From contig PBJO01000002.1 of the NCBI GenBank assembly GCA_002720745.1, forward strand, positions 67,766 to 131,765: a stretch of 64,000 nt of DNA, given 5' to 3'. The position numbers and the translations under genes were made by a program. Source of the stretch: Balneola sp. Lineage in GTDB: Bacteria > Bacteroidota > Rhodothermia > Balneolales > Balneolaceae. Shown piece by piece: positions 1 to 64,000 of this stretch. The number at the start of each line of letters is the position of its first letter. The first letter of the stretch is position 1. The notes under the pieces were generated by a model. It was not told where the DNA came from, ran no database searches, and saw nothing but the letters and a program-made list of their open reading frames with translations.

Positions 1-19
1 AAAGTAGATAGCTGTGGGT

Positions 20-409
20 CTACTCATCTTTTGTCAACTTATCGATGGCGACATCGATCGGGATATGATAGACTCCCTTTTCATTGTCTAAAACTCCAAA
101 CGATTGAATATGAGTATTTGCATCATCAGTTAGCTTTTCAATCGCATAGTAGGTGCCTGTAGCGGTGGCATTTGCCTTGGATTGCTGAAAAAGTATTTGA
201 GATGTAAAAACCCAAATTATTACAAGACTTGCTACAATTCCGACTCCAAGGCTAGACCAGAGTATCAATTTCTTAACGTCAAAAGTATCATTATTTACAC
301 CAATAGTTATTGCTTGGACCAATTCTTGATCAGAGGTTTCGATTGAAACATTATCTTTTTTGTTTATCGATACCCTAGTTTGTGAGAATTTCTTTTGATC
401 TAAAGACAT
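20..409 (-). CDS. Small single-pass membrane protein at the end of the act operon
   Basis: A 129-residue protein with a charged N-terminal half, one clear hydrophobic segment at about residues 47-70, and a polar C-terminal part. I do not recognise a family. It follows actF by 15 bases on the same strand, so it is probably co-transcribed with alternative complex III and may be an accessory or assembly subunit of that complex or of the oxidase genes expected beyond the window edge. The role is inferred from position only. Confidence 0.6.
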   Translation of the reverse strand: MSLDQKKFSQTRVSINKKDNVSIETSDQELVQAITIGVNNDTFDVKKLILWSSLGVGIVASLVIIWVFTSQILFQQSKANATATGTYYAIEKLTDDANTHIQSFGVLDNEKGVYHIPIDVAIDKLTKDE

Positions 410-424
410 GTAAAAATATATGTA

Positions 425-1621
425 TTATTGGTGATAACTTTTTTCTAGACAAGCACCCAGTTTTGGATCTTTTTCTGGAATCATACTATTTTGTTTAAAT
501 CTCTGAAAAAACATACCAAAAAAGATACCGCCTAATCCTATCAAGGTACTAAAATCAATCCAGCTAAAGTGGATGCCATGCGCGCTTAAAGTAGGCATGG
601 CAATCCAATAAATTTCTAAAAAGTGCATGATCAATACTAAAATACTTACATACGTAAGTATCTTTCGGTCATGTTTTTGCTCGCGATTCAAAAGAACTAG
701 GAAAGGTAAGGTAAATCGAAGTAGTAATAATCCGTACGCTATGAATTTCCAACTTCCTTCTAATCTGTGGTAAAACCATAGTGTTTCTTCGGGAAGATTG
801 GCGTAATAAATAAGCAAGAATTGGGCGAATGCTATGTAAGCGTAAAAAACAGTAAATGCAAATAGCCAAGCACCCATATCATATACATGTACTTTTCCTA
901 TGGTATTTTTTAAATATCCATTTCTCTGTAAAAAAAATACCATCAAAATCATTACTGCCCAAAATGACTGGAATGATATGGCAAAGAAGTATACTCCAAA
1001 CATGGTGGAAAACCAGTGTGGATCTAAAGACATTAACCAGTCAAAAGAGGCAAAGGCTATACTTAACCCAAATAACGGTATAGCAGGTGCACTAATTCTT
1101 CTCATTAGGGAACTAATTCCCCAGTCACCAGTAATATCCATATCGATAGATGCTTTGTAGAGCTTGTGGCCAACAAAGCCCCATATCACGAAATAAAGTA
1201 TTTGGCGAATAATAAAAAATGGAGTATTTAGATACGCAGATTTACCTTTTAATATTTTATCAGCAGCAACGGCATCTTCATGGCTCCAGTGGTAGAGATT
1301 GTGAATACCAAGTAAAATAGGTATGGCAAAAAATGCCCAAACTCCAAGGTTGGCACCAAATGTCTCGGGAATCCTGCGAATAACAACACCCCATTTTGAC
1401 TTGGTTATATGATGGAACATAACCATAAAGACTGAGGCTATTGCAATGCCGGTAAAAAAAGTAAAGCTAACCAAGTATGAAAAGAAGAATTGATTTGCAT
1501 CGGCAAAGTAACCATATGCGCTAATTAGTAATCCGATAATTCCAATACCAAATAGTATTTGAGGTAGTTTAGAATCGGCTGAAAGTTGAAGATTGTCGGT
1601 AATCGTAGGCTGATGACTCAT
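425..1621 (-). CDS. actF: Alternative complex III quinone-binding membrane subunit ActF
   Basis: A 398-residue polytopic membrane protein with about ten hydrophobic segments, resembling the NrfD/PsrC-like subunits of alternative complex III. The family fold places it in the inner membrane beside ActC, where these subunits contact the quinol pool. It carries no haem or iron-sulfur motifs, as expected. It lies 15 bases after actE in the canonical order A-B-C-D-E-F. The assignment rests on hydropathy, length and operon order; individual quinone-site residues were not identified. Confidence 0.85.
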   Translation of the reverse strand: MSHQPTITDNLQLSADSKLPQILFGIGIIGLLISAYGYFADANQFFFSYLVSFTFFTGIAIASVFMVMFHHITKSKWGVVIRRIPETFGANLGVWAFFAIPILLGIHNLYHWSHEDAVAADKILKGKSAYLNTPFFIIRQILYFVIWGFVGHKLYKASIDMDITGDWGISSLMRRISAPAIPLFGLSIAFASFDWLMSLDPHWFSTMFGVYFFAISFQSFWAVMILMVFFLQRNGYLKNTIGKVHVYDMGAWLFAFTVFYAYIAFAQFLLIYYANLPEETLWFYHRLEGSWKFIAYGLLLLRFTLPFLVLLNREQKHDRKILTYVSILVLIMHFLEIYWIAMPTLSAHGIHFSWIDFSTLIGLGGIFFGMFFQRFKQNSMIPEKDPKLGACLEKSYHQ

Positions 1622-1636
1622 AAGTATTTCTACCTT

Positions 1637-2650
1637 TTAATTATCACTTAAACTTTTTATATATTCTATTAAAGACTGCAAATCATTCTTCGATAATGCG
1701 CCGTAAGCATCAGCCATAAGCGGATCATATCCGTCAACAATTTTTGCATAAGGATTAACAATAGACTCGATAAGATACTCATCTTCTTTGATCACATTTA
1801 TTATTTCTCCATCTTCAGTGGTTACCTCTCCTTCACTACCATATAAGTTTTTCCAAGAGGGGCCAATTATGGCAGTCCCATCAGAAGAGTGACAGGTTTG
1901 GCATGCATACATAGTTGATATTTCCATTCCCCGTTCAACTGTTGCAACGATTTCGACTTGATTTGCTTCTTTTTCAGCACGTGCTTCAGCAATAATCTTT
2001 TGTTCAGCTTCAAATTCATTTTCCAATTTGTCTACATCTACTCCGGCAGCTATCAGATCATCTCGTTTAGCATTTTGGGAGGCTTGTAAAGCTCTAATAT
2101 AAGCAACAATTGCCCAACGATCCTCTACAGGTACTTGATGACGATAGGAAGGCATACTTCGAACACCATTATAAATCGCTGAATAAATTTCTCCATCAGG
2201 CGCTTCACGTAAACGATCTTGATGAAAGGTTGGGGCAGGAACGTAACCATATCTACCTGTCATAATTATGCCCTGTCCGTCTCCTGCATTTCCGTGGCAT
2301 GGTGCACAATATATTTCATATCTCTCTTTACCTCTATAGATAATAGACTTAGTTAGATCAATTGGTATTTTTGCCACCCAGTCACCACTAATTTCAACAC
2401 CTTCATAGTAATTTTTGTCAAGACGGCTTAATCCCCTAGCCACAGTACCAGCTACTGGCATTCGCATTGAGCGTTTATCATCAAAAAATTCATTTATCTC
2501 TTGTGCTTCCTTACGATCTTGTTGATCCATATTAAGATTAGGATGTATTGGTGTTTTTTCAGATTTCATTCCGCGACATCCTAATAATGATAGACTAATC
2601 AATAAAAATAGAATAGAATTAAATTTAATGTAAGGAATGGCCTTATTCAT
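1637..2650 (-). CDS. actE: Di-haem c-type cytochrome lipoprotein, ActE with an extra cytochrome c domain
   Basis: The ATG at 2650 overlaps the end of actD and gives a good lipoprotein signal, with lipobox LLGC at residues 22-25; a longer reading from 2680 would place ten extra residues before it. The first half has a CAPCH haem motif and the ActE-like segment ending VAYIRALQAS. After a Glu/Ala-rich linker a second domain has CQTCH with a GPSWKNLYG stretch, typical of class I cytochromes c. ActE is mono-haem in described complexes, so the second domain is an apparent fusion. It probably passes electrons from ActA/ActB to an oxidase. Confidence 0.85.
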   Translation of the reverse strand: MNKAIPYIKFNSILFLLISLSLLGCRGMKSEKTPIHPNLNMDQQDRKEAQEINEFFDDKRSMRMPVAGTVARGLSRLDKNYYEGVEISGDWVAKIPIDLTKSIIYRGKERYEIYCAPCHGNAGDGQGIIMTGRYGYVPAPTFHQDRLREAPDGEIYSAIYNGVRSMPSYRHQVPVEDRWAIVAYIRALQASQNAKRDDLIAAGVDVDKLENEFEAEQKIIAEARAEKEANQVEIVATVERGMEISTMYACQTCHSSDGTAIIGPSWKNLYGSEGEVTTEDGEIINVIKEDEYLIESIVNPYAKIVDGYDPLMADAYGALSKNDLQSLIEYIKSLSDN

Positions 2651-3179
2651 ATACTTCCTCAATGTATGAAGCACCTGCATTTTTAAATAAATCCAGTACT
2701 ATATCAGTATGAAACTTACTATCGCTCGCCTCAATACAAATAAAAAATTTATCATCAGTAGAATTTTTAAATCGTTCTATATTAAATAAAGGGTGATTGA
2801 ATCGTGGTAATCCATTTAAAAAAAACATTCCAAATACTGTACCAAATGCTGAGAGTAGAATAGTTAATTCAAAGGTCACAGGAACCCATGCTGGCACGTT
2901 AAAAAAAGGTTTGCCACCAATGTTTAGAGGGTAGTCTATGACTGACATGAAATACATCATTGCTAAGGCACCACAAAAACCTAAAATACCGTGACCTAAA
3001 ACAATCCAACCCAATTTAGATTTCTTCAATTTCATAGCTTTATCAATGCCATGAATAGGAAAAGGACTATATGTGTCAAACTTATCATATCCTAATTCAA
3101 CCACTTCTTTAGAAATATCAATTAGCTCTTTTGGGTTGTCAAATTCAGCTAAAATTCCATATAAGTTTCTTTGTTCCAT
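2643..3179 (-). CDS. actD: Alternative complex III membrane subunit ActD (DUF3341)
   Basis: A 178-residue protein with an N-terminal soluble part that begins with GILAEFDNPKEL, followed by two transmembrane helices at roughly residues 58-80 and 98-122, and a soluble C-terminus. This matches the DUF3341 architecture of ActD, a structural subunit that clamps the membrane part of the complex and binds no cofactor. Its stop codon overlaps the actE start, suggesting translational coupling. It lies 18 bases after actC. Confidence 0.85.
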   Translation of the reverse strand: MEQRNLYGILAEFDNPKELIDISKEVVELGYDKFDTYSPFPIHGIDKAMKLKKSKLGWIVLGHGILGFCGALAMMYFMSVIDYPLNIGGKPFFNVPAWVPVTFELTILLSAFGTVFGMFFLNGLPRFNHPLFNIERFKNSTDDKFFICIEASDSKFHTDIVLDLFKNAGASYIEEVYE

Positions 3180-3197
3180 TATAATAGTTTGTACTAA

Positions 3198-4730
3198 TTA
3201 GGCATTTTTTGGTTTAACAAAAAAAGCTGGTTCTAAAGTCTTACTTTTTGGTTCATCTTGTATTGTAATCTTTTCGTTATCTTGTTCTATGCTTATATTA
3301 TCTGTTGAATTTATAATTTTAACATAACTTTGTATTTTTTCTTTTGGTGGTATATACTTACCGTTATTGTCATAATTATGAGGGTCAGCCTGGGGCATTA
3401 CAGCCTTTATTTCTGCGATAGCTATCATAGGTAGAAATCGCAGAAATAAAAGGAACATCGTTCCAAAAAGACCAAATGTTCCCACATAGGTGATTACATC
3501 CCAGATAGTTGGTGAATAGTAGTCCCAGGATGAGGGTAAATAATCTGTTGCAAGTGAGGATACGGTTATAACAAACCTTTCGAACCACATTCCAATATTT
3601 ACTACTATTGATATAAAAAAAGTGAACTTTACATTTGTACGAAGTTTTTTACTCCAGAAAAATTGTGGAGAAATAACATTACAACCCATCATAATCCAAT
3701 AAGCCCATGCATATGGGCCTGTGGCGCGCAAAATAAAAATAGCTTTTTCGTATTCTACGCCACTATACCAAGCAATAAAAAATTCCATTAGATAAGCAAA
3801 ACCAACCATTGAACCAGTTACCATAATGATGATGTTCATTTTCTCCATATGATCATCAGTCATAATATCTTTCATACCATAAACTTCTCTAGTAATTATC
3901 ATAAGAGTGAGAACCATAGCGAATCCTGAAAAGATCGCTCCTGCCACAAAATATGGGGGAAATATAGTAGTATGCCAACCTGGTATTACAGATACAGCAA
4001 AATCAAAGGATACAATAGTGTGCACAGATAACACTAATGGTGTAGCTAAACCTGCTAAGATCATATATGCTTTTTCATAATTCCACCAGTGACGGCTGGA
4101 ACCATTCCAACCCAGTGAAAATAAACCATAACCTATTTGGCGTATTTTATCAGTAGCTTTATCTCTAAGGGTAGCTAAATCAGGAACCAAACCGACATAC
4201 CAGAATAAAAGTGAAACAGTAAAGTACGTTGAGACGGCAAAAACATCCCAAAGAAGAGGAGAATTGAAATTTGGCCACATTACCATCTGATTTGGTATGG
4301 GAAATACCCAATAGATCACCCAAATACGACCAACATGAATTGCTGGAAATATCAGCGCACACATCACTGCAAATATGGTCATAGCCTCTGCAAATCTATT
4401 TATTGCAGTTCGCCAATCTTGCCTAAAAAGAAATAAAATTGCTGAAATTAGGGTGCCTGCATGACCTATACCAACCCACCATACAAAATTTATAATGGCC
4501 CATCCCCAACCGACGGGATTTGTCAAACCCCAGATACCTGTGCCCTCCCAAAAAAGATATCCAATACTTCCCAAAAGTAATAATAATAATCCATTTGCAG
4601 GCAACATTAATAAGTACCACATTGTTGGTGTTCGCCTCAGATTGACATCTGTTACTAAATGTGTTATGCTTGCAAAATCGTGATTACCTTTTACTAATTT
4701 TGCTTCAGGTATGTATTCATATTTACTCAT
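3198..4730 (-). CDS. actC: Alternative complex III membrane subunit ActC (NrfD/PsrC family)
   Basis: A 510-residue polytopic protein with about ten transmembrane helices and a long hydrophilic C-terminal tail after residue ~450. The helices resemble the NrfD/PsrC quinol-interacting family, with a [19 protein letters not shown] stretch near residue 90 typical of ActC. In the known complex ActC sits against the iron-sulfur module of ActB and carries a quinol oxidation site. The gene is 8 bases downstream of actB. The charged tail is longer than the core fold needs and appears poorly conserved. Confidence 0.9.
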
Positions 4731-4738
4731 TGAGTTAG

Positions 4739-7700
4739 TTAAAGCGTGTTATGTTTACTGATTTTGTTACTTTTAATTTTACTAGATAGAGTAGGGTTTG
4801 GATTGGTTAATTTAGCTAAATATGATGTGCGAGGCCTAACATTTAACTCCTCCAGCATTTGATAGTTTCGCTCATTGCGTTTTATTTTTGTGACGGTTGC
4901 ATTCTCATCGGTAATATCACCAAAATAAATAGCATCTGCGGGACATGCTTGTTGACATGCCGTTAACACCGATCCATCTGCAGGTTTCACAGATCCAGTA
5001 TTAATTTTTGAGTCAATTTTAGCTCTATTAACTCTTTGTACACAATAACTGCATTTTTCCATGACACCACGAAACCGCACTGTTACTTCAGGGTTCATTG
5101 CCATTTGTATAATATCTGGATCCTCGCCTGTTGTTAAATATTCTTTGGGATAATTAAAGAAATTAAAACGTCTCACTTTAAAAGGACAATTATTTGCACA
5201 ATATCTTGTTCCTATACACCGATTATAAGTCATCTGATTCATTCCATCATTACTATGCACAGTTGCAGCAACAGGACATACATTTTCGCATGGTGCTAGC
5301 TCACAGTGCATACAGGCTACAGGCTGGTGCACCGCTTGTGGATTATTTTCGTCGCCTACATAATATCTATCACCTCTCAACCAGTGCATCTCACGGCCAC
5401 GTCCTACCTCCTTTTTACCAATAACTGGTATATTATTTTCGCTTTGACAAGCAATAATGCATACTCCACAACCAAAGCAAGAATTTAAATCAAAAGTCAT
5501 TCCCCATTGAGGTTCATAGTCAGGATATGTTTGCTCATCAAAGAGTGAAATTGGTTCATCTTCACCTAGTTCCCCTGCCTCTTCCATGCCTGGGACACCA
5601 TATTTATGTACATATGCAAATGAAGCATAATTACGGTTATCTTTATACTCTTCTATTGTAGCTTGTCGATACATATCACGTCCTTCAAGGCTATGATGAT
5701 CTTGTACACAAGAAATTGGATATTTATTTCCAGTTGATTTGATATCTGATACTTTTATCGTAGTATTTAATCTGTAACGTAAGGGGAAGACATTTTTTCC
5801 ACCGGCCATTTGTTCCTCATCAAAATCAGCTACACGGCCAATATTTTCTCTACCATATCCGGTATTTAAAGTAATTGAATCATCTGCTTGCCCAGGTTGT
5901 ATCCAAGTTGCAATAGTAATTTCAGCTCCATTATCAGCAGTGATTTTAATTTCGTCTTCATTTTTTAATTTGAGCTTTCTTGCAGTATTAAGGCTCATTA
6001 GAGCAACATTATCCCAAGTAATTTTAGTCATACAGTCAGGTAGTTCTTGCAACCATCCATTATTTGCATAACGACCATCATATATTGATGAATCCGGTTT
6101 AAAAACAAGCTCAATACCATCCGGTGCATTAGTTGAATTGGGGCCAACATTGTTTTTAAAATCAATATCAATTGTTGCAAAATTCTTAATGACTTTTGTC
6201 ATATCGGACATATTGTATAGTCCACTATTTGGGAATCCATTCTGTTTTACAGTGTTGGTTCTAGTGATTGTATCATCTTGATCAACACCATCATGGAGGA
6301 GCGTAATCCATTTTTTTTCGAAATCAGTTTTATAGATATTTTTAAATGTATTTTGTACCAAATCATATCCATCGGTGTAGCTTTGGTTGGCTATGAGATT
6401 AAGTAATTCAATTTCACTCATGCTGTCATGAAGTGGTTGAATTTGCGGCTGAATAACCGAACGAGCACCTCCGAAGGAATACCCATCCCCCCATGCTTCT
6501 AAGAAATGAGCACGCGAAAGATGCCAATTGGCTTTTTTACTCGTTTCGTCGTTGTAGGTGGATAGGTGAATCACCTCTTCAACCGATGATAGTGCATTTT
6601 CTACATCCCAGTCTGAGGGTGCAGTGAGTACTGGATTACAGCCAATTATAACTGTTGCATCCACTTCGCCAGCCCTCATGCTTCTAAATGTGTCGGCCAA
6701 GGCTGAGTGCTGATCGAAATCACCTAAATGGGGTATTTTGATATATTGCACTGTTTCTCCAACATTCTGAAGTGCAAAGTTAATCGCCGCAACTGTAGCA
6801 TGGGCTTCAGGAGAATGGTCCCAGCCGATTGATACGGCAGAACGTCCAGCTGTTTCAGCTAGATCATTTGAAACTGCCGTTAGGAATGCAGTATCTGTAA
6901 ATTTGTTGGCGACTTCTGCATAATCAGCAAGGCCGCTCATACGCGTTGATAGTGATGCAGCTAAAGCATCGGCAAAAGCATGCACTTCACAAGCTTTGAT
7001 TCGTAAACGATGGTCAGCAAATGATCCAGTAACAGAGAATCCATTTTCAACACTGTAAATTCGATTCATTGATTCATTTGGACTAAGAACCTTTCTACGA
7101 CTTACTATTTGCTTTGCATATTCTACATTATTTGGATGCGTTGCTGAGAGTATGTCATCGTCTAAGGATAGTATAGTATCAGCTTTAGAATAATCATAGT
7201 GTGTCCTTAGACGTTGATCAAAAACAAGCTTATTACCTTCAAGTACATTTTCTTCGCTAAAGGTTTCATAAGTCAACCATGTCGAGTTTGGAAATTCAGT
7301 TAGAAACTTTTCTTTTAAGTTATTGTAAGAGATTCCAGAATTAGCTTCACTTATTATGACAATATTTTTTTCTTTGTCAGAAAAAAAATTACTTGCAAAT
7401 TTATAAAATTGTTGACTAGATGATCTATTTCCGTTGCGAACTGGGCGGCGTGAACGGTCCGGATCATATAATTCTAAAATAGTTGCTTGATGGTAAGCAT
7501 TTGTATTTCCATAACTTCCTGGATGTAGTTCATTACCTTCAATTTTAGTTGGACGCCCTTCGTGATTCTCAACCACTAAACCTATTAAATTTCCATGAAA
7601 TGGCATTGAGGTTGCATAAAATAGTGGTATGCCAGGCACAATATCTTCTGGTTGCTGTGCGTAGGGGAGAATTTTTTGAACAGGGCGTCTGCATGCAGCA

Positions 7701-7888
7701 AATCCAGCAAGAGCAATAGAAGCTCCCATAATGCGAAGGAATCCTTTCCTTGAAACGCCATCATTTAGTTCTGTGGCATTTTCCGGAAATTCTCGTTCAA
7801 CAAAATTTTTATACTCTTTGTTTTGAGCTAATTCATTAAGACTTTTCCAATAAGTCTTTTGTTTAACTTCTTTAGGTGATTCGCTCAT
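4739..7888 (-). CDS. actB: Alternative complex III iron-sulfur/molybdopterin-like subunit ActB
   Basis: A 1049-residue protein. The N-terminus has a twin-arginine-like SRKGFLR (residues 46-52) and then a hydrophobic stretch ending in Cys66, compatible with lipidation as reported for ActB proteins. Residues ~70-750 resemble the molybdopterin oxidoreductase fold, which is cofactor-free in ActB. From Cys804 to about residue 985 there is a ferredoxin-like domain with [35 protein letters not shown] and CQQAC, consistent with several Fe-S clusters. It links quinol oxidation to the haem subunits. It lies between actA and actC. Confidence 0.93.
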
Positions 7889-7970
7889 AACAGAAAACTA
7901 TTTATCTCTAAATTTTGATGGTTTTCTATCCAAAAATGATGATTTATACTTATTCTAAACATTTAAATTT

Positions 7971-8615
7971 TTAATAATGACAACCCTGGCAGTATTGTGG
8001 AGGACTAACATTGTTTTTCTTAACCAATTCTGCCCCTAAAAGGAGTTGATTTTCTGCTTTATAACCCATTGTGGTTACTTCTTCTATTGGGCGTAGATAC
8101 TGTTCTGGGTTTCGATGACAATCCATACACCAGCTCATACTTAATGGCTCTGCTTGGTAGACTACTTCCATCTGATCTATTCGTCCATGACAACTCTCGC
8201 AACCTACTCCAACGTTTACATGTGCTGCATGATTAAAATAGGCATAATCGGCAAGGTTGTGTACCCGTACCCATTCTACAGCTTCACCTGTCTCCCAACT
8301 TTCTCGAATGGGCGCTAATTTTTCACTATCTGTTTTGATCTGGCTATGACAATTCATACATGTTTGTGTTGGTGGCACGTTAGCCTGTTTGGAGACCCAA
8401 ACAGATGTGTGGCAGTATTGGCAGTCTAGGCCTAGTTTTTGTACATGAATTTGATGAGAGTATGGTACTGGTTGCTTAGGAGCGTATCCCACGTCTGTAA
8501 ACTCAGGAGAGAAATAGTACCAAATTCCGAAAATGATGACATTGACGGTAAGGATAAGGCCGATAAGTAATTTTCGGGGAACGTGATTTGTCCACTTTGG
8601 GAAAATCTGCGCCAT
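7971..8615 (-). CDS. actA: Alternative complex III penta-haem cytochrome c subunit ActA
   Basis: A 214-residue protein with one N-terminal transmembrane anchor (about residues 14-32) and five CxxCH haem motifs: CQYCH, CMNCH, CESCH, CMDCH and CQGCH, the last at the extreme C-terminus. Five haems match ActA of described complexes. It acts on the periplasmic side and receives electrons from the ActB iron-sulfur chain. It is the first gene of the operon; an 82-base gap separates it from actB, and a 380-base divergent region lies upstream. Confidence 0.93.
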   Translation of the reverse strand: MAQIFPKWTNHVPRKLLIGLILTVNVIIFGIWYYFSPEFTDVGYAPKQPVPYSHQIHVQKLGLDCQYCHTSVWVSKQANVPPTQTCMNCHSQIKTDSEKLAPIRESWETGEAVEWVRVHNLADYAYFNHAAHVNVGVGCESCHGRIDQMEVVYQAEPLSMSWCMDCHRNPEQYLRPIEEVTTMGYKAENQLLLGAELVKKNNVSPPQYCQGCHY

Positions 8616-8780
8616 AAATTAAGAGTACTTTTTGGTTAGTTAAAACTTGATAGGAAATCGCCGATTAAATTGGATTTTTAGAACAATTAAAATCTAGCAT
8701 TATTTTGGGATTGATAGTATTCAATTCGTCTTGATGCTTAGTATTTATATTGATTCTAAATAATCTTTGTACACTTCTTT

Positions 8781-8809
8781 TTTGCTGGTTCTTGATTAAG
8801 ATATATTTG
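8781..8809 (+). promoter_or_regulatory. Candidate Bacteroidetes-type promoter for the DUF420 gene
   Basis: TTTG at 8781-8784 and TATATTTG at 8802-8809 are separated by 17 bases, which fits the TTTG / TAnnTTTG promoter pattern of Bacteroidetes. It faces the DUF420-M1 peptidase pair and would give a leader of about 190 bases. The rest of 8616-8997 is AT-rich and must also contain the divergent act promoter, for which I found no clear match. Confidence 0.4.
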
Positions 8810-8997
8810 GTTATTTAATCGAAGGGTTAGATTATATTCTATCATCTGAATTTCAGTTAGTAAACCGCCTAACTATTTATCTAAAGCAGTTATTAAATTT
8901 ACTTTAAGAATATAAGAACATTCCCCAAAAAAATTTGGTTAAAGCGTATAAAAGAATACAAATTTCTAAAAAATTTATTTACTTGAATAACCGCTTA

Positions 8998-9612
8998 ATG
9001 ATTGTAAATCCCATTATTATGAAGACCTCACTTGACAATCACTCTTTATTTACAAATTCCTTACCAACTTCTGTGCGAGCACTAGAAGGAGTTGATCCAC
9101 GTAACGCACTTAGTGTCATACTCGGAGTTAGTGTTGTAGCTATTCTATTTTTGGTTTGGCTTATTTACTTTAAAGCGCCTGCGGCCAGTGAAGTGACTTG
9201 GGTTTCTAATCTCTCGGCAGTGAATGCGGCGTTGAACATGCTCAGCACTGTATTTTTGTTGTTGGGCTTCCGTGAAATTAAAGCGCGAAACTTTGCTAAG
9301 CACATGCGCTTTATGATTTCTGCCTTTATAACCTCAGCGCTCTTTTTGGTAAGTTATATTGTGTACCATCATTTTGTAGGAGATACTCCATTCACAGGGC
9401 AGGGCTTTGTACGACCGGTCTATTTCTTCATTCTAATAACGCACATCGTGCTGTCTATATTCGTAGTACCCTTAGTGTTGAGTTCCTTTTTATTTGCCTT
9501 CTCAGGGAAATTCAGTACCCACCGTAAAGTATCCAAGTGGACTTTTCCTATTTGGCTTTATGTTTCGGTGACAGGAGTGCTGGTATTTTTTATGCTTAAG
9601 ATTTTTGGGTAG
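8998..9612 (+). CDS. DUF420 family membrane protein, likely oxidase assembly factor
   Basis: About 205 residues with several transmembrane helices. The pattern of conserved His on the helices (KHMRFMISAF, YHHFVGDTPF and ITHIVLSIFVVPLV) is typical of DUF420, a family that includes CtaM, needed for haem-copper oxidase activity in Gram-positive bacteria. The start is uncertain: a TTG at 8935 opens the frame, and ATGs at 8998 and 9019 both fit; none has a ribosome site. It is divergent from the act operon, supporting a respiratory role. Confidence 0.75.
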   Translation: MIVNPIIMKTSLDNHSLFTNSLPTSVRALEGVDPRNALSVILGVSVVAILFLVWLIYFKAPAASEVTWVSNLSAVNAALNMLSTVFLLLGFREIKARNFAKHMRFMISAFITSALFLVSYIVYHHFVGDTPFTGQGFVRPVYFFILITHIVLSIFVVPLVLSSFLFAFSGKFSTHRKVSKWTFPIWLYVSVTGVLVFFMLKIFG

Positions 9613-11508
9613 ATGATCATGGGGATAGGATGTTGTGTACGACCCTTTAAAAAGTGGTCCTTATATGTAAGGTATTTTTTTTGGGCTGTCACCTTGCTAG
9701 GGATGACTAACATAGTTTTTGCCCAAGGTGATGGGCAGCTGTATTATGAGCGAGCAGAAGCTTCACAGGTCTCCTATTCTCGCGCCGACAGTCTTCGTGG
9801 TGGTGTCACCGCTGAGCGTGCTTGGTGGGATTTGACACACTACCATTTGCAGGTGATGGTGGATATTGAAAATCGCTCGTTTTCTGGGGCAAACATGATC
9901 ACGTACCGCGTTCACGAGAGCTTGGATGAACAAACGGTGCGATTGATGCAGCGAAGCGGAGTGGATGAGGTTGATGTGGTTATGGCTTTAAACAATGGCC
10001 GTCTTCAAATTGATCTCCAAGCACCCATGCTACTGGTTTCAGCTCGTCAAGCAGGCCAAAAATTGAAGGTTGAGCAAGAAGGCTCAGCCTGGTATATTTC
10101 AGGAGCATCAAATGAGATAGGCGTTCATTCTATCGATATAGAGTTTGTAGGCCAGCCCGTTGTGGCGGCTAATCCACCCTGGGACGGAGGAATCACTTGG
10201 CAAACTGATTCGAATGGTCGGCCATTTGTGGCTTCGGCCAATCAAGGTATTGGTGCCAGTGTGTGGTGGCCTAATAAAGATCACCCCTGGGATGAGCCTG
10301 ATTCCATGCTCATTTCTGTGCGCCTGCCAGATAGTTTGATGAATGTTTCCAACGGTCGTCTGCGAGGAGTAGAGCATCATCAAGATAGTACCCACACCAC
10401 CATTTGGGCTGTTGTGAATCCGATCAATAATTACGGGGTGAACATCAATATCGCCGCTTATGAACATTTTTCCGATGTCTTTAACGGTTTAGAGGGACCC
10501 TTGACATTGGATTATTACGTACTTCCTGAAAACTTGAAGGCTGCCCGTCATCAGTTCGCCGAAGTGCCTCGCACCTTAGAGGCCTTTGAATATTGGTTTG
10601 GTCCTTACCCTTTTTATGAGGATGGTTTTAAGCTAGTAGAAGTTCCTTACCTAGGGATGGAACATCAAAGCTCGGTTACTTACGGAAACGGTTATGCTAA
10701 TGGGTATCGTGGTAGAGACTTGAGTGGAAGTGGTTGGGGAATGGAATTTGACTTTATCATTGTGCACGAAGTGGCGCACGAGTGGTTTGCTAATTCTTTG
10801 ACCAATGAAGACGTAGCTGATATGTGGATTCATGAAAGCTTCGCCAATTATGCAGAATCGCTCTTTTTGGAATATCACTTTGGATGGCAAGCAGCACAGG
10901 AGTATGTGCATGGTTTGCGTTTCGCAGTGACCCATGACCGTCCTGTTATTCCTGACTATGGGGTCAGTGAGCGCGGATCTGGAGATATGTACTACAGAGG
11001 CAGTAATTTTCTACATACTCTTCGGACGATGATAGGAAACGACTCCCTTTGGAGAAATATGCTTCTTGGGTTGAACCGCGAGTTTTATCACCATACCGTA
11101 GGTACGGAAGCCTTGGTAGAGTATATGTCGGAGGTGTTTGGGGTGGATATGATGCCTTTAGTCAAGCAGTACCTTATGGATACTAGGTTACCCATTCTGG
11201 AATATGGGTTTCGTGAGGATACACTTATTTACCGTTACGCTCAAGTTGGTTATGACTTTGTGATGCCTTTAGATGTTAGAGTAGGGATTTCAAACTATGA
11301 GGAATTAGGTTTGAATAAAGAATCAGAGCATCGTTTAATGCCAACTTCTCATTGGCAGAGTCTGGATTTATCGGTAATTATTAAAGATAGGATGGAAGGC
11401 TTACCTTATGTAGCTGTTGATGTTGAAAGCAATTTTTTAAAATCGATTCAATGGGACTTGGTAGTCGATCCAGGTTTTTATGTAGGGACTTTGAAGATTA
11501 ATCCTTGA
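9613..11508 (+). CDS. Secreted M1 family zinc metallopeptidase
   Basis: A 631-residue protein with an N-terminal hydrophobic signal ending near VFAQGDG. The zinc motif HEVAH is at residues 385-389 with the third ligand Glu408 in WIHESFANY, 18 residues on, as in gluzincin M1 aminopeptidases. GMEHQSS upstream corresponds to the GAMEN exopeptidase motif in altered form, so substrate choice may differ from classical aminopeptidases. It lacks the long C-terminal helical domain of ERAP-like enzymes. The ATG follows the DUF420 stop directly, so the two are probably co-transcribed. Confidence 0.88.
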   Translation: MIMGIGCCVRPFKKWSLYVRYFFWAVTLLGMTNIVFAQGDGQLYYERAEASQVSYSRADSLRGGVTAERAWWDLTHYHLQVMVDIENRSFSGANMITYRVHESLDEQTVRLMQRSGVDEVDVVMALNNGRLQIDLQAPMLLVSARQAGQKLKVEQEGSAWYISGASNEIGVHSIDIEFVGQPVVAANPPWDGGITWQTDSNGRPFVASANQGIGASVWWPNKDHPWDEPDSMLISVRLPDSLMNVSNGRLRGVEHHQDSTHTTIWAVVNPINNYGVNINIAAYEHFSDVFNGLEGPLTLDYYVLPENLKAARHQFAEVPRTLEAFEYWFGPYPFYEDGFKLVEVPYLGMEHQSSVTYGNGYANGYRGRDLSGSGWGMEFDFIIVHEVAHEWFANSLTNEDVADMWIHESFANYAESLFLEYHFGWQAAQEYVHGLRFAVTHDRPVIPDYGVSERGSGDMYYRGSNFLHTLRTMIGNDSLWRNMLLGLNREFYHHTVGTEALVEYMSEVFGVDMMPLVKQYLMDTRLPILEYGFREDTLIYRYAQVGYDFVMPLDVRVGISNYEELGLNKESEHRLMPTSHWQSLDLSVIIKDRMEGLPYVAVDVESNFLKSIQWDLVVDPGFYVGTLKINP

Positions 11509-12175
11509 GAGCATTTAATATAGAATCGATTTAAATCCTAAATATTTCCTTTTTAGCTAACTCATTTTGTTAAAAATTATGTATTTGTATTTTTGTATAA
11601 AAGGTCCTGGTAAGACAAACATTTTTTTATCGTGTATTAGTAAATAGATGCAAAGAAGTTTTGGTAAAAGTCTAATTATTACTACCCCTACTCTATTATT
11701 GCTTTTCTTACTTTAAAGTGTATCCTATTTTTTTGAATTTTGAATATAAGCCTAAGTTACTTACTAGTGTAACACAAAAGGAGACACAGTAGTCGAAGTT
11801 CTTAGTTTTTTTAAGGCTTTAAATTTCCTATTTTATGCACATATTATCAGGTAAAAATCTTATCTGTTTATAGTATTTAAAAAAGTGAGGTATCGGTAGA
11901 TATTATTATAGCGAATGAATCAATCTCAGATAAAGAAATCCCATTCTCAGAACCGATATGGTATTTTGAATTTATATAAAGCTTTGAAACGGCAATTTAT
12001 AGCTGTTGAAACTCGCCAGCTGAACAAAGCTTTAGTGTTTAAAATTCTACAATTATTTCAAGCTTCTTTACAAGTACGAATTAAAGGGATAGTGACTTTT
12101 TAGAGTCAAATTCATTATTGATGAGAAGAGTAATTTGACAACCTATTTCAAAAAATATAAATACAAGTTTATGCA
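11509..12175 (+). other. 667-base AT-rich non-coding leader of the polysaccharide locus
   Basis: No convincing gene. It holds a good promoter match at 11566-11595, a 22-codon ORF at 11648-11716 encoding a basic then hydrophobic peptide, and a 62-codon ORF at 11915-12103 that resembles nothing known. If transcription starts at the promoter, glf would have an untranslated leader of more than 550 bases. Confidence 0.5.
11566..11595 (+). promoter_or_regulatory. Candidate promoter of the polysaccharide locus
   Basis: TTTG at 11566-11569 and TATTTTTG at 11588-11595 are 18 bases apart, matching the Bacteroidetes -33/-7 pattern. The -7 region and its flank (TTTGTATTTTTG, then ATAAAAGG) are nearly repeated in the promoter at 24384-24412 inside the same locus. 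Confidence 0.5.
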
Positions 12176-13306
12176 ATGGATGAATATGATTGGTTGATCG
12201 TTGGTGCTGGCTATTCTGGAAGCGTACTTGCGGAAAGAATTGCGTCTCAGTTAGATCAAAAAGTTTTACTTGTTGACAAGAGAGACCATATTGCTGGGAA
12301 TGCATATGATTATAGAGATGATGCTGGTGTCCTGATCCATAAATATGGACCGCATATATTTCATACAAATTCAAAAAAAGTTTGGGAATATTTATCAGAA
12401 TTCACTGATTGGAGATATTACTTTCATGAAGTATTAGCAATTATTGAAGGGAAAAAGGTACCTATCCCTTTTAATTTTAATTCAATTCAAGAAGTGTTTC
12501 CTGAGGCTCTTGCAAACAAATTTGAAAATTTATTGCTAGACAAATTTGAATTTGGTAAAAAAATTCCAATTCTGAAACTACTGAATGAAGAAGATAAGGA
12601 CCTGAAATTACTTGCTGATTACATATATAAATTTGTCTTTAAAGGATATACTTCAAAACAATGGGGACTAAACCCTGATGAATTGGATAAGTCAGTGACG
12701 GGAAGGATCCCAGTTTATTTAAGTAGAGACAACAGGTACTTTCAAGATGCTTATCAAGCCATACCTCTTAATGGTTATACAGCTATGTTTGAGCAAATAC
12801 TAGACCACCCTAATATTACTTTAGTATTGAACGAAGACGGCATAGAATACTCCAAAAAAATCAGTTATCATAAAATGATCTATACGGGTCCAATTGATGA
12901 GTTTTTTGACAATAAATTCGGCCCCTTACCTTACAGAAGTCTTGAATTTAAGTACCGTACTTTTGAGAAATTTCCATTCCAAGAACGAGCCCAAATAAAC
13001 TACCCTAATAACTTTGATTTTACTAGGATTACCGAGTTTGCCTATTTGACTGGTGAATTTCACGGTAAGTCTACCATTGCTATAGAATACCCAAAAGTAT
13101 ATATACCAGGGGTCAATGACCCATATTACCCAATACCAAATAAAGAGAATGAAGAGAAGTTCAAATTATATTTAAATGAAGCTAAGAAGGTTAAAGACAA
13201 AGTCATTTTTTTGGGAAGGTTGGCAGATTATAAATATTACAATATGGACCAAGTTGTCGCACGGGCATTGATGACCTTTGAAACGGAGATTTTAACGGAG
13301 AAATGA
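12176..13306 (+). CDS. glf: UDP-galactopyranose mutase
   Basis: A 376-residue flavoprotein. The N-terminus has the FAD-binding VGAGYSGSVLAERIA motif at about residues 9-23 followed by KRDHIAGNAYD, and HKYGPHIFHT near residues 56-65, all characteristic of Glf. It interconverts UDP-galactopyranose and UDP-galactofuranose, so the surface glycan probably contains galactofuranose. Length is normal for the family (~370). The next gene overlaps it by four bases, so this is the first gene of the polysaccharide operon. GalE, encoded later in the locus, could supply its substrate. Confidence 0.95.
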   Translation: MDEYDWLIVGAGYSGSVLAERIASQLDQKVLLVDKRDHIAGNAYDYRDDAGVLIHKYGPHIFHTNSKKVWEYLSEFTDWRYYFHEVLAIIEGKKVPIPFNFNSIQEVFPEALANKFENLLLDKFEFGKKIPILKLLNEEDKDLKLLADYIYKFVFKGYTSKQWGLNPDELDKSVTGRIPVYLSRDNRYFQDAYQAIPLNGYTAMFEQILDHPNITLVLNEDGIEYSKKISYHKMIYTGPIDEFFDNKFGPLPYRSLEFKYRTFEKFPFQERAQINYPNNFDFTRITEFAYLTGEFHGKSTIAIEYPKVYIPGVNDPYYPIPNKENEEKFKLYLNEAKKVKDKVIFLGRLADYKYYNMDQVVARALMTFETEILTEK

Positions 13307-14571
13307 GTAATTCTATCAGAAATAGAGTGCTAAATAATATATTAATAATTGGAGATAGCAAGCCTCAGAGTGATTCTGACCAGAGTTTTAATATTTTTAC
13401 TCAGTATGGATATGATTTCTGTTTTTTAAATTTAGGTAAGACATCAAGTCAACTGAAATCAAAAAGATTGAATCCATATAGGTTTATTAGGCAAATTCAG
13501 AACCTTATTATCAAAAAAAATATTACGGTTATATACCTAAGGGCAGACTGGTTCGATGCTGTTTTCCTTTACTATGCTAAAGCAATTTGTTCTTTCAATT
13601 TCGGAATCCCTCTCATAGTTGGATATCATTGTCATACGGCAAAAAAGAATAATCTTGAAAAATTCGTTCTCGAAAATGCGGATGCTCATATATTTATCAA
13701 TAATGAGTCTCAGGAATATTTTCATGATATATATGATTTGTGTCAGCCCTTTTTTATTGTTCCGAGTTTATTTCTACCAAATCTGGAATGGTATGATATC
13801 CGACTAAAGGAAAAGCTTTCAGATAAAGATGGGGAAATACATTGTGTCATTCCTACCTCTGCAATTCGTATTGCTACCCCACCAATGAAACAACATGATA
13901 AAATTCATATTGAAAACTATTTGTACGATCGCTACGATTATTATCAGATAATTAAAAAACTAATAAGGGAGAAAATCCATGTTCACATCTATGGGAATTT
14001 CAAAGCTCCTTTGAAGGGTTATTCAAAAATTACAGAAGAGATTTATAGGATTTTGAAAAATGATGAGTTTGGTGAATTTTTTCATATTGAAGGTTTTTAT
14101 AAAAAAAATGACTTCAATTCAGAACTTAGTAAATATGACTTTGCCATATTTACTGGGTTTATACCGGATCAGGAAGTGCCTCCATTTGAGCACATGAACT
14201 ATCAAGTTAGATTTAATCCTACTTTAGCGGCTGAATTACCTGTATTTATGGCGGCTAATACTGGAGGTGCTATGGAAGGAGAGCTGAATAAGCATGGTCA
14301 AGGTTATATATTTCATTCTATAACTGATATTACTAAGGTAGCTTGTGATTCTGAGAAGATGTCAGCTATGAAAATTAAATGTAAAAAAGCTCAAAAATTT
14401 CATTCCAATGACTACTGGATGCCTAAAATGCTTACTTTTTTTAAAAAAATTGCAGAAGAATATAGCTCATCAAGTGTAAATATTTACTCTGCTAAAACAT
14501 TACAAAATGAAGCATTAATCAGTTATATAAGGGGAAAAACTAAGGCTCTGATTGATCGATATTTAAAATGA
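13303..14571 (+). CDS. Putative GT-B type glycosyltransferase
   Basis: A 422-residue cytosolic-looking protein. The region NILIIGDSKP followed by LRADWFDAVF and GIPLIVGYHCHTAK resembles the N-terminal Rossmann domain of GT-B glycosyltransferases, and the C-terminal half (AAELPVFMAANTGGAME, residues ~305-325) resembles the donor site region in which position and content of a glycan chain are checked. No exact family can be named. The start overlaps the glf stop as ATGA, and the stop overlaps the flippase start the same way, so it is part of the operon. Confidence 0.6.
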   Translation: MSNSIRNRVLNNILIIGDSKPQSDSDQSFNIFTQYGYDFCFLNLGKTSSQLKSKRLNPYRFIRQIQNLIIKKNITVIYLRADWFDAVFLYYAKAICSFNFGIPLIVGYHCHTAKKNNLEKFVLENADAHIFINNESQEYFHDIYDLCQPFFIVPSLFLPNLEWYDIRLKEKLSDKDGEIHCVIPTSAIRIATPPMKQHDKIHIENYLYDRYDYYQIIKKLIREKIHVHIYGNFKAPLKGYSKITEEIYRILKNDEFGEFFHIEGFYKKNDFNSELSKYDFAIFTGFIPDQEVPPFEHMNYQVRFNPTLAAELPVFMAANTGGAMEGELNKHGQGYIFHSITDITKVACDSEKMSAMKIKCKKAQKFHSNDYWMPKMLTFFKKIAEEYSSSSVNIYSAKTLQNEALISYIRGKTKALIDRYLK

Positions 14572-16001
14572 CTACTAGACTAACTTTTAGAGATTTATGG
14601 GAATCACCAACAATCACAACATGGGTAAGTCTTGCCATTAGTAGTCTAAAAAGTCTGGTATTTTTACCATTGGTAGTTACAGTATATTCAACTGCTGAAG
14701 TTGCGACATGGTTTTTATTTCTCTCCGCTATTGCAATTTCCAACTTATTTGACCTAGGTTTTTACTCAGCCGGAAGCCGCCTTGTATCCTATATAATGGC
14801 TGGCCAAAATAGAGTAGATGGAACTTTTGAAGAGCTATATGGTACTACTGAAAAAAAAATAAACTTGATACTATATTCTAGATTATATGGAACATATGGG
14901 ATCATATTTGTTGTACTTTGTTTAGTCTTTTTTTTTGCTTTAATCACTTTAGGTACCTATACAATCAGTAATACTATTAATGAAACTCAAGACCCTTCAA
15001 TTTTATGGAACTCATGGATAGTTGTCATTATTAGTATGATTTGCAATGTTTATGGGAAAAAGTATAAAACATTTCTGCATGGAATGAATAAAATATCACT
15101 CATGAACCGATGGAATACTTTATTCGGGATATTAACATTGATCGGAGGTTTTATAGTATTGAAAATAGAGTTAAACATTTTTTGGTTTGTATTTATGACT
15201 CAAATATTTGTAATACTATCGGCTTTAAGAGATAAGTTTCTTTTGATTAATTCAATGCCTGTAAAATCTAAAATACCTAGATTTTATTGGGATAAAGAAC
15301 TTTTTATGGATGTGTGGAAACCCACCTGGCGCACAGGATTAGGAATACTTGGTTCATCTGGAATAACAGAAGCTTCTGGATTTATTTATGCTCAATATAC
15401 AAATCCTGGTCAGTTGGCAAGTTATCTATTAGCTTTAAGAATTATGAATTTTGTTTCTACAATTAGCAAGGCCCCATTTTATTCCAAACTTCCAATATAT
15501 AATAAACTCAGAGCGGAAAATAAACTTGCTGAACTTTCAGAAATTACCAAAAAAGGTATAATTTTATCACTATTAGTCTTTTCAATTACTACAAGCTTAT
15601 TAGCTATATTTACTGAAATAATATTAATTCGGATTGGTTCAAATGTAGAATTTGTATCACTAGTATTTTGGTTTGTTATGTCATTAGTCTGGTTCATTGA
15701 TAGAAACGATTCCATGCATGCTCAAATTTATAGCACCACAAATAAAATACCTTTTTATATCACTATTTCTATTACTGGCATTATTAATATTTTGTTGTTA
15801 TTTCTTTTAATCGAAGAGTATGGTATATGGTCTTTTGTTATTTCTACGGCAATAGCCAATCTTGTTATTAATAATTGGTGGAATGTGAAAATTTCACTTG
15901 AATCATTAAATCAGAATATTAGATATCTATACAAGACTTTAGTTTTACCAATTTTTTTATTTCTAATGTTATTTTCTATTGCTTTTCTTATAAAAGGATA
16001 A
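14568..16001 (+). CDS. Wzx-like polysaccharide flippase
   Basis: A 477-residue membrane protein with about 12-14 hydrophobic segments spread along the chain. Features such as NLFDLGFYSAGSRLVS near residue 60 and the two-half arrangement with a central charged loop fit the MOP superfamily (Wzx/RfbX). It would move undecaprenyl-linked repeat units across the inner membrane. The pairing with a Wzy-like polymerase immediately downstream supports this. A substrate cannot be predicted. Overlaps the preceding gene by four bases. Confidence 0.8.
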   Translation: MTTRLTFRDLWESPTITTWVSLAISSLKSLVFLPLVVTVYSTAEVATWFLFLSAIAISNLFDLGFYSAGSRLVSYIMAGQNRVDGTFEELYGTTEKKINLILYSRLYGTYGIIFVVLCLVFFFALITLGTYTISNTINETQDPSILWNSWIVVIISMICNVYGKKYKTFLHGMNKISLMNRWNTLFGILTLIGGFIVLKIELNIFWFVFMTQIFVILSALRDKFLLINSMPVKSKIPRFYWDKELFMDVWKPTWRTGLGILGSSGITEASGFIYAQYTNPGQLASYLLALRIMNFVSTISKAPFYSKLPIYNKLRAENKLAELSEITKKGIILSLLVFSITTSLLAIFTEIILIRIGSNVEFVSLVFWFVMSLVWFIDRNDSMHAQIYSTTNKIPFYITISITGIINILLLFLLIEEYGIWSFVISTAIANLVINNWWNVKISLESLNQNIRYLYKTLVLPIFLFLMLFSIAFLIKG

Positions 16002-16044
16002 TCAATTTTCAAAATATATGTTAAAATCTATAATTTTTTGATTT

Positions 16045-17286
16045 GTGTTTCATAAAGTATTATTAACATATACAATTTTAATTTTACTTTTACATAAAGC
16101 TTTAATAGTATATAATTTTAGTTTTATAATCTTGATTGGATTATTTGGAATTATTGTATTTTCAATACTTCAAAGTACACTACAAGGAAAAAGTGTAATA
16201 TCTTATAATAAAAATGATATATACTTAGGTCTTTATCTATTGATAATATCTATTTCTCTCTTTAGATCATATATGAATGGCTTATTTGAGATATCACCTA
16301 TTTTTACAATAATGGGTGTTTATTTCATTACTTATTTTTACTTTTTATATGTTAGAACGAACAAAGAATTAAATTATAAAGAACTTATTTTTTCTGGATT
16401 AAATTTATACTTACTTATAAATTTAATTTTATACTCAATTGGTTATGAATCCCCTCACAGAATAATATTAAGTGATACTTTTGGAGAAAATGCAACTTTA
16501 AAAATCTTTGGCATATCCCATGAAAGAATCCTTTTTCCGTTAGCGCCCAATATTCAATCATATGGATTAATTTGTGGATCTCTTTTATTATATAATTTAA
16601 TTATTTATAGAAAAAATAAAAACATATACAACATATTCTTTGTGCTTATTGCTACTATCTCTTTAATATTAACAGATTCAAGAGGGCAAATATTATTTTT
16701 AATTATCATATTATTTATATATATATTTTTTAATAATTTTTTTCTAAAAAGACAGTTTTTTTTTATTATAACATATATTTTTTCAGTATTTTATATAGTA
16801 GTGATTATTTATTCAATCTACAGTTTTTTTGATATAGAGCTATTAGTTCGTGAAAATAGTGTTACTATTTTTTCTGGGCGTGAGTTAATATGGATTGAAT
16901 TTTTGACTCATTATAGGCCAACAGTGTTCGATGCGTTATTTGGATATGGAAATGATGGTCATGTCATATCTGGAATTTCTAAAAACTACTCGTATTTGTT
17001 CACGAATTGGCTTAATCCCGAATCAGCAAGCGTCCATAATAACTCATTTCAGTTGATTTTAGATATAGGCTTTATCGGATTAGGTTTATTATATTTTATT
17101 ATTTATCGAACTATACAAACTTATAGAGAGCATTATTTTTTTAATAAAAATCCCTTAAACTTGGCAGCTATATATATACTTAATTATCTTTTAATTTCTG
17201 GTACGACAGAAGGTGTATTAAATCCAGAAAATAGCTTTACGATTCTAATACTTATAATTTTAATAGTATTTACGTCATCAAAATAA
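16045..17286 (+). CDS. Wzy-like O-antigen/capsule polymerase
   Basis: A 413-residue, strongly hydrophobic and AT-rich protein with about ten transmembrane segments. The motif TDSRGQIL near residue 210 and a large periplasmic loop after it with SGRELIW and SVHNNSFQLILDIGFIGL (near residues 330-350) are typical of Wzy/WaaL-type membrane enzymes. It would polymerise repeat units at the periplasmic face. Start is GTG at 16045; an in-frame stop lies just upstream, so no longer start is possible. It sits between the flippase and the CST-I/MptE-like gene. Confidence 0.75.
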   Translation: MFHKVLLTYTILILLLHKALIVYNFSFIILIGLFGIIVFSILQSTLQGKSVISYNKNDIYLGLYLLIISISLFRSYMNGLFEISPIFTIMGVYFITYFYFLYVRTNKELNYKELIFSGLNLYLLINLILYSIGYESPHRIILSDTFGENATLKIFGISHERILFPLAPNIQSYGLICGSLLLYNLIIYRKNKNIYNIFFVLIATISLILTDSRGQILFLIIILFIYIFFNNFFLKRQFFFIITYIFSVFYIVVIIYSIYSFFDIELLVRENSVTIFSGRELIWIEFLTHYRPTVFDALFGYGNDGHVISGISKNYSYLFTNWLNPESASVHNNSFQLILDIGFIGLGLLYFIIYRTIQTYREHYFFNKNPLNLAAIYILNYLLISGTTEGVLNPENSFTILILIILIVFTSSK

Positions 17287-17290
17287 TTTT

Positions 17291-18088
17291 ATGATTAAAC
17301 GTGTATTGAAAAGTTTATTACCACTTGCTTATTTAGAAGAGCCATTTAAATATAAAATGGCAGATAAAGCTCAGATTCGTAAATACCGCAACAAATTTAA
17401 AGGAAAACGTTGTTTTGTAGTTGGTAATGGACCTTCGTTAAATAAATTGGATCTCTCTCTTTTAGAGAATGAGTACAGTTTTGGTGTAAATGGTATATTT
17501 TACAAAACTGAAGAGATGGGATACAAACCTACTTTTTATGTTGTTGAAGATATACACGTAGTTAACGATAATATTGATGCTATAAATAAGTATGAGGCCG
17601 AACATAAATTCTTTCCAAGTATCTATTGGCCAAAGATAAAAAATAATAGTAGGACCATATTTTTTAATATGAACAGAAGTTTTTATGAATCTACTAGCTC
17701 CTACTATACCATACCAAGGTTTTCGGCAGATTGTTCAGAAAGAATATATTGTGGACAATCTGTAACAATCATTAATCTTCAATTAGCCTACTATATGGGA
17801 TTTGAAGAGGTCTACCTTGTTGGAATGGATTTTTCCTATCAAATCCCGGATTCAGCAGACATCGAGGGTAATCACATTACATCTAGAGAGGATGACCTTA
17901 ATCACTTTCATCCCGATTACTTTGGGAAAGGAAAAAAGTGGCATGATCCTAAATTAGACCGTGTTCTTAAAAGCTATAAAATGGCAAAACTTATGTTTGA
18001 GCTAGATGGAAGAAAGGTTATAAATGCAACTTATGGCGGTAATTTACATATTTTTGATAGGGTGGATTTTCCTAAATTATTTCAATGA
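17291..18088 (+). CDS. CST-I (GT42)/MptE-like putative CMP-sugar transferase
   Basis: A 265-residue protein. CFVVGNGPSLNKLDL at residues 41-55 followed by NGIFYKT is the nucleotide-binding signature shared by GT42 sialyltransferases (CST-I) and DUF115/MptE-like proteins, including the Maf proteins that handle CMP-nonulosonates. A second block, VYLVGMDFSYQ (about residues 174-184), is also typical, and HFHPDYF follows. I infer that it transfers a CMP-activated acidic sugar, because a CMP-sugar synthetase-like gene lies 1.7 kb downstream. A different activity within this fold cannot be excluded. Confidence 0.65.
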   Translation: MIKRVLKSLLPLAYLEEPFKYKMADKAQIRKYRNKFKGKRCFVVGNGPSLNKLDLSLLENEYSFGVNGIFYKTEEMGYKPTFYVVEDIHVVNDNIDAINKYEAEHKFFPSIYWPKIKNNSRTIFFNMNRSFYESTSSYYTIPRFSADCSERIYCGQSVTIINLQLAYYMGFEEVYLVGMDFSYQIPDSADIEGNHITSREDDLNHFHPDYFGKGKKWHDPKLDRVLKSYKMAKLMFELDGRKVINATYGGNLHIFDRVDFPKLFQ

Positions 18089-18921
18089 AACTAAGTTTGG
18101 TTAATGCCACATATAAAAACTTTCAGTACCTACCACACTTGATTTCAAACTTAAATGAGCAAAATCTCTTAGATTTTGAATTAATAGTTTGTGATCAGAA
18201 TGAAACAAATGAATTGGAAAAAATCTTAAATTCAGTCGATGTTTCATTCGGTATACAATATAAAAAGGTAAAACAAATAGGTCTTTCTATTGCAAGGAAC
18301 ATAGGATTGGATTTAGCAATGGGAGATATTATCGGTTTTGTGGATGATGATTGTCATTATCCGAAAGATTTCACAGAAAAAATAATTGATATATTTACTC
18401 AAACTACTGAAATAGATATGATTTCAGTTTCTGTACGCGACAGAGAAACAAAGGCACTGCTTGACTTCACTCCTATGAAGAAGCAATGTAAGATTACTAA
18501 AGCAAACATATTTAAGGCTATTACTTCAGTAGGATTATTTCATAGACGTATTAAAGGCGTACGTTTTGATGAACAATTCGGTTTGGGTGCTTCTTTTGGA
18601 AGTTGCGAAGAAATGGATTATGCATATCAATTATTAGAAAAGCAATTTGATGGCTTATATCTACCTGAATTGCACGTTTTTCATCCTCCCAATGTACCAA
18701 TAGGTAATCAAAGTTTATCTAATATCCTTAGCAGGTCAAAGGGTCACGGAGCATATTTTAGGAAAAATAGAACACCATTTACATACACTGTTCAGATTCT
18801 TTTAATCCGGCCTTTAGGTGGTCTATTACTATGTCTATTAAAGCTAAAGGTAAAAGGCAGTATACGATACTTGTACATGTTAATTGGCAGAATTGCAGGA
18901 TTTATATTATATCGTGATTAA
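18085..18921 (+). CDS. Family 2 glycosyltransferase (GT-A)
   Basis: A 278-residue protein. The GT-A core begins at residue 1 (SLVNATYKNF), has GLSIARNIGLDLAMGDIIGF at about residues 72-91 and the metal-binding VDDD directly after it. A hydrophobic C-terminal patch (residues ~235-275) suggests membrane association. It would add one sugar to the lipid-linked repeat unit; donor and acceptor are unknown. The start overlaps the previous stop by four bases. Confidence 0.85.
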   Translation: MKLSLVNATYKNFQYLPHLISNLNEQNLLDFELIVCDQNETNELEKILNSVDVSFGIQYKKVKQIGLSIARNIGLDLAMGDIIGFVDDDCHYPKDFTEKIIDIFTQTTEIDMISVSVRDRETKALLDFTPMKKQCKITKANIFKAITSVGLFHRRIKGVRFDEQFGLGASFGSCEEMDYAYQLLEKQFDGLYLPELHVFHPPNVPIGNQSLSNILSRSKGHGAYFRKNRTPFTYTVQILLIRPLGGLLLCLLKLKVKGSIRYLYMLIGRIAGFILYRD

Positions 18922-18930
18922 ATTAGTAAG

Positions 18931-19758
18931 ATGAAGTTTTCAGTGTTAATTTCTGTATATAAAAATGATAATCCTGAACACTTTAAGGAAGCTGTCGAAA
19001 GTATAACTCTTTATCAGACATTAAAACCAGATCAGGTTGTAATAGTAAGAGATGGACCAGTAACAACTGAATTGGATGTTATCTTAGAACATTTTAAATC
19101 AGTACCTAATATTGATATTTTACCATTGGAGACAAATGTAGGGCTTTCAAAAGCTCTGAATTCTGGTATTGCAATATGTAAATATGATTATATTGCTAGA
19201 ATGGATAGCGATGATATTTCAGTTCCTGATCGTTTTGAAAAACAAATTGATTTCATGAATACAAATTCGGGAATTTCTATGCTGGGAGGGTGGTATGAGC
19301 AGTATGATTTCCATCTAAATTCTGTGATGAATGATAGAAGAGTTCCAGAAAATCATGAGGATATAGTTCGATTTGCACAATACAGAACACCATTTAATCA
19401 TGTGACAGCATTTTTTAATAAGCAGCATATTATGAATATTAAAGGATATCCAGAAAGTATATCTGGAAGAACTGAAGACTGGTGGTTGTCATTAAGGTTA
19501 ATTAAAGCCGGATACAAATTACACAACTTACCTGAGTATCTTGTAAAAGTTAGAGGAGGTGAAGAATTCTTAAAAAGAAGAGGTGGGTTAGAATACATAA
19601 GCTGGGAAATAAGAAATTTATATGAAATGTGGAATCAAGACCTAATTACCACAGGTAGTCTTCTCAAGAATCTTTTTATTCGTACTTTAGTGAGACTCGT
19701 TAACCCTAGGACGAGGCAATTTTTGTATATGTATATTAGAAAATTCAGAACAAATTAA
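18931..19758 (+). CDS. Family 2 glycosyltransferase (GT-A)
   Basis: A 275-residue GT2 enzyme. The N-terminus FSVLISVYKNDNPEHFKEA, the GLSKALNSGI block and the DxD-type MDSDD at about residues 91-95 are classic; the later RTEDWWLSLRL corresponds to the ED catalytic-base region. The pattern is close to amylovoran/Gal-type GT2 enzymes of exopolysaccharide loci. Nine bases separate it from the preceding gene and seven from the cytidylyltransferase that follows. Confidence 0.88.
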   Translation: MKFSVLISVYKNDNPEHFKEAVESITLYQTLKPDQVVIVRDGPVTTELDVILEHFKSVPNIDILPLETNVGLSKALNSGIAICKYDYIARMDSDDISVPDRFEKQIDFMNTNSGISMLGGWYEQYDFHLNSVMNDRRVPENHEDIVRFAQYRTPFNHVTAFFNKQHIMNIKGYPESISGRTEDWWLSLRLIKAGYKLHNLPEYLVKVRGGEEFLKRRGGLEYISWEIRNLYEMWNQDLITTGSLLKNLFIRTLVRLVNPRTRQFLYMYIRKFRTN

Positions 19759-19765
19759 TCAATAA

Positions 19766-20446
19766 ATGACATCATTTAAAGTACATGCATTATTACCAAT
19801 GAAAGGCCACTCAGAACGAGTTCCCAATAAAAATTTGAAACTTTTTAATGGCAAACCACTTTACCATCAAATTATGGAAACCCTGTTAGCTTGTGATTCC
19901 ATTGAAAATATATGGATTGATACTGACAGCGAAGAGATAAAAAAGGATGCATCGGCAAATTTTGAGAGGGTCAATATTATAGATAGACCAATAGAAATTC
20001 AGGGTGATTTTGTTTCAATGAATACTGTGATTGCATATGATTTATCTGTGATTGATGGAGAATATTTTATCCAAACTCATAGTACAAATCCTCTAATTAA
20101 ATCTTCAACTATTGAATCTGCAATACAACTCTTTCAAGAGAAGCTGCCTGAAATAGATTCCGTTTTTTCAGTCACAAAGTTATGTGCGCGGTTATATTAT
20201 CAAGATCTCAGGCCTGTAAACCATGATCCCGAAAGCCTCATCAGAACACAAGATTTACCACCGTTGTTCGAAGAGAATTCAAACTTTTATATTTTTACTA
20301 AAGAATCGTTTAATAATGCAAAGAATAAACGTATTGGTGATAAACCATCTATGTATGAAGTTGATTATTTGGAGGCGGTAGATATTGATAATCCACAAGA
20401 TTTTAAACTTGCTGAAACTTTACATCACCAATTAAATTCTATATGA
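19766..20446 (+). CDS. Acylneuraminate cytidylyltransferase family protein (CMP-sugar synthetase)
   Basis: A 226-residue nucleotidyltransferase. LLPMKGHSERVPNKNLK at residues 9-25 is the CTP-binding loop of the NeuA/KdsB family. IDTDSEE at 51-57, THSTNPL at 104-110 and VDIDNPQDF near the C-terminus (metal-binding Asp pair) also fit. It should couple CMP to a 2-keto-3-deoxy acid sugar. No NeuB, NeuC or KdsA is visible nearby; instead an HpcH/HpaI aldolase overlaps it by four bases. I infer that it activates the unusual acid made by the five following genes. The exact substrate is unknown. Confidence 0.85.
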   Translation: MTSFKVHALLPMKGHSERVPNKNLKLFNGKPLYHQIMETLLACDSIENIWIDTDSEEIKKDASANFERVNIIDRPIEIQGDFVSMNTVIAYDLSVIDGEYFIQTHSTNPLIKSSTIESAIQLFQEKLPEIDSVFSVTKLCARLYYQDLRPVNHDPESLIRTQDLPPLFEENSNFYIFTKESFNNAKNKRIGDKPSMYEVDYLEAVDIDNPQDFKLAETLHHQLNSI

Positions 20447-21213
20447 ATCAGTTAAAAAAGAAATTAAAAAACAAAGAACTTTCTATAGGAACATGGGTTA
20501 ATATTGGGCATCAATCCGTAATTGAAGTTTTAGGAATGGCCGGTTTTGATTGGGTTACCCTGGATATTGAACATAGCCCGATGAGTCTGGAGACTATTCA
20601 GAACTTGCTCGGGCATATACGAGCGACAGGGATGGAAGGCTTGGTTAGAGTTTCTAAGAATGAGGAAGTTATAATCAAACGAGTCATGGATGCCGGCGCA
20701 GATGGAATTATTGTACCCATGGTTAATAGTGAAGAAGACGCTAAAAAAGCGGTCAATTTTGTCAGGTACCCACCGCATGGAAAAAGGGGGGTTGGCCTGT
20801 CTAGGGCTCAAAAATATGGATATGGATTTTCTGAGTATAAAGAATGGACAAATAATAATTCATGCGTAATAGCACAGATTGAACATATTCAAGGTGTGAA
20901 TAACCTCGAAGCAATTCTTACTGTGAACGGAATTGATGGCATAATTATAGGACCTTATGATTTGTCAGCTTCTATGGGATACCCAGGTGAATATGAAAGA
21001 GATGAGGTAAAAGAAGCTCTTAGAAGTGTGGTGGAAATGGTCAAAAAGTCTGATAAATCTCTTGGATTTCATGTTATTGAGTCAAAGTTTTCCAAGTTGA
21101 AGGAAAAAATAGATCAAGGATATACTTTTCTTGCCTTTAGCCTTGATTTTTTCTTTCTAGGAGATCGTGCACGGGAAGAAATGGAAAAATTGAATCAAGA
21201 ATTAGAAAAATGA
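20443..21213 (+). CDS. HpcH/HpaI family pyruvate aldolase
   Basis: A 256-residue metal-dependent (class II) aldolase. The active-site pattern of HpaI is present: DIEH (His44), VRV (Arg69), DAGADG (Asp83), the metal ligands Glu147 (in QIEH) and Asp173 (in GPYDLS), and RGVGLSRAQKYG. Family members condense or cleave pyruvate and aldehydes to 4-hydroxy-2-keto acids such as 2-keto-3-deoxyglucarate. In this setting the synthetic direction, giving a ulosonic-type acid for the overlapping cytidylyltransferase, is my inference. Its start and stop overlap both neighbours by four bases, so expression is tightly coupled. Confidence 0.88.
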   Translation: MNQLKKKLKNKELSIGTWVNIGHQSVIEVLGMAGFDWVTLDIEHSPMSLETIQNLLGHIRATGMEGLVRVSKNEEVIIKRVMDAGADGIIVPMVNSEEDAKKAVNFVRYPPHGKRGVGLSRAQKYGYGFSEYKEWTNNNSCVIAQIEHIQGVNNLEAILTVNGIDGIIIGPYDLSASMGYPGEYERDEVKEALRSVVEMVKKSDKSLGFHVIESKFSKLKEKIDQGYTFLAFSLDFFFLGDRAREEMEKLNQELEK

Positions 21214-22091
21214 AAAAAGTTGTAGTATTTGGAGGGGCTGGGTTCTTAGGAAGCTACTTGGTTGAAGAACTTGCAGCTAGAGGTTATGAGACAATAGTCT
21301 GTGATATTCTGGAAGAAAATCCTTTTGAGCATGATTTGATCACCTATCAAAGATGTGATATCATGAATACAATTGAAGTGGATAGTATTATTAATGAAAA
21401 TATTGAAATAGTATATAATTTGGCTGGCTTTGCAAACTTGGAAAAAGCTATCCATAATCCATTTGAAACCATGGAACTTAATGTACTTGGTAACATTAAC
21501 ATTCTAAACGCAATTAGAAAGCAAAATGTTTCAAGATTTGTATATGCAAGCAGTGCATATGCTATGAATAAAAAAGGTTCATTTTATGGAATCAGCAAGT
21601 TAACATCAGAAAAAATGGTTGAGGAATTCAATAAGCGTTATGGATTATCTTACACTATTCTCAGATATGGATCAGTATATTCAGAGTTAGATTTCGACAA
21701 TAATTACATTTATCACCTTGTTGCCAAAGCTATTAAAACCGGAAAAATTGAACATGAAGGTGATGGAAAAGAAGTTAGAGAATATATCCATGCCCATGAT
21801 GCTGCAATTTTATCTGTAGATGTTATTCAATCTGAGTCATTTGTTAACAAACAGATCGTACTCACAGGTGCAGAAAGAATGAAAAGAATAGAACTGTTTA
21901 AAATGATAAGAGAAATATTAGGAAAGGACTTAGATATTTGTCTTAATGGAGGGGGTTATGAACACCATTACAAATATACTCCATACTCATTTGAGCCAAG
22001 TTTAAGTAAGAAGCTAATAGCAAATCCTCATATAGATATGGGGCAAGGTTTATTACGATGTATTAAAGCAGTTTATAATAATGACAAATAA
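21210..22091 (+). CDS. NAD-dependent epimerase/dehydratase (extended SDR)
   Basis: A 293-residue SDR. The NAD-binding GGAGFLG is at residues 8-14, and the catalytic YGISK gives Tyr126 and Lys130, with ASSAY just before. REYIHAHDAA near residue 190 is typical of nucleotide-sugar or sugar-phosphate epimerases. It probably oxidises or epimerises the precursor of the acid sugar in this module; the substrate cannot be read from the sequence. The stop region overlaps the next gene by 11 bases. Confidence 0.85.
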   Translation: MKKVVVFGGAGFLGSYLVEELAARGYETIVCDILEENPFEHDLITYQRCDIMNTIEVDSIINENIEIVYNLAGFANLEKAIHNPFETMELNVLGNINILNAIRKQNVSRFVYASSAYAMNKKGSFYGISKLTSEKMVEEFNKRYGLSYTILRYGSVYSELDFDNNYIYHLVAKAIKTGKIEHEGDGKEVREYIHAHDAAILSVDVIQSESFVNKQIVLTGAERMKRIELFKMIREILGKDLDICLNGGGYEHHYKYTPYSFEPSLSKKLIANPHIDMGQGLLRCIKAVYNNDK

Positions 22092-22791
22092 AAAAGTGGT
22101 ATTTATTGACTCATTTGATGAGTTTAATTTATCGGTAGCGAAAAAAATTGTTGATACGATTCAATATTCTATAGAGAAAAGAGGTAAGGCTAGTATAGCG
22201 ATATCAGGAGGTACTACACCAATTGAAATATTTAAGGTAATTAAAGAGAAGTATCTTGTGAAATTGGATACAGAGAAACTAAATATTTACTGGGTAGACG
22301 AAAGGTATGTAAGCCACAACCATCCTGATAGTAATTTTGGGATTGCAAACGACATACTTCTAAGACACATGAAAAAAGTAAAAATATTTCCAGTAGATAC
22401 AGAAATAAGTATTACGGATGCTGCTTATCAGTATGAACAATTACTCATGATGAATTTCAATTCAAAAAAAGTGGTTCCCAAATTTGACTTAGTATTTCTT
22501 GGTATGGGATCGGACGGACATACCGCCTCTCTTTTTCCTAACACTGATCAGCTATCAATTAGTGATAAGGCAGTGATAACAGTAAAATTAAAACAACTAA
22601 ATTATCATAGAATTTCTCTCACATTTCCTGTACTTAATAGCGCAAAGAACCGGATTATCGCTTTTTATGGACAGAAAAAACTAAAAATTTATTCTGAAAT
22701 CCAGCGAAATTATCACAAGAAATATCCCATACAACATTTAAATCCTTCATCTATATCTGAATCTGATTCTTGGTTTATTGGTAAGTTTTAA
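22081..22791 (+). CDS. 6-phosphogluconolactonase/glucosamine-6-phosphate isomerase family protein
   Basis: A 236-residue protein of the SugarP-isomerase-like fold. SGGTTP (42-47), WVDERYV (71-77), SNFG and GMGSDGHTASLFP (141-153) closely follow 6-phosphogluconolactonase, including the conserved Asp145 and His147. Normally it hydrolyses 6-phosphogluconolactone in the pentose phosphate pathway. No zwf or gnd is present here, and the gene is embedded in the acid-sugar module, so it may open a lactone made by the neighbouring dehydrogenase. That role is inferred. Confidence 0.82.
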   Translation: MTNKKVVFIDSFDEFNLSVAKKIVDTIQYSIEKRGKASIAISGGTTPIEIFKVIKEKYLVKLDTEKLNIYWVDERYVSHNHPDSNFGIANDILLRHMKKVKIFPVDTEISITDAAYQYEQLLMMNFNSKKVVPKFDLVFLGMGSDGHTASLFPNTDQLSISDKAVITVKLKQLNYHRISLTFPVLNSAKNRIIAFYGQKKLKIYSEIQRNYHKKYPIQHLNPSSISESDSWFIGKF

Positions 22792-22801
22792 TTTTGTGTC
22801 T

Positions 22802-23446
22802 ATGATTAAAAATATTTTCTTTGATTTTGATGGTGTAATTGCTGAGTCAGTAAGTGTCAAAACTGAGGCATTTCACAAGATGTATTTACCCTTTGGACAA
22901 GATATCGCTGATAAAGTTGTGGATCACCACCGAAATAATGGCGGGGGTTCAAGATTTGAAAAATTTAAACATTATCATAAAAAATTTCTGGGTCAACAGA
23001 TTACTGAAAATAAAGTAGAAGAGTTATCCGCTAAATTCTCAGATCTTGTAGTTGAAGGTGTGGTAAGTGCTCCTGATGTTCCAGGAAGCACTGAATTTAT
23101 CAAAAGAAATAGTTTGAATTTTAAATTTTGGATCATTACAGGCACTCCAACTAATGAGATGGTAGAAATACTTAAAAAGAGAGGGATTTTAAATTATTTT
23201 ATTGAGATATGTGGCTCACCAACAAATAAAAGCTTTTGGACGGATTATCTAATTGATAAATACCAACTGAATAGACAAGAAATAATTTTTCTAGGAGATG
23301 CCAAGTCTGATTATAATGCTGCAATGCAATCAAATATTCAGTTTGCCTTAAGAGAATATTCTCAAAATGAGTCACTTTTTAATGATTATGATGGATTGAA
23401 ATTTTCTGATTTTAACGATCTTGAAAAAAAATTAACCTATATATGA
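22802..23446 (+). CDS. HAD superfamily phosphatase
   Basis: About 214 residues from the ATG at 22802; a TTG at 22778 would overlap the previous gene and adds nothing recognisable. The nucleophile motif DFDGVIAES (Asp8, Asp10), ITGTPT (motif II) and FLGDAKSDYNAA (motif IV) are all present. The cap holds NNGGGSRFEKF, a pattern I associate with HAD enzymes of polysaccharide loci. It probably removes the phosphate from a sugar acid before CMP activation, as KdsC does in Kdo synthesis. It overlaps the following gene by four bases. Confidence 0.82.
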   Translation: MIKNIFFDFDGVIAESVSVKTEAFHKMYLPFGQDIADKVVDHHRNNGGGSRFEKFKHYHKKFLGQQITENKVEELSAKFSDLVVEGVVSAPDVPGSTEFIKRNSLNFKFWIITGTPTNEMVEILKKRGILNYFIEICGSPTNKSFWTDYLIDKYQLNRQEIIFLGDAKSDYNAAMQSNIQFALREYSQNESLFNDYDGLKFSDFNDLEKKLTYI

Positions 23447-24378
23447 GAATACTACTTACAACGACTTCATTTCAAGATACTAGAGGATCACATCATGCTT
23501 TATTGAATGAACAAGGATATGATATTGATAGGTTAAGTGGACCCGCCACTGAAGAATTGCTGTTGCCTATAATTTCAAAATATGATGCGGTTATTTGTGG
23601 AGATGATGATTACACAGAAAAAGTAATAAAAACAGGAGCTAATGGTAATCTTAAGCTAATTTCAAAATATGGGGTAGGACTAGACAGAATTGATCTGAAT
23701 GCAGCAAAAAAATATGGGGTATTTGTAACAAATTGTCCGGGGGTAAACACCCGCTCAGTTGCAGAACATGTACTGGCACTTGTATTATGTTTTTATAGAA
23801 AAATTCACTTAGAATTTAATATCACAATTTCAGGGGGGTGGGAAAGAATTACAGGTCATGAAATTTATAAAAAAACAATCGCTATTCTTGGTTTAGGCGG
23901 TGTTGGGAGAGATGTTGCTAAAATTTTCAAAGCCCTTGGATTAAATGTAAAAGTTTATGATGCGTATTTAGATGAGGATTTTGTTCTATTGAATAAACTT
24001 AAACCTTGTAGCTCAATAGAGGAACTAATTAAGGATGCTGATATTCTTACTTTGCACATACCTTTGAAAAAACAGACTGAGGGTATAATAAATATAGATC
24101 TTCTTAGAAATCAAAATGTCAAGGATTTACTCATTGTCAATACTGCTAGGGCTGGGCTGATTAAATTTGAAACAATTGAAACAGCATTGAACGAGGGAAT
24201 CATGGCTGGGTATTGTACCGATGTAATGTATGAAGAACCTATGCCACCTCAACACCCATTAAAAGATCTGCCAAATGTTTTAATTACACCTCATATTGGG
24301 TCTAGAACATTTCAAAGTGTAGAGAGGCAAGGAAAAATGGCTGTTGAAAATGTTATCAATTTCTTTAAAGCAAAATAA
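23443..24378 (+). CDS. D-isomer specific 2-hydroxyacid dehydrogenase
   Basis: A 311-residue NAD-dependent enzyme close to the catalytic core of phosphoglycerate dehydrogenase, without ACT domains. The Rossmann loop GLGGVG spans 150-155 and the catalytic Arg236 (NTARAG), Glu265 (EEP) and His284 (TPHIGS) are intact. It would interconvert a 2-hydroxy and a 2-keto acid, an activity that fits sugar-acid synthesis better than serine synthesis here. It is the last gene of the overlapping set, and a new promoter candidate follows at once. Confidence 0.85.
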   Translation: MRILLTTTSFQDTRGSHHALLNEQGYDIDRLSGPATEELLLPIISKYDAVICGDDDYTEKVIKTGANGNLKLISKYGVGLDRIDLNAAKKYGVFVTNCPGVNTRSVAEHVLALVLCFYRKIHLEFNITISGGWERITGHEIYKKTIAILGLGGVGRDVAKIFKALGLNVKVYDAYLDEDFVLLNKLKPCSSIEELIKDADILTLHIPLKKQTEGIINIDLLRNQNVKDLLIVNTARAGLIKFETIETALNEGIMAGYCTDVMYEEPMPPQHPLKDLPNVLITPHIGSRTFQSVERQGKMAVENVINFFKAK

Positions 24379-24383
24379 ATTAG

Positions 24384-24412
24384 TTTGTTTACAATTATTG
24401 TTTGTATTTTTG
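24384..24412 (+). promoter_or_regulatory. Candidate promoter before the phosphoglycosyl transferase
   Basis: TTTG at 24384-24387 and TATTTTTG at 24405-24412 are 17 bases apart. The -7 box, the preceding TTTG and a downstream AATAAAAGGT closely match the promoter candidate at 11566-11595, so both parts of the polysaccharide locus may be controlled together. Confidence 0.5.
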
Positions 24413-24445
24413 ATTGAATAAAAGGTATGGTGACAGTAATTACTT

Positions 24446-25138
24446 ATGATACAAGAATTAGATCATGATATAAGGATTGAGGTTGTAAAAATGCTTGAAA
24501 CCTCACATCCAAACTATAGTAAAAATCGACTTGGCAGATTCACTTCTAGATTGATTGATTTTTTTATATCTATTCTTAGCTTAATCATATTATCTCCAAT
24601 TATACTAGTAATTTCAGCATTATTGGGGAGTTTGAATGGTTTTCCAGTACTGTTTAAACAAAAACGTTTAGGAAAGAATGGTAAAATATTCACGATTCTT
24701 AAGTTTAGAACTATGCGTAAGGATGCAGAAATAATTTTGGAAGAAAATATTGAGCTGTATGACAACTATATAAAAAATGACTATAAGTTACATCCTAGTG
24801 AAGACCCAAGACTCATAAGATTTGGAGCATTATTGAGAAAAACATCTCTTGATGAATTACCTCAATTTTTTTGTGTACTTAAAGGAGACATGTCGCTTGT
24901 TGGTCCGCGCCCTATTGTTCCTCAGGAAATTGAAAGATATGAGGGGCATGAAAGAGATTTTTTATCGGTAAAACCGGGAATAACTGGGTTATGGCAGGTT
25001 TCTGGCAGGAGTGAGATAGAATACCCACAGAGAAAGTATCTTGATCTACTGTATGTTAAGAACAAATCATTATTTTTGGATTTTAAAATATTATTAAAGA
25101 CGATAGTTACAGTTGTAAGAAAGAGTGGTGCTCACTAG
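24446..25138 (+). CDS. Undecaprenyl-phosphate sugar-1-phosphate transferase (monotopic PGT)
   Basis: A 230-residue small phosphoglycosyl transferase. One membrane helix at about residues 35-55 is followed by FKQKRLGKNGKIFTILKFRTM and, after residue 130, DELPQFFCVLKGDMSLVGPRP, the core motifs of the PglC/WcaJ family, with the C-terminal GLWQVSGRS. It would start repeat-unit assembly by loading the first sugar phosphate on undecaprenyl phosphate. It has its own promoter candidate and starts 67 bases after the dehydrogenase. The sugar is not predictable from sequence. Confidence 0.92.
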   Translation: MIQELDHDIRIEVVKMLETSHPNYSKNRLGRFTSRLIDFFISILSLIILSPIILVISALLGSLNGFPVLFKQKRLGKNGKIFTILKFRTMRKDAEIILEENIELYDNYIKNDYKLHPSEDPRLIRFGALLRKTSLDELPQFFCVLKGDMSLVGPRPIVPQEIERYEGHERDFLSVKPGITGLWQVSGRSEIEYPQRKYLDLLYVKNKSLFLDFKILLKTIVTVVRKSGAH

Positions 25139-25569
25139 CTAAGTTTAATTTTTAATTTAAATTGGACATCCTAAGACTTTTTCACATCTATATTAGTAGT
25201 ACCTACAAGGTTATATAAAACATCATCAACCGCCTTCAAGACAGAAAATATTCAGTCGAATTTATTTATTATAGATATGTAGGTCTAATGCTTTTTACTT
25301 CATTTATATGATTGACCTCCGTTCGGTGGTTTAATAAAAATGGGTAAAATATTTTTTACTTAGTTAAGAAGGTTTTAAAGTAAACATCTATATGGAAAGC
25401 AAACAAGTGAATTAGGTATATTGTAAGAGCTAAATCCACAGCCTCTACTATTTGGTTTTCTTATATCCCTGAAATAGAAATGATTCTCTTTTTAAATTTA
25501 AAAAACTATTATTTGAGACTCACACATTCCTTACCTTTAACAACCTGAAAGTTAACAAATAAACTCTTT
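25139..25569 (+). other. 431-base non-coding gap within the polysaccharide locus
   Basis: AT-rich, with no gene that I can support on either strand. It separates the phosphoglycosyl transferase from the UDP-sugar genes, so it should hold a terminator and a promoter for ugd; I found only an imperfect short hairpin near 25316-25333 and no clear promoter match. Confidence 0.4.
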
Positions 25570-26892
25570 ATGAAAATTGCGGTAATTGGTACAGGTTATG
25601 TCGGCTTAGTAAGCGGCACATGTTTTGCTGAGAAAGGTAATTATGTCAAATGTGTGGATATTGATGAAAAAAAAGTAGAACAAATGAGAGCTGGACTGGT
25701 CCCGATTTATGAACCAGGGCTGAAACCATTGTTTGACCGTTCTATTAGTGAAGGTCGTCTGACTTTTACAACTGACTTGGAATCTTCTGTACGAGATGCT
25801 AAAGTTATTTTTCTCAGTCTTCCAACACCACCTGGTGCAGACGGGCAGGCAGATTTAACAGCGGTCAATAAAGTTGCTGAACAATTAGGTAAAATAATTT
25901 CAAATTATAAGGTAATAGTAAATAAAAGTACTGTTCCGGTTGGTACTGTAGATAGAGTAAGAGAGGAAATTTCTAAAAATGCTGCAGTAGAATTTGACGT
26001 AGTTTCTAATCCTGAATTTTTACGTGAAGGAGCTGCGGTGGATGATTTTATGAAACCAGAAAGAGTAGTTATAGGAACTAGAAGTGAAAGAGCAGCTGAA
26101 ATTATGAAAGATTTATATAGACCTTTTGTAAGAAGTGGAAATTCAATTATCTTCATGGACGAACGCAGTTCTGAGCTGACAAAATATGCTGCTAACGCAT
26201 TGTTAGCGACAAAAATAACATTTATGAATGAGATTGCAAATATATGTGAAATCGTTGGCGCAGATGTGGATGATATCCGAAAAGGCATAGGAACTGATTC
26301 TCGCATTGGTAAACAGTTTCTTTTTGCCGGTATAGGATATGGAGGTAGCTGTTTCCCGAAAGATGTGCAGGCCATTCACTTTACGGCAAATGAATTAGGA
26401 TATAAATTCCAGATTCTTGAATCAGTTATGAAGGTTAATAATCTCCAAAAAGTTTCTCTCCTACCAAAAATAACGGAATTGTTTGGGGAAGATCTAAGCG
26501 CCAAGACTTTAGGGGTGTGGGGCTTGGCTTTTAAACCGGATACAAATGATGTCAGAGAAGCACCTGCACTTTATCTTTTGCATGAACTTGCTAAGAGGGG
26601 AGCTAAAATGAAGGCTTATGATCCTGAAGCACGGGAAACGTTTAAAAGAGCAGCATCAGACTTAGTGAATAAAAACACAGAGTATGTTGATTCTCCTAAT
26701 AATGCCTTAGATGATGTTGATGCTTTAGTAATATGCACAGAGTGGAGTGAATTTAGAGTCACGAATTTGGAGTATTTTAAAAACTATATGGATAAGCCAA
26801 TTATTTTTGATGGTCGGAACCTTTACGATCTTGAAAAAGTAAATAACGCAGGCTGGACTTACTTTAGCGTGGGAAGACCTAGAATCAATTAA
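25570..26892 (+). CDS. ugd: UDP-glucose 6-dehydrogenase
   Basis: A 440-residue enzyme. GTGYVGLVSGTCFAEKGN at residues 7-24 binds NAD, and the catalytic cysteine is Cys261 in GGSCFPKD. FKPDTNDVREAP in the C-terminal domain completes the family pattern, and the length is normal. It oxidises UDP-glucose to UDP-glucuronate, the substrate of the decarboxylase encoded two genes later. It starts a three-gene group with galE five bases behind. Confidence 0.95.
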   Translation: MKIAVIGTGYVGLVSGTCFAEKGNYVKCVDIDEKKVEQMRAGLVPIYEPGLKPLFDRSISEGRLTFTTDLESSVRDAKVIFLSLPTPPGADGQADLTAVNKVAEQLGKIISNYKVIVNKSTVPVGTVDRVREEISKNAAVEFDVVSNPEFLREGAAVDDFMKPERVVIGTRSERAAEIMKDLYRPFVRSGNSIIFMDERSSELTKYAANALLATKITFMNEIANICEIVGADVDDIRKGIGTDSRIGKQFLFAGIGYGGSCFPKDVQAIHFTANELGYKFQILESVMKVNNLQKVSLLPKITELFGEDLSAKTLGVWGLAFKPDTNDVREAPALYLLHELAKRGAKMKAYDPEARETFKRAASDLVNKNTEYVDSPNNALDDVDALVICTEWSEFRVTNLEYFKNYMDKPIIFDGRNLYDLEKVNNAGWTYFSVGRPRIN

Positions 26893-26897
26893 AGAAA

Positions 26898-27911
26898 ATG
26901 AAAAGAATACTTGTTACAGGTGCTACTGGTTTTATTGGAAGTCATACACTAGTGGAACTGATAGACAGAGGTTATTCAGTGATTGGAATTGACAACCTCG
27001 CCAATAGTAGTTTAGATGTATTGAATCGAATTAAAGATATAACGGGAATCAGACCTGAGTTCAGAGAGGGCGATATTCGAGATAAAGAATTTCTGAATCA
27101 TATATTTCAAATGTTTGAAGTTGATTCAGTGATTCATTTTGCAGGCTACAAAGCTGTTGATGAATCTGTTAGAGAACCAATGCTTTATTATTCTAATAAT
27201 TTAATAGCAACCCAATTATTATTAGAAGCAATGCAAAAAAATGGTATTAAAAAATTGATATTTAGTTCTTCATGTACTGTTTATGGCGATTCTAAATATG
27301 TGCCAATTACTGAAGAGTCAGAAACATGTCCCGTAAACCCTTATGGGAGAACAAAATATTATATTGAAAATATGTTAAGGGATTTATCTTGCTCTGACTC
27401 TCATTGGAAAATCTTAAATCTAAGATATTTTAACCCTGTAGGTGCCCATCCAACCGGTCTTATAGGTGAAGATCCTTTAGGTATTCCGAATAATCTTTTT
27501 CCCTTTTTAACTCAGACTGCAATAGGTAAGCGTGATGCAATGTTAGTATTTGGAAGTGATTATGACACACCTGATGGAACTTGTATTAGAGATTATATAC
27601 ATGTTGTTGATTTAGCTAAAGGACATCTTGCTGCGTTGGAAGCATTAGATAATATTCAAGGAATTAATTTTATAAACCTTGGCACAGGTAATGGTAGTAG
27701 TGTGCTAGAAATAGTGAATACATTTAAAAAAGTAAACGATGTTGAATTTATAGTTGAAATGGCACCAAGACGAAAAGGAGATGCTGCTAAAGTCTGGGCA
27801 GATACTACTAAAGCTAAAAAGGTTTTGAAATGGAAATCAGAACTCACACTAGAAGATATGCTCAGGGATGCATGGAATTGGCAGCAAAAAAATCCAAATG
27901 GTTATATTTAA
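26898..27911 (+). CDS. galE: UDP-glucose 4-epimerase
   Basis: A 337-residue extended [21 protein letters not shown] at residues 7-24 binds [29 protein letters not shown] and YGRTKYYIE (catalytic Tyr and Lys) follow, with [18 protein letters not shown], a strong GalE signature. It supplies UDP-galactose, which Glf at the other end of the locus could convert to the furanose form. Confidence 0.95.
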
Positions 27912-27923
27912 ATAAATTGCAAG

Positions 27924-28859
27924 ATGAAAAAAGTGTTAATTACTGGCGGTTCGGGCTTCTTAGGATCACATTTATGTGATCGATTCATTAAAGAGGGGTG
28001 GAATGTTCTTGTAATGGATAATCTTATTACAGGTAATCTTGATAACATTAGTCATTTGTTAGGCAACAAAAATTTTCAGTTTATTCATCATGATATAACT
28101 GAATTTATAGATGTGGAAGGGGCACTGGATTTGATTCTGCATTTTGCTTCGCCTGCATCACCTATGGATTACTTGGAAATGCCCATCCAAACTCTTAAAG
28201 TCGGTTCTTTAGGGACTCATAAAGCACTAGGTTTAGCAAAAGCAAAGGGAGCTAAATTCTTACTTGCATCAACTAGTGAAGTATATGGTGATCCATTAAT
28301 ACATCCACAAAAAGAAGATTATTGGGGAAATGTAAACCCAATAGGGTTTCGTGGAGTATATGATGAAGCCAAACGTTTCGCGGAAGCGATGACTATGGCT
28401 TATAATAGATATCATGATTTAGAGACTCGGATTGTCCGAATCTTTAATACTTATGGTAGTAGGATGCGTATTTATGATGGTAGGGCTCTGCCTGCATTTA
28501 TGTCTCAGGCACTTAATGAAGAAGATTTAACTGTTTTTGGTGATGGTTCACAGACCCGTTCATTCACTTATGTAGATGATTTAATAGAAGGGATTTACCG
28601 ATTGGCGATGTCTGATTATGTTGAGCCTGTGAATATTGGTAATCCGCAGGAAATATCCATTTTGGATTTTGCTAAAGAAATAATTGAACTGACAGGAAGT
28701 AAAAGTAAGATAGTTTTTACAAACCTTCCTAAAGATGATCCTAAAATCAGAAAACCAGACATTACTAAAGCAAGAAAAATATTGGATTGGGAACCTAAGT
28801 ACCCTCGGAAAGATGGGCTAAAAATAACACTGGAATTTTTCAAAAAATCATGCTTTTGA
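27924..28859 (+). CDS. UDP-glucuronate decarboxylase (UDP-xylose synthase)
   Basis: A 311-residue extended [17 protein letters not shown] at 7-20, [19 protein letters not shown] at about 73-91, STSEVYGDP and [10 protein letters not shown] (catalytic Tyr/Lys), [11 protein letters not shown] and [12 protein letters not shown] are the hallmarks of the UXS family. It converts UDP-glucuronate to UDP-xylose, using the product of the ugd gene. It is the last intact gene of the polysaccharide locus. Confidence 0.93.
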
Positions 28860-28953
28860 AAAAATACCAACAGAAATTTTGCATATATATTATGGTGAAT
28901 GGCTAAAATAGGCCTCTAAGTCTTTTTTGCAATCACCATGCGAGATGAGATAT

Positions 28954-29242
28954 TTAGGCTTTGGAAGCCATGCTTTCTGAGTAAATATAGCACCCTTTAG
29001 GACTATAAAAAAGTGTATGTGTAGGGCCATTGATGTAGTACCATTTTGGGAAATTAATGCTACTGATTAGGAGTTCGGTTTTGATAACCCAGAAGACCAC
29101 CTATATTGAGTAGTTGGTGGAAACGCTCGACTTCCAGTTGAGGGTTATGAAAAATTTCGGCCACTTCATAGCATACAATAAAGTTATAAGTTGTGGTAAG
29201 AGCCTCGAAATTTGGAATGTAAATGGGATCATAGGTGGTCAT
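28954..29242 (-). pseudogene. Decayed class I SAM methyltransferase
   Basis: On the minus strand, YDPIYIPNFEAL, FIVCYEVAEIFHNPQLEVERF and HQLLNIGGLLG read as the middle of a SAM-dependent methyltransferase. A one-base frameshift near 29090 moves the rest (KTELL, FPKWYYINGPTHTLFYSP) into another frame, which ends in a stop at 28954. The glycine-rich SAM-binding N-terminus is missing or unrecognisable upstream. It is not a working gene. It lies just beyond the polysaccharide locus. Confidence 0.6.
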
Positions 29243-29502
29243 GTTGATTATCGCGTTTGATGTGGGTGCGCTAAAGCTGAGTCAGGGTCGACTAAAGGGG
29301 GCAGTTCATAGGTGGAGTATAGAAAATGAGTGCAAGAATTGATAGGGATAGAGTGGGTTTTGGTTCGTTCATTACTGGCGGGTAATAATCGATATAGATT
29401 AGTTGATAAGATGGAGATATTTAGATGTAATTTGGTGAGTTTGGTTCCTGTTTGGTCGGAAATTCGTTACTTACAATTCTCTGAGATACTGTATCTTCAC
29501 TA

Positions 29503-30815
29503 ATGTCAAATGAACTAACCCTTCGGGCTACTCCTGAAATTGCCGCTACATCCAAACTTTTGCGTAAAGAGGTGAAAAAGGTGTTGAGGGTGCAGGATTT
29601 GTTTCTACCAGAGGAAATAATAGGTATTCATGTGCGCAAGTAATCTATTGATGCTAGAGGCAGGGAGCCTGTGATGCAGTTGCAAGTGCAGGTGTTTAGT
29701 GTGGGTGAGGAGACTGATTGGAATGTGGTGCGGCGGAGCTTGACCAAGCCTGGGGCAGTGTATTTGCCTAAGTATCTGGATGTGCGAGAGGCGGAAGAGG
29801 TGCACATTGTGGGAGCTGGACCGGCAGGGTTGTTTGCGGCACAGCGGCTCTTGGAGCGGGTTTAAAGCCGGTAGTTTGGGAACGCGGGAAAGATATGCGT
29901 CAGATTTTCGAGGTTTTTGGGGCGGTGCCGGAGATTTTAGTGGAGGCGCATCCGCATATTGGTAATGCTGCAATTTGCGATGTACGCAAAATCCCTGCTA
30001 AATATGTGATTTTGGCTACTGGACATTCGGCTCGCGATATTTTTAAGCTATTAGTTCGGCGAGAAATTGCAGTGGAGACCAAACCGCTGGCTATATGGGT
30101 GTGGATAGAGCATCCACAAGCTGTCATCGATTTCATCCAATTTTCGTGTGGGTCGCGTGGAAAGTATTTGCCGGAGGCATCCTATTCGGTTGTGCATCAG
30201 GTCGAGGGGTCTATTCTTTTTGCATGTGACAGGGAGGGGTGGTAGCCCCTTGTGCGACTAAGCCAGGACAATGGATAGTCTTCACCTAGGCGGGCTCGAT
30301 CTACAGCAAATTCAGGCATCGTAGTGGAATAAAATTAACCGTTTACATGGCCTATGAGGTAGAGTATGGACCACTGGCAGCGATGGCGTTTCAGGCCGAT
30401 ATTGAGCGGAAGGCGTGGGAAGCGGGTGGGCGGATGCAAACTGCTCCGGCGCAACGATTGGTTGATTTTATGGATGGGGGTGTATCCAAAGACTTCCTAT
30501 GCACCAGGACTTCGATCAGTGAATTTATCAGAGGTAATTCCGGATTTCATTATGAAGCGTCTGCGTGAGGGTTTTGTGGCTTTTAACCGTAAAATGAAGG
30601 GTTACTTGACCAATGAGGTGGTTGTAAATGCCTCAGAAACATAAACCTCTTCTCCTGTAAGGATTCAGCGGGAGCCGGTACACTTAGTTCATCCCAAAGT
30701 TGAAGGATTGTATCCCTATGGCGAGGGTGCAGATTATGCTGGTGGGATTATATCCGCAGCTATGGATGGCGAACGCGTTGCAGAAGCAGTGGTGCGGTCG
30801 GTGCGAGTGGAGTAG
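29503..30815 (+). pseudogene. Decayed FAD-dependent dehydrogenase (COG2509-like)
   Basis: Fragments in several frames spell out one flavoprotein in order: a start at 29503 and LRKEVKKVLRVQDLFLPEE, a stop at 29641, the FAD motif VHIVGAGPAGLFAAQRLLER, a frameshift near 29860, KPVVWERGKDMR, EILVEAHPHIG, YVILATGHSARDIF, HPQAVIDFIQF, KYLPEASYSVVHQV, YGPLAAMAFQADIE, TAPAQRLVDFMDGG, APGLRSVNLSEVIPDFI, and GLYPYGEGADYAGGIISAAM with a final stop at 30815. There are at least three frame changes, and I infer two internal deletions. It is more GC-rich than the polysaccharide genes before it, so it is probably ancestral chromosome. Confidence 0.85.
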
Positions 30816-30829
30816 TGTGACCGAAAGGT

Positions 30830-31291
30830 TTAAGCTTTCGATTTGATGTTCAGGTTGGAGGCGTGTTCAATGAGCTTTGGCAGATACTTCTTCCAGCTTT
30901 TTTGGGCGGCGATGTAGCGATCCAAGCCCCCTTCCACATAGTTATAGCCCTTCTGGGTGATGCTCAGGTGGGTGGTACCGTCATAATTATCAAGCAGTAT
31001 ATAACAGACCACGATATAGTTTTCAAGGTCATCCTCTATTCCCATTTGTGTAGGAAAGGAAGTGTATTCGAGAAGATTTTGTGCTGAAACGCGGATCACT
31101 TCACCTTTTTCAACCACTAGATCGTGTTCGTCTTGCTGCCTCGTAAATTGTATTTTGGTACCTACGGTCCATTCACAATGGCACTGTAATTCTTCAAAAA
31201 TCTGATTGAGATGCTCGGGGTTGGTGATAGCTTGCCAAACCGACTCAGGTTCTGCTGGGATATTCGTGTTAATATGTATACTATTTTCCAT
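30830..31291 (-). CDS. SRPBCC (START/AHSA1-like) domain protein
   Basis: About 153 residues from the ATG at 31291; the frame is open further upstream but those residues look non-coding. The opening SIHINTNIPAEPESVWQAIT, followed by W/T/G-rich strands and a long C-terminal helix ending KSWKKYLPKLIEHASNL, fits the SRPBCC helix-grip fold, which binds hydrophobic ligands or acts as a co-chaperone. The specific role is unknown. It is divergent from the Nramp-like gene. Confidence 0.7.
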   Translation of the reverse strand: MENSIHINTNIPAEPESVWQAITNPEHLNQIFEELQCHCEWTVGTKIQFTRQQDEHDLVVEKGEVIRVSAQNLLEYTSFPTQMGIEDDLENYIVVCYILLDNYDGTTHLSITQKGYNYVEGGLDRYIAAQKSWKKYLPKLIEHASNLNIKSKA

Positions 31292-31476
31292 CTGCACACA
31301 ACAAGTTATATGGAATGACGGGTTAACTAATTTTTGATTTTTACCGTGCAAACTTACTTTTATAGTAGGAAAAATAAAAGTATTCTGTAAGTAATATTTT
31401 AATTGGGTAGCCGGCTATTTTACAGAGGCTTGCGCCCGGTGGCGAATCAAAACACTAAATTTTTTTTGTGTTAAAT

Positions 31477-32712
31477 ATGAAATGGAGACGTTACTTTGGA
31501 CCTAGCACTATGGTCACGGCCGCCTTTATTGGCCCGGGTACCGTAACCATGTGCACTACTGTGGGGGTGCGCACAGGATCGACCTTATTGTGGGCATTAG
31601 TGTTTTCGGTTCTGGCTACTATTATATTGCAGGAGATGTCTGCTCGATTGGGAGTGGTGACTCGCATGGGTATGGGTGAAGCCCTTCGGGAGCGTCTGCC
31701 CTCAGGAGTGGTTCGCTTAGCGGTTTTGGTTTTGGTCTTTTCGGCCATTGTAGTGGGTAATGCCGCGTATGAAGGGGGGAATTTATCGGGAGCTGTGTTG
31801 GGATTGCAGGCTTGGTTGGGTGAAGGTTTGGCTAGTAGTGGTGGATCCAGGGTTGCCCTTCCTTTGACCTCGTTATTATCCCTTTTGATGGGTGGGATTG
31901 CCTTTGGAGTCCTGTACAGCGGCCGAGTAAAAGTGATTGAACAAGTACTGGTAGGTCTTGTGGGACTGATGAGCGTTGTGTTTGTATCGACCATGTTGTT
32001 AAGTAGTCCAAACTGGTCAGAAGTAATACGAGGGTTGTTTGTGCCGAATATTCCGAGCGGAGAAATGCTACTGGTCGTAGGGCTCATTGGCACAACTGTA
32101 GTGCCTTATAATTTATTTCTGCATGCCTCGGTTGTGCAAGAGCGCTATGCGGGGTCAGAGGACTTGGCCAACATGCGAAGAGAAAATGCGACGGCTATTA
32201 TCCTGGGAGGGTTAATATCCATGAGTATCATTATCACCAGTGCGACCAATATACAGGGGAGTGATATTCAATCCGCGACTGATATGGCACAGGCCTTGGA
32301 ACCCTTGCTTGGTGCTTGGGCTAAATATATACTGGGACTAGGATTGTTCGCGGCTGGAATTTCCTCGGCCATTACAGCACCCTTAGCTACAGCCTATGCT
32401 TTAAACGGTATTCTCGGATGGGGTGTTGGACTGCAAGATCACCGTTTTCGAGCCATTTGGATGGCTATTCTAGGGGTTGGAGTGATGTCTGCAAGTGTAG
32501 GTTTTAGCCCTATTCGTGTAATTCAATTTGCGCAAGTGGCTAATGGTTTGTTACTTCCAACCATGGCGGGCGTTCTTTGGTGGCTCACCAGTTCCACTGA
32601 GGTAATGGGTGAATATGTGAATGATATGAAAGTTCGTGTGTTAGGTATATTGGTGATTTTGGTTACCTTGATGCTGGCAAGCCGAAGTCTATGGAGTGTT
32701 TTTGGAGGGTAA
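31477..32712 (+). CDS. Nramp-family transporter lacking the canonical metal ligands
   Basis: About 411 residues and eleven hydrophobic segments. The first helix has GPGT (19-22) where metal transporters have DPGN, and helix six has VPYN (209-212) where they have MPHN, so the Asp, Asn and Met metal ligands are all replaced. It is followed by pxpA and pxpBC; Bacillus subtilis has a comparable Nramp-like gene, ycsG, beside ycsF and kipI/kipA. I infer uptake of 5-oxoproline or a similar substrate instead of Mn2+ or Fe2+. Start could also be GTG at 31468. Confidence 0.8.
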   Translation: MKWRRYFGPSTMVTAAFIGPGTVTMCTTVGVRTGSTLLWALVFSVLATIILQEMSARLGVVTRMGMGEALRERLPSGVVRLAVLVLVFSAIVVGNAAYEGGNLSGAVLGLQAWLGEGLASSGGSRVALPLTSLLSLLMGGIAFGVLYSGRVKVIEQVLVGLVGLMSVVFVSTMLLSSPNWSEVIRGLFVPNIPSGEMLLVVGLIGTTVVPYNLFLHASVVQERYAGSEDLANMRRENATAIILGGLISMSIIITSATNIQGSDIQSATDMAQALEPLLGAWAKYILGLGLFAAGISSAITAPLATAYALNGILGWGVGLQDHRFRAIWMAILGVGVMSASVGFSPIRVIQFAQVANGLLLPTMAGVLWWLTSSTEVMGEYVNDMKVRVLGILVILVTLMLASRSLWSVFGG

Positions 32713-32750
32713 CAGTATGGTTTTTGTGATTTTTTGAATATTGAAGGAAA

Positions 32751-33599
32751 ATGAATCAGTCAAGCTCTTTACGTATCGATTTGAATTGTGATTTAGGAGA
32801 ATGGGATGCTGAAAACCAGAATCCGGATCAACAGTTGCGTGATCGCTCAATTATGCCTTTGGTTTCTTCAGTGAATATAGCTTGTGGTGGGCATCGGGGT
32901 GATGCCGATTCGCTTCGATTTACCATGGAACAGGCGGCTATTTTAGGCGTAGCTATTGGGCTACATCCTTCCTTTCCTGATCGAGATGGCTTTGGCCGTG
33001 TTGAGTATCCTTGGTCAGAAGATTTGGTGGATGAATTGCGGCGTCAACTCGATTTGGGCCGGCAAGTAGCCCAGGAGTTGGGGTTAACTATACATCATAT
33101 CAAACCGCATGGGGCCTTGTATAATATGGCTGCCCGGGATCTAGAGTGGGCCGAGCGTTTGTGGGTACTTTGGCACAGTTGGGACAACCAAGTTTTAGTG
33201 TATGGGTTGTCGGGTTCGGAAGTTTCTAAGGGTTTAGGAATAGATTTGAGGTATGTTCATCGAGGTGATGGTTCTTTAGAATTTGGTGGTAGTGTAGATT
33301 TTCGGTTCAATATGAGGCCTAGTTATCGCGCTGAAGCATTTGCCGATCGGACCTATGAACCAGATCTTAGTTTATGTTCGCGAAGTTTGGATGGAGCGGT
33401 AATTTCGGATATGGATGCCCTTCAGGCTCAAGTCAAGGATCTAGTTCTAAATAGAAAGGTTTTGTGCACCGATGGGGTGTATAGGGAATTAGATGTGGAT
33501 ACTATTTGCTTGCATTCCGATACACCAGATTCAGTGAAATTGGCTCACCTGATGGCGGCAAAGCTGTATGAATGGGATGTGGAGGTGTGTCCTTGTTGA
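32751..33599 (+). CDS. pxpA: 5-oxoprolinase subunit A (LamB/YcsF family)
   Basis: A 282-residue protein. IDLNCDLGEWD at residues 9-19, VNIACGGHRGDA, GLHPSFPDRDGFGR and HIKPHGALYNMA are diagnostic of PxpA. With PxpB and PxpC it forms the ATP-dependent 5-oxoprolinase that opens pyroglutamate to glutamate. GAAGGAAA lies just before the ATG. It is longer than the usual ~250 residues, with extra sequence in the C-terminal third. It is followed after 37 bases by the fused partner gene. Confidence 0.93.
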   Translation: MNQSSSLRIDLNCDLGEWDAENQNPDQQLRDRSIMPLVSSVNIACGGHRGDADSLRFTMEQAAILGVAIGLHPSFPDRDGFGRVEYPWSEDLVDELRRQLDLGRQVAQELGLTIHHIKPHGALYNMAARDLEWAERLWVLWHSWDNQVLVYGLSGSEVSKGLGIDLRYVHRGDGSLEFGGSVDFRFNMRPSYRAEAFADRTYEPDLSLCSRSLDGAVISDMDALQAQVKDLVLNRKVLCTDGVYRELDVDTICLHSDTPDSVKLAHLMAAKLYEWDVEVCPC

Positions 33600-33636
33600 T
33601 GGTTGAAGCGTCGGTTTGTGCGTCGGGAGGTTCTCT

Positions 33637-35442
33637 GTGTTAGAAGGTGAACTTGGTCGTTTGCAGGTGGGGCCTTTGTTGTGGCGAGGTTGGGCGCTGA
33701 CTGAAGAGTGCTTATTGGTTGAGTTTGTGACAGATGGTTTGGATAAGGATTTAGGTTCGGATGTAAGTGATGCCGAGTTTGTGGATGATTATAATCGTAA
33801 TCAAGAGTGTTTGAAGCAGTTCCTAGAGATAAAAAAGCTTCGGGATGATGTTGAATGGGTGCCCTCATATAGGTCGATAGGGGGATGGTTTGATAGGGAA
33901 AAATTGAATCATCAAGAGCTTTGGAACTGGGTTAAGGGGTGTTTAAAGGGTGCTGCTGGATCTGAAGTTGCGTTGATGGCTAAATCTTTGGCTGGATCTG
34001 GTGTCGATGAAAGTACTCGGGACATTGAGCTTCCAATATGTTATGAATTAGGATTGGATTGGGAACGGATTGAGAATGTTTCGGTGTATTCACGAGCCGA
34101 GTGGATTACGCAGCATAGTGCGGGGCGTTACCGGGTAGCAGCTATTGGATTTTTACCCGGTTTTGTTTTTTTGGACGGTTTGGATGATTCCCTTCAGATA
34201 CCGCGTTTGGAATTACCTAGAACGAAGGTACCGGAGGGTACCGTGGGTATAGGAGGGCGTCAAACCGGTTGGTATGCTATTGAGAGCCCAGGCGGGTGGA
34301 ATAGTATTGGACGTATGCCGTTGCCATTGTTGGATCTTGGCCAGGCGGATGGTTCTCCAACCCCTGTTCAAGTAGGTGATTGGGTGCGTTTTCGATCAAT
34401 TTCAGTTGAAGAGTTTGAAGAGTTGGCTTCTGTTGCGATGGAATCTGAGCCTATTTCAAATGAGGGAGCAAAATGTAATTCATCTCGGACTTTAAGCCGT
34501 ATCCGAATCCAGGTGTTAGACGCAGGTTTATGGACTAGCATTCAAGACGGAGGACGGACATCGGGTCAGGCTTATGGAATTCCAAAGGGTGGAGTTGCAG
34601 ACGTGGTAGCGTGGAAGCAGCTAAAATCACTTTTGAATATAGAGTCAATCGCTGTTTTTGGGCCTGTTTTGGAATGTACCTTGAAGGGTCCTAGATTGAA
34701 ATTTCTGGATAATGCCATGATTGCTCTCACTGGAGCTATAATGGAGGCTCGAGTCGATGGAAAGCTGGTTAAGCGAGGGTCCAGGATACGAGTTAGGGCT
34801 GGGGAGGTACTCGAATTGGGTACGGTGAAACAAGGGTGCCGAGCCTATATGGGTATTGCTTCCACTGCTTTTGTTGGAAAGTTGAAATACGGTTCATATT
34901 CACAGCTTCCAGGAGCGGGGCGATTACAGAGGGGTGAGATTTTGGAATGGATGGGGTTTTCGGTAGAACCTAGTGTGGGTGAAAACGGGCCTTGGCTGGT
35001 TTCGAGCTATGGCGAGGGAAGGTTACTTCCTGAATTTTCGGGGATACCTCGACTTCGGATTCAAGCTGGGCCAGAGTGGGCTTTGGTACCAAAAGAATTT
35101 AAGCGATTATTCTTGGAGTCTGATTTTGTGGTAGGCTCACAGAGTAATCGCATGGGTATCCGGCTAAAAGAAGTGCGTAAGGAGGGAAGTCAAGAAGTGG
35201 GTAATGGTTTGTTAGATCTTTGGGAGGAATTTAGAGAGTATTGGGTTAAGCAAGGATCTATGTGGTCTTCGGTAGTAGCTCCTGGAGTCATTCAGTTACC
35301 TCCAAATGCCGAACCAATTATGCTGGGGCCAGATGGGCAAACGCTTGGTGGTTACCCGCGAATCGCCTACCTTCCAAAGGATCAGCAGTGGCGAGCGGCC
35401 CAGTTTATAACTGGAGATAGGCTACGCTTTCGGATGACTTAA
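33637..35442 (+). CDS. pxpBC: Fused 5-oxoprolinase subunits B and C
   Basis: About 601 residues from the GTG at 33637, which has GGGAGG six bases upstream, one of the few good ribosome sites here; a TTG at 33616 is the alternative. The N-terminal half is PxpB/KipI-like (AAIGFLPGFVFL, TVGIGGRQTGWYAIESPGGW). The C-terminal half, from about residue 285 (VLDAGLWTSIQDGGR), is PxpC/KipA-like (SNRMGIRL, LGPDGQTLGGYP). In many bacteria these are two genes. The region between the N-terminal strands and the core (residues ~30-110) is unusually variable. Confidence 0.92.
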   Translation: MLEGELGRLQVGPLLWRGWALTEECLLVEFVTDGLDKDLGSDVSDAEFVDDYNRNQECLKQFLEIKKLRDDVEWVPSYRSIGGWFDREKLNHQELWNWVKGCLKGAAGSEVALMAKSLAGSGVDESTRDIELPICYELGLDWERIENVSVYSRAEWITQHSAGRYRVAAIGFLPGFVFLDGLDDSLQIPRLELPRTKVPEGTVGIGGRQTGWYAIESPGGWNSIGRMPLPLLDLGQADGSPTPVQVGDWVRFRSISVEEFEELASVAMESEPISNEGAKCNSSRTLSRIRIQVLDAGLWTSIQDGGRTSGQAYGIPKGGVADVVAWKQLKSLLNIESIAVFGPVLECTLKGPRLKFLDNAMIALTGAIMEARVDGKLVKRGSRIRVRAGEVLELGTVKQGCRAYMGIASTAFVGKLKYGSYSQLPGAGRLQRGEILEWMGFSVEPSVGENGPWLVSSYGEGRLLPEFSGIPRLRIQAGPEWALVPKEFKRLFLESDFVVGSQSNRMGIRLKEVRKEGSQEVGNGLLDLWEEFREYWVKQGSMWSSVVAPGVIQLPPNAEPIMLGPDGQTLGGYPRIAYLPKDQQWRAAQFITGDRLRFRMT

Positions 35443-35520
35443 TGGTTTTGGAACCGCTTCAAACTGCTTTTAAATCATTGGGAAAAAAGAATTACTAACT
35501 ACAGTTCATTAAGGATCGGG

Positions 35521-36876
35521 ATGAAAACTTCTAATACTTTACTTTTTGCCTCCGTTGTTGCTGCACTGGCAGGTTTCTTATTTGGCTTTGATACGGCTGT
35601 AATTTCAGGGGCAGATAAGCCTATTCAACTGCTTTGGAATACCAGCCCATTGTTTCATGGAACTTTTATAATATCGATGGCCCTTTGGGGGACGGTAATA
35701 GGTGCTTTGGCCGGTGGAATTCCCTGTGATCGCTACGGCCGGAAAAACACCCTTATTGCTATTGGAGTACTGTATTTGGTCTCTGCCCTTGGTTCGGCAC
35801 TGGCCATAGATCCTTATATGTTCTCTTTTTTCCGTTTCATTGGTGGATTGGGTGTAGGGGCCTCTTCAGTGGCGGCTCCTACCTATATTTCTGAGATAGC
35901 ACCAGCTGCGCGTCGCGGCCGATTGGTGATTTTGTATCAGTTCATGATTGTGTTGGGGATTCTGGTGGCTTTTATATCGAATTGGGCAGTGGGAGACAGT
36001 TTTGGCGATGTCTCCTGGCGATGGATGTTGGGGCTTGAAAGCGCTCCAGCCTTGGTATATTTGATCATGGTCTTGGGAATTCCAAACAGTCCGCGCTGGT
36101 TAGCAGTCTACAAAAGAGATTATCAGGCCACGGAAGACTGTTTGGATATACTTGATCCATTGGGTGAGGGTATTTATTTACTTGCTGGCATTGAGGAATA
36201 CGAAGCAGGTTCAGGTTCATTAGATTCTGTAAGTTCTGGTGATTCATTTTTTTCAGGTCGATACAAATTTTCAATTCTTTTAGCCTTTTTAGTCGCTTTT
36301 TTTAACCAGGTATCAGGGATTAACTTCGTCATCTATTATGCCCCACGCATTTTTGAGTCTGCTGGTCTGGCTTCCAGTACCGCTCTTTTGTCTTCGGTAG
36401 GTATTGGTTTGGTAAATTTAGTCTTCACCATGCTCGGGATTTATTTGATTGATCGAGCAGGTCGAAAACAACTAATGCTATATGGTTCGATTGGTTACAT
36501 TGTGACTTTATCTGTTGTTTCTTGGGCTTTTTATACGGGAGCAAGTGGTACAATTGTCTTACTATTTTTATTTGGTTTTATTGCTTCGCATGCAATTGGT
36601 CAAGGAGCCGTAATATGGGTATTTATTTCTGAGATTTTCCCTAACCATATTCGAGCTAGTGGTCAGTCCTTCGGCACAGGGGTGCATTGGGTATTTGCAG
36701 CCTTTATTACACTATTCATCTTATTTTTCATGGAGTTACTAGGAGATAATCCTGCTCCGTTGTTCGCCTTTTTTGCGGGCATGATGGTCTTACAACTAGT
36801 GTTTGTTCTGCGAATAATGCCAGAAACGAAGGGTAAAACGCTTGAGGAGTTGGAATTAGAATTGATCAGATTATAG
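35521..36876 (+). CDS. MFS sugar:proton symporter
   Basis: A 451-residue, twelve-helix transporter of the sugar porter family. FLFGFDTAVISGA (helix 1), GGIPCDRYGRKN (loop 2-3), PTYISEIAPAARRGRL (helix 4-5), NSPRWL, and the C-terminal PETKGKTLEELE are all family marks; QVSGINFVIYYAP in helix 7 is the sugar-binding segment. It resembles xylose, arabinose or glucose symporters; the exact sugar is open. It lies downstream of pxpBC and before the TetR gene. Confidence 0.92.
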   Translation: MKTSNTLLFASVVAALAGFLFGFDTAVISGADKPIQLLWNTSPLFHGTFIISMALWGTVIGALAGGIPCDRYGRKNTLIAIGVLYLVSALGSALAIDPYMFSFFRFIGGLGVGASSVAAPTYISEIAPAARRGRLVILYQFMIVLGILVAFISNWAVGDSFGDVSWRWMLGLESAPALVYLIMVLGIPNSPRWLAVYKRDYQATEDCLDILDPLGEGIYLLAGIEEYEAGSGSLDSVSSGDSFFSGRYKFSILLAFLVAFFNQVSGINFVIYYAPRIFESAGLASSTALLSSVGIGLVNLVFTMLGIYLIDRAGRKQLMLYGSIGYIVTLSVVSWAFYTGASGTIVLLFLFGFIASHAIGQGAVIWVFISEIFPNHIRASGQSFGTGVHWVFAAFITLFILFFMELLGDNPAPLFAFFAGMMVLQLVFVLRIMPETKGKTLEELELELIRL

Positions 36877-36919
36877 GCCCAAGGATTAACTGACTCTGAG
36901 AAATCAATTGATAGTTGTA

Positions 36920-36933
36920 AGTGATTACTCACT
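36920..36933. promoter_or_regulatory. Near-palindromic candidate TetR operator
   Basis: AGTGATTACTCACT is a palindrome with one mismatched pair, 18 bases before the TetR start at 36952. The perfect version of the same element is found at 37538-37555, beyond the TetR gene. The position suggests autoregulation. A weak hairpin terminator followed by T-rich sequence is the alternative reading. Confidence 0.5.
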
Positions 36934-36951
36934 TTTATATATTTGGTGTAT

Positions 36952-37479
36952 ATGGGAGATAGACGGGCAAAAATTGCGGATGTAGCTTTATTGCTTTTTA
37001 TAGAGCGAGGATATCATGCGACATCTACTAGGTTAATTGCGCAGGAAGCATGCGTATCAGAAGGGCTGATCTTTCGACATTATACCAATAAGGAAGGATT
37101 ATTGAAGGATTTATTGGCGGAAGGTGGGCAGCAAATGATCTTTGAAATTGCGGGTTTTATCTCAGAGCATGATCCCAAGGTTTTTATATCTTCAATAATT
37201 GATTTCTTTTTTGATGTTTCGGAGGAATTATTAGGTTACTGGCGCTTAAAAGCACAATTGGAATGGATAAAAACGGTTTGGGAGCCTGAGGAGTGGGAGC
37301 GAATTCTTAGAGATGCGGTTGAACGAGTGTTTAGAGGGATGGGTTATTCGAAGTATGAATTAGAAGCGGGACTACTGCTCGAGTCTTTAACAGGAATCCG
37401 ATATGGAATATTACGGGGAAGTGTTGAAGATGTTCGAGAATTAAAGGCTTTGGTTAAAGGTAAATATAAAGTTATATAG
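36952..37479 (+). CDS. TetR family transcriptional regulator
   Basis: About 175 residues from the ATG at 36952; TTG at 36943 is possible. The helix-turn-helix domain is clear: ALLLFIERGYHATSTRLIA followed by GLIFRHYTNKEGLLKDLL at about residues 12-60. The ligand-binding half is ordinary and unidentified. It is flanked on both sides by copies of the same palindrome, which I take as its operators. Its targets could include the sugar transporter before it or a gene now lost downstream. Confidence 0.88.
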   Translation: MGDRRAKIADVALLLFIERGYHATSTRLIAQEACVSEGLIFRHYTNKEGLLKDLLAEGGQQMIFEIAGFISEHDPKVFISSIIDFFFDVSEELLGYWRLKAQLEWIKTVWEPEEWERILRDAVERVFRGMGYSKYELEAGLLLESLTGIRYGILRGSVEDVRELKALVKGKYKVI

Positions 37480-37537
37480 AGAATTAGAATCGTTTATTTG
37501 TTTTACTTGAGAATATATTGGTTAAGATAGTAGATAT

Positions 37538-37555
37538 AAAGTGATTAATCACTTT
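37538..37555. promoter_or_regulatory. Perfect 18-base palindrome, candidate TetR operator without a target gene
   Basis: AAAGTGATTAATCACTTT is a perfect palindrome lying 58 bases after the TetR stop and 155 bases before the end of the convergent Rieske gene. Its core equals the element in front of the TetR gene. No gene starts nearby. The run of T after it means a convergent terminator is also possible. Confidence 0.5.
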
Positions 37556-37710
37556 TTTTATTTCTGAATTACAAAGCAATCATTTCCTAAACAACAGTAC
37601 CAGACTTAAAAATTACCGAATGAACCAAAAGATTGGGAAAAATCAGACAAAGCCTAAAAAAACCTAAACTATGTCTAGTCAAAGTCTGAACAAAACTTAT
37701 AGAAAATATT

Positions 37711-38235
37711 TTATCCCTTAGTAATCTTGATGATATCTCCATTTTTAGAGGTCGAATACTCGGGAAGCGGACTGTTGGCTGGGCCACTAACAACTTGGCC
37801 AGATGAATTGAATATTGAATTGTGACACGTACATATAAACGTCTCATTTGAATACTGCCAGGCATTTCGGCAACTAGCGTGTGTACATACGTCACTGAAA
37901 GCGCGCACGCGAGTACCATCAATGTTGATTGCTAAGAAACCATATTCGCTAGCAATAAGCCATCCACCCGCTGAGGCCAATGCTTCTCCACCACTTACTG
38001 AAGTATCTATAGTAATAACGTTTCCATCTACACTAAAAGCGGAGGTATTGCTATTACCATCATTGTTTGAATCGTCATTCCCAGTATCATCACTTTCGTC
38101 ATTTGTATTAAGGTCTGAGCTGTCACCAGAATCTGTAACACCGCAAGAACTCAATGGAATACCTAATGCGACAATTAGAGCCATTGGTGTTGCTGCTCGA
38201 AGAAATTCTACTCGCGAGCTAGTTCTACCACTCAT
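37711..38235 (-). CDS. Rieske [2Fe-2S] lipoprotein
   Basis: About 174 residues from the ATG at 38235, which places a lipoprotein signal with Cys31 (PLSSC) directly at the N-terminus; the longer reading to 38346 adds 37 unlikely residues. An Asp/Asn/Ser-rich linker (residues ~35-65) precedes a Rieske domain. Ligands are Cys117 and His119 (CTHASC) and Cys135 and His138 (CTCHNS), with Cys122 and Cys137 placed for the disulfide of high-potential Rieske proteins. It is a stand-alone electron carrier with no cytochrome b gene nearby; its partner is unknown. Confidence 0.88.
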   Translation of the reverse strand: MSGRTSSRVEFLRAATPMALIVALGIPLSSCGVTDSGDSSDLNTNDESDDTGNDDSNNDGNSNTSAFSVDGNVITIDTSVSGGEALASAGGWLIASEYGFLAINIDGTRVRAFSDVCTHASCRNAWQYSNETFICTCHNSIFNSSGQVVSGPANSPLPEYSTSKNGDIIKITKG

Positions 38236-38722
38236 AAGACCCTTGGAGGTAGTTACAATGAAATGATCTTGTGTATCTATGTGATTGGATACTTTTATTA
38301 AATGGGAAAAATCATTGGTTTTTGTTGTTTTGTGCTCGTCTCTCATATATTTGATGCTAGTTTTGTTTTTATTCTCTTGTAGCCTTGAGCAATACCTTAT
38401 CGGATTTTTAGATAATTTGATACCTGCTTTCGTTGGTCTTTCTTAGTGAATAGTCGTAAAACATAACTCGAAGAAAACGCCTTTTCGTTCCTTTAATTGG
38501 GTATTTTAAATTGATTTTATTTCATCCATTATTACTTGAATCCTGGAAATGGGTCAAGACATTGAGCCAGCTACAAATACAGTAATTATGATGATAAAGT
38601 GGATATTGAGGTAGATCGAACATTTAATAAAGTAACGCGCAAATAATGGCGGATGCATATCTGTCACGCAGCTAGTATATTGGATGAAATGTTTACTAAT
38701 GCTTCTAAAAATTCGGTGACTG
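38236..38722. other. 487-base region between divergent genes
   Basis: It separates the Rieske lipoprotein and the outer-membrane barrel gene and must hold both promoters. No gene, known RNA or clear promoter box was recognised. Confidence 0.35.
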
Positions 38723-40414
38723 ATGGGTCGAGTGTTATCCTTTTGTATGTGTATAGTCATAGTTTTGATAGCTTCTTATGTGGCGAAGGCCCAGCAGGAT
38801 TCACGTGTTTTATCGCTTTATGACCGTCAAAGTTACGAATACATAAAGCAGTTGCAGGATCGGGGACACTTATTGGAGCTTCATCCAACCGACATGCCGC
38901 ATAGCTATGATGAGTTGCGCGCGGCTTTATCAGGCATTGCGCAGTATGATTTTACTGGAGTTGTTGCGCGATGGATTCGTTATTTGCAAGATCGAATAGG
39001 TTTCGACGCCACTGAGAGGCCAGTTTTAGACCTGCGTGGTGCTAGCTATTTACAAATGAATAATTCGGAGCGGGATCATATGTACCGTCCTAGTGACGAT
39101 ATTGCGTATTTTTGGCCTATGATTGAGTTGGCGCCGGGCATTCGCTACAAAGGATGGGCAGTGCAGGCGCATGCTCGTTTTGAGTATTACGAGGATCGAA
39201 ACATCGATGGACTGGATGCGGTAAATCGATTTTGGGTCCGAAATGAAGAAACATATCTAGGGTATGCAAATGAATTTTTAGAGGTCTACGGAGGCCGGGT
39301 ACTTAATCATTGGGGAGTTTACGGGCAGTCGTCTGGGCTTTTATCCGACCAGTCTGTAACCTATGATCAGTTCAAAATTAATCTAGGAACTAAGCATCTG
39401 CAACTCTCCTCGGTGATGGGTTATCTGGATAATTTGAAGAGCGATGATGTGTTTAATGGGGACACGAGGGAAGACCCTTTGTCGGTCAAGCGCTATTTAT
39501 TTGCCAAGCGGTTGGACTGGCGCCCGCGTGAGCATCTGATGTTTTCATATCGAGAAAGTATCATTTTTTCGGGTTGGGATGCAGTGCCTCAGCCTAAATA
39601 TATGCTTCCGGGTTATATCGGATTTTTTCAGGCGGATAATGCACCGCAGAATGATTTTATTAATTACTTAACAGGGATTGCCTTTTGGGGACAGTTTGGA
39701 GGTAGTTCTAGTGCGAGTTCTAGTATTGGCGTAGGTGCAGGTGCGAATTTCGATGCAATATCCCAAATAAGATCGCAAAATATACTTACGGTGCATACTG
39801 AAGTGATCATTGATGATATTATTTTCTTCCGTGACCGTCGCGGCATTGATGAACTGAGCAACTTCAATGTTTTTATTAACGTCGCCTATGCCCTAAGTCA
39901 CCACTGCCTTACCCTACAAATAAACGCAGAAATGGTTAGCGCTCAATCTTACAACACCGACCAAGCACAAGGTCGCTATTTATATCTTGGCCGGGGAATA
40001 GCTACGCAATTTAACGATTATGTATTTGGAGAGTTTCGGGCCGATGTATTTCCCGGTGGTACACTTCAAGGGCTACGAATAACGCCATATTTGGGCGGCT
40101 TGTTACAAGGCGAGCAGGTTATAGACAAGGAATTTATTGGCTCACCGTTATCCCAAAAAGACAAGAATCCAAATGAATTAGAGTCTGTGCCTGATTTTGT
40201 GCTAAGTGGTGTCGTTCAAGAGAGTCTTAGAGCTGGACTAGAATGGGTATATTACTCAGAAGCCGAACAGGGAAGGAAAAACGGTTGGTGGATTCGGGGA
40301 GATTTTGGCCTGAATGTGATGCGTAACCTCCGAAATATGGAGGGGAATGACCAGATTAGGTTTGTGGGAGTAATAGAACTAGGGGTTCAGTTCAATTTTT
40401 CATTAATTGACTAA
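38723..40414 (+). CDS. Outer-membrane beta-barrel protein, Wzi-like
   Basis: A 563-residue protein with a signal peptide ending at AKAQQ (about residue 24). After a helical, acidic segment (residues 30-90) it becomes a run of alternating strands ending in an aromatic-terminated C-terminus, typical of an outer-membrane barrel. GGRVLNHWGVYGQSSGLL at about 192-209 resembles the Wzi capsule-assembly family in Bacteroidetes. Function in surface glycan display is inferred and only moderately supported. The gene is less AT-rich than the three genes after it. Confidence 0.55.
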   Translation: MGRVLSFCMCIVIVLIASYVAKAQQDSRVLSLYDRQSYEYIKQLQDRGHLLELHPTDMPHSYDELRAALSGIAQYDFTGVVARWIRYLQDRIGFDATERPVLDLRGASYLQMNNSERDHMYRPSDDIAYFWPMIELAPGIRYKGWAVQAHARFEYYEDRNIDGLDAVNRFWVRNEETYLGYANEFLEVYGGRVLNHWGVYGQSSGLLSDQSVTYDQFKINLGTKHLQLSSVMGYLDNLKSDDVFNGDTREDPLSVKRYLFAKRLDWRPREHLMFSYRESIIFSGWDAVPQPKYMLPGYIGFFQADNAPQNDFINYLTGIAFWGQFGGSSSASSSIGVGAGANFDAISQIRSQNILTVHTEVIIDDIIFFRDRRGIDELSNFNVFINVAYALSHHCLTLQINAEMVSAQSYNTDQAQGRYLYLGRGIATQFNDYVFGEFRADVFPGGTLQGLRITPYLGGLLQGEQVIDKEFIGSPLSQKDKNPNELESVPDFVLSGVVQESLRAGLEWVYYSEAEQGRKNGWWIRGDFGLNVMRNLRNMEGNDQIRFVGVIELGVQFNFSLID

Positions 40415-40439
40415 AACATAAAATTACTATAAATATTTC

Positions 40440-41351
40440 TTGAAAGAATTAAATATTATATCTCAACTACTAAATAAAAGATTTTTTAAATCGATATTTC
40501 AACTACTTATAGTAGGTTATTTAATCTATCAAATCGGTCAAATTGGGTTGAAAAACTTTCTGGTATCAATACCTTTAAATCCATTATTTTATATTATATA
40601 TATAATAATTTATATATCTCTACCTACAATTGAATATATTATTTATGAAAAAAAATGGAATTTTATTGGTAAGAAATTAATTAGGGCTCTTTTTAAAAAA
40701 AAAGTACTAAATACTGATGTTTTAGGATATTCTGGAGAAGTATTTTTGTTCATTTGGGCAAAAGAAAATATCAACCAAAATAAATCAAGTATAATTTCCT
40801 TCATAAAAGATAATAATATAATATCATCACTATCATCTGGGATAATATCGTTTGCATTACTGTTATATTTTATTATAAATGGATATATAAATACTGATTA
40901 CATTTATTTTCTAAAAGATAGAAAAATAGTATTATATTTTTTCACTATTATTATTTTTTTGATAGTTATATTAATTTATTTTAAAAAAAATATTTTTTAT
41001 GTAAAGCTTTTAGAAGGCATTCAGATATTCTTATTACATTCAGTCAGAATATTAATTATAAATGTTTTGCAAATTTTTCAATGGAGTTTAGTGATGCCTG
41101 AGATAGCATTATCCGTATGGTTCACATATTCTGCAGTTCAAATAATAATTTCTAGAATACCTTTTTTACCTAGTCTAGATGCATTGTTTGTAAATATTAT
41201 TCTGGAATTATCTGATTTACTATTTGTCAGTCAGGATCTAATAATTGGAATGCTAACTATGAACATTGTTTTTAATCGTTTATTAAACTTAGGTATATAT
41301 GCTTCTAATATCTATCAAGAAAATCTTAAACATGAAAATACTCAAAAATAA
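40440..41351 (+). CDS. Polytopic membrane protein, possibly flippase-like (LPG synthase TM family)
   Basis: A 303-residue, extremely AT-rich gene product with about eight hydrophobic segments. The start must be TTG at 40440 or internal, because an in-frame stop lies 20 bases upstream. The opening YLIYQIGQIGLKNFL and the general layout recall the lysylphosphatidylglycerol synthetase transmembrane family (UPF0104), but the match is weak. It overlaps the Wzi-like gene by 20 bases, suggesting a joint role in surface polysaccharide export. Confidence 0.5.
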   Translation: MKELNIISQLLNKRFFKSIFQLLIVGYLIYQIGQIGLKNFLVSIPLNPLFYIIYIIIYISLPTIEYIIYEKKWNFIGKKLIRALFKKKVLNTDVLGYSGEVFLFIWAKENINQNKSSIISFIKDNNIISSLSSGIISFALLLYFIINGYINTDYIYFLKDRKIVLYFFTIIIFLIVILIYFKKNIFYVKLLEGIQIFLLHSVRILIINVLQIFQWSLVMPEIALSVWFTYSAVQIIISRIPFLPSLDALFVNIILELSDLLFVSQDLIIGMLTMNIVFNRLLNLGIYASNIYQENLKHENTQK

Positions 41352-42813
41352 TTTTCGACTGTTTTTTGTTTTATTCTTTTCCTTGAATCCTTCATTACTC
41401 AAATCACAGCAAATTATTTCTAAAATACATTTTAACAGTGGTATAAGAGTTACAAGCAACTTTAAGAGTATACATGATAATTTACCTTTTTGGCTTCATA
41501 TAAATAAGAATGGAAGTGTTGATAAAAACTCAGCTAATATAAATAAATATATATCGTTAGACGTAAATTTATATAGTAATGACTTTTTACATATTAATGT
41601 TCAGTCTAAATTTATTAATAGAATTGCTAATACTAATTCTACTCATATTGAAATCGGTTCAATTGAATTTAATTCTCATAATTTTGCTATAATTGCTGGA
41701 CGTTTTTATGATCCTTTAACTATTAAAGAAAGTCATCTTTCAATAGGATCTTTTATGTATAGTAATAATGCTCTACCTATACCTAAAATTGCCATAAAAA
41801 CAAACGATTATGTAAGTATACCAAGGACAAATGATGTTGTAAGATTTAATGGATTATTTGCTCATGGATGGTTTAATAACAATCGGTGGATACAAAATGT
41901 TTATTTACATCAAAAATTTTTCTTTCTAAATATAAAGTATAAATTTATTGATGCTAAGGCTGGTATAATACATAATGTTCAATGGGGTGGTTATAAAGAT
42001 TCTTATATACTGCCTAATGATATTAGAACCTATTTTGAAGTTATTACGGCAAAAAGTTCTAGTAGTAAAAATGCGCCGCCTGGCGAAGATACCAACGTCG
42101 TTGGAAATTCAGTAGGTGCCTATGATTTCAATCTGGGCTTATCATTTAATACTCTTGACCTGAATATATACAGAATATTCTATTTAGAAGATAAAGTTTC
42201 CACTAGGTTTAGGAGTCCTTGGGATGGATCGTGGGGGGTGATTATAAAGCCTAATAATATTTCATCAATTAATAATATAATTTGGGAACATATTAATACT
42301 AAAAAAATGGATTCCTTTGATTGGGAACCTAGAGGTACAGCCAATTACTACAATCATGGAGTATATCAGACTGGGTGGACTTACAAAAGTCGGGTGATTG
42401 GAAATCCACTTATATTAACAAATAGCTCTATATCACTACCTATTTATAATAACATTATCATTGGCCATCATATGGGACTTGACGGTGAGTTAAGAGATGA
42501 CATATACTATAAATTTTTATACACATATTCTCGTAATTATGGAATAATTAGTGATCAAATTATTGGACCGCGACCTCGTTCTGAATGCCCGCCAATTGAA
42601 AACACGATATGTGCTGAACTTAGGCCATTAAGTCAGTTAAAAAAGATAAATCACTCAATTTTTTCATCACTCAAAATTCAATCAAAATATGATAGATTTA
42701 ACTATGGTTTTAGTCTGTCTACTGATATTGGTAATTTATATAATAGAGTTATAGGAATTTCAATTTTTCTAAACTATAAAATTAGCTATACAAAAGTATC
42801 AAAGCAATCTTGA
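41332..42813 (+). CDS. Capsule assembly Wzi family outer-membrane protein
   Basis: About 493 residues from the ATG at 41332, with a signal peptide ending near LLKSQQI; an earlier ATG at 41299 would spoil it. LPFWLHINKNGSVDKNSAN near residues 50-68 and VQWGGYKDS are typical of the Bacteroidetes Wzi family, and the rest is beta-strand rich. Wzi anchors capsule at the cell surface. It overlaps the end of a convergent glycosyltransferase by 15 bases. Base composition is far more AT-rich than the housekeeping genes around it. Confidence 0.7.
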   Translation: MKILKNNFRLFFVLFFSLNPSLLKSQQIISKIHFNSGIRVTSNFKSIHDNLPFWLHINKNGSVDKNSANINKYISLDVNLYSNDFLHINVQSKFINRIANTNSTHIEIGSIEFNSHNFAIIAGRFYDPLTIKESHLSIGSFMYSNNALPIPKIAIKTNDYVSIPRTNDVVRFNGLFAHGWFNNNRWIQNVYLHQKFFFLNIKYKFIDAKAGIIHNVQWGGYKDSYILPNDIRTYFEVITAKSSSSKNAPPGEDTNVVGNSVGAYDFNLGLSFNTLDLNIYRIFYLEDKVSTRFRSPWDGSWGVIIKPNNISSINNIIWEHINTKKMDSFDWEPRGTANYYNHGVYQTGWTYKSRVIGNPLILTNSSISLPIYNNIIIGHHMGLDGELRDDIYYKFLYTYSRNYGIISDQIIGPRPRSECPPIENTICAELRPLSQLKKINHSIFSSLKIQSKYDRFNYGFSLSTDIGNLYNRVIGISIFLNYKISYTKVSKQS

Positions 42814-43587
42814 ATTTTTTGATTCATTTATAAACATTTTAAATGAATTTTCTTCTTCAAAATTTAATTTAAAGTTAGGGTGTTGAAATGGATTTTTTTT
42901 AATTTGAAAATACCATATATAAGTGAGCCATTTCATTATTGAATTCTTCAATCTTCTTTGGAAATGTTCTATATCCCATGTATTGTCGCCGTGGTATGAT
43001 CTTATAAATAAATAGTTAAATGATGTGTCAAATATATATAACCTTTTTTTCGACCATTCTTTTAGATAATATGAATCTTCTTCACGACTTAAATTTGAAT
43101 ATCTAATATTATCACATTTCTTATGCATAATGCTGCCTGGAATACCGCCACGTAATTGTCCAATAAATGGATGATTCATATATTCTTTGGAGCTTATATG
43201 CACAATAGTTGCCGATAAGCAACAAGCATCATAACCATTATTTAGAATTTCTGCTTGTATTTCTAATCTTTTTGGGTGGTACCAATCATCATCATCCCAT
43301 TGTACTATGTAATCACCTGTTGCACTTTCAAGACTACAATTTCTTAAATAACCTAATGTGTTATTTTGTTGTTTTTCTATTTTGATGTATTTAATATCAA
43401 GTTTTGAATAATTATTTAATATGCTATTGTAGTTTTCTTCGCCATCGTCAACTATTATTAATTCCTTGTTGGGGTATAACTGATCAGCAAAGCATTTAAT
43501 TGCTCTGTTTGCAATGTGTAGTCTATTTGCTGTAACCATTAAACAGCTAACTTTTGGATAAGTTGTTTTTTTTTGCTTAAAAGTCAT
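42799..43587 (-). CDS. Family 2 glycosyltransferase
   Basis: A 262-residue GT-A enzyme. KVSCLMVTANR at about residues 12-22, ELIIVDDGEEN, LGYLRNCSLESATGDYIVQWD and the metal-binding DDDD are clear, with a RRLKNS-like helical C-terminus. It is convergent with the Wzi-like gene, their ends overlapping by 15 bases, and is equally AT-rich, so the three may have been acquired together. The substrate is unknown. Confidence 0.85.
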   Translation of the reverse strand: MTFKQKKTTYPKVSCLMVTANRLHIANRAIKCFADQLYPNKELIIVDDGEENYNSILNNYSKLDIKYIKIEKQQNNTLGYLRNCSLESATGDYIVQWDDDDWYHPKRLEIQAEILNNGYDACCLSATIVHISSKEYMNHPFIGQLRGGIPGSIMHKKCDNIRYSNLSREEDSYYLKEWSKKRLYIFDTSFNYLFIRSYHGDNTWDIEHFQRRLKNSIMKWLTYIWYFQIKKNPFQHPNFKLNFEEENSFKMFINESKNSRLL

Positions 43588-43908
43588 CCTTATCTACAAT
43601 TAGAAAATTTATCATTTTAGCTGTTTGTACAGTACTTAAATTAAGATGATATTATTTCATTATAAACTTAATATTTATACTTGTAAGACACGAATACTAT
43701 AATTGAATTATTTTTATGTTGAAAAAAGTAGTCATCAATATTACACCACAATTAGTTGGAATTTTTGTAACAATTGATTTCACTGGATACTTAACTTTGC
43801 AGGTGCTCAAGACCAAAGCTTATAAAAATTTAACAGTAATAACTTGGGGATCCAACGGGATTTTTAATGGATTCGCATTCAAAAATTTAAATTGAGTAGA
43901 TATATATC
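43588..43908 (+). other. 321-base gap with a doubtful 59-codon ORF
   Basis: The only frame of note is an ATG at 43716 to a stop at 43895, encoding a 59-residue peptide opening MLKKVVINITPQLV. It has no family resemblance I know and no ribosome site. I do not call it a gene. Confidence 0.3.
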
Positions 43909-44385
43909 ATGACCATACAATTCGAACAAAAAAACAAGGCCGTACATCTTATAGCGATGAATGATGATGGGCACGAAGCTCATTTGGATGGATCCGAATC
44001 CATTGGAGGAGAAGGCAAAGGGTTTAGGCCAATGCAAATGCTTCTTGTTGGATTGGGCGCATGTACCTCAATGGATGTAATTAGTGTGCTTAATAAGCAA
44101 AAACAAGAAATGAATTCATATAATTTGGATGTGCAGGGATTTAGAACATCTGAAGAAATCCCAGCGGTGTTTCAGCATATCCATGTGCTTTTTAAAGTTA
44201 ATGGTCCGGTATTGGAGGAAAAATTAGTTCGAGCTATTTATCTTTCGATAACCAAGTACTGCTCCGTTACCCGAATGCTTGAAGGCACTACTAAAATTTC
44301 GAGTGCATATATTCTAAACGGGGGTAAAGAAATCACAGTGGCAACCGTAGGTCCCAAATACTTAGCGCCTAAATCCGAAGACTAG
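43909..44385 (+). CDS. OsmC family protein
   Basis: A 158-residue protein. The first conserved cysteine is in LGACTSMDVISVL (about residue 52) and the second in KYCSVTRML (about residue 120), the redox pair of the OsmC/Ohr fold; GKGFRPMQMLLVGL before the first is typical of the YhfA-like branch. Such proteins reduce organic hydroperoxides or act on related thiol chemistry. It stands alone, with 13 bases after a doubtful ORF and a 222-base gap to the convergent desaturase. Confidence 0.88.
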   Translation: MTIQFEQKNKAVHLIAMNDDGHEAHLDGSESIGGEGKGFRPMQMLLVGLGACTSMDVISVLNKQKQEMNSYNLDVQGFRTSEEIPAVFQHIHVLFKVNGPVLEEKLVRAIYLSITKYCSVTRMLEGTTKISSAYILNGGKEITVATVGPKYLAPKSED

Positions 44386-44607
44386 TTTACCGTCACAGGA
44401 TCAGTATGCGAAGAGTTTTTTACCAAATATAAATCCTATTCTCACTGTAGTTACGGCTTTGATGACTTTATCAAGCTGATTAAAGATGTTGGTAGCGAAT
44501 TTGCATGCAACCATTGACTTTTATCAGCTTATACATTTGTATTATTTCAATAAGAGAAGTGAACTAGATGCTTAGATAAAAATACAAAACCGCGAATATT
44601 TATATAT

Positions 44608-45723
44608 TTATGCTGCAGTTAAGATAGATTCCTCCGAATAGCTGAAATTAGGATCTCCAAATTGCTTAAGTGTACGATAGTGAGAGGCCACCGCTTCTTT
44701 GAAAGTTTCATGGCAGTTGTAAGGTATGCCAAATTCGTTAGCAGTCTGTTCTACAATCGGACTAATAGCTGGATAGTGGATGCTGCATACCTTTGGAAAA
44801 AGATGATGTTCTATCTGAAAATTTAATCCACCAATATACCAACAAAGTATCTTATTGGACCGAGCAAAGTTATTCGTTGTAAGCATTTCATGGATAACCC
44901 AGTGGTTTTCAATCATATTATCTTTGTTTGGAATTGGATGTGTGGTTGATTCAACCACATGGGCTAGCTGAAAAATAATACCTAATATGAGTCCTGCTAT
45001 TAAGTGTAGGGTGGTGAAGCCAATAAGCACTTGCCACCAGGTAATGTCTAGAGCCACTAACGGAAGAATGATAGCATAAGTATAATAGAATACTTTGGTC
45101 ACAAATAGCTTCACCCATTCAGAGATAGGATGTTTTTTATCCTCATAGGGTCCTAAGGGGTTTTTAATGAAATACCAATAATCTTTAACAAATACCCAGA
45201 AAAAAGTAGCAAAGCTGTATGCAGGAAATGCTAAAAAGTGCTGAAACCGGTGAATCGGTTTATGCTCAGTATGAGGGGAAAGCCGAATAAATTCAGCTAC
45301 TTCCAAATCCTCATCATGGCCATGGATATTGGTATACGTGTGGTGGATGATGTTATGAGTGATTTTCCAGATATACCCATTTGCCCCAACAAGATCAAAA
45401 AATAACCCCACAAAATTATTTATACTTTGATTGGACGAATAGGCGCCATGTAGGGCGTCATGTGTAATGGAAAAACCAATACCTGCCATCCCGATGCCCA
45501 TTACAACGGTCAAGCCCCAAATCCAATTCAAGCTTAATCCTCCAAGCATAATAAGCGCATAAGTACCCCAATACACCCCAAGGATGATCACAGTTTTAAG
45601 GACCATAGTTGCATTGGCGTGTTTAGAGATATTTTGCTCTTTAAAATAAGCATTGACTCGTTTTTTGACTTCACGGTTAAATTCCCGATTAATTTTGTTA
45701 TTGAAGGTAACCATCGATGGCAT
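44608..45723 (-). CDS. Membrane fatty acid (acyl-lipid/acyl-CoA) desaturase
   Basis: A 371-residue di-iron membrane enzyme. The three histidine boxes are HDALH (88-92), HNIIHH (123-128) and QIEHH near residue 305, with hydrophobic pairs of helices between. The QIEHH form is that of front-end (delta-5/6 type) desaturases, but the cytochrome b5 domain is absent, as in bacterial members. It adjusts membrane fluidity. Two inverted repeats lie in the 163 bases upstream and may be operators. Confidence 0.9.
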   Translation of the reverse strand: MPSMVTFNNKINREFNREVKKRVNAYFKEQNISKHANATMVLKTVIILGVYWGTYALIMLGGLSLNWIWGLTVVMGIGMAGIGFSITHDALHGAYSSNQSINNFVGLFFDLVGANGYIWKITHNIIHHTYTNIHGHDEDLEVAEFIRLSPHTEHKPIHRFQHFLAFPAYSFATFFWVFVKDYWYFIKNPLGPYEDKKHPISEWVKLFVTKVFYYTYAIILPLVALDITWWQVLIGFTTLHLIAGLILGIIFQLAHVVESTTHPIPNKDNMIENHWVIHEMLTTNNFARSNKILCWYIGGLNFQIEHHLFPKVCSIHYPAISPIVEQTANEFGIPYNCHETFKEAVASHYRTLKQFGDPNFSYSEESILTAA

Positions 45724-45779
45724 AGGCGGAGTATTTTAAATATATATGAGTGAAAGTTTTATGCTTATAAGTGTACTTA

Positions 45780-45795
45780 GCATTCTCAAGAATGC
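45780..45795. repeat. 16-base inverted repeat upstream of the desaturase
   Basis: GCATTCT and AGAATGC are perfect 7-base arms around a 2-base centre, 57 bases before the desaturase start. The site is placed for an operator. Confidence 0.4.
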
Positions 45796-45830
45796 ATAAA
45801 CCAGCAAACGCATTATAATGTTGTAGTTAG

Positions 45831-45854
45831 TTTAATGTTTTACAGAACATTAAA
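45831..45854. repeat. 24-base inverted repeat, candidate operator of the desaturase
   Basis: Arms TTTAATGTT (45831-45839) and AACATTAAA (45846-45854) are perfect complements around six bases. It lies about 108 bases upstream of the desaturase start and 33 bases after the end of the oxidoreductase gene. A regulator site is the more likely reading, since the stem has few GC pairs for a terminator. Confidence 0.45.
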
Positions 45855-45886
45855 TTAATTGAAAAAAAATACAAAAAAATTCCCTT

Positions 45887-47164
45887 TCAAATAGTTATTT
45901 CGTACCCCTGGCTGGTTAATTGCTGCTCTAGAGCCTCCCCAAAAGCAGTATAAGGAGTATGAAAACCGGGCTGTGCCAACGACTTAGCTTCTATTTCTTT
46001 TAAAAGTAAAATCGAAGATTGAACCAGAAAAAAAACAGTGGCCTTGTTACTTGGATCACCTGAAAAAAAACATTGAAGCTCTTCTTTCTGTCCAGAACTA
46101 CTTTTTGCAAACACATGTAGTCGCATGAAACCTTGCTTAATAGACTTTTCCGATGGGCCTTGACCTGGTGCGGGTACTAGATATGAAAGAATACGTCTAA
46201 ACCATGCAAAAGGGCCAAGACTAGCCAAACATAATAGTAGAATACTCGTGGTAATAAATGACATCGGCGCATACCATCGTCCTAAGCTACTTTGCTCAGA
46301 GTAGCCGAAATATTTAAACGAATAGTTGCCTGCCTGTTGGATGTCATTAACGGAACGGTATACCACACGGGCATTAACCCCACTCATTATAAACGGAGTG
46401 CTCCAACGCTGAATGCGTCTAACAAAACCAAAAAATCGAGCACCTTTCGGTTGAATCAAGGTGGGAGGTTTTAGGGTATTGTATTTGTCTTCTACCTTTT
46501 CAGCGTTCTCGACGTACTTGTTCGCTTCGATCAACACATCTGGGCCTACACTTTGGTTAGCCCCACCCGTGGCTAATTTATTGAGCATGGTAGCGATGGT
46601 TCCTCCGTTTAGTCCTCCCTTGGTGGTGTAGTAGGATTGAATGGTGAGCTCTTCTTCAGGGCCAAAGCGTTGGGCAAGTTTGTGAACGGCTACCTCAGCA
46701 GGAACACTATCAAAGCCGCAAAATGAAACCAGTCGCGCTCCAGAAGCTCTCGCCTTTTCTGCGTAGCGTCTGCTCATGCGAGCAATAAAATCAACCTCTC
46801 CAGTTATGTCGGTATAATGTGTACCACACTGTGCACATGCAGCAATCACGGATTCCCCATATAGCGCATAGGGTCCCACAGTGCTTATGATTAAGCGGGT
46901 ACGCCCGACTACTTTTCTAACGACCTCGATATTGGTGGTATCTACGGTGAAACAATCTTTGGTACATAAACCTAGTCTAGTTGCTAGAGCCTCTAAGCGT
47001 CTTTTATTTCGGGCAGCCAGCCCAATTCGATAGGTAGCGGAGTATTTGTTAATTAATTCACGTGCCGTACGTCGCCCCGTGAAGCCAGTCGCTCCAACAA
47101 CAATCATGTCATAGTCGCGGTGCCCTGCTACCACGTCTGCTTTTATGTCTACTGCCTTTTTCAT
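45887..47164 (-). CDS. Saccharopine dehydrogenase-like oxidoreductase
   Basis: A 425-residue protein. VVGATGFTGRRTARELI at about residues 26-42 binds NAD(P), and RIGLAARNKRRLEAL, TVGPYALYGE and YTDITGEVDF follow, which is the saccharopine dehydrogenase-like/trans-acting enoyl reductase family. A hydrophobic segment at ~305-325 may anchor it to the membrane. In other organisms relatives act on lipids; a lysine-catabolic role is unlikely. The start overlaps the stop of the gene upstream by four bases. Confidence 0.82.
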   Translation of the reverse strand: MKKAVDIKADVVAGHRDYDMIVVGATGFTGRRTARELINKYSATYRIGLAARNKRRLEALATRLGLCTKDCFTVDTTNIEVVRKVVGRTRLIISTVGPYALYGESVIAACAQCGTHYTDITGEVDFIARMSRRYAEKARASGARLVSFCGFDSVPAEVAVHKLAQRFGPEEELTIQSYYTTKGGLNGGTIATMLNKLATGGANQSVGPDVLIEANKYVENAEKVEDKYNTLKPPTLIQPKGARFFGFVRRIQRWSTPFIMSGVNARVVYRSVNDIQQAGNYSFKYFGYSEQSSLGRWYAPMSFITTSILLLCLASLGPFAWFRRILSYLVPAPGQGPSEKSIKQGFMRLHVFAKSSSGQKEELQCFFSGDPSNKATVFFLVQSSILLLKEIEAKSLAQPGFHTPYTAFGEALEQQLTSQGYEITI

Positions 47165-48162
47165 GGGGTATAACTCCCGAAACCATTGTTTTTTGGATAC
47201 AATAGTCGATCAATAATAGCCATCGTTTCCATTGAATCTTGAAGGGTAATTGGTAAAGGATGCTTCTTTTCAATAGCTTGTTGCATAGCTTGAGCCATTA
47301 GCACATAGGCATTGATTTGGTCAAAGGTTTTTTTCAAAACTCCCTCCTTGGTGACGATTCGAATGCTACGAGGCTCCTCATCCGAAGCTGAATTAAAAGG
47401 GATATTCACTTCGATGCGGCCTTTGGTTCCATGAATGTATACTTGTTGAAAGGAAAAGGTCTGGGTAGAGCATACTAGTGTAGCAATACCCTCTTTAAAT
47501 TCCAGCAAAGCGGTGGTTAGTCGGTCGGTAGAAAAGATGGGGTCATACTCAACATAAGATTGAATACTTTTAGGACTTCCATTAAAAATCATTTTGGCGA
47601 CATCCACGCAGTAACATCCTATGTCTAAAAGAGCACCTCCGCCTAAATTATCTTGGTTACGAACATCTGCTGGATCGTCATTGAAATAAGTAAAAATAGC
47701 ATGTATGTGGGTTATTTTCCCAATCTTTTTATCTTGAATGAGCTCATGAATATAGCGCCATTGTGGATGAAAACGGTACATAAAACCCTCCATAACGCGT
47801 GTCAGTGGATATTGCTGCTGAGCTTGAACCAGTTGGTCTAATTCGCGGGCGGTCACCGAAATAGGTTTTTCGCAGAGTACATGCTTACCGTATTCGAGTG
47901 CTTTAATGCTTAAAGATACGTGTAGATAATTCGGGGTTGGGTTGTATAAGATATCGATATCGGGATGTTCCATGAGTTCCTGATAACTTCCGTAAGCCTC
48001 TGCTATTCCACATTCACTGGCAAATGCTTCTGCTTTTTGGAGATTGCGCGAGGCCACTGCGACTACTTCTACATCAGGTATGGATTGAAGGGCGGGGATA
48101 AAGCGTGTTCGACCTATATTTGCCGTACTGAGTATTCCCCAGCGCCATTTTTTTTTGCTCAT
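47161..48162 (-). CDS. Gfo/Idh/MocA family NAD-dependent oxidoreductase
   Basis: A 333-residue dehydrogenase. WGILSTANIGRTRFIPAL at residues 8-25 forms the nucleotide site, and HVLCEKPISVTARELD at about 93-108 holds the EKP motif with the conserved Lys. The C-terminal half is the beta-sheet substrate domain with GGGALLDIGCYCVD. It probably oxidises a sugar or cyclitol; the substrate is unknown. Its start overlaps the end of the broken nuclease gene, and its stop overlaps the next start. Confidence 0.9.
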   Translation of the reverse strand: MSKKKWRWGILSTANIGRTRFIPALQSIPDVEVVAVASRNLQKAEAFASECGIAEAYGSYQELMEHPDIDILYNPTPNYLHVSLSIKALEYGKHVLCEKPISVTARELDQLVQAQQQYPLTRVMEGFMYRFHPQWRYIHELIQDKKIGKITHIHAIFTYFNDDPADVRNQDNLGGGALLDIGCYCVDVAKMIFNGSPKSIQSYVEYDPIFSTDRLTTALLEFKEGIATLVCSTQTFSFQQVYIHGTKGRIEVNIPFNSASDEEPRSIRIVTKEGVLKKTFDQINAYVLMAQAMQQAIEKKHPLPITLQDSMETMAIIDRLLYPKNNGFGSYTP

Positions 48163-49062
48163 TAATTCCCATATATATCGTTAATGACTCCAGCCATTCT
48201 AAACCCTGCTTGCAATAAACGAAGTTGAACAGTGTCATAATTCTTAAACATATATTCATAGCTTAAAGGCCCATTTTCTGGGAGGTCATAAGCCTGGTTT
48301 AGAAGTGACTGCGACTCCATTGCCCAGTCATGCCAATGCGTAGATTGCCACACTTCAATCACTGAATCATCTAATTCATCATCAATAAAATCAGCAAGTT
48401 CACTAAAACTAAGCTGCTTAGAGTCAATCATTTCACTGTCCCAAATTCGATGTAAATTTGATCGGTCTCCAAACCATTCTAAACGCACATCATTTCCCCC
48501 CACGATCCGTACCATTGCCCACATGTAAAGGTTGGTGTAAATCCCCATTTAAGTGCACCAACACCTTCAGGTTGATTGCTTCCTGATCAGAGCTTGGTTT
48601 GCCTTCTTTTAGCTCACTAACCATTTTATCCAGCGCCCAAAGTGCATCGCCTCCCTCGGCTTTTACGGCTGTTTTGTATGTTTTACCTGGCGGCATGGTT
48701 ATATAATGCCGTGGACTCATGTAATCAAAGCTAGGATCTGCGCAAACTTCATCAATCCAGGTACTCACCTCGGCCAAGGAATTTCCATCTAACATGCGCT
48801 CGTCTGCTTGCCGGGCTTCCGAATTTAATAGATCTAGTGCAATCCATCCGGTGGCGCGATGACCAATTTGTCCCCACCAGAAATATGCCGCAGGATGCAC
48901 TGCTTTTATATGGATCATTTCTGTAGTTGTCCACCTATCTGAAAGTGCAAATCCAGAATTTGCACGAATGTTTGATGAAGTAAAAAGTGCGATGCCTAGT
49001 ACAAATAAAATAGTGAGTGAGAATGTATTTCGAGTGAATGTAGTTGGTTGTTTGTTATTCAT
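48162..49062 (-). pseudogene. S1/P1 nuclease gene split by a frameshift in a six-base homopolymer
   Basis: The N-terminal part (start 49062) has a signal peptide and then WWGQIGHRATGWIALDLL, HYITMPPGKTY and LVHLNGDLHQPLHVGNGTDRGG, the zinc-binding motifs of S1/P1 nucleases. The frame is lost at a run of six C on the plus strand (48496-48501). With five, the reading continues as NDVRLEWFGDRSNLHRIWD into the second part, which ends at 48162. Either the gene is recently broken, or it is phase-variable, or the extra base is a sequencing error. Confidence 0.88.
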
Positions 49063-49089
49063 GTTTCTTGGTTTAGGTGGGTCACAAAG

Positions 49090-49791
49090 TTAAAAAATAT
49101 CAGTGCCTATGGCTGGTATAATTACCTGAATTCCTTCGTCTTCTTCCACAAAATATTTGAATTCAACCGGATCTGAAGCAATCGCTTCCCATGTTCCATA
49201 ATGGATAGGAATAGCCAAAGTCGGATCAATAAGTTTAATCGCGTAAGCTGCTTCTTCGGGACCCATCGTAAAGAGATCACCGATAGGAGCTAGCACGATA
49301 TCAGGCTCATACAATTCGCCATAGAGTTGTAGATCCCCAAAAATATTGGTATCGCCCATATGATAAACGCAGATGTCATCTTCAAAGGAAAATATAAGTC
49401 CCGCTGCTTCTCCAGCATAGGCACCTTTGTAGGAAGTTGAATGATTGGCATGGACCATGGTGACTGAGAAATCATTGAAGTGCACACTGCCCCCTTTGTT
49501 AAAATTGATACTTTGCGAATCTGGTAGCCCTTCGAATTCCAGTAAACCCATTAATTCTACCATGCCACCTACTCTACAACCCGTTTTCGTAGCTATGTCG
49601 AGGGTATCCCCAACGTGATCTTGATGGCCATGAGTCAAGAAAATAAAATCAGCTTCGTCTACTTTTTTCCACTGTTGAGGTGTACTGGGGTTCTGAGTTA
49701 AAAAAGGGTCAATGTAGATGATATGGCCGTCTGGGCTTACGATGCGAAAAGCAGAATGTCCAAGCCATTGCATTTGAGTATTGGTTGTCAT
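49090..49791 (-). CDS. UPF0173 metal-dependent hydrolase (MBL fold)
   Basis: About 233 residues from the ATG at 49791; the frame runs on to 49869, but the extra residues are not family-like. WLGHSAFRI near the start, IDPFL, and LTHGHQDHVGD carry the zinc ligands of the metallo-beta-lactamase fold, with HANHS and MGDTNIFGD later, closely matching UPF0173 (YtkL-like) proteins. The substrate is unknown. It is next to the nuclease gene, 27 bases upstream of its start. Confidence 0.88.
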   Translation of the reverse strand: MTTNTQMQWLGHSAFRIVSPDGHIIYIDPFLTQNPSTPQQWKKVDEADFIFLTHGHQDHVGDTLDIATKTGCRVGGMVELMGLLEFEGLPDSQSINFNKGGSVHFNDFSVTMVHANHSTSYKGAYAGEAAGLIFSFEDDICVYHMGDTNIFGDLQLYGELYEPDIVLAPIGDLFTMGPEEAAYAIKLIDPTLAIPIHYGTWEAIASDPVEFKYFVEEDEGIQVIIPAIGTDIF

Positions 49792-50027
49792 AAATGAGCG
49801 TAGGTGGATAGGGTTAATGTTTCTATTCAGAGTTACATACAAAGTAAGTGATGAGGGTTGGTAAACCATTGCATAGAATCTGTTGTTATGGTTCTGAGTC
49901 CATCTAACATTGCACTACTCAATGTATTTCAAACAATTGTGAAGTGCCAAAGCACTTCGAACACTTAAGTAACAAAGCTCGTATATTAAAAACAACGAAA
50001 GCAACTAAACTTATAGTTAATTTTGAC

Positions 50028-50423
50028 ATGGGATTTTTAAACAAACTAATAGGTAAAGGCACAGAAGAAACCGATTGGTTGCAACTGGAATCCGAGGATG
50101 CTGTAGAAGAAGTATTTGCTGCGTCTGGTGCCCGAGTTCAACTTATTTTAAAGCATTCAGAGAGTTGTGCAGTGAGTTTCTTCGCCAAGCAAAACTTAGA
50201 CAGTGTTCCACTTGTAGAGTGGTCGGAAATGGATCGTAGTATGGTCGAAGTAGTTCGATTTCGTCCAATATCCCAGTATATAGCCAAAAAAACCTCCGTT
50301 CGACATGAATCTCCCCAGGTGCTAGTCATTGCTAATGGTGAGGTCCTTTTCTATACCTCCCACAGTGAAGTGAATAAGGTGAATATTCAACAAGCTTACG
50401 AGAAAGCTATAGCTCTCCTCTGA
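50028..50423 (+). CDS. YtxJ-like thioredoxin-fold protein
   Basis: About 131 residues from the ATG at 50028; an earlier start at 49944 adds a non-conserved tail. ILKHSESCAVS around Cys47 and the ending VRHESPQVLVIANGEVLFYTSHSEV match YtxJ, a monothiol protein proposed to act in bacillithiol redox chemistry. Bacillithiol synthesis genes are not visible in the window. It ends 10 bases before the convergent ggt gene. Confidence 0.8.
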   Translation: MGFLNKLIGKGTEETDWLQLESEDAVEEVFAASGARVQLILKHSESCAVSFFAKQNLDSVPLVEWSEMDRSMVEVVRFRPISQYIAKKTSVRHESPQVLVIANGEVLFYTSHSEVNKVNIQQAYEKAIALL

Positions 50424-50433
50424 GGCTGTTTAG

Positions 50434-52260
50434 CTAATAGCCAGCCGCATATCCATCACCCCTAGGATCTACGCCTCCCGTGAGGCGTCCTTTCGAATCG
50501 ACCACAATAGAATGAACTCTAGCTAAAGTGGTTTGAGCAAGGGAATGACCTTTAGTTCGTAATAAAGCTTGGGTGTCAGCGCTTAGGCTCATGGGATCAA
50601 AAAATAGCTGGTCGGGATACCACTGGTGATGAATGCGCGGAGCGGCGTTGGCTTGTTGGGCGTTCATTCCAAAGAGTAGTACATTGAGTACGTTTTGTAG
50701 GGTAGCATTGATAATTCGTGGCCCTCCAGCAGCACCAGCAATCATTTTTGTCTGCCCATTTTTACTTACAATAATTGGTGTCATACTGCTCAGCATACGT
50801 TTACCGGGTACAATTGCATTGGCTTCGCCCCCTAGTAACCCAAACATGTTGGGTGTTCCAGGCTGGGCAGAAAAGTCATCCATCTCGTTATTGAGCAAAA
50901 ATCCTGCTCCATCTACAGCTATTTTACTGCCGAAAGAGCCATTTAAGGTGGTTGTGATTCCTACAGCATTTCCTTGGGCATCCATTATCGAGAAATGGGT
51001 GGTTTCATAACTTTCTTGGAGGATGGTGACCTCTCCATGACGTATTTCGTTAGAAGGGGTCGCGCGGTTTGGATCAAAGCTTTCCATTCGTTCGGCCGCA
51101 TAGTCGGTCTGGCTTAAAGACCGGCTGGGTACTGGATAATAATCAGGATCCCCCAAATAGTACGCTCGGTCAGCAAATGCTCTCCGCATCGCTTCAGCCA
51201 AAAGGTGGTAATAGGCAGCGGAATGATGTTTTATAGTGTCCAACTCTTGTGTTTCCATCATTCGTAAAATTTGCCCCACCGCAATACTTCCAGAGCTTGG
51301 TGGTGGCATAATATGCAACTGATACCCTCGAAATTCTATCTCATAGGGTTCTCTCCACACACTTTCATAAGCTATTAAATCTTTATAGCTTATCAGTCCA
51401 TCATACTTCGTCATGGTCTCCACAAAACGTTTGGCTACCCACCCCTCGTAAAAACCATCTCGTCCATTCTCTGCAATAGCCTCTAACGTCCGTGTTAGGT
51501 CGGTTTGCAGGAAATATTCCCCTTCTTCAAATGTTCGGCAGGCTTCGTTTGTTGGGTCACTGCTTAATGTGTTTGTGGCTTTGTCTAGGCCTGTTGCTTC
51601 AGCGCTGTTCGTGGCCTTTACAATATTTGACGAAATGCTGGGTTTTTCACAAGGGGCCCAAAAGTATTTTTTAGATGCCTCATAAGGGGCAAACGCCGAT
51701 CTGGCATAATTCAATGAAGATGCTTGGGAGTAGGAGAGGGCGTAGCCTTTGCTTGCAAGTGAGATAGCTGGTGCTATCAAATCCGCCCAGGCTAAACTTC
51801 CGAAGCGCGTATGTGCTTTTACCATACCATCTACCGTTCCAGGTACGCCTACCGCAAGGGCTCCTGTTTTGCTAAGATCAGATAGGTAATTCCCATCGGA
51901 GTCTAGGTACATGTCGCGGTGGGCGAGCCCTGGTGCGCGCTCACGGAAGTCCAGCGAAGCGACCGTGCCATCGGCCATATGCACCATCATGAAGCCCCCG
52001 CCACCAAGGTTGCCGGCTCTTGGAAGCGTGACGGCAAGTGCGAATTGTACAGCGATGGCTGCGTCGACAGCATTTCCGCCTTGTTGGAGGATGTGCTGGC
52101 CGACCTTTGAGGCTGCGCTCTCGGCAGTAACCACTAAACCGTTCTCATAGGCTTTACTCCAACCGATCTGAGCCCTTACGGAGAAGCTCATACTCAAAAA
52201 AAGACCGATAAAGAATAGAATAAGAGATACAATTCTCTTTGAAGCAGCCGTATTATTCAT
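50434..52260 (-). CDS. ggt: Gamma-glutamyltransferase
   Basis: About 608 residues from the ATG at 52260, which gives a signal peptide ending near SVRAQIG; the frame is open to 52380. NAVDAAIAVQFALAVTLPRAGNLGGGGFM is split by the family pattern into the N-terminal core (large subunit). The self-cleavage site and nucleophile are Thr420 in ETTHFS, followed by GNAVGITTTLNGSFGS. It hydrolyses glutathione and gamma-glutamyl compounds in the periplasm. An insert at about residues 190-230 (ATNSAEATGLDKATN) is unusual. Confidence 0.93.
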   Translation of the reverse strand: MNNTAASKRIVSLILFFIGLFLSMSFSVRAQIGWSKAYENGLVVTAESAASKVGQHILQQGGNAVDAAIAVQFALAVTLPRAGNLGGGGFMMVHMADGTVASLDFRERAPGLAHRDMYLDSDGNYLSDLSKTGALAVGVPGTVDGMVKAHTRFGSLAWADLIAPAISLASKGYALSYSQASSLNYARSAFAPYEASKKYFWAPCEKPSISSNIVKATNSAEATGLDKATNTLSSDPTNEACRTFEEGEYFLQTDLTRTLEAIAENGRDGFYEGWVAKRFVETMTKYDGLISYKDLIAYESVWREPYEIEFRGYQLHIMPPPSSGSIAVGQILRMMETQELDTIKHHSAAYYHLLAEAMRRAFADRAYYLGDPDYYPVPSRSLSQTDYAAERMESFDPNRATPSNEIRHGEVTILQESYETTHFSIMDAQGNAVGITTTLNGSFGSKIAVDGAGFLLNNEMDDFSAQPGTPNMFGLLGGEANAIVPGKRMLSSMTPIIVSKNGQTKMIAGAAGGPRIINATLQNVLNVLLFGMNAQQANAAPRIHHQWYPDQLFFDPMSLSADTQALLRTKGHSLAQTTLARVHSIVVDSKGRLTGGVDPRGDGYAAGY

Positions 52261-52383
52261 CAACCCAAAAAGTGAATAAGAGTATGCGGCTCGATTAGTG
52301 GAAACAGTTATTTTAGGCATTGCGGTTTGGTTTTTGAATGATATGTAATTGAAAGTAGTCAAACTCGACATCATTTTCACTAC

Positions 52384-53337
52384 CTAGCCGCGCGGATGAT
52401 ACTGGATATGGATATCTCGGAGTAGGCTACGGTCGACATGTGTGTAGATTTCTGTTGTCACAATGGAGCTGTGGCCAAGCATTTCTTGTACCGCGCGTAG
52501 ATCCGCACCGCCTTCGAGTAGGTGGGTGGCAAAGGAATGGCGAAAAATATGAGGATAGACGCTTTTGGTGATATTGGCATCCTGAGCTGCTTTTTGGACA
52601 ATATTCCATACGCTCATCCGACTCAAAGCTCCTCCTCGTTGGTTCAAAAAGACCTTATTTTTAGCTTTATCGGCTTTTTTTGGGTTAAAAAACAACGGTC
52701 GTACATGCTCGATATAGTGTTCCAAGGCATCTTGGGCCATTTCACCTACAGGAACCAGACGTTCCTTGCGTCCTTTTCCAATAACACGAATAAAGCCGAT
52801 TTCAAAGAATAAGCGGTCTGTCTCTAGATCGGTTAGTTCGCTGACTCTCATCCCTGTGCCATAGAGCGTTTCAAGGATGGCTCGATCGCGTATACCTGCA
52901 GGGGTTTTTGTGTTGGTACTTTCCAATAGAGCAGATACTTCATAAGGATCTAAAATTTCAGGGAGATTTTTAGCTTTTTTGGGAAGTTCGATGAGTTCGG
53001 CTGGGTTAGCTTGGCAGAAGTTTTCGATTACTGCAAATTCGTGAAAGCCTCGAATACTCGATATGTTGCGGGCTAAACTGTTGCTTGAAAGTAAACTTTC
53101 ATCGATTAGATAATGTAAAAAGGACTCTATGTGAGACATAGTAACCCCAGCTAGATCATGAATTTTAGTATGATGAACCAAAAACTGGATGTAGCGTTTT
53201 AGGTCATTTTCATAGGATTGTACCGAATGAGTACTTAGGCCTTTTTCTAGGCGTATAAACTGCAGGTAATGGTTAAGCTGGGCATTATAGGTAGCGGGAA
53301 TGCTTGAGTGATCATGGTCCTTAGCCTTTTTCGCCAT
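52384..53337 (-). CDS. Tyrosine recombinase XerC/XerD
   Basis: A 317-residue site-specific recombinase. The N-terminal SAM-like domain (LNHYLQFIRLEKGLSTHSV) is followed by a catalytic domain with GTGMRVSEL (first Arg), HIFRHSFATHLLEGG (HxxR) and HSSIVTTEIYTHV (nucleophile Tyr), in order. Length and lack of mobile-element genes nearby point to the chromosome-dimer resolvase rather than an integrase. It starts 2 bases after the pgpH-like stop. I cannot tell XerC from XerD. Confidence 0.9.
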   Translation of the reverse strand: MAKKAKDHDHSSIPATYNAQLNHYLQFIRLEKGLSTHSVQSYENDLKRYIQFLVHHTKIHDLAGVTMSHIESFLHYLIDESLLSSNSLARNISSIRGFHEFAVIENFCQANPAELIELPKKAKNLPEILDPYEVSALLESTNTKTPAGIRDRAILETLYGTGMRVSELTDLETDRLFFEIGFIRVIGKGRKERLVPVGEMAQDALEHYIEHVRPLFFNPKKADKAKNKVFLNQRGGALSRMSVWNIVQKAAQDANITKSVYPHIFRHSFATHLLEGGADLRAVQEMLGHSSIVTTEIYTHVDRSLLRDIHIQYHPRG

Positions 53338-53339
53338 TT

Positions 53340-55775
53340 TTAGCTCGTTGGTTCGGTGTTAGCTGGATTTTCTGCATAAGGGGCTTCTCCCTGGTTTACT
53401 GGCTTGGAATCAGCCTCTGGCTTGCTATTTTCTTGCTTATCCTGTTCAAACTCTTCTTCAGGATATTCTACCCTATGGTGATATATACCCATGAGCACAT
53501 TCAAAAAAGCTTCTTTGATAAGTTGTAAATCTCTGAAGGTAAGCGGACATTGTCCAAGTTGTTCCTCTTTAACACGTTCATCCACCATCCTATTGACTAG
53601 ATTCTCTAAGCGAGGATAAGTAGGGTTTTTCATGGCCCGGGAGGCGGCCTCAATACCGTCAGCCAGTAGGAGTATTCCGGTTTCCTTGGTAGCTGGTAGG
53701 GGCCCATCATAGCGGAATTTTTCTTCGGCTGTCACTTCTTTCATACTATCATTATCCTTGGCTTTCTCGAAGAAATATCGAATGACCGAAGTGCCGTGAT
53801 GGGTGCTAATGAAATCGATTAATTTATTAGGCAGGCCTGCTTCTTGGGCAATTTTTACGCCTTCACTCACGTGTGCCTTGATGACCATGGCGCTCATTTG
53901 GGGTTTTAAGTTATCATGTTCGTTTACCCCAGATGATTGGTTTTCTACGTAGTATTCGGGTTTGAGTATTTTCCCAATGTCATGATAGAGCGCTCCAACT
54001 CGGCTTAATAGCGCTTTTGCACCAATGGCTGATGCAGCAGATTCCGCAAGATTTGCCACATGCATGCTGTGGTGAAAGGTTCCAGGTGCTTTATTCATTA
54101 GTTCTTTGAGCAAGGGCTGGTTGGTGTCTCCAAGCTCAAGTAGGGTGAAATCAGTGACCACATCGAATAACTTCTCGATCAATAGGATGAGCGGATAGGT
54201 AAACAGAATAAGTATGGAGCTTATAGTAATGTAGAAAAGGTAATTGGTCATTACATCTAAGCTGTCCATTTTAGCCAGGCTGAACGCTCCTAAGGTCAGT
54301 AGGAAAGTTCCCCAGACAATGCTCGGGGTTCCAAAAAAGAATTGGGAGCGATCTCGGATATCTCGCACTGAAAAAACGCCCATGGAGCATGCTGCAATCG
54401 AAGATATAGTGTATTCAAAGTCATACCCGTGCACCAGACCTATGAGTGAGGCTAGAGTAAGGGAAGCGATGATACCTACACGAGAGTCAAAAATGATGGT
54501 TAGAATAATGGGAACAATGGCGATGGGAATAAAGAGTGGATGCACTAAATCAAAATAGAGCAGGGCACCAGCTGGCGCAGTTATTAGACTCATAACCAAG
54601 AATACGAGTAGAAACTGGGCATTGTCATCAAATATTTTTCGGCGGTAGAGATGCAGATAAATGTAGAACACAAAGTTAATCACAACCACTAGGATGATCC
54701 CGCCAAGTAGGCGCAGATATCTTTCGAAGGTAGAGGCATTAAGTGTTCGGGCGGCGTCCAGACTTTCCAGGGTATTAGCAATTTCTTCGGTAACTATATC
54801 TCCGCGTCGAACAATAACCTGCCCCTGTGCTACAGCTCCTTTAGTGGGAGATATATTAGCAATTGCTTCGTTTATGCGCTGCTGATGACGGGTCGGGCTG
54901 TTAAGATAGTTCGCCTTCATCACCTTATTATAGATTTCAACGGCTAATCGGGTTTCTTCGGTATTTAAACGAGCATTTAGTTGTACTAAACTGTATTCAT
55001 TGGCTTCTCGTAAGTCTCGAACACGGTCAATATTCATGGGTTGTTCAGTGCTTGCGGAAATATTTAGTAGAGTGAAAACATCATAGTCGACCATCGATTT
55101 ATTCACATCCACAATACCTTGGTTTATTAAGCTATTGAGTAGGACAATGAGGGTACTTTTTACTTTGTTACCGACAAAATCAGAGTTGGCAAAGACTTGG
55201 TTAACGGTGATATTAACTGCATCGCCAGCCGCCTGATGATAGCTTTCCATAAGCAATTCTAGAGTTGGGTCGGTGAGTCCAAGAAAGGCGTTTTGCAGCT
55301 CACTAGAAAAACGAACACTGTCTTCTAAGGCCGTTGGATAGTTTTTGGTTTGCGAAAGCTGCCATTGGTGGTAGGCTTGAAGTAGAGATTGAGTATCGAC
55401 GTAAATAGAATCAATTTCGGACTGAATATTCATCTGAGCAGTATTGTCCACAACAAAAATAGGGGGTATCTGCTTCTGTATGTCCGTGCGTTCCTGCTCA
55501 ATCTCTGATTGTGTTTTATTAATAGCAAAGGTGAAGGGTGCGGTTAAGTCATCGGCGCGCCAGGGCTGACCGGTTGTATAGTTAGTGGTGGTTCGGACCT
55601 CGCTACGAGGTAGTGACAAAATTGAAATGAGTATAAATACCCCAAAAATTGTCCATCGAATGTAAGGGTTTTTCTTGAGGCTGTATGCCTCCTCTTCTTT
55701 TTTTAATTTTTCCCCTTTGAAAGGTAGAGTTTGTTGTTTTTTTAGGCCTAAGCCAAATTTACTGAATATGTTCAT
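53340..55775 (-). CDS. 7TM-HD family protein, PgpH-like cyclic di-AMP phosphodiesterase
   Basis: An 811-residue protein. One N-terminal helix (about 40-60) is followed by an extracytoplasmic 7TMR-HDED domain to ~350, seven transmembrane helices to ~560 and a cytoplasmic HD domain: HHSMHVANLAESAA, ALYHDIGK and HHGTSVIRYFF hold the metal ligands. PgpH homologues degrade cyclic di-AMP. The C-terminal tail is Glu/Pro-rich and low-complexity. It is likely co-transcribed with the recombinase gene. Confidence 0.9.
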   Translation of the reverse strand: MNIFSKFGLGLKKQQTLPFKGEKLKKEEEAYSLKKNPYIRWTIFGVFILISILSLPRSEVRTTTNYTTGQPWRADDLTAPFTFAINKTQSEIEQERTDIQKQIPPIFVVDNTAQMNIQSEIDSIYVDTQSLLQAYHQWQLSQTKNYPTALEDSVRFSSELQNAFLGLTDPTLELLMESYHQAAGDAVNITVNQVFANSDFVGNKVKSTLIVLLNSLINQGIVDVNKSMVDYDVFTLLNISASTEQPMNIDRVRDLREANEYSLVQLNARLNTEETRLAVEIYNKVMKANYLNSPTRHQQRINEAIANISPTKGAVAQGQVIVRRGDIVTEEIANTLESLDAARTLNASTFERYLRLLGGIILVVVINFVFYIYLHLYRRKIFDDNAQFLLVFLVMSLITAPAGALLYFDLVHPLFIPIAIVPIILTIIFDSRVGIIASLTLASLIGLVHGYDFEYTISSIAACSMGVFSVRDIRDRSQFFFGTPSIVWGTFLLTLGAFSLAKMDSLDVMTNYLFYITISSILILFTYPLILLIEKLFDVVTDFTLLELGDTNQPLLKELMNKAPGTFHHSMHVANLAESAASAIGAKALLSRVGALYHDIGKILKPEYYVENQSSGVNEHDNLKPQMSAMVIKAHVSEGVKIAQEAGLPNKLIDFISTHHGTSVIRYFFEKAKDNDSMKEVTAEEKFRYDGPLPATKETGILLLADGIEAASRAMKNPTYPRLENLVNRMVDERVKEEQLGQCPLTFRDLQLIKEAFLNVLMGIYHHRVEYPEEEFEQDKQENSKPEADSKPVNQGEAPYAENPANTEPTS

Positions 55776-55890
55776 AATGCGGTGTTAGATCATTTCCTAT
55801 ATAATATAGGATGTATTTGTGAGCTTGTCGTTGGATAATTGAGTTCATCCTTCCAGTCAACTAAGCCTCCCACTGCTATTGTATCGTATT

Positions 55891-56302
55891 CTAATAAGTC
55901 ATTTCCTCTAGACTCAAATGTCTTTCATAATAAGCTTTTCCAACCACAACAGCATCTATAACAGAATGGTCTAAGGCTTCCAGATCACTAAATCTGCTAA
56001 CTCCATCAGAAGCAATACAACGAAGTTTATGAAAGATCCTCTTTAATTTTACATATAAATCTAGGTTTGTGCCATTTTAGGTCCAATCTTTGGATATATC
56101 AGTGCAAAGTACCTTTCATAAGCCCTGTTAATCCATGCGTTTTACCATAGATTCTGGAGCCTCAGAGGCTGTTTCTAACAAACCACCGAAAGCCATTTGG
56201 CTGTTTCTCAAATCCAAGCATAGTATGGAATGTTGCGGATATTCACGCACTAATTTCATCCAATCGACCTTTTTTTTGAATAGCAATACGTAATGAGTTC
56301 AT
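55891..56302 (-). pseudogene. Deletion scar of a histidine operon: hisG start joined to a decayed hisA end
   Basis: Reading the minus strand from 56302, ATG opens MNSLRIAIQKKGRLDE, the well-known start of HisG. Within this stretch another frame takes over as HisA: DWMKLVREYPQHSILCLDLR, MAFGGLLETASEAPE, CTDISKDW, LRCIASDGVSRFSDL, IDAVVVGKAYYERHLSLEE, with a final stop at 55891. In the HisA frame stops interrupt at 56128-56130, 56116-56118 and 56077-56079. The rest of hisG, everything between, and the N-terminal half of hisA are gone, consistent with one large deletion followed by decay. Confidence 0.85.
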
Positions 56303-56640
56303 ATGGTCAAGTGTTCGGATCATGAGAGAAAGAAATTGGGTAGAAATCAGTAATAGGGCGTCAGTGAGTTATAACAGGGGATTTACGCACATAATCATTC
56401 GAATGGAAATTCATCAGGTGATTAGCAGGGATGAAAGTGCACAAATCCCTTACATGAACATGATGAACATATAAAGCGGTGTGCAAAGGAGTTGTATACA
56501 GTGGTGTGGCATTTATTTAAAGCGCTAAAATATAGACATTAAATTCCAAATGGGGAATTTTATATCCATGAAAAGCAGTTAATGCTACAGAATATTTGCA
56601 GCTTTAATGCTATATTATACATGTTAACCTGCTCTATATT
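56303..56640. other. 338-base gap, probably the old his promoter region
   Basis: No gene was found on either strand. It lies upstream of both the decayed hisG start (minus) and the thiamine-binding-like gene (plus), so it is the old divergent control region. A polyhistidine leader peptide was looked for and not seen. Confidence 0.4.
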
Positions 56641-56883
56641 ATGCATACGATTGCTCAATTAACATATATTCCTTTGGCTACGCACAACCCAACCGAATTG
56701 GTTCAAGACTTGTTGGAGCATTTAGCTCAGTATGAGGTGAAAATTGAGGTAGGTTATCTTTCTTCTACGGTCATTGGGGAGCCTGACGAAGTATTTAAGT
56801 TGATCAAAGAAACTTATGAAATGATGTCTGTCGAGCAAGAACGGTTTAGGTTCCACATAGAGTTGCTTAGTCCAGAGATGTGA
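56641..56883 (+). CDS. MTH1187/YkoF-like (DUF77) small protein
   Basis: An 80-residue protein. The pattern AQLTYIPLATHNPTELVQDLL followed by a glycine-containing VGYLSSTVIGEPDEVFKLI and a final strand FRFHIELLS fits the DUF77 family, ferredoxin-like proteins that bind thiamine-type ligands in some members. It is slightly shorter than the typical ~95 residues. The gene stands before lepA, 62 bases apart. Confidence 0.65.
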   Translation: MHTIAQLTYIPLATHNPTELVQDLLEHLAQYEVKIEVGYLSSTVIGEPDEVFKLIKETYEMMSVEQERFRFHIELLSPEM

Positions 56884-56945
56884 TGTTTTATGATTAAGAA
56901 TGTCCCAATAGCTGAGGATTTGGGTTAATGTATATCCTATAATAT

Positions 56946-58748
56946 ATGTCTAATATCAGGAACTTTTGTATAATTGCCCACATTGACCACGGTAAAAGTA
57001 CACTAGCAGATCGGTTACTCCAGATCACCGGTACTATCACCGAACGGCAAATGCAGGAGCAAATGCTCGATGATATGGATTTGGAACGTGAGCGTGGTAT
57101 TACTATTAAAAGTCATGCAATAAAGCTCAACTATGAACGTCCAAATGGTGAAAAATATTTCTTTAATCTAATCGACACCCCTGGTCACGTTGACTTTGCC
57201 TATGAGGTTTCTAGAGCTCTTAAAGCGTGCGAGGGCGCTATTTTAGTGGTAGATGCTACCCAGGGCATTGAGGCCCAAACTATATCGAACTTGTATCAAG
57301 CCATTGAGCAAGGACTTGAGATTATTCCCGTTCTCAATAAAATTGATTTACCATCATCCGATCCAGAAGGTGTAGGCCAGCAGGTCGTAGATTTAATTGG
57401 ATGTAAAATGGAGGAAATACTCCATGTTTCTGGGAAGACGGGTGAAGGAGTTCTAAAACTCTTGGAAACAATTATAGAGCGAGTACCTGCACCTAAAGAA
57501 GAAGTAGATAAACCCTTAAGAGCACTAATTTTTGATTCAATTTTTAATACATATAGGGGATCGGTTGCTTACGTTCGTGTAGTGGAAGGAGTGTTGAAAA
57601 AAGGCGAACGGTTTCGCTTTATGTCTAATGGCATGAATTATAATGCCGAAGATGTGGGTTATTTGCGTATGAGTTATGAGCCTACACAAGAGCTACGAGC
57701 TGGAGATGTAGGTTATGTGATTGGAAGTGTTAAATCACTTCAAGATGTGCGTGTTGGGGATACCATCACCCACGTAAAAAACGGAGCAATTGAACCTATT
57801 CCGGGTTATCAAGAAGCTAAACCCGTGGTATTCAGTGGTATGTTTCCTACTCGATCAGAAGATTTTGAAGATTTGAGGTCGGCCTTAGAAAAGCTTCAAC
57901 TTAATGATGCATCTCTAACCTATGAACCTGAAACTTCCAAAGCTTTGGGATTTGGTTTCAGGGCTGGTTTTCTTGGCTTGTTGCATATGGAGATTGTCCA
58001 AGAGCGTTTAGATAGAGAATTCAACATTGATATAATCACTACGGTGCCAAATGTCCAATACGAGGTTGAGCTAGAAGATAAGTCAAAAATTCGGGTGGAT
58101 AACCCTAGTCAGATGCCCGAAGTAGGGGAAATTATTACTATTCTTGAGCCATATATAAAAGCCAGTATAATTACACCAGCGGAATACATAGGATCGATAA
58201 TGAAACTTTGTCAGGAAAGAAGAGGTGTTTATGTGAACCAAATGTTCATGCAAAATAACCGGGTGGAAATCTCATACGAATTACCAATGGCTGAGGTAGT
58301 ATTTGATTTTTATGACCGCTTAAAATCAGGTACTCGTGGTTACGCTTCTTTAGATTATGAGCTCATTGAGTACAGGCCAGGTCAGTTAGTCCGTTTGGAT
58401 ATCTTGTTGAATGGAGATCAGGTAGATGCATTATCGTCCATTTCACACAAGGATAAAGCGTATTATCAAGGGCGAAAAGTGTGTACTAAGCTAAAAGAAC
58501 TAATACCTAGACAACAATACGAGGTGGCAATACAGGCAGCCATTGGCTCTCGTATTATTGCCCGTGATTCAGTTCGTGCACTTCGTAAAGATGTTACGGC
58601 GAAGTGCTATGGAGGGGATATTACTCGTAAAAGAAAGTTACTTGAGAAACAAAAGGAGGGTAAGAAGCGTATGAAACAAGTGGGTGCAGTGGAGATTCCA
58701 CAGGAAGCCTTTTTGGCAGTTCTATCAATGGATGACGACGATCGCTAA
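56946..58748 (+). CDS. lepA: Elongation factor 4 (LepA)
   Basis: A 600-residue translational GTPase of normal length. [13 protein letters not shown] (G1, about 11-23), DTPGHVDF (G3) and NKIDLP (G4) form the nucleotide site. The C-terminal LepA domain with [17 protein letters not shown] and the final [21 protein letters not shown] are diagnostic. It remobilises stalled ribosomes. Confidence 0.97.
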
Positions 58749-58781
58749 TATTAAATATAAAATACAGCTAAGAAATCTATT

Positions 58782-59414
58782 ATGACTATAATTTTGCATG
58801 CAGAAGAATTATCACATGAAGAAGCTTCGTTTATACAAACCTGTAGAATAGCTATAGCGATTTTTTTTCTCATAATGCTGGAAAGTTCCTCTAATATTCA
58901 TGCACAATTTGAGGAGCCGAATATAAAAAAAGTATCTACGGAGGATGCCGCAGTATTTGAAGCAGAATTTAAAGATATAAAATGGACGGGGCAGGGATTT
59001 AACTATAATGAGTTAGATCGTGTGCCAGCTATAGAACTACGAGCTCGATTGGAATCTGTATTTGGAGAACCCACAAAAACCATAGAGGATATAGTTGAGC
59101 TTGGAAAGCTAAGAGCGGGTAAAGCGATACAGTTTGAGTATTGGTTTATCGTAGATGGTGAAATACCTATGATGATACTAGATTTGGATGGTCCATTTGC
59201 AGATGGGTTGGTATATGTTGGAGCAAGTCGCTATATCGATTTAATGCCGGCAGTTAAACGGACTTTAACAAGACAGTTATTGGACACCGAACCTAAAGCC
59301 TATCTTGATTATTTTTATTCTCCAGAACGGGAAAAGTGGTTTGAAGTTAGTTATCAGCATGGCAAGTATATTAAAAAAGAAGTGGACAAACCCTCTCAAA
59401 TACGATTGTATTAA
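58782..59414 (+). CDS. Conserved-looking protein of unknown function with an N-terminal signal or anchor
   Basis: A 210-residue protein. A hydrophobic segment at about residues 23-38 (RIAIAIFFLIMLESS) ending in AQFEEP suggests export, with a slightly long N-terminal region in front. The remainder is acidic with no motif I recognise. It lies 34 bases after lepA and before lepB, so it is likely co-expressed with them. Confidence 0.6.
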   Translation: MTIILHAEELSHEEASFIQTCRIAIAIFFLIMLESSSNIHAQFEEPNIKKVSTEDAAVFEAEFKDIKWTGQGFNYNELDRVPAIELRARLESVFGEPTKTIEDIVELGKLRAGKAIQFEYWFIVDGEIPMMILDLDGPFADGLVYVGASRYIDLMPAVKRTLTRQLLDTEPKAYLDYFYSPEREKWFEVSYQHGKYIKKEVDKPSQIRLY

Positions 59415-59500
59415 AGCGATGAACCAAGTATAATATGAGTTCAAATAACATAGTCACTTTTATACATTATCTAATACCTATAATACATATTTAGAAATTA

Positions 59501-60613
59501 TTGGAAACTTCTAATTCTTCCCAAGATCCTGCTATATTACCTGCTAAAAAAGTGGGTAAAACTAGCCAAGAACCCCCCACAAAATCAGTGCTTCGAGAGT
59601 GGCTAGATGCCTTTATATTTGCTTTCATAGTGGCAGCTATTCTTCGTGCTTTTTTATTTGGTTCTTACAAGATTCCGACGGGTTCTATGGAGAAAGATCT
59701 TTTGATCGGAGATTTTTTGATTGTCTCCAATGCAGCTTATGGCGCACGAACACCTATGTCTATTTGCGTGCCTTTCACGCAGTGGTGTTTACCAGGTGTA
59801 GGTTTACCTTACTCGAGATTACCAGGTTACCGTCCGATTGCAAGGAATGATATATTTGTATTTAATGTGCCTTGGGAAGTAAAACCTATATCTCAAAAAA
59901 CAAATTACATAAAGCGTGCAGTTGGTGTACCCGGTGACACCTTGGAATTTAAAAATAAAGTTCTGTTCGTAAATAGAGAGGCTGAACCTACTCATGAAGG
60001 TGTGCAAAAGTTACATACCTTGATTTTGAAAGAAGGTGTTAGGTTGACTAATGCAAAAATGGAAGATGTTGATGCTGGAACCATAGGAGCAACTAGTCGC
60101 TATTTCCAGCAGGTATCAAACTATGAGTATCGAGTTAATCTAACCGAAGGAGTAGCCAAAAAAATTGCTTCTTGGGCTGAAACTGATACACTTTATCCAA
60201 CTATTATCCCTGCCAAAAATGTGATATCTGCCTACACCCAAAGTGCTGGTTATTTTTCAAGAGCGTTTAACAATCCGGACCATTTCGGTCCAATAGTTGT
60301 ACCTTTCGAAGGTCAAGAAGTTTCATTGAATGCGTCAAATTGGCCAATTTATAAAGACCTGGTCGAACGTTATGAGGGCAATCAAGTGGAAACGCAAGGT
60401 GGTGTGTTCGTCATAAATGGTGAACAAACTACTCGCTATGTAGTTCAGCAAGATTATTTCTTTGCTATGGGTGATAACCGGGATTCAAGTGAAGATTCTA
60501 GGTTTTGGGGATTTGTACCAAAAGATCATATAATAGGGAGAGCAGGTATTGTCTGGATGTCGTTGAATAATGGGCTGCCAAGAATGAACCGGTTTTTTCA
60601 CATTATCGATTAG
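59501..60613 (+). CDS. lepB: Signal peptidase I
   Basis: A 370-residue membrane peptidase starting at TTG 59501; an in-frame stop lies just upstream, and no ATG fits. After one helix (about 36-54) the nucleophile is Ser62 in KIPTGSMEKD and the general base is Lys138 in YIKRAVGVPGD. GDNRDSSEDSRFWGFVP near the C-terminus completes the family. A large insertion (about 160-300) between the Lys motif and GDNRDS makes it long, as often seen in Bacteroidetes. It removes signal peptides from exported proteins. Confidence 0.93.
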   Translation: METSNSSQDPAILPAKKVGKTSQEPPTKSVLREWLDAFIFAFIVAAILRAFLFGSYKIPTGSMEKDLLIGDFLIVSNAAYGARTPMSICVPFTQWCLPGVGLPYSRLPGYRPIARNDIFVFNVPWEVKPISQKTNYIKRAVGVPGDTLEFKNKVLFVNREAEPTHEGVQKLHTLILKEGVRLTNAKMEDVDAGTIGATSRYFQQVSNYEYRVNLTEGVAKKIASWAETDTLYPTIIPAKNVISAYTQSAGYFSRAFNNPDHFGPIVVPFEGQEVSLNASNWPIYKDLVERYEGNQVETQGGVFVINGEQTTRYVVQQDYFFAMGDNRDSSEDSRFWGFVPKDHIIGRAGIVWMSLNNGLPRMNRFFHIID

Positions 60614-60671
60614 ATTAGCTGATCAAGTGCTTATGTAAGGTTCAGGGATAATATCACTGAGTTTCTTTAGG

Positions 60672-61775
60672 TTATGCAATACTTTTCCCTCTACGAGCTC
60701 CTTTCCGTATGGCTAACTGCCCACAACCTGCATCAATATCATCGCCTCGAGAACGGCGTACTGTTACTCGAGTTTTATGCATGGATAATCGTTTCATGAA
60801 ACGATTTAGTCTGTCTTCTCGAGCTCGATGAAGGGCCACTCCTGCCACATTATTGTACATTATAATGTTTATCTTGCTCGGAGCCCAACCAACTATTGAG
60901 GCAAGTGCATCGGCGTCTTCTATTGAGTCATTGAATTCATCGAAAAGAAGATACTCGTACGTTATAGCTTGCTCGGTGGCTTTGTAGTAGTATTGTACAG
61001 CTTGTTTTAGTTCTACTAAATTCATTGAGCTGTTGATAGGCATGATTTTATCGCGCTTGTCATCAGTAGCGGCGTGCAAGGAAATTGCTAGATTGAAGGG
61101 CTGCTGCTGGTCGGCTAATTTTTTTATTTGTTTGGTGAGTCCGACCGTGGACACAGTGATCCGTTTTGGAGATAAATCAATACTGTATGGATCGGATATG
61201 ATCGCTGCCGACTGGGTGACGGCTTTATAGTTATGAAGAGGCTCGCCCATTCCCATATATACAATGTTGGTGATTTTTTTTCCGTATTGCTCTAAGGCAA
61301 CTTGGTTGATGTATTGTACCTGATCGACTATTTCGCCGTGACTTAGATTGCGGAAAAAGCCCATTTTACCAGTCGCACAAAATTGGCAGCCAAACACGCA
61401 ACCAACTTGGGAGCTTACACAAACGGTTAGGCGTTTAACAGCTCCATTGGGATAAAAGTCGGGTATGAGTACGGCTTCTATTTTATCGTTGTCCTTATGA
61501 TCGTTTAGTTGAAATAAAAATTTGATGGTCCCATCCTTTGATTGCTGTTCTTGGGAGGGGAGAATACGATTGATATAAGCATGTTCTTGTAGATACTCCC
61601 GCATTTTTTTGGAAAGGTTGGTCATCACTTCGAAGCGATTTACACCTTTTTGGTATAGCCATTGAAAAAGTTGATCTGCATGAAAACGAGGCCATCCATG
61701 TTCAATGCAAAAAGCCGAGAGTTCATCTTTGGTTAATAACTTAATATTTAATCTTTTAGTGTGATTATTTGACAT
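60672..61775 (-). CDS. rlmN: 23S rRNA (adenine-2503-C2)-methyltransferase RlmN
   Basis: About 367 residues from the ATG at 61775; ATGs at 61781 and 61820 are alternatives. The radical SAM motif is CVFGCQFCATG, and the C-terminal cysteine needed for methyl transfer is in RRSRGDDIDAGCGQL. The N-terminal HhH-like part with FHADQLFQWLYQKG is also typical. It methylates A2503 of 23S rRNA and A37 of some tRNAs. Convergent with lepB. Confidence 0.95.
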   Translation of the reverse strand: MSNNHTKRLNIKLLTKDELSAFCIEHGWPRFHADQLFQWLYQKGVNRFEVMTNLSKKMREYLQEHAYINRILPSQEQQSKDGTIKFLFQLNDHKDNDKIEAVLIPDFYPNGAVKRLTVCVSSQVGCVFGCQFCATGKMGFFRNLSHGEIVDQVQYINQVALEQYGKKITNIVYMGMGEPLHNYKAVTQSAAIISDPYSIDLSPKRITVSTVGLTKQIKKLADQQQPFNLAISLHAATDDKRDKIMPINSSMNLVELKQAVQYYYKATEQAITYEYLLFDEFNDSIEDADALASIVGWAPSKINIIMYNNVAGVALHRAREDRLNRFMKRLSMHKTRVTVRRSRGDDIDAGCGQLAIRKGARRGKSIA

Positions 61776-61875
61776 TGCCATTGAACGGATTCTATGATCT
61801 ACTGACTTTGGAGAGTTCAAATCACTTGGTAAATTGAGAATTAAAGAATGAATTTTAAATAAATCTCAGTTGACG

Positions 61876-63204
61876 TCAGAAACGTGTATTTACTACGCTA
61901 TCGTAAATAGATCCAAAGCTAATTTCAAAACCTAATCTTGTGCGGTAAGAGTAAGAAGTTGCCTGTTGACGGATATTGGCAATTGCTTCTTCATCCGTAA
62001 CGCCTTGTGCTGATAATGACAATTGATTATTAATAATTGAGTATTCAGTATTAACAAATATTGAAAAACCACGTATTATTCTCTTACTGAACTCAAATTC
62101 AACATTAAGTCTATATTTGTTTAAGTCGTGAAAATACGTAGTTCCTTCCATAGTAGCCTTGACACTTCCCCATGGCTTAGTATAGTCCATATTAAAATTT
62201 AATTGATGCTCAAGAAGTATTTCACTGTTTTTACCATAGATTGTTTTTTCTTCATAGAATCTTTTTGATGGACTTATTCCGTATCTAAGAGTGACTTCTC
62301 TGCGTGCAAATTCTCTGTAAGGATAGAATGAGTACTCAATAGTAGGGGAAATGCCGTATGATAATTCAATATTATCTCTAGTTGAAGAACTACCTCCAAA
62401 ATATGTTCCTATCGACCAATGATCACTTAATGAGTAGACAAGTTGTCCCCATGCATACTGTCTTTTAGTACTAAATTCGAGTAAAGTGTCTGGTGTTGTG
62501 ATTGTTCTAAGTCGATAATTATTGTTGACCCAAAGTCTAAATTTCCATGTATCAGTTGTCCGTCTGACATTTAATCTGTTTTCAATAACAAAACTTTTAT
62601 CATTTTCTTCGCCATAAATCGATCCATTACTGCCTATTTCAAAAATCCAGTTATTCCATTTGTCTTCATTGTTTGATGGAATGTCTCTCAAGTCTCCAGT
62701 GTACTCTAAATTAAAATCACTGAGAACCTCTTTTTTACTTAGATATGGTACTAATCCTAATTTTACATATTTGACTAAACCACTACGTTCTTCATCATAG
62801 GTATCGGAATCAAACGTTGTATAGGTTAAGTTTTGACTCAAATCTGAGTAATTCTCATACCCTAGAAAAGCTAACTGATACTGTGAACCTCCAGACGCGG
62901 TCCCTCGTTGAGTAATAATCAAGTGTACCTCGGCATCAGCCATATCTCGAACAAAATTTACAAATGTTATTTCGCTTTTAATGAAGCTCTCACGACAGTC
63001 TCTACAATCTAAAAATACACTTATCAAAGCTTCATTTTTTGAGACATTATCAATACTATCAATTTTTATAGTGGGTTGACTAATTTCTGGACTGAGAATT
63101 TGAGCATACAAACTTTTACTTAATACCGCTAAAAAAAGAAATAGCCCTAACCAACTTTTAAGATAGTATAATTTTATTGATTTGAGCTGTAAATAGTTGA
63201 ACAT
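61876..63204 (-). CDS. Exported protein of unknown function with a C-terminal beta-barrel-like region
   Basis: A 442-residue protein with a signal peptide ending at SLYAQ (about residue 35). Residues ~60-120 form a domain with VFLDCRDCRESFIKSEITF and EVHLIITQRGTASGGSQYQ; I recall similar segments in uncharacterised proteins of related phyla. From about residue 190 it is a run of alternating strands ending in F, consistent with an outer-membrane barrel. The function is unknown. It is divergent from pcm, with a 390-base gap. Confidence 0.65.
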   Translation of the reverse strand: MFNYLQLKSIKLYYLKSWLGLFLFLAVLSKSLYAQILSPEISQPTIKIDSIDNVSKNEALISVFLDCRDCRESFIKSEITFVNFVRDMADAEVHLIITQRGTASGGSQYQLAFLGYENYSDLSQNLTYTTFDSDTYDEERSGLVKYVKLGLVPYLSKKEVLSDFNLEYTGDLRDIPSNNEDKWNNWIFEIGSNGSIYGEENDKSFVIENRLNVRRTTDTWKFRLWVNNNYRLRTITTPDTLLEFSTKRQYAWGQLVYSLSDHWSIGTYFGGSSSTRDNIELSYGISPTIEYSFYPYREFARREVTLRYGISPSKRFYEEKTIYGKNSEILLEHQLNFNMDYTKPWGSVKATMEGTTYFHDLNKYRLNVEFEFSKRIIRGFSIFVNTEYSIINNQLSLSAQGVTDEEAIANIRQQATSYSYRTRLGFEISFGSIYDSVVNTRF

Positions 63205-63594
63205 GTTTGAAAGAAAATATATTTAATGCTGATAGTACTTTTGTTATATCATTTTTTTGAAGTCTAATATTCTGGCAGATCACATTATTTTAGGCTTAAT
63301 TCGTTCATTCTTGAATAGGGGACACAGATTTGTATGACTGTTTAATTTTTATTCTAATTTAATAAGCAACTGCAATCTAAGTGAATTTTCTTCTAGATTC
63401 GTTCCTTATGTTACATTATTTTACTAAATAACAGAATTGTAAGATTAGTATTTTTGAATAAAATTTAGAATTCTATTTCAATAATTCTCGCTAAAGATTT
63501 ATAACAGAATAAAATTAACAGATGCTCATAGATTTACTCGATAATTGCGATAGTTTTTATACCAAATGTACTTAGTTATAAATGTACTCTTGCC
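63205..63594. other. 390-base gap between divergent genes
   Basis: No gene recognised. On the plus strand a TATTTTTG -7 box lies at 63449-63456, but no -33 box stands at the proper distance, so only half of a promoter is visible. Confidence 0.35.
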
Positions 63595-64000
63595 ATGTTA
63601 GATCGACGATTTGCAAAACCACGCCAACAACTGGTGGAACAATTGGTAGAAAAGGGCATCCAAGATTCCTCGGTCCTTAATGCCATTGGATTCTTACCTA
63701 GACATATACTAATTGACACGGCTCTTCATCATCGGGCATATGAAGATTCAGCCCTACCCATAGGTCTTGGTCAAACCATATCTCAGCCTTTCACGGTAGC
63801 GAAGCAAACCGAACTCTTGGGGGTGAATCCGGGAGATAAAATTCTAGAAATTGGTACGGGATCAGGTTATCAATGTATGATATTATGCGAGCTTAAGGCT
63901 CAGGTTTATAGCGTAGAACGTCACAATGAGCTATATCATAGGGCTAAGGAGGTATTACGTGACTTAGGGTACCGGCCTCAATTAAAATGTGGAGATGGTA
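63595..64000 (+). CDS. pcm: Protein-L-isoaspartate O-methyltransferase, cut by the window end
   Basis: The open frame from the ATG at 63595 runs to the window edge (135 codons) without a stop. LGQTISQPFTVAKQTELL and the SAM motif ILEIGTGSGYQ, then VYSVERHNELY, are diagnostic of Pcm. It methylates damaged L-isoaspartyl residues to start their repair. About one third of the protein is missing here. Confidence 0.92.
   Translation, partial: MLDRRFAKPRQQLVEQLVEKGIQDSSVLNAIGFLPRHILIDTALHHRAYEDSALPIGLGQTISQPFTVAKQTELLGVNPGDKILEIGTGSGYQCMILCELKAQVYSVERHNELYHRAKEVLRDLGYRPQLKCGDG

Follow-up and report, generated by a model that had tools for sequence, protein, structure and literature searches.

The window analysed here is a stretch of 64,000 nucleotides from Balneola sp.; genes of membrane bioenergetics in it point to a Bacteroidota-like lineage. 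It contains six consecutive intact open reading frames, all on the plus strand, which encode a NeuA/PseF-type CMP-sugar synthetase (19766-20446), an HpcH/HpaI class II pyruvate aldolase (20443-21213), an extended SDR of the NAD-dependent epimerase/dehydratase family with an NDP-sugar-epimerase-like fold (21210-22091), a 6-phosphogluconolactonase family hydrolase (22081-22791), a HAD phosphatase (22802-23446) and a D-2-hydroxyacid dehydrogenase resembling phosphoglycerate dehydrogenases (23443-24378). Successive genes overlap by 4, 4, 11 and 4 bases, and a 10-base gap precedes the ATG of the HAD gene at 22802; a start at TTG 22778 gives a 14-base overlap with the preceding gene instead. A domain search using Pfam assigned the six proteins, in order, to CTP_transf_3, HpcH_HpaI, Epimerase, Glucosamine_iso/6PGL, HAD_2 and 2-Hacid_dh, all well above the cut-off. 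In NCBIfam they are sub-cut-off relatives of the models, except that the lactonase passes the pgl equivalog-domain model (172.8 bits, cut-off 124.45) and the HAD protein passes a generic HAD-IA subfamily model. The order, spacing and families that the initial annotation had given for these genes agree with our data. The complete six-gene set was found again in other genomes, and the gene order is therefore far beyond chance.

The six genes lie in a surface polysaccharide cluster whose other members described here are also on the plus strand. Upstream are a flippase-like membrane protein (14568-16001), which has no Pfam match and clusters with proteins beside the module in eight other loci, a Wzy_C polymerase/ligase-like membrane protein (16045-17286), an MptE-like/GT42-like protein (17291-18088) and two GT2 glycosyltransferases identified by Pfam, one in the same operon (18085-18921) and one ending 7 bases before the synthetase gene (18931-19758). 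Downstream, Pfam and NCBIfam identify a bacterial sugar transferase, the initiating phosphoglycosyltransferase (24446-25138). The MptE-like protein matches PF01973 with 82 bits, and its AlphaFold model has a pLDDT of 85. The best Foldseek matches of this model were the Maf glycosyltransferase 5mu5 (E 1e-5), an archaeal HPPK and ST6GALNAC2-CMP (E 7e-4), with TM-scores of only 0.4-0.5 for the Maf and ST6GALNAC2-CMP matches. The modelled fold suggests a Maf/sialyltransferase-like enzyme, a candidate transferase for the CMP-sugar.

The aldolase scored 147 bits against PF03328 (cut-off 25), and the catalytic and metal-binding residues H44, R69, E147 and D173 are present and kept in its relatives, in agreement with the earlier statement that all catalytic residues are there. 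It falls under all curated equivalog cut-offs (HpaI 209/369, GarL 198/407 and RhmA 163/441 bits), and the module aldolases form one separate clade in the tree; on both grounds the names HpaI, GarL and RhmA were rejected for the window enzyme. His210 and Tyr172, which mark this clade, are invariant in 58 of 58 sequences, whereas HpaI and RhmA have Leu at 210 and Ala or Ser at 172.

A CMP-sugar synthetase gene adjoins the aldolase in 46 of 48 close-relative loci (53-68% identity); the remaining two are close to the ends of their contigs. These relatives come from Bacteroidota, Campylobacterota, Deferribacterota, Desulfobacteraceae, Planctomycetota, Ignavibacteriota and Gammaproteobacteria. Defined as an aldolase gene adjoining that of a CMP-sugar synthetase, accompanied by a 2-hydroxyacid dehydrogenase, the module is found in the window and in the relatives. 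An unbiased survey across the phylum (394 genomes) gave 12 strong aldolase matches, 10 of them in polysaccharide loci with the module; the two exceptions (L072 and L073) both fall in the tree outgroup. The viral contigs searched held no relative. Plasmids carry mostly catabolic aldolases of 37-40% identity, and one Acuticoccus plasmid has in a row genes for an aldolase, a synthetase, a phosphoglycerate-dehydrogenase-like protein, a HAD protein and an oxidoreductase. The module is a real and widespread surface-polysaccharide gene set, conserved across many phyla. Co-occurrence of the six families in other genomes had been proposed as a test of the module idea, and they do co-occur across phyla; the set also exceeds six, since an anomerase-family gene in relatives and the Maf/sialyltransferase-like glycosyltransferase in the window also belong to it. 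We found no paper on this module in the open-access literature; subscription journals were outside the search, so novelty is not proven.

GarL, RhmA and HpaI are catabolic aldolases, and an SDR, a lactonase and an HpaI-type aldolase together resemble the non-phosphorylating catabolism of rhamnose and uronates. The module aldolase might accordingly work in the direction of cleavage, salvaging or degrading an acidic sugar or shortening an intermediate, in a mixed catabolic and anabolic cluster. This is very improbable, because no dehydratase, transporter or regulator belonging to such catabolism is present, the module always lies within glycosyltransferase/flippase clusters, and the pocket residues His210 and Tyr172 differ from those of the catabolic enzymes compared.

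The synthetase matches PF02348 with 94 bits. It has the nucleotide loop KG.S.R...KN and the DxD metal pair D206/D208, and K13, G14, S16, R18, K22, N23, D206 and D208 are present in 31 of the 31 relatives compared. It stays below the equivalog cut-offs (PseF 82/206 bits; KdsB models under 37 bits). Among 47 synthetase genes of its family, the neighbour is NeuB in 34, KdsA in 2 and an HpaI-type aldolase in 8, with 3 assigned to none of these. These counts place the aldolase in the slot of a PEP-dependent ulosonate synthase. One genome (G434) has two synthetases, one paired with NeuB and one with the aldolase. In some relatives a KdsB-like synthetase adjoins the aldolase, and according to the tree the synthetase changed between the NeuA and KdsB types on at least four occasions while the aldolase stayed. 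As the module aldolases group together through these swaps, the constant is the aldolase plus CMP activation.

A different division of labour would have the synthetase activate an ordinary ulosonate from another source (Kdo or a nonulosonate), with the aldolase and the other enzymes building a different residue or substituent of that polysaccharide. The synthetase itself is an ordinary CTP_transf_3 member and some of its relatives, on Gemmobacter and Pararhizobium plasmids, have no aldolase nearby, which is consistent with two separate jobs. The pairing with the aldolase nevertheless survives the change of synthetase type, and hosts with a KdsB of their own have the module synthetase as an extra copy. 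The content of the host genome, which is 98.6% complete, also argues against this explanation. It has no match to NeuB (PF03102; the control search was positive in 9 of 14 genomes), to a KdsA-family synthase (PF00793, DAHP_synth_1) or to KdtA (PF04413); LpxC was not found, and the module synthetase is the single CTP_transf_3 protein and sole CMP-sugar synthetase. The genome search therefore uncovered neither NeuB nor KdsA nor another synthetase outside the locus, and no known synthase feeds the module enzyme. The initial annotation had reported the locus to be free of KdsA, NeuB and NeuC; this holds for all three in the locus, and for NeuB and KdsA throughout the genome. Its own alternative, a known ulosonate made elsewhere, meets a genome with no PEP-dependent ulosonate synthase to supply it, and we consider the two-job explanation improbable.

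The SDR Y126xxxK130 motif, the HAD D16xD18 motif and R236, E265 and H284 of the dehydrogenase are present and kept in relatives. The best structural matches of the SDR are NDP-sugar 4-epimerases, which do not fix the substrate, and the attempt to read the acceptor from its sequence or fold failed. In module loci the lactonase position is taken either by a 6-phosphogluconolactonase or, in many relatives, by an unrelated cyclase-family (PF04199) hydrolase. The host genome has no match to G6PDH, and a housekeeping role of the lactonase in the pentose phosphate pathway was rejected on this ground. The earlier idea that these enzymes prepare a sugar acid is strengthened for the lactonase by this replacement and by the missing G6PDH, but a lactone-making dehydrogenase is only one option for the SDR, which is closest to NDP-sugar 4-epimerases, and the simple scheme leaves the part of the 2-hydroxyacid dehydrogenase unclear. 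Members of the family of this last enzyme occur in nearly all module loci, in one (L065) fused to a synthetase-like domain. A variant set of loci (route B) has an SIS isomerase, a Gfo/Idh protein, an SDR and an AroB-like cyclase; it keeps the dehydrogenase, and no HAD of the window type was seen there. One route-B family (family 30), considered as a GHMP kinase, is a Gfo/Idh/MocA dehydrogenase by sequence, and the heptose-kinase idea was dropped.

The window dehydrogenase is closest to phosphoglycerate dehydrogenases and the HAD protein to phosphoglycolate phosphatases. They might therefore make hydroxypyruvate from 3-phosphoglycerate as the aldolase nucleophile, and the product would be a 2-ulosonic acid with a 3-hydroxyl rather than a 3-deoxy sugar. 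Hydroxypyruvate is accepted by 19 HpcH/HpaI enzymes (PMC7610986), and the near-constant presence of the dehydrogenase and its fusion in L065 would fit such a donor. However, the route-B variants keep the dehydrogenase with no HAD of this type, the SDR and lactonase would be left to the acceptor side only, and the proteins of solved structure close in sequence to the window aldolase are pyruvate enzymes. A hydroxypyruvate donor is unlikely.

In relatives, a gene of the anomerase family (YhcH type) often lies next to that of the aldolase. YhcH itself is an anomerase of sialic acid that works for an aldolase, and in the YhcH-NanA pair of sialic acid catabolism a gene of this family likewise accompanies a pyruvate aldolase whose substrate is an ulosonic acid (PMC8141875). 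Unlike YhcH-NanA, the module pairs a class II aldolase with a CMP-sugar synthetase, and the window module has no YhcH gene.

Our best reading, built on predicted activities throughout, is that an aldolase-made (3-deoxy-)2-ulosonic acid is CMP-activated and then built into a surface polysaccharide. In whatever order, the SDR, lactonase, HAD phosphatase and 2-hydroxyacid dehydrogenase may convert a sugar phosphate to a small polyhydroxy acceptor. From the chemistry of its family, the aldolase would join pyruvate to this acceptor and so form a 3-deoxy-2-ulosonic acid, whose open and ring forms might be balanced in many relatives by an anomerase of the YhcH family. The synthetase would form the CMP-sugar, and the Maf/sialyltransferase-like enzyme, probably the 17291-18088 product, would transfer it to a Wzx/Wzy-type polysaccharide. 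We estimate a probability of roughly 0.65 that the six genes encode a pathway dedicated to a CMP-activated 2-ulosonic acid, with a class II HpaI-type aldolase closing the carbon skeleton in place of NeuB or KdsA. Gene content, conservation, the aldolase-synthetase pairing and the lack of NeuB and the KdsA family in the genome were computed directly. The pathway is favoured by that pairing, the survey, the tree, the partner counts of the 47 synthetases and a genome without NeuB, the KdsA family or KdtA. It is also favoured by the YhcH-type neighbours, the two-family lactonase slot, the fold of the upstream transferase and the synthetic activity that HpcH/HpaI enzymes show in vitro with small hydroxyaldehydes (PMC7610986, PMC8560999). 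Points against it are the SDR's likeness to NDP-sugar epimerases, a 2-hydroxyacid dehydrogenase with no obvious job in an aldehyde-plus-pyruvate scheme, and the synthetase relatives that have no aldolase nearby. The physiological roles known to us for HpcH/HpaI enzymes are all catabolic, and aldol condensation is less favourable with pyruvate than with PEP, which also weigh against it. The central idea of the initial annotation, that the 2-keto acid comes from an HpaI-type aldolase and not from KdsA or NeuB, is supported by co-occurrence and by a genome without a PEP-dependent synthase.

To our knowledge, the well-studied bacterial CMP-activated ulosonic acids (Kdo, sialic, legionaminic and pseudaminic acids) are all built by the PEP-dependent KdsA or NeuB. 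The module resembles the NeuB-based pathways as a small operon in a surface-polysaccharide cluster with a NeuA/PseF-type synthetase and a Maf/sialyltransferase-like transferase, but it has no NeuB in locus or genome, its C-C bond is proposed to come from the HpaI-type aldolase, and its six genes include none that form amino sugars. It shares with the KdsD/KdsA/KdsC/KdsB pathway a 2-keto acid, a phosphatase and CMP activation, and in some relatives the synthetase next to the aldolase is KdsB-like. In contrast to that pathway, the host has no KdsA-family synthase, KdtA or LpxC, and where KdsB is present the module synthetase comes in addition to it. Fold and catalytic residues link the aldolase to catabolic HpaI, GarL and RhmA (198-209 bits to the HpaI and GarL models), but sub-cut-off scores, the separate clade, His210 and Tyr172 and the biosynthetic context set it apart. 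These data suggest an undescribed route, and the sugar itself is probably undescribed. The chances seem slightly better than even that this is a third, PEP-independent CMP-ulosonate route, in which HpaI-type class II aldolases were recruited to surface-glycan biosynthesis to make a so far undescribed ulosonic acid. On this view the acceptor would come from either of two branches, one with SDR, lactonase and HAD, the other with SIS isomerase, Gfo-Idh, SDR and AroB-like cyclase. The compact module makes the route open to test with six purified proteins. Genome surveys predict such sugars by looking for KdsA/NeuB-type genes; if the aldolase route is true, they would overlook one class of acidic sugars on the cell surface, even in bacteria without Kdo and NeuB, and an aldolase family used by chemists in synthesis and known in nature from catabolism would have a physiological biosynthetic role.

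The six genes that the initial annotation had placed at window positions 19766-24378 are indeed present there on the forward strand, all intact and closely packed. They encode a CTP_transf_3 CMP-sugar synthetase, an HpcH/HpaI aldolase, an extended SDR, a 6-phosphogluconolactonase family protein, a HAD phosphatase and a D-2-hydroxyacid dehydrogenase. Among NCBIfam models naming a specific function, pgl alone exceeded its cut-off on these genes. The surrounding polysaccharide cluster includes UDP-galactopyranose mutase, a flippase-like protein, a Wzy_C protein, several glycosyltransferases and a bacterial sugar transferase. About 2 kb without a convincing ORF (28860-30830) separates the cluster from the next long gene. 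Translations elsewhere in the window resemble alternative complex III (quinol oxidoreductase with cytochrome c subunits; 425-8615, reverse strand) and, at 32751-35442, a LamB/YcsF-like protein with a fusion similar to the 5-oxoprolinase subunits PxpB/PxpC after it.

One scan of GTDB genome contigs with the window aldolase as query gave 49 loci. In 48 the aldolase identity is 53-68%, and the neighbours of these 48 were scored against both the window genes and the gene families surrounding those loci. A CMP-sugar synthetase gene adjoins the aldolase in 46 of the 48; L033 and L036, which have none, both stop at a contig edge or close to one. The window's own order, synthetase-aldolase-SDR-lactonase-HAD-dehydrogenase, was found again in Bacteroidota, and it is identical in L063 (genome G054, Balneolaceae). 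L102 (G434, the same genus as the window) has all six families, here joined by a YhcH gene; its lactonase has been displaced to the outside. A shuffled order, synthetase-aldolase-dehydrogenase-SDR-cyclase-HAD, occurs in Campylobacterota, Desulfobacteraceae and Deferribacterota. The expectation that the six families co-occur in other genomes was therefore borne out, with the same set in Bacteroidota and shuffled or variant sets in other phyla. In a second survey, 394 genomes of the phylum were searched (aldolase E <= 1e-50) and loci were not chosen by context; 10 of the 12 aldolase matches lay within polysaccharide loci carrying the module. The aldolases of L072 and L073 (38-39% identity) stand alone without it and are a natural negative control. 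On an alphaproteobacterial plasmid (L078, NZ_CP094833.1 40686-45138), aldolase, synthetase, phosphoglycerate-dehydrogenase-like, HAD and oxidoreductase genes are consecutive and carry generic annotations only.

A single CTP_transf_3 gene is present in the window genome (2.17 Mb, 98.6% complete), and searches of this genome gave no match to NeuB, DAHP_synth_1/KdsA, KdtA/WaaA, LpxC or G6PDH. It thus has no known ulosonate synthase to feed the synthetase, and the lactonase is without its classical partner; one further Glucosamine_iso gene lies in a 645-residue frame. The genome seems to be without standard Kdo-containing LPS and type I DAHP synthase. The module is predicted to work like the nonulosonate and Kdo pathways, but it is a member of neither because their defining synthases are absent.

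In 77 Balneolaceae genomes, 47 CTP_transf_3 genes scored at least 58 bits, and partners were sought within 12 kb. NeuB was found near 34; of the other 13, two have KdsA and eight an HpaI-type aldolase (including one broken second copy in G416), and three have no assigned partner, two of these on 3-5 kb contigs. G434 has two synthetases, one paired with NeuB and the other with the aldolase. Synthetase relatives without a nearby aldolase also exist; in L079 (Gemmobacter fulvus plasmid p5), one has MptE-like/glycosyltransferase genes on one side and an NAD(P)-dependent oxidoreductase on the other, and no aldolase is annotated in the vicinity.

The window aldolase retains every catalytic residue. 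In all 58 module aldolases, position 210 is His and position 172 is Tyr. Position 210 aligns with Leu212 of E. coli HpaI (PDB alignment) and Leu216 of RhmA/YfaU, and position 172 is Ala or Ser in RhmA and GarL. The HpaI aldehyde site is described as hydrophobic, and Leu216 of a related enzyme is named among the hydrophobic residues surrounding the aldehyde (PMC8560999). Since His210 and Tyr172 replace the residues of the catabolic enzymes, the sequences predict that the acceptor is different and more polar. In vitro, members of the HpcH/HpaI family are reported to join pyruvate or hydroxypyruvate to glycolaldehyde, glyceraldehyde, lactaldehyde and erythrose (PMC7610986).

Other parts of the module are exchangeable. 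Two synthetase types occur, NeuA/PseF-type and KdsB-type. Mapped on the aldolase tree, the NeuA label requires 6 changes (shuffled mean 21), of which well-supported branches force at least 4. The lactonase slot holds either a 6-phosphogluconolactonase or a cyclase-family (PF04199) hydrolase, and its occupation by two unrelated hydrolases favours a ring-opening hydrolysis as the step it would perform. YhcH-family genes, a family that includes an N-acetylneuraminate anomerase serving sialate aldolase (PMC8141875), separate the synthetase gene from the aldolase gene in many Bacteroidota loci. Nearly all loci of sufficient sequence length retain the 2-hydroxyacid dehydrogenase; four from Campylobacterota (L015, L027, L031, L032) have the aldolase and a KdsB-like gene without it within the stretch covered. 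In L065, a 590-residue fusion of a weak CTP_transf_3 (synthetase-like) domain and a 2-hydroxyacid dehydrogenase (6184-7953, reverse strand) adjoins a KdsB-like gene and an HpaI-type aldolase. The nearest structural matches of the predicted SDR model are NDP-sugar 4-epimerases, so the SDR might act on a nucleotide sugar instead of making the lactone. In a second branch, an SIS isomerase, a Gfo/Idh dehydrogenase, a short SDR and an AroB-like cyclase (TIGR04425) replace the SDR/HAD part and adjoin aldolase, synthetase and 2-hydroxyacid dehydrogenase (L005, L011, L034, L040, L047, L064, L066, L069, L094); this branch may make a different acceptor.

Window 17291-18088 encodes an MptE-like protein, relatives of which lie close to the module in about 10 loci. 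The best PDB matches of its AlphaFold model (mean pLDDT 85) are the Maf glycosyltransferase 5mu5 (E 1e-5), archaeal HPPK and ST6GALNAC2 with CMP (E 7e-4), at modest TM-scores of 0.4-0.5. These matches fit a candidate transferase for a CMP-activated ulosonic acid.

Our data indicate that the module is real, conserved and apparently undescribed. More divergent HpcH/HpaI aldolases in L093 (G416), L094 (G077) and L098 (the second locus of G054) also adjoin CMP-sugar synthetases and fall outside the His210 type; aldolase recruitment beside a CMP-sugar synthetase may therefore have occurred more than once.
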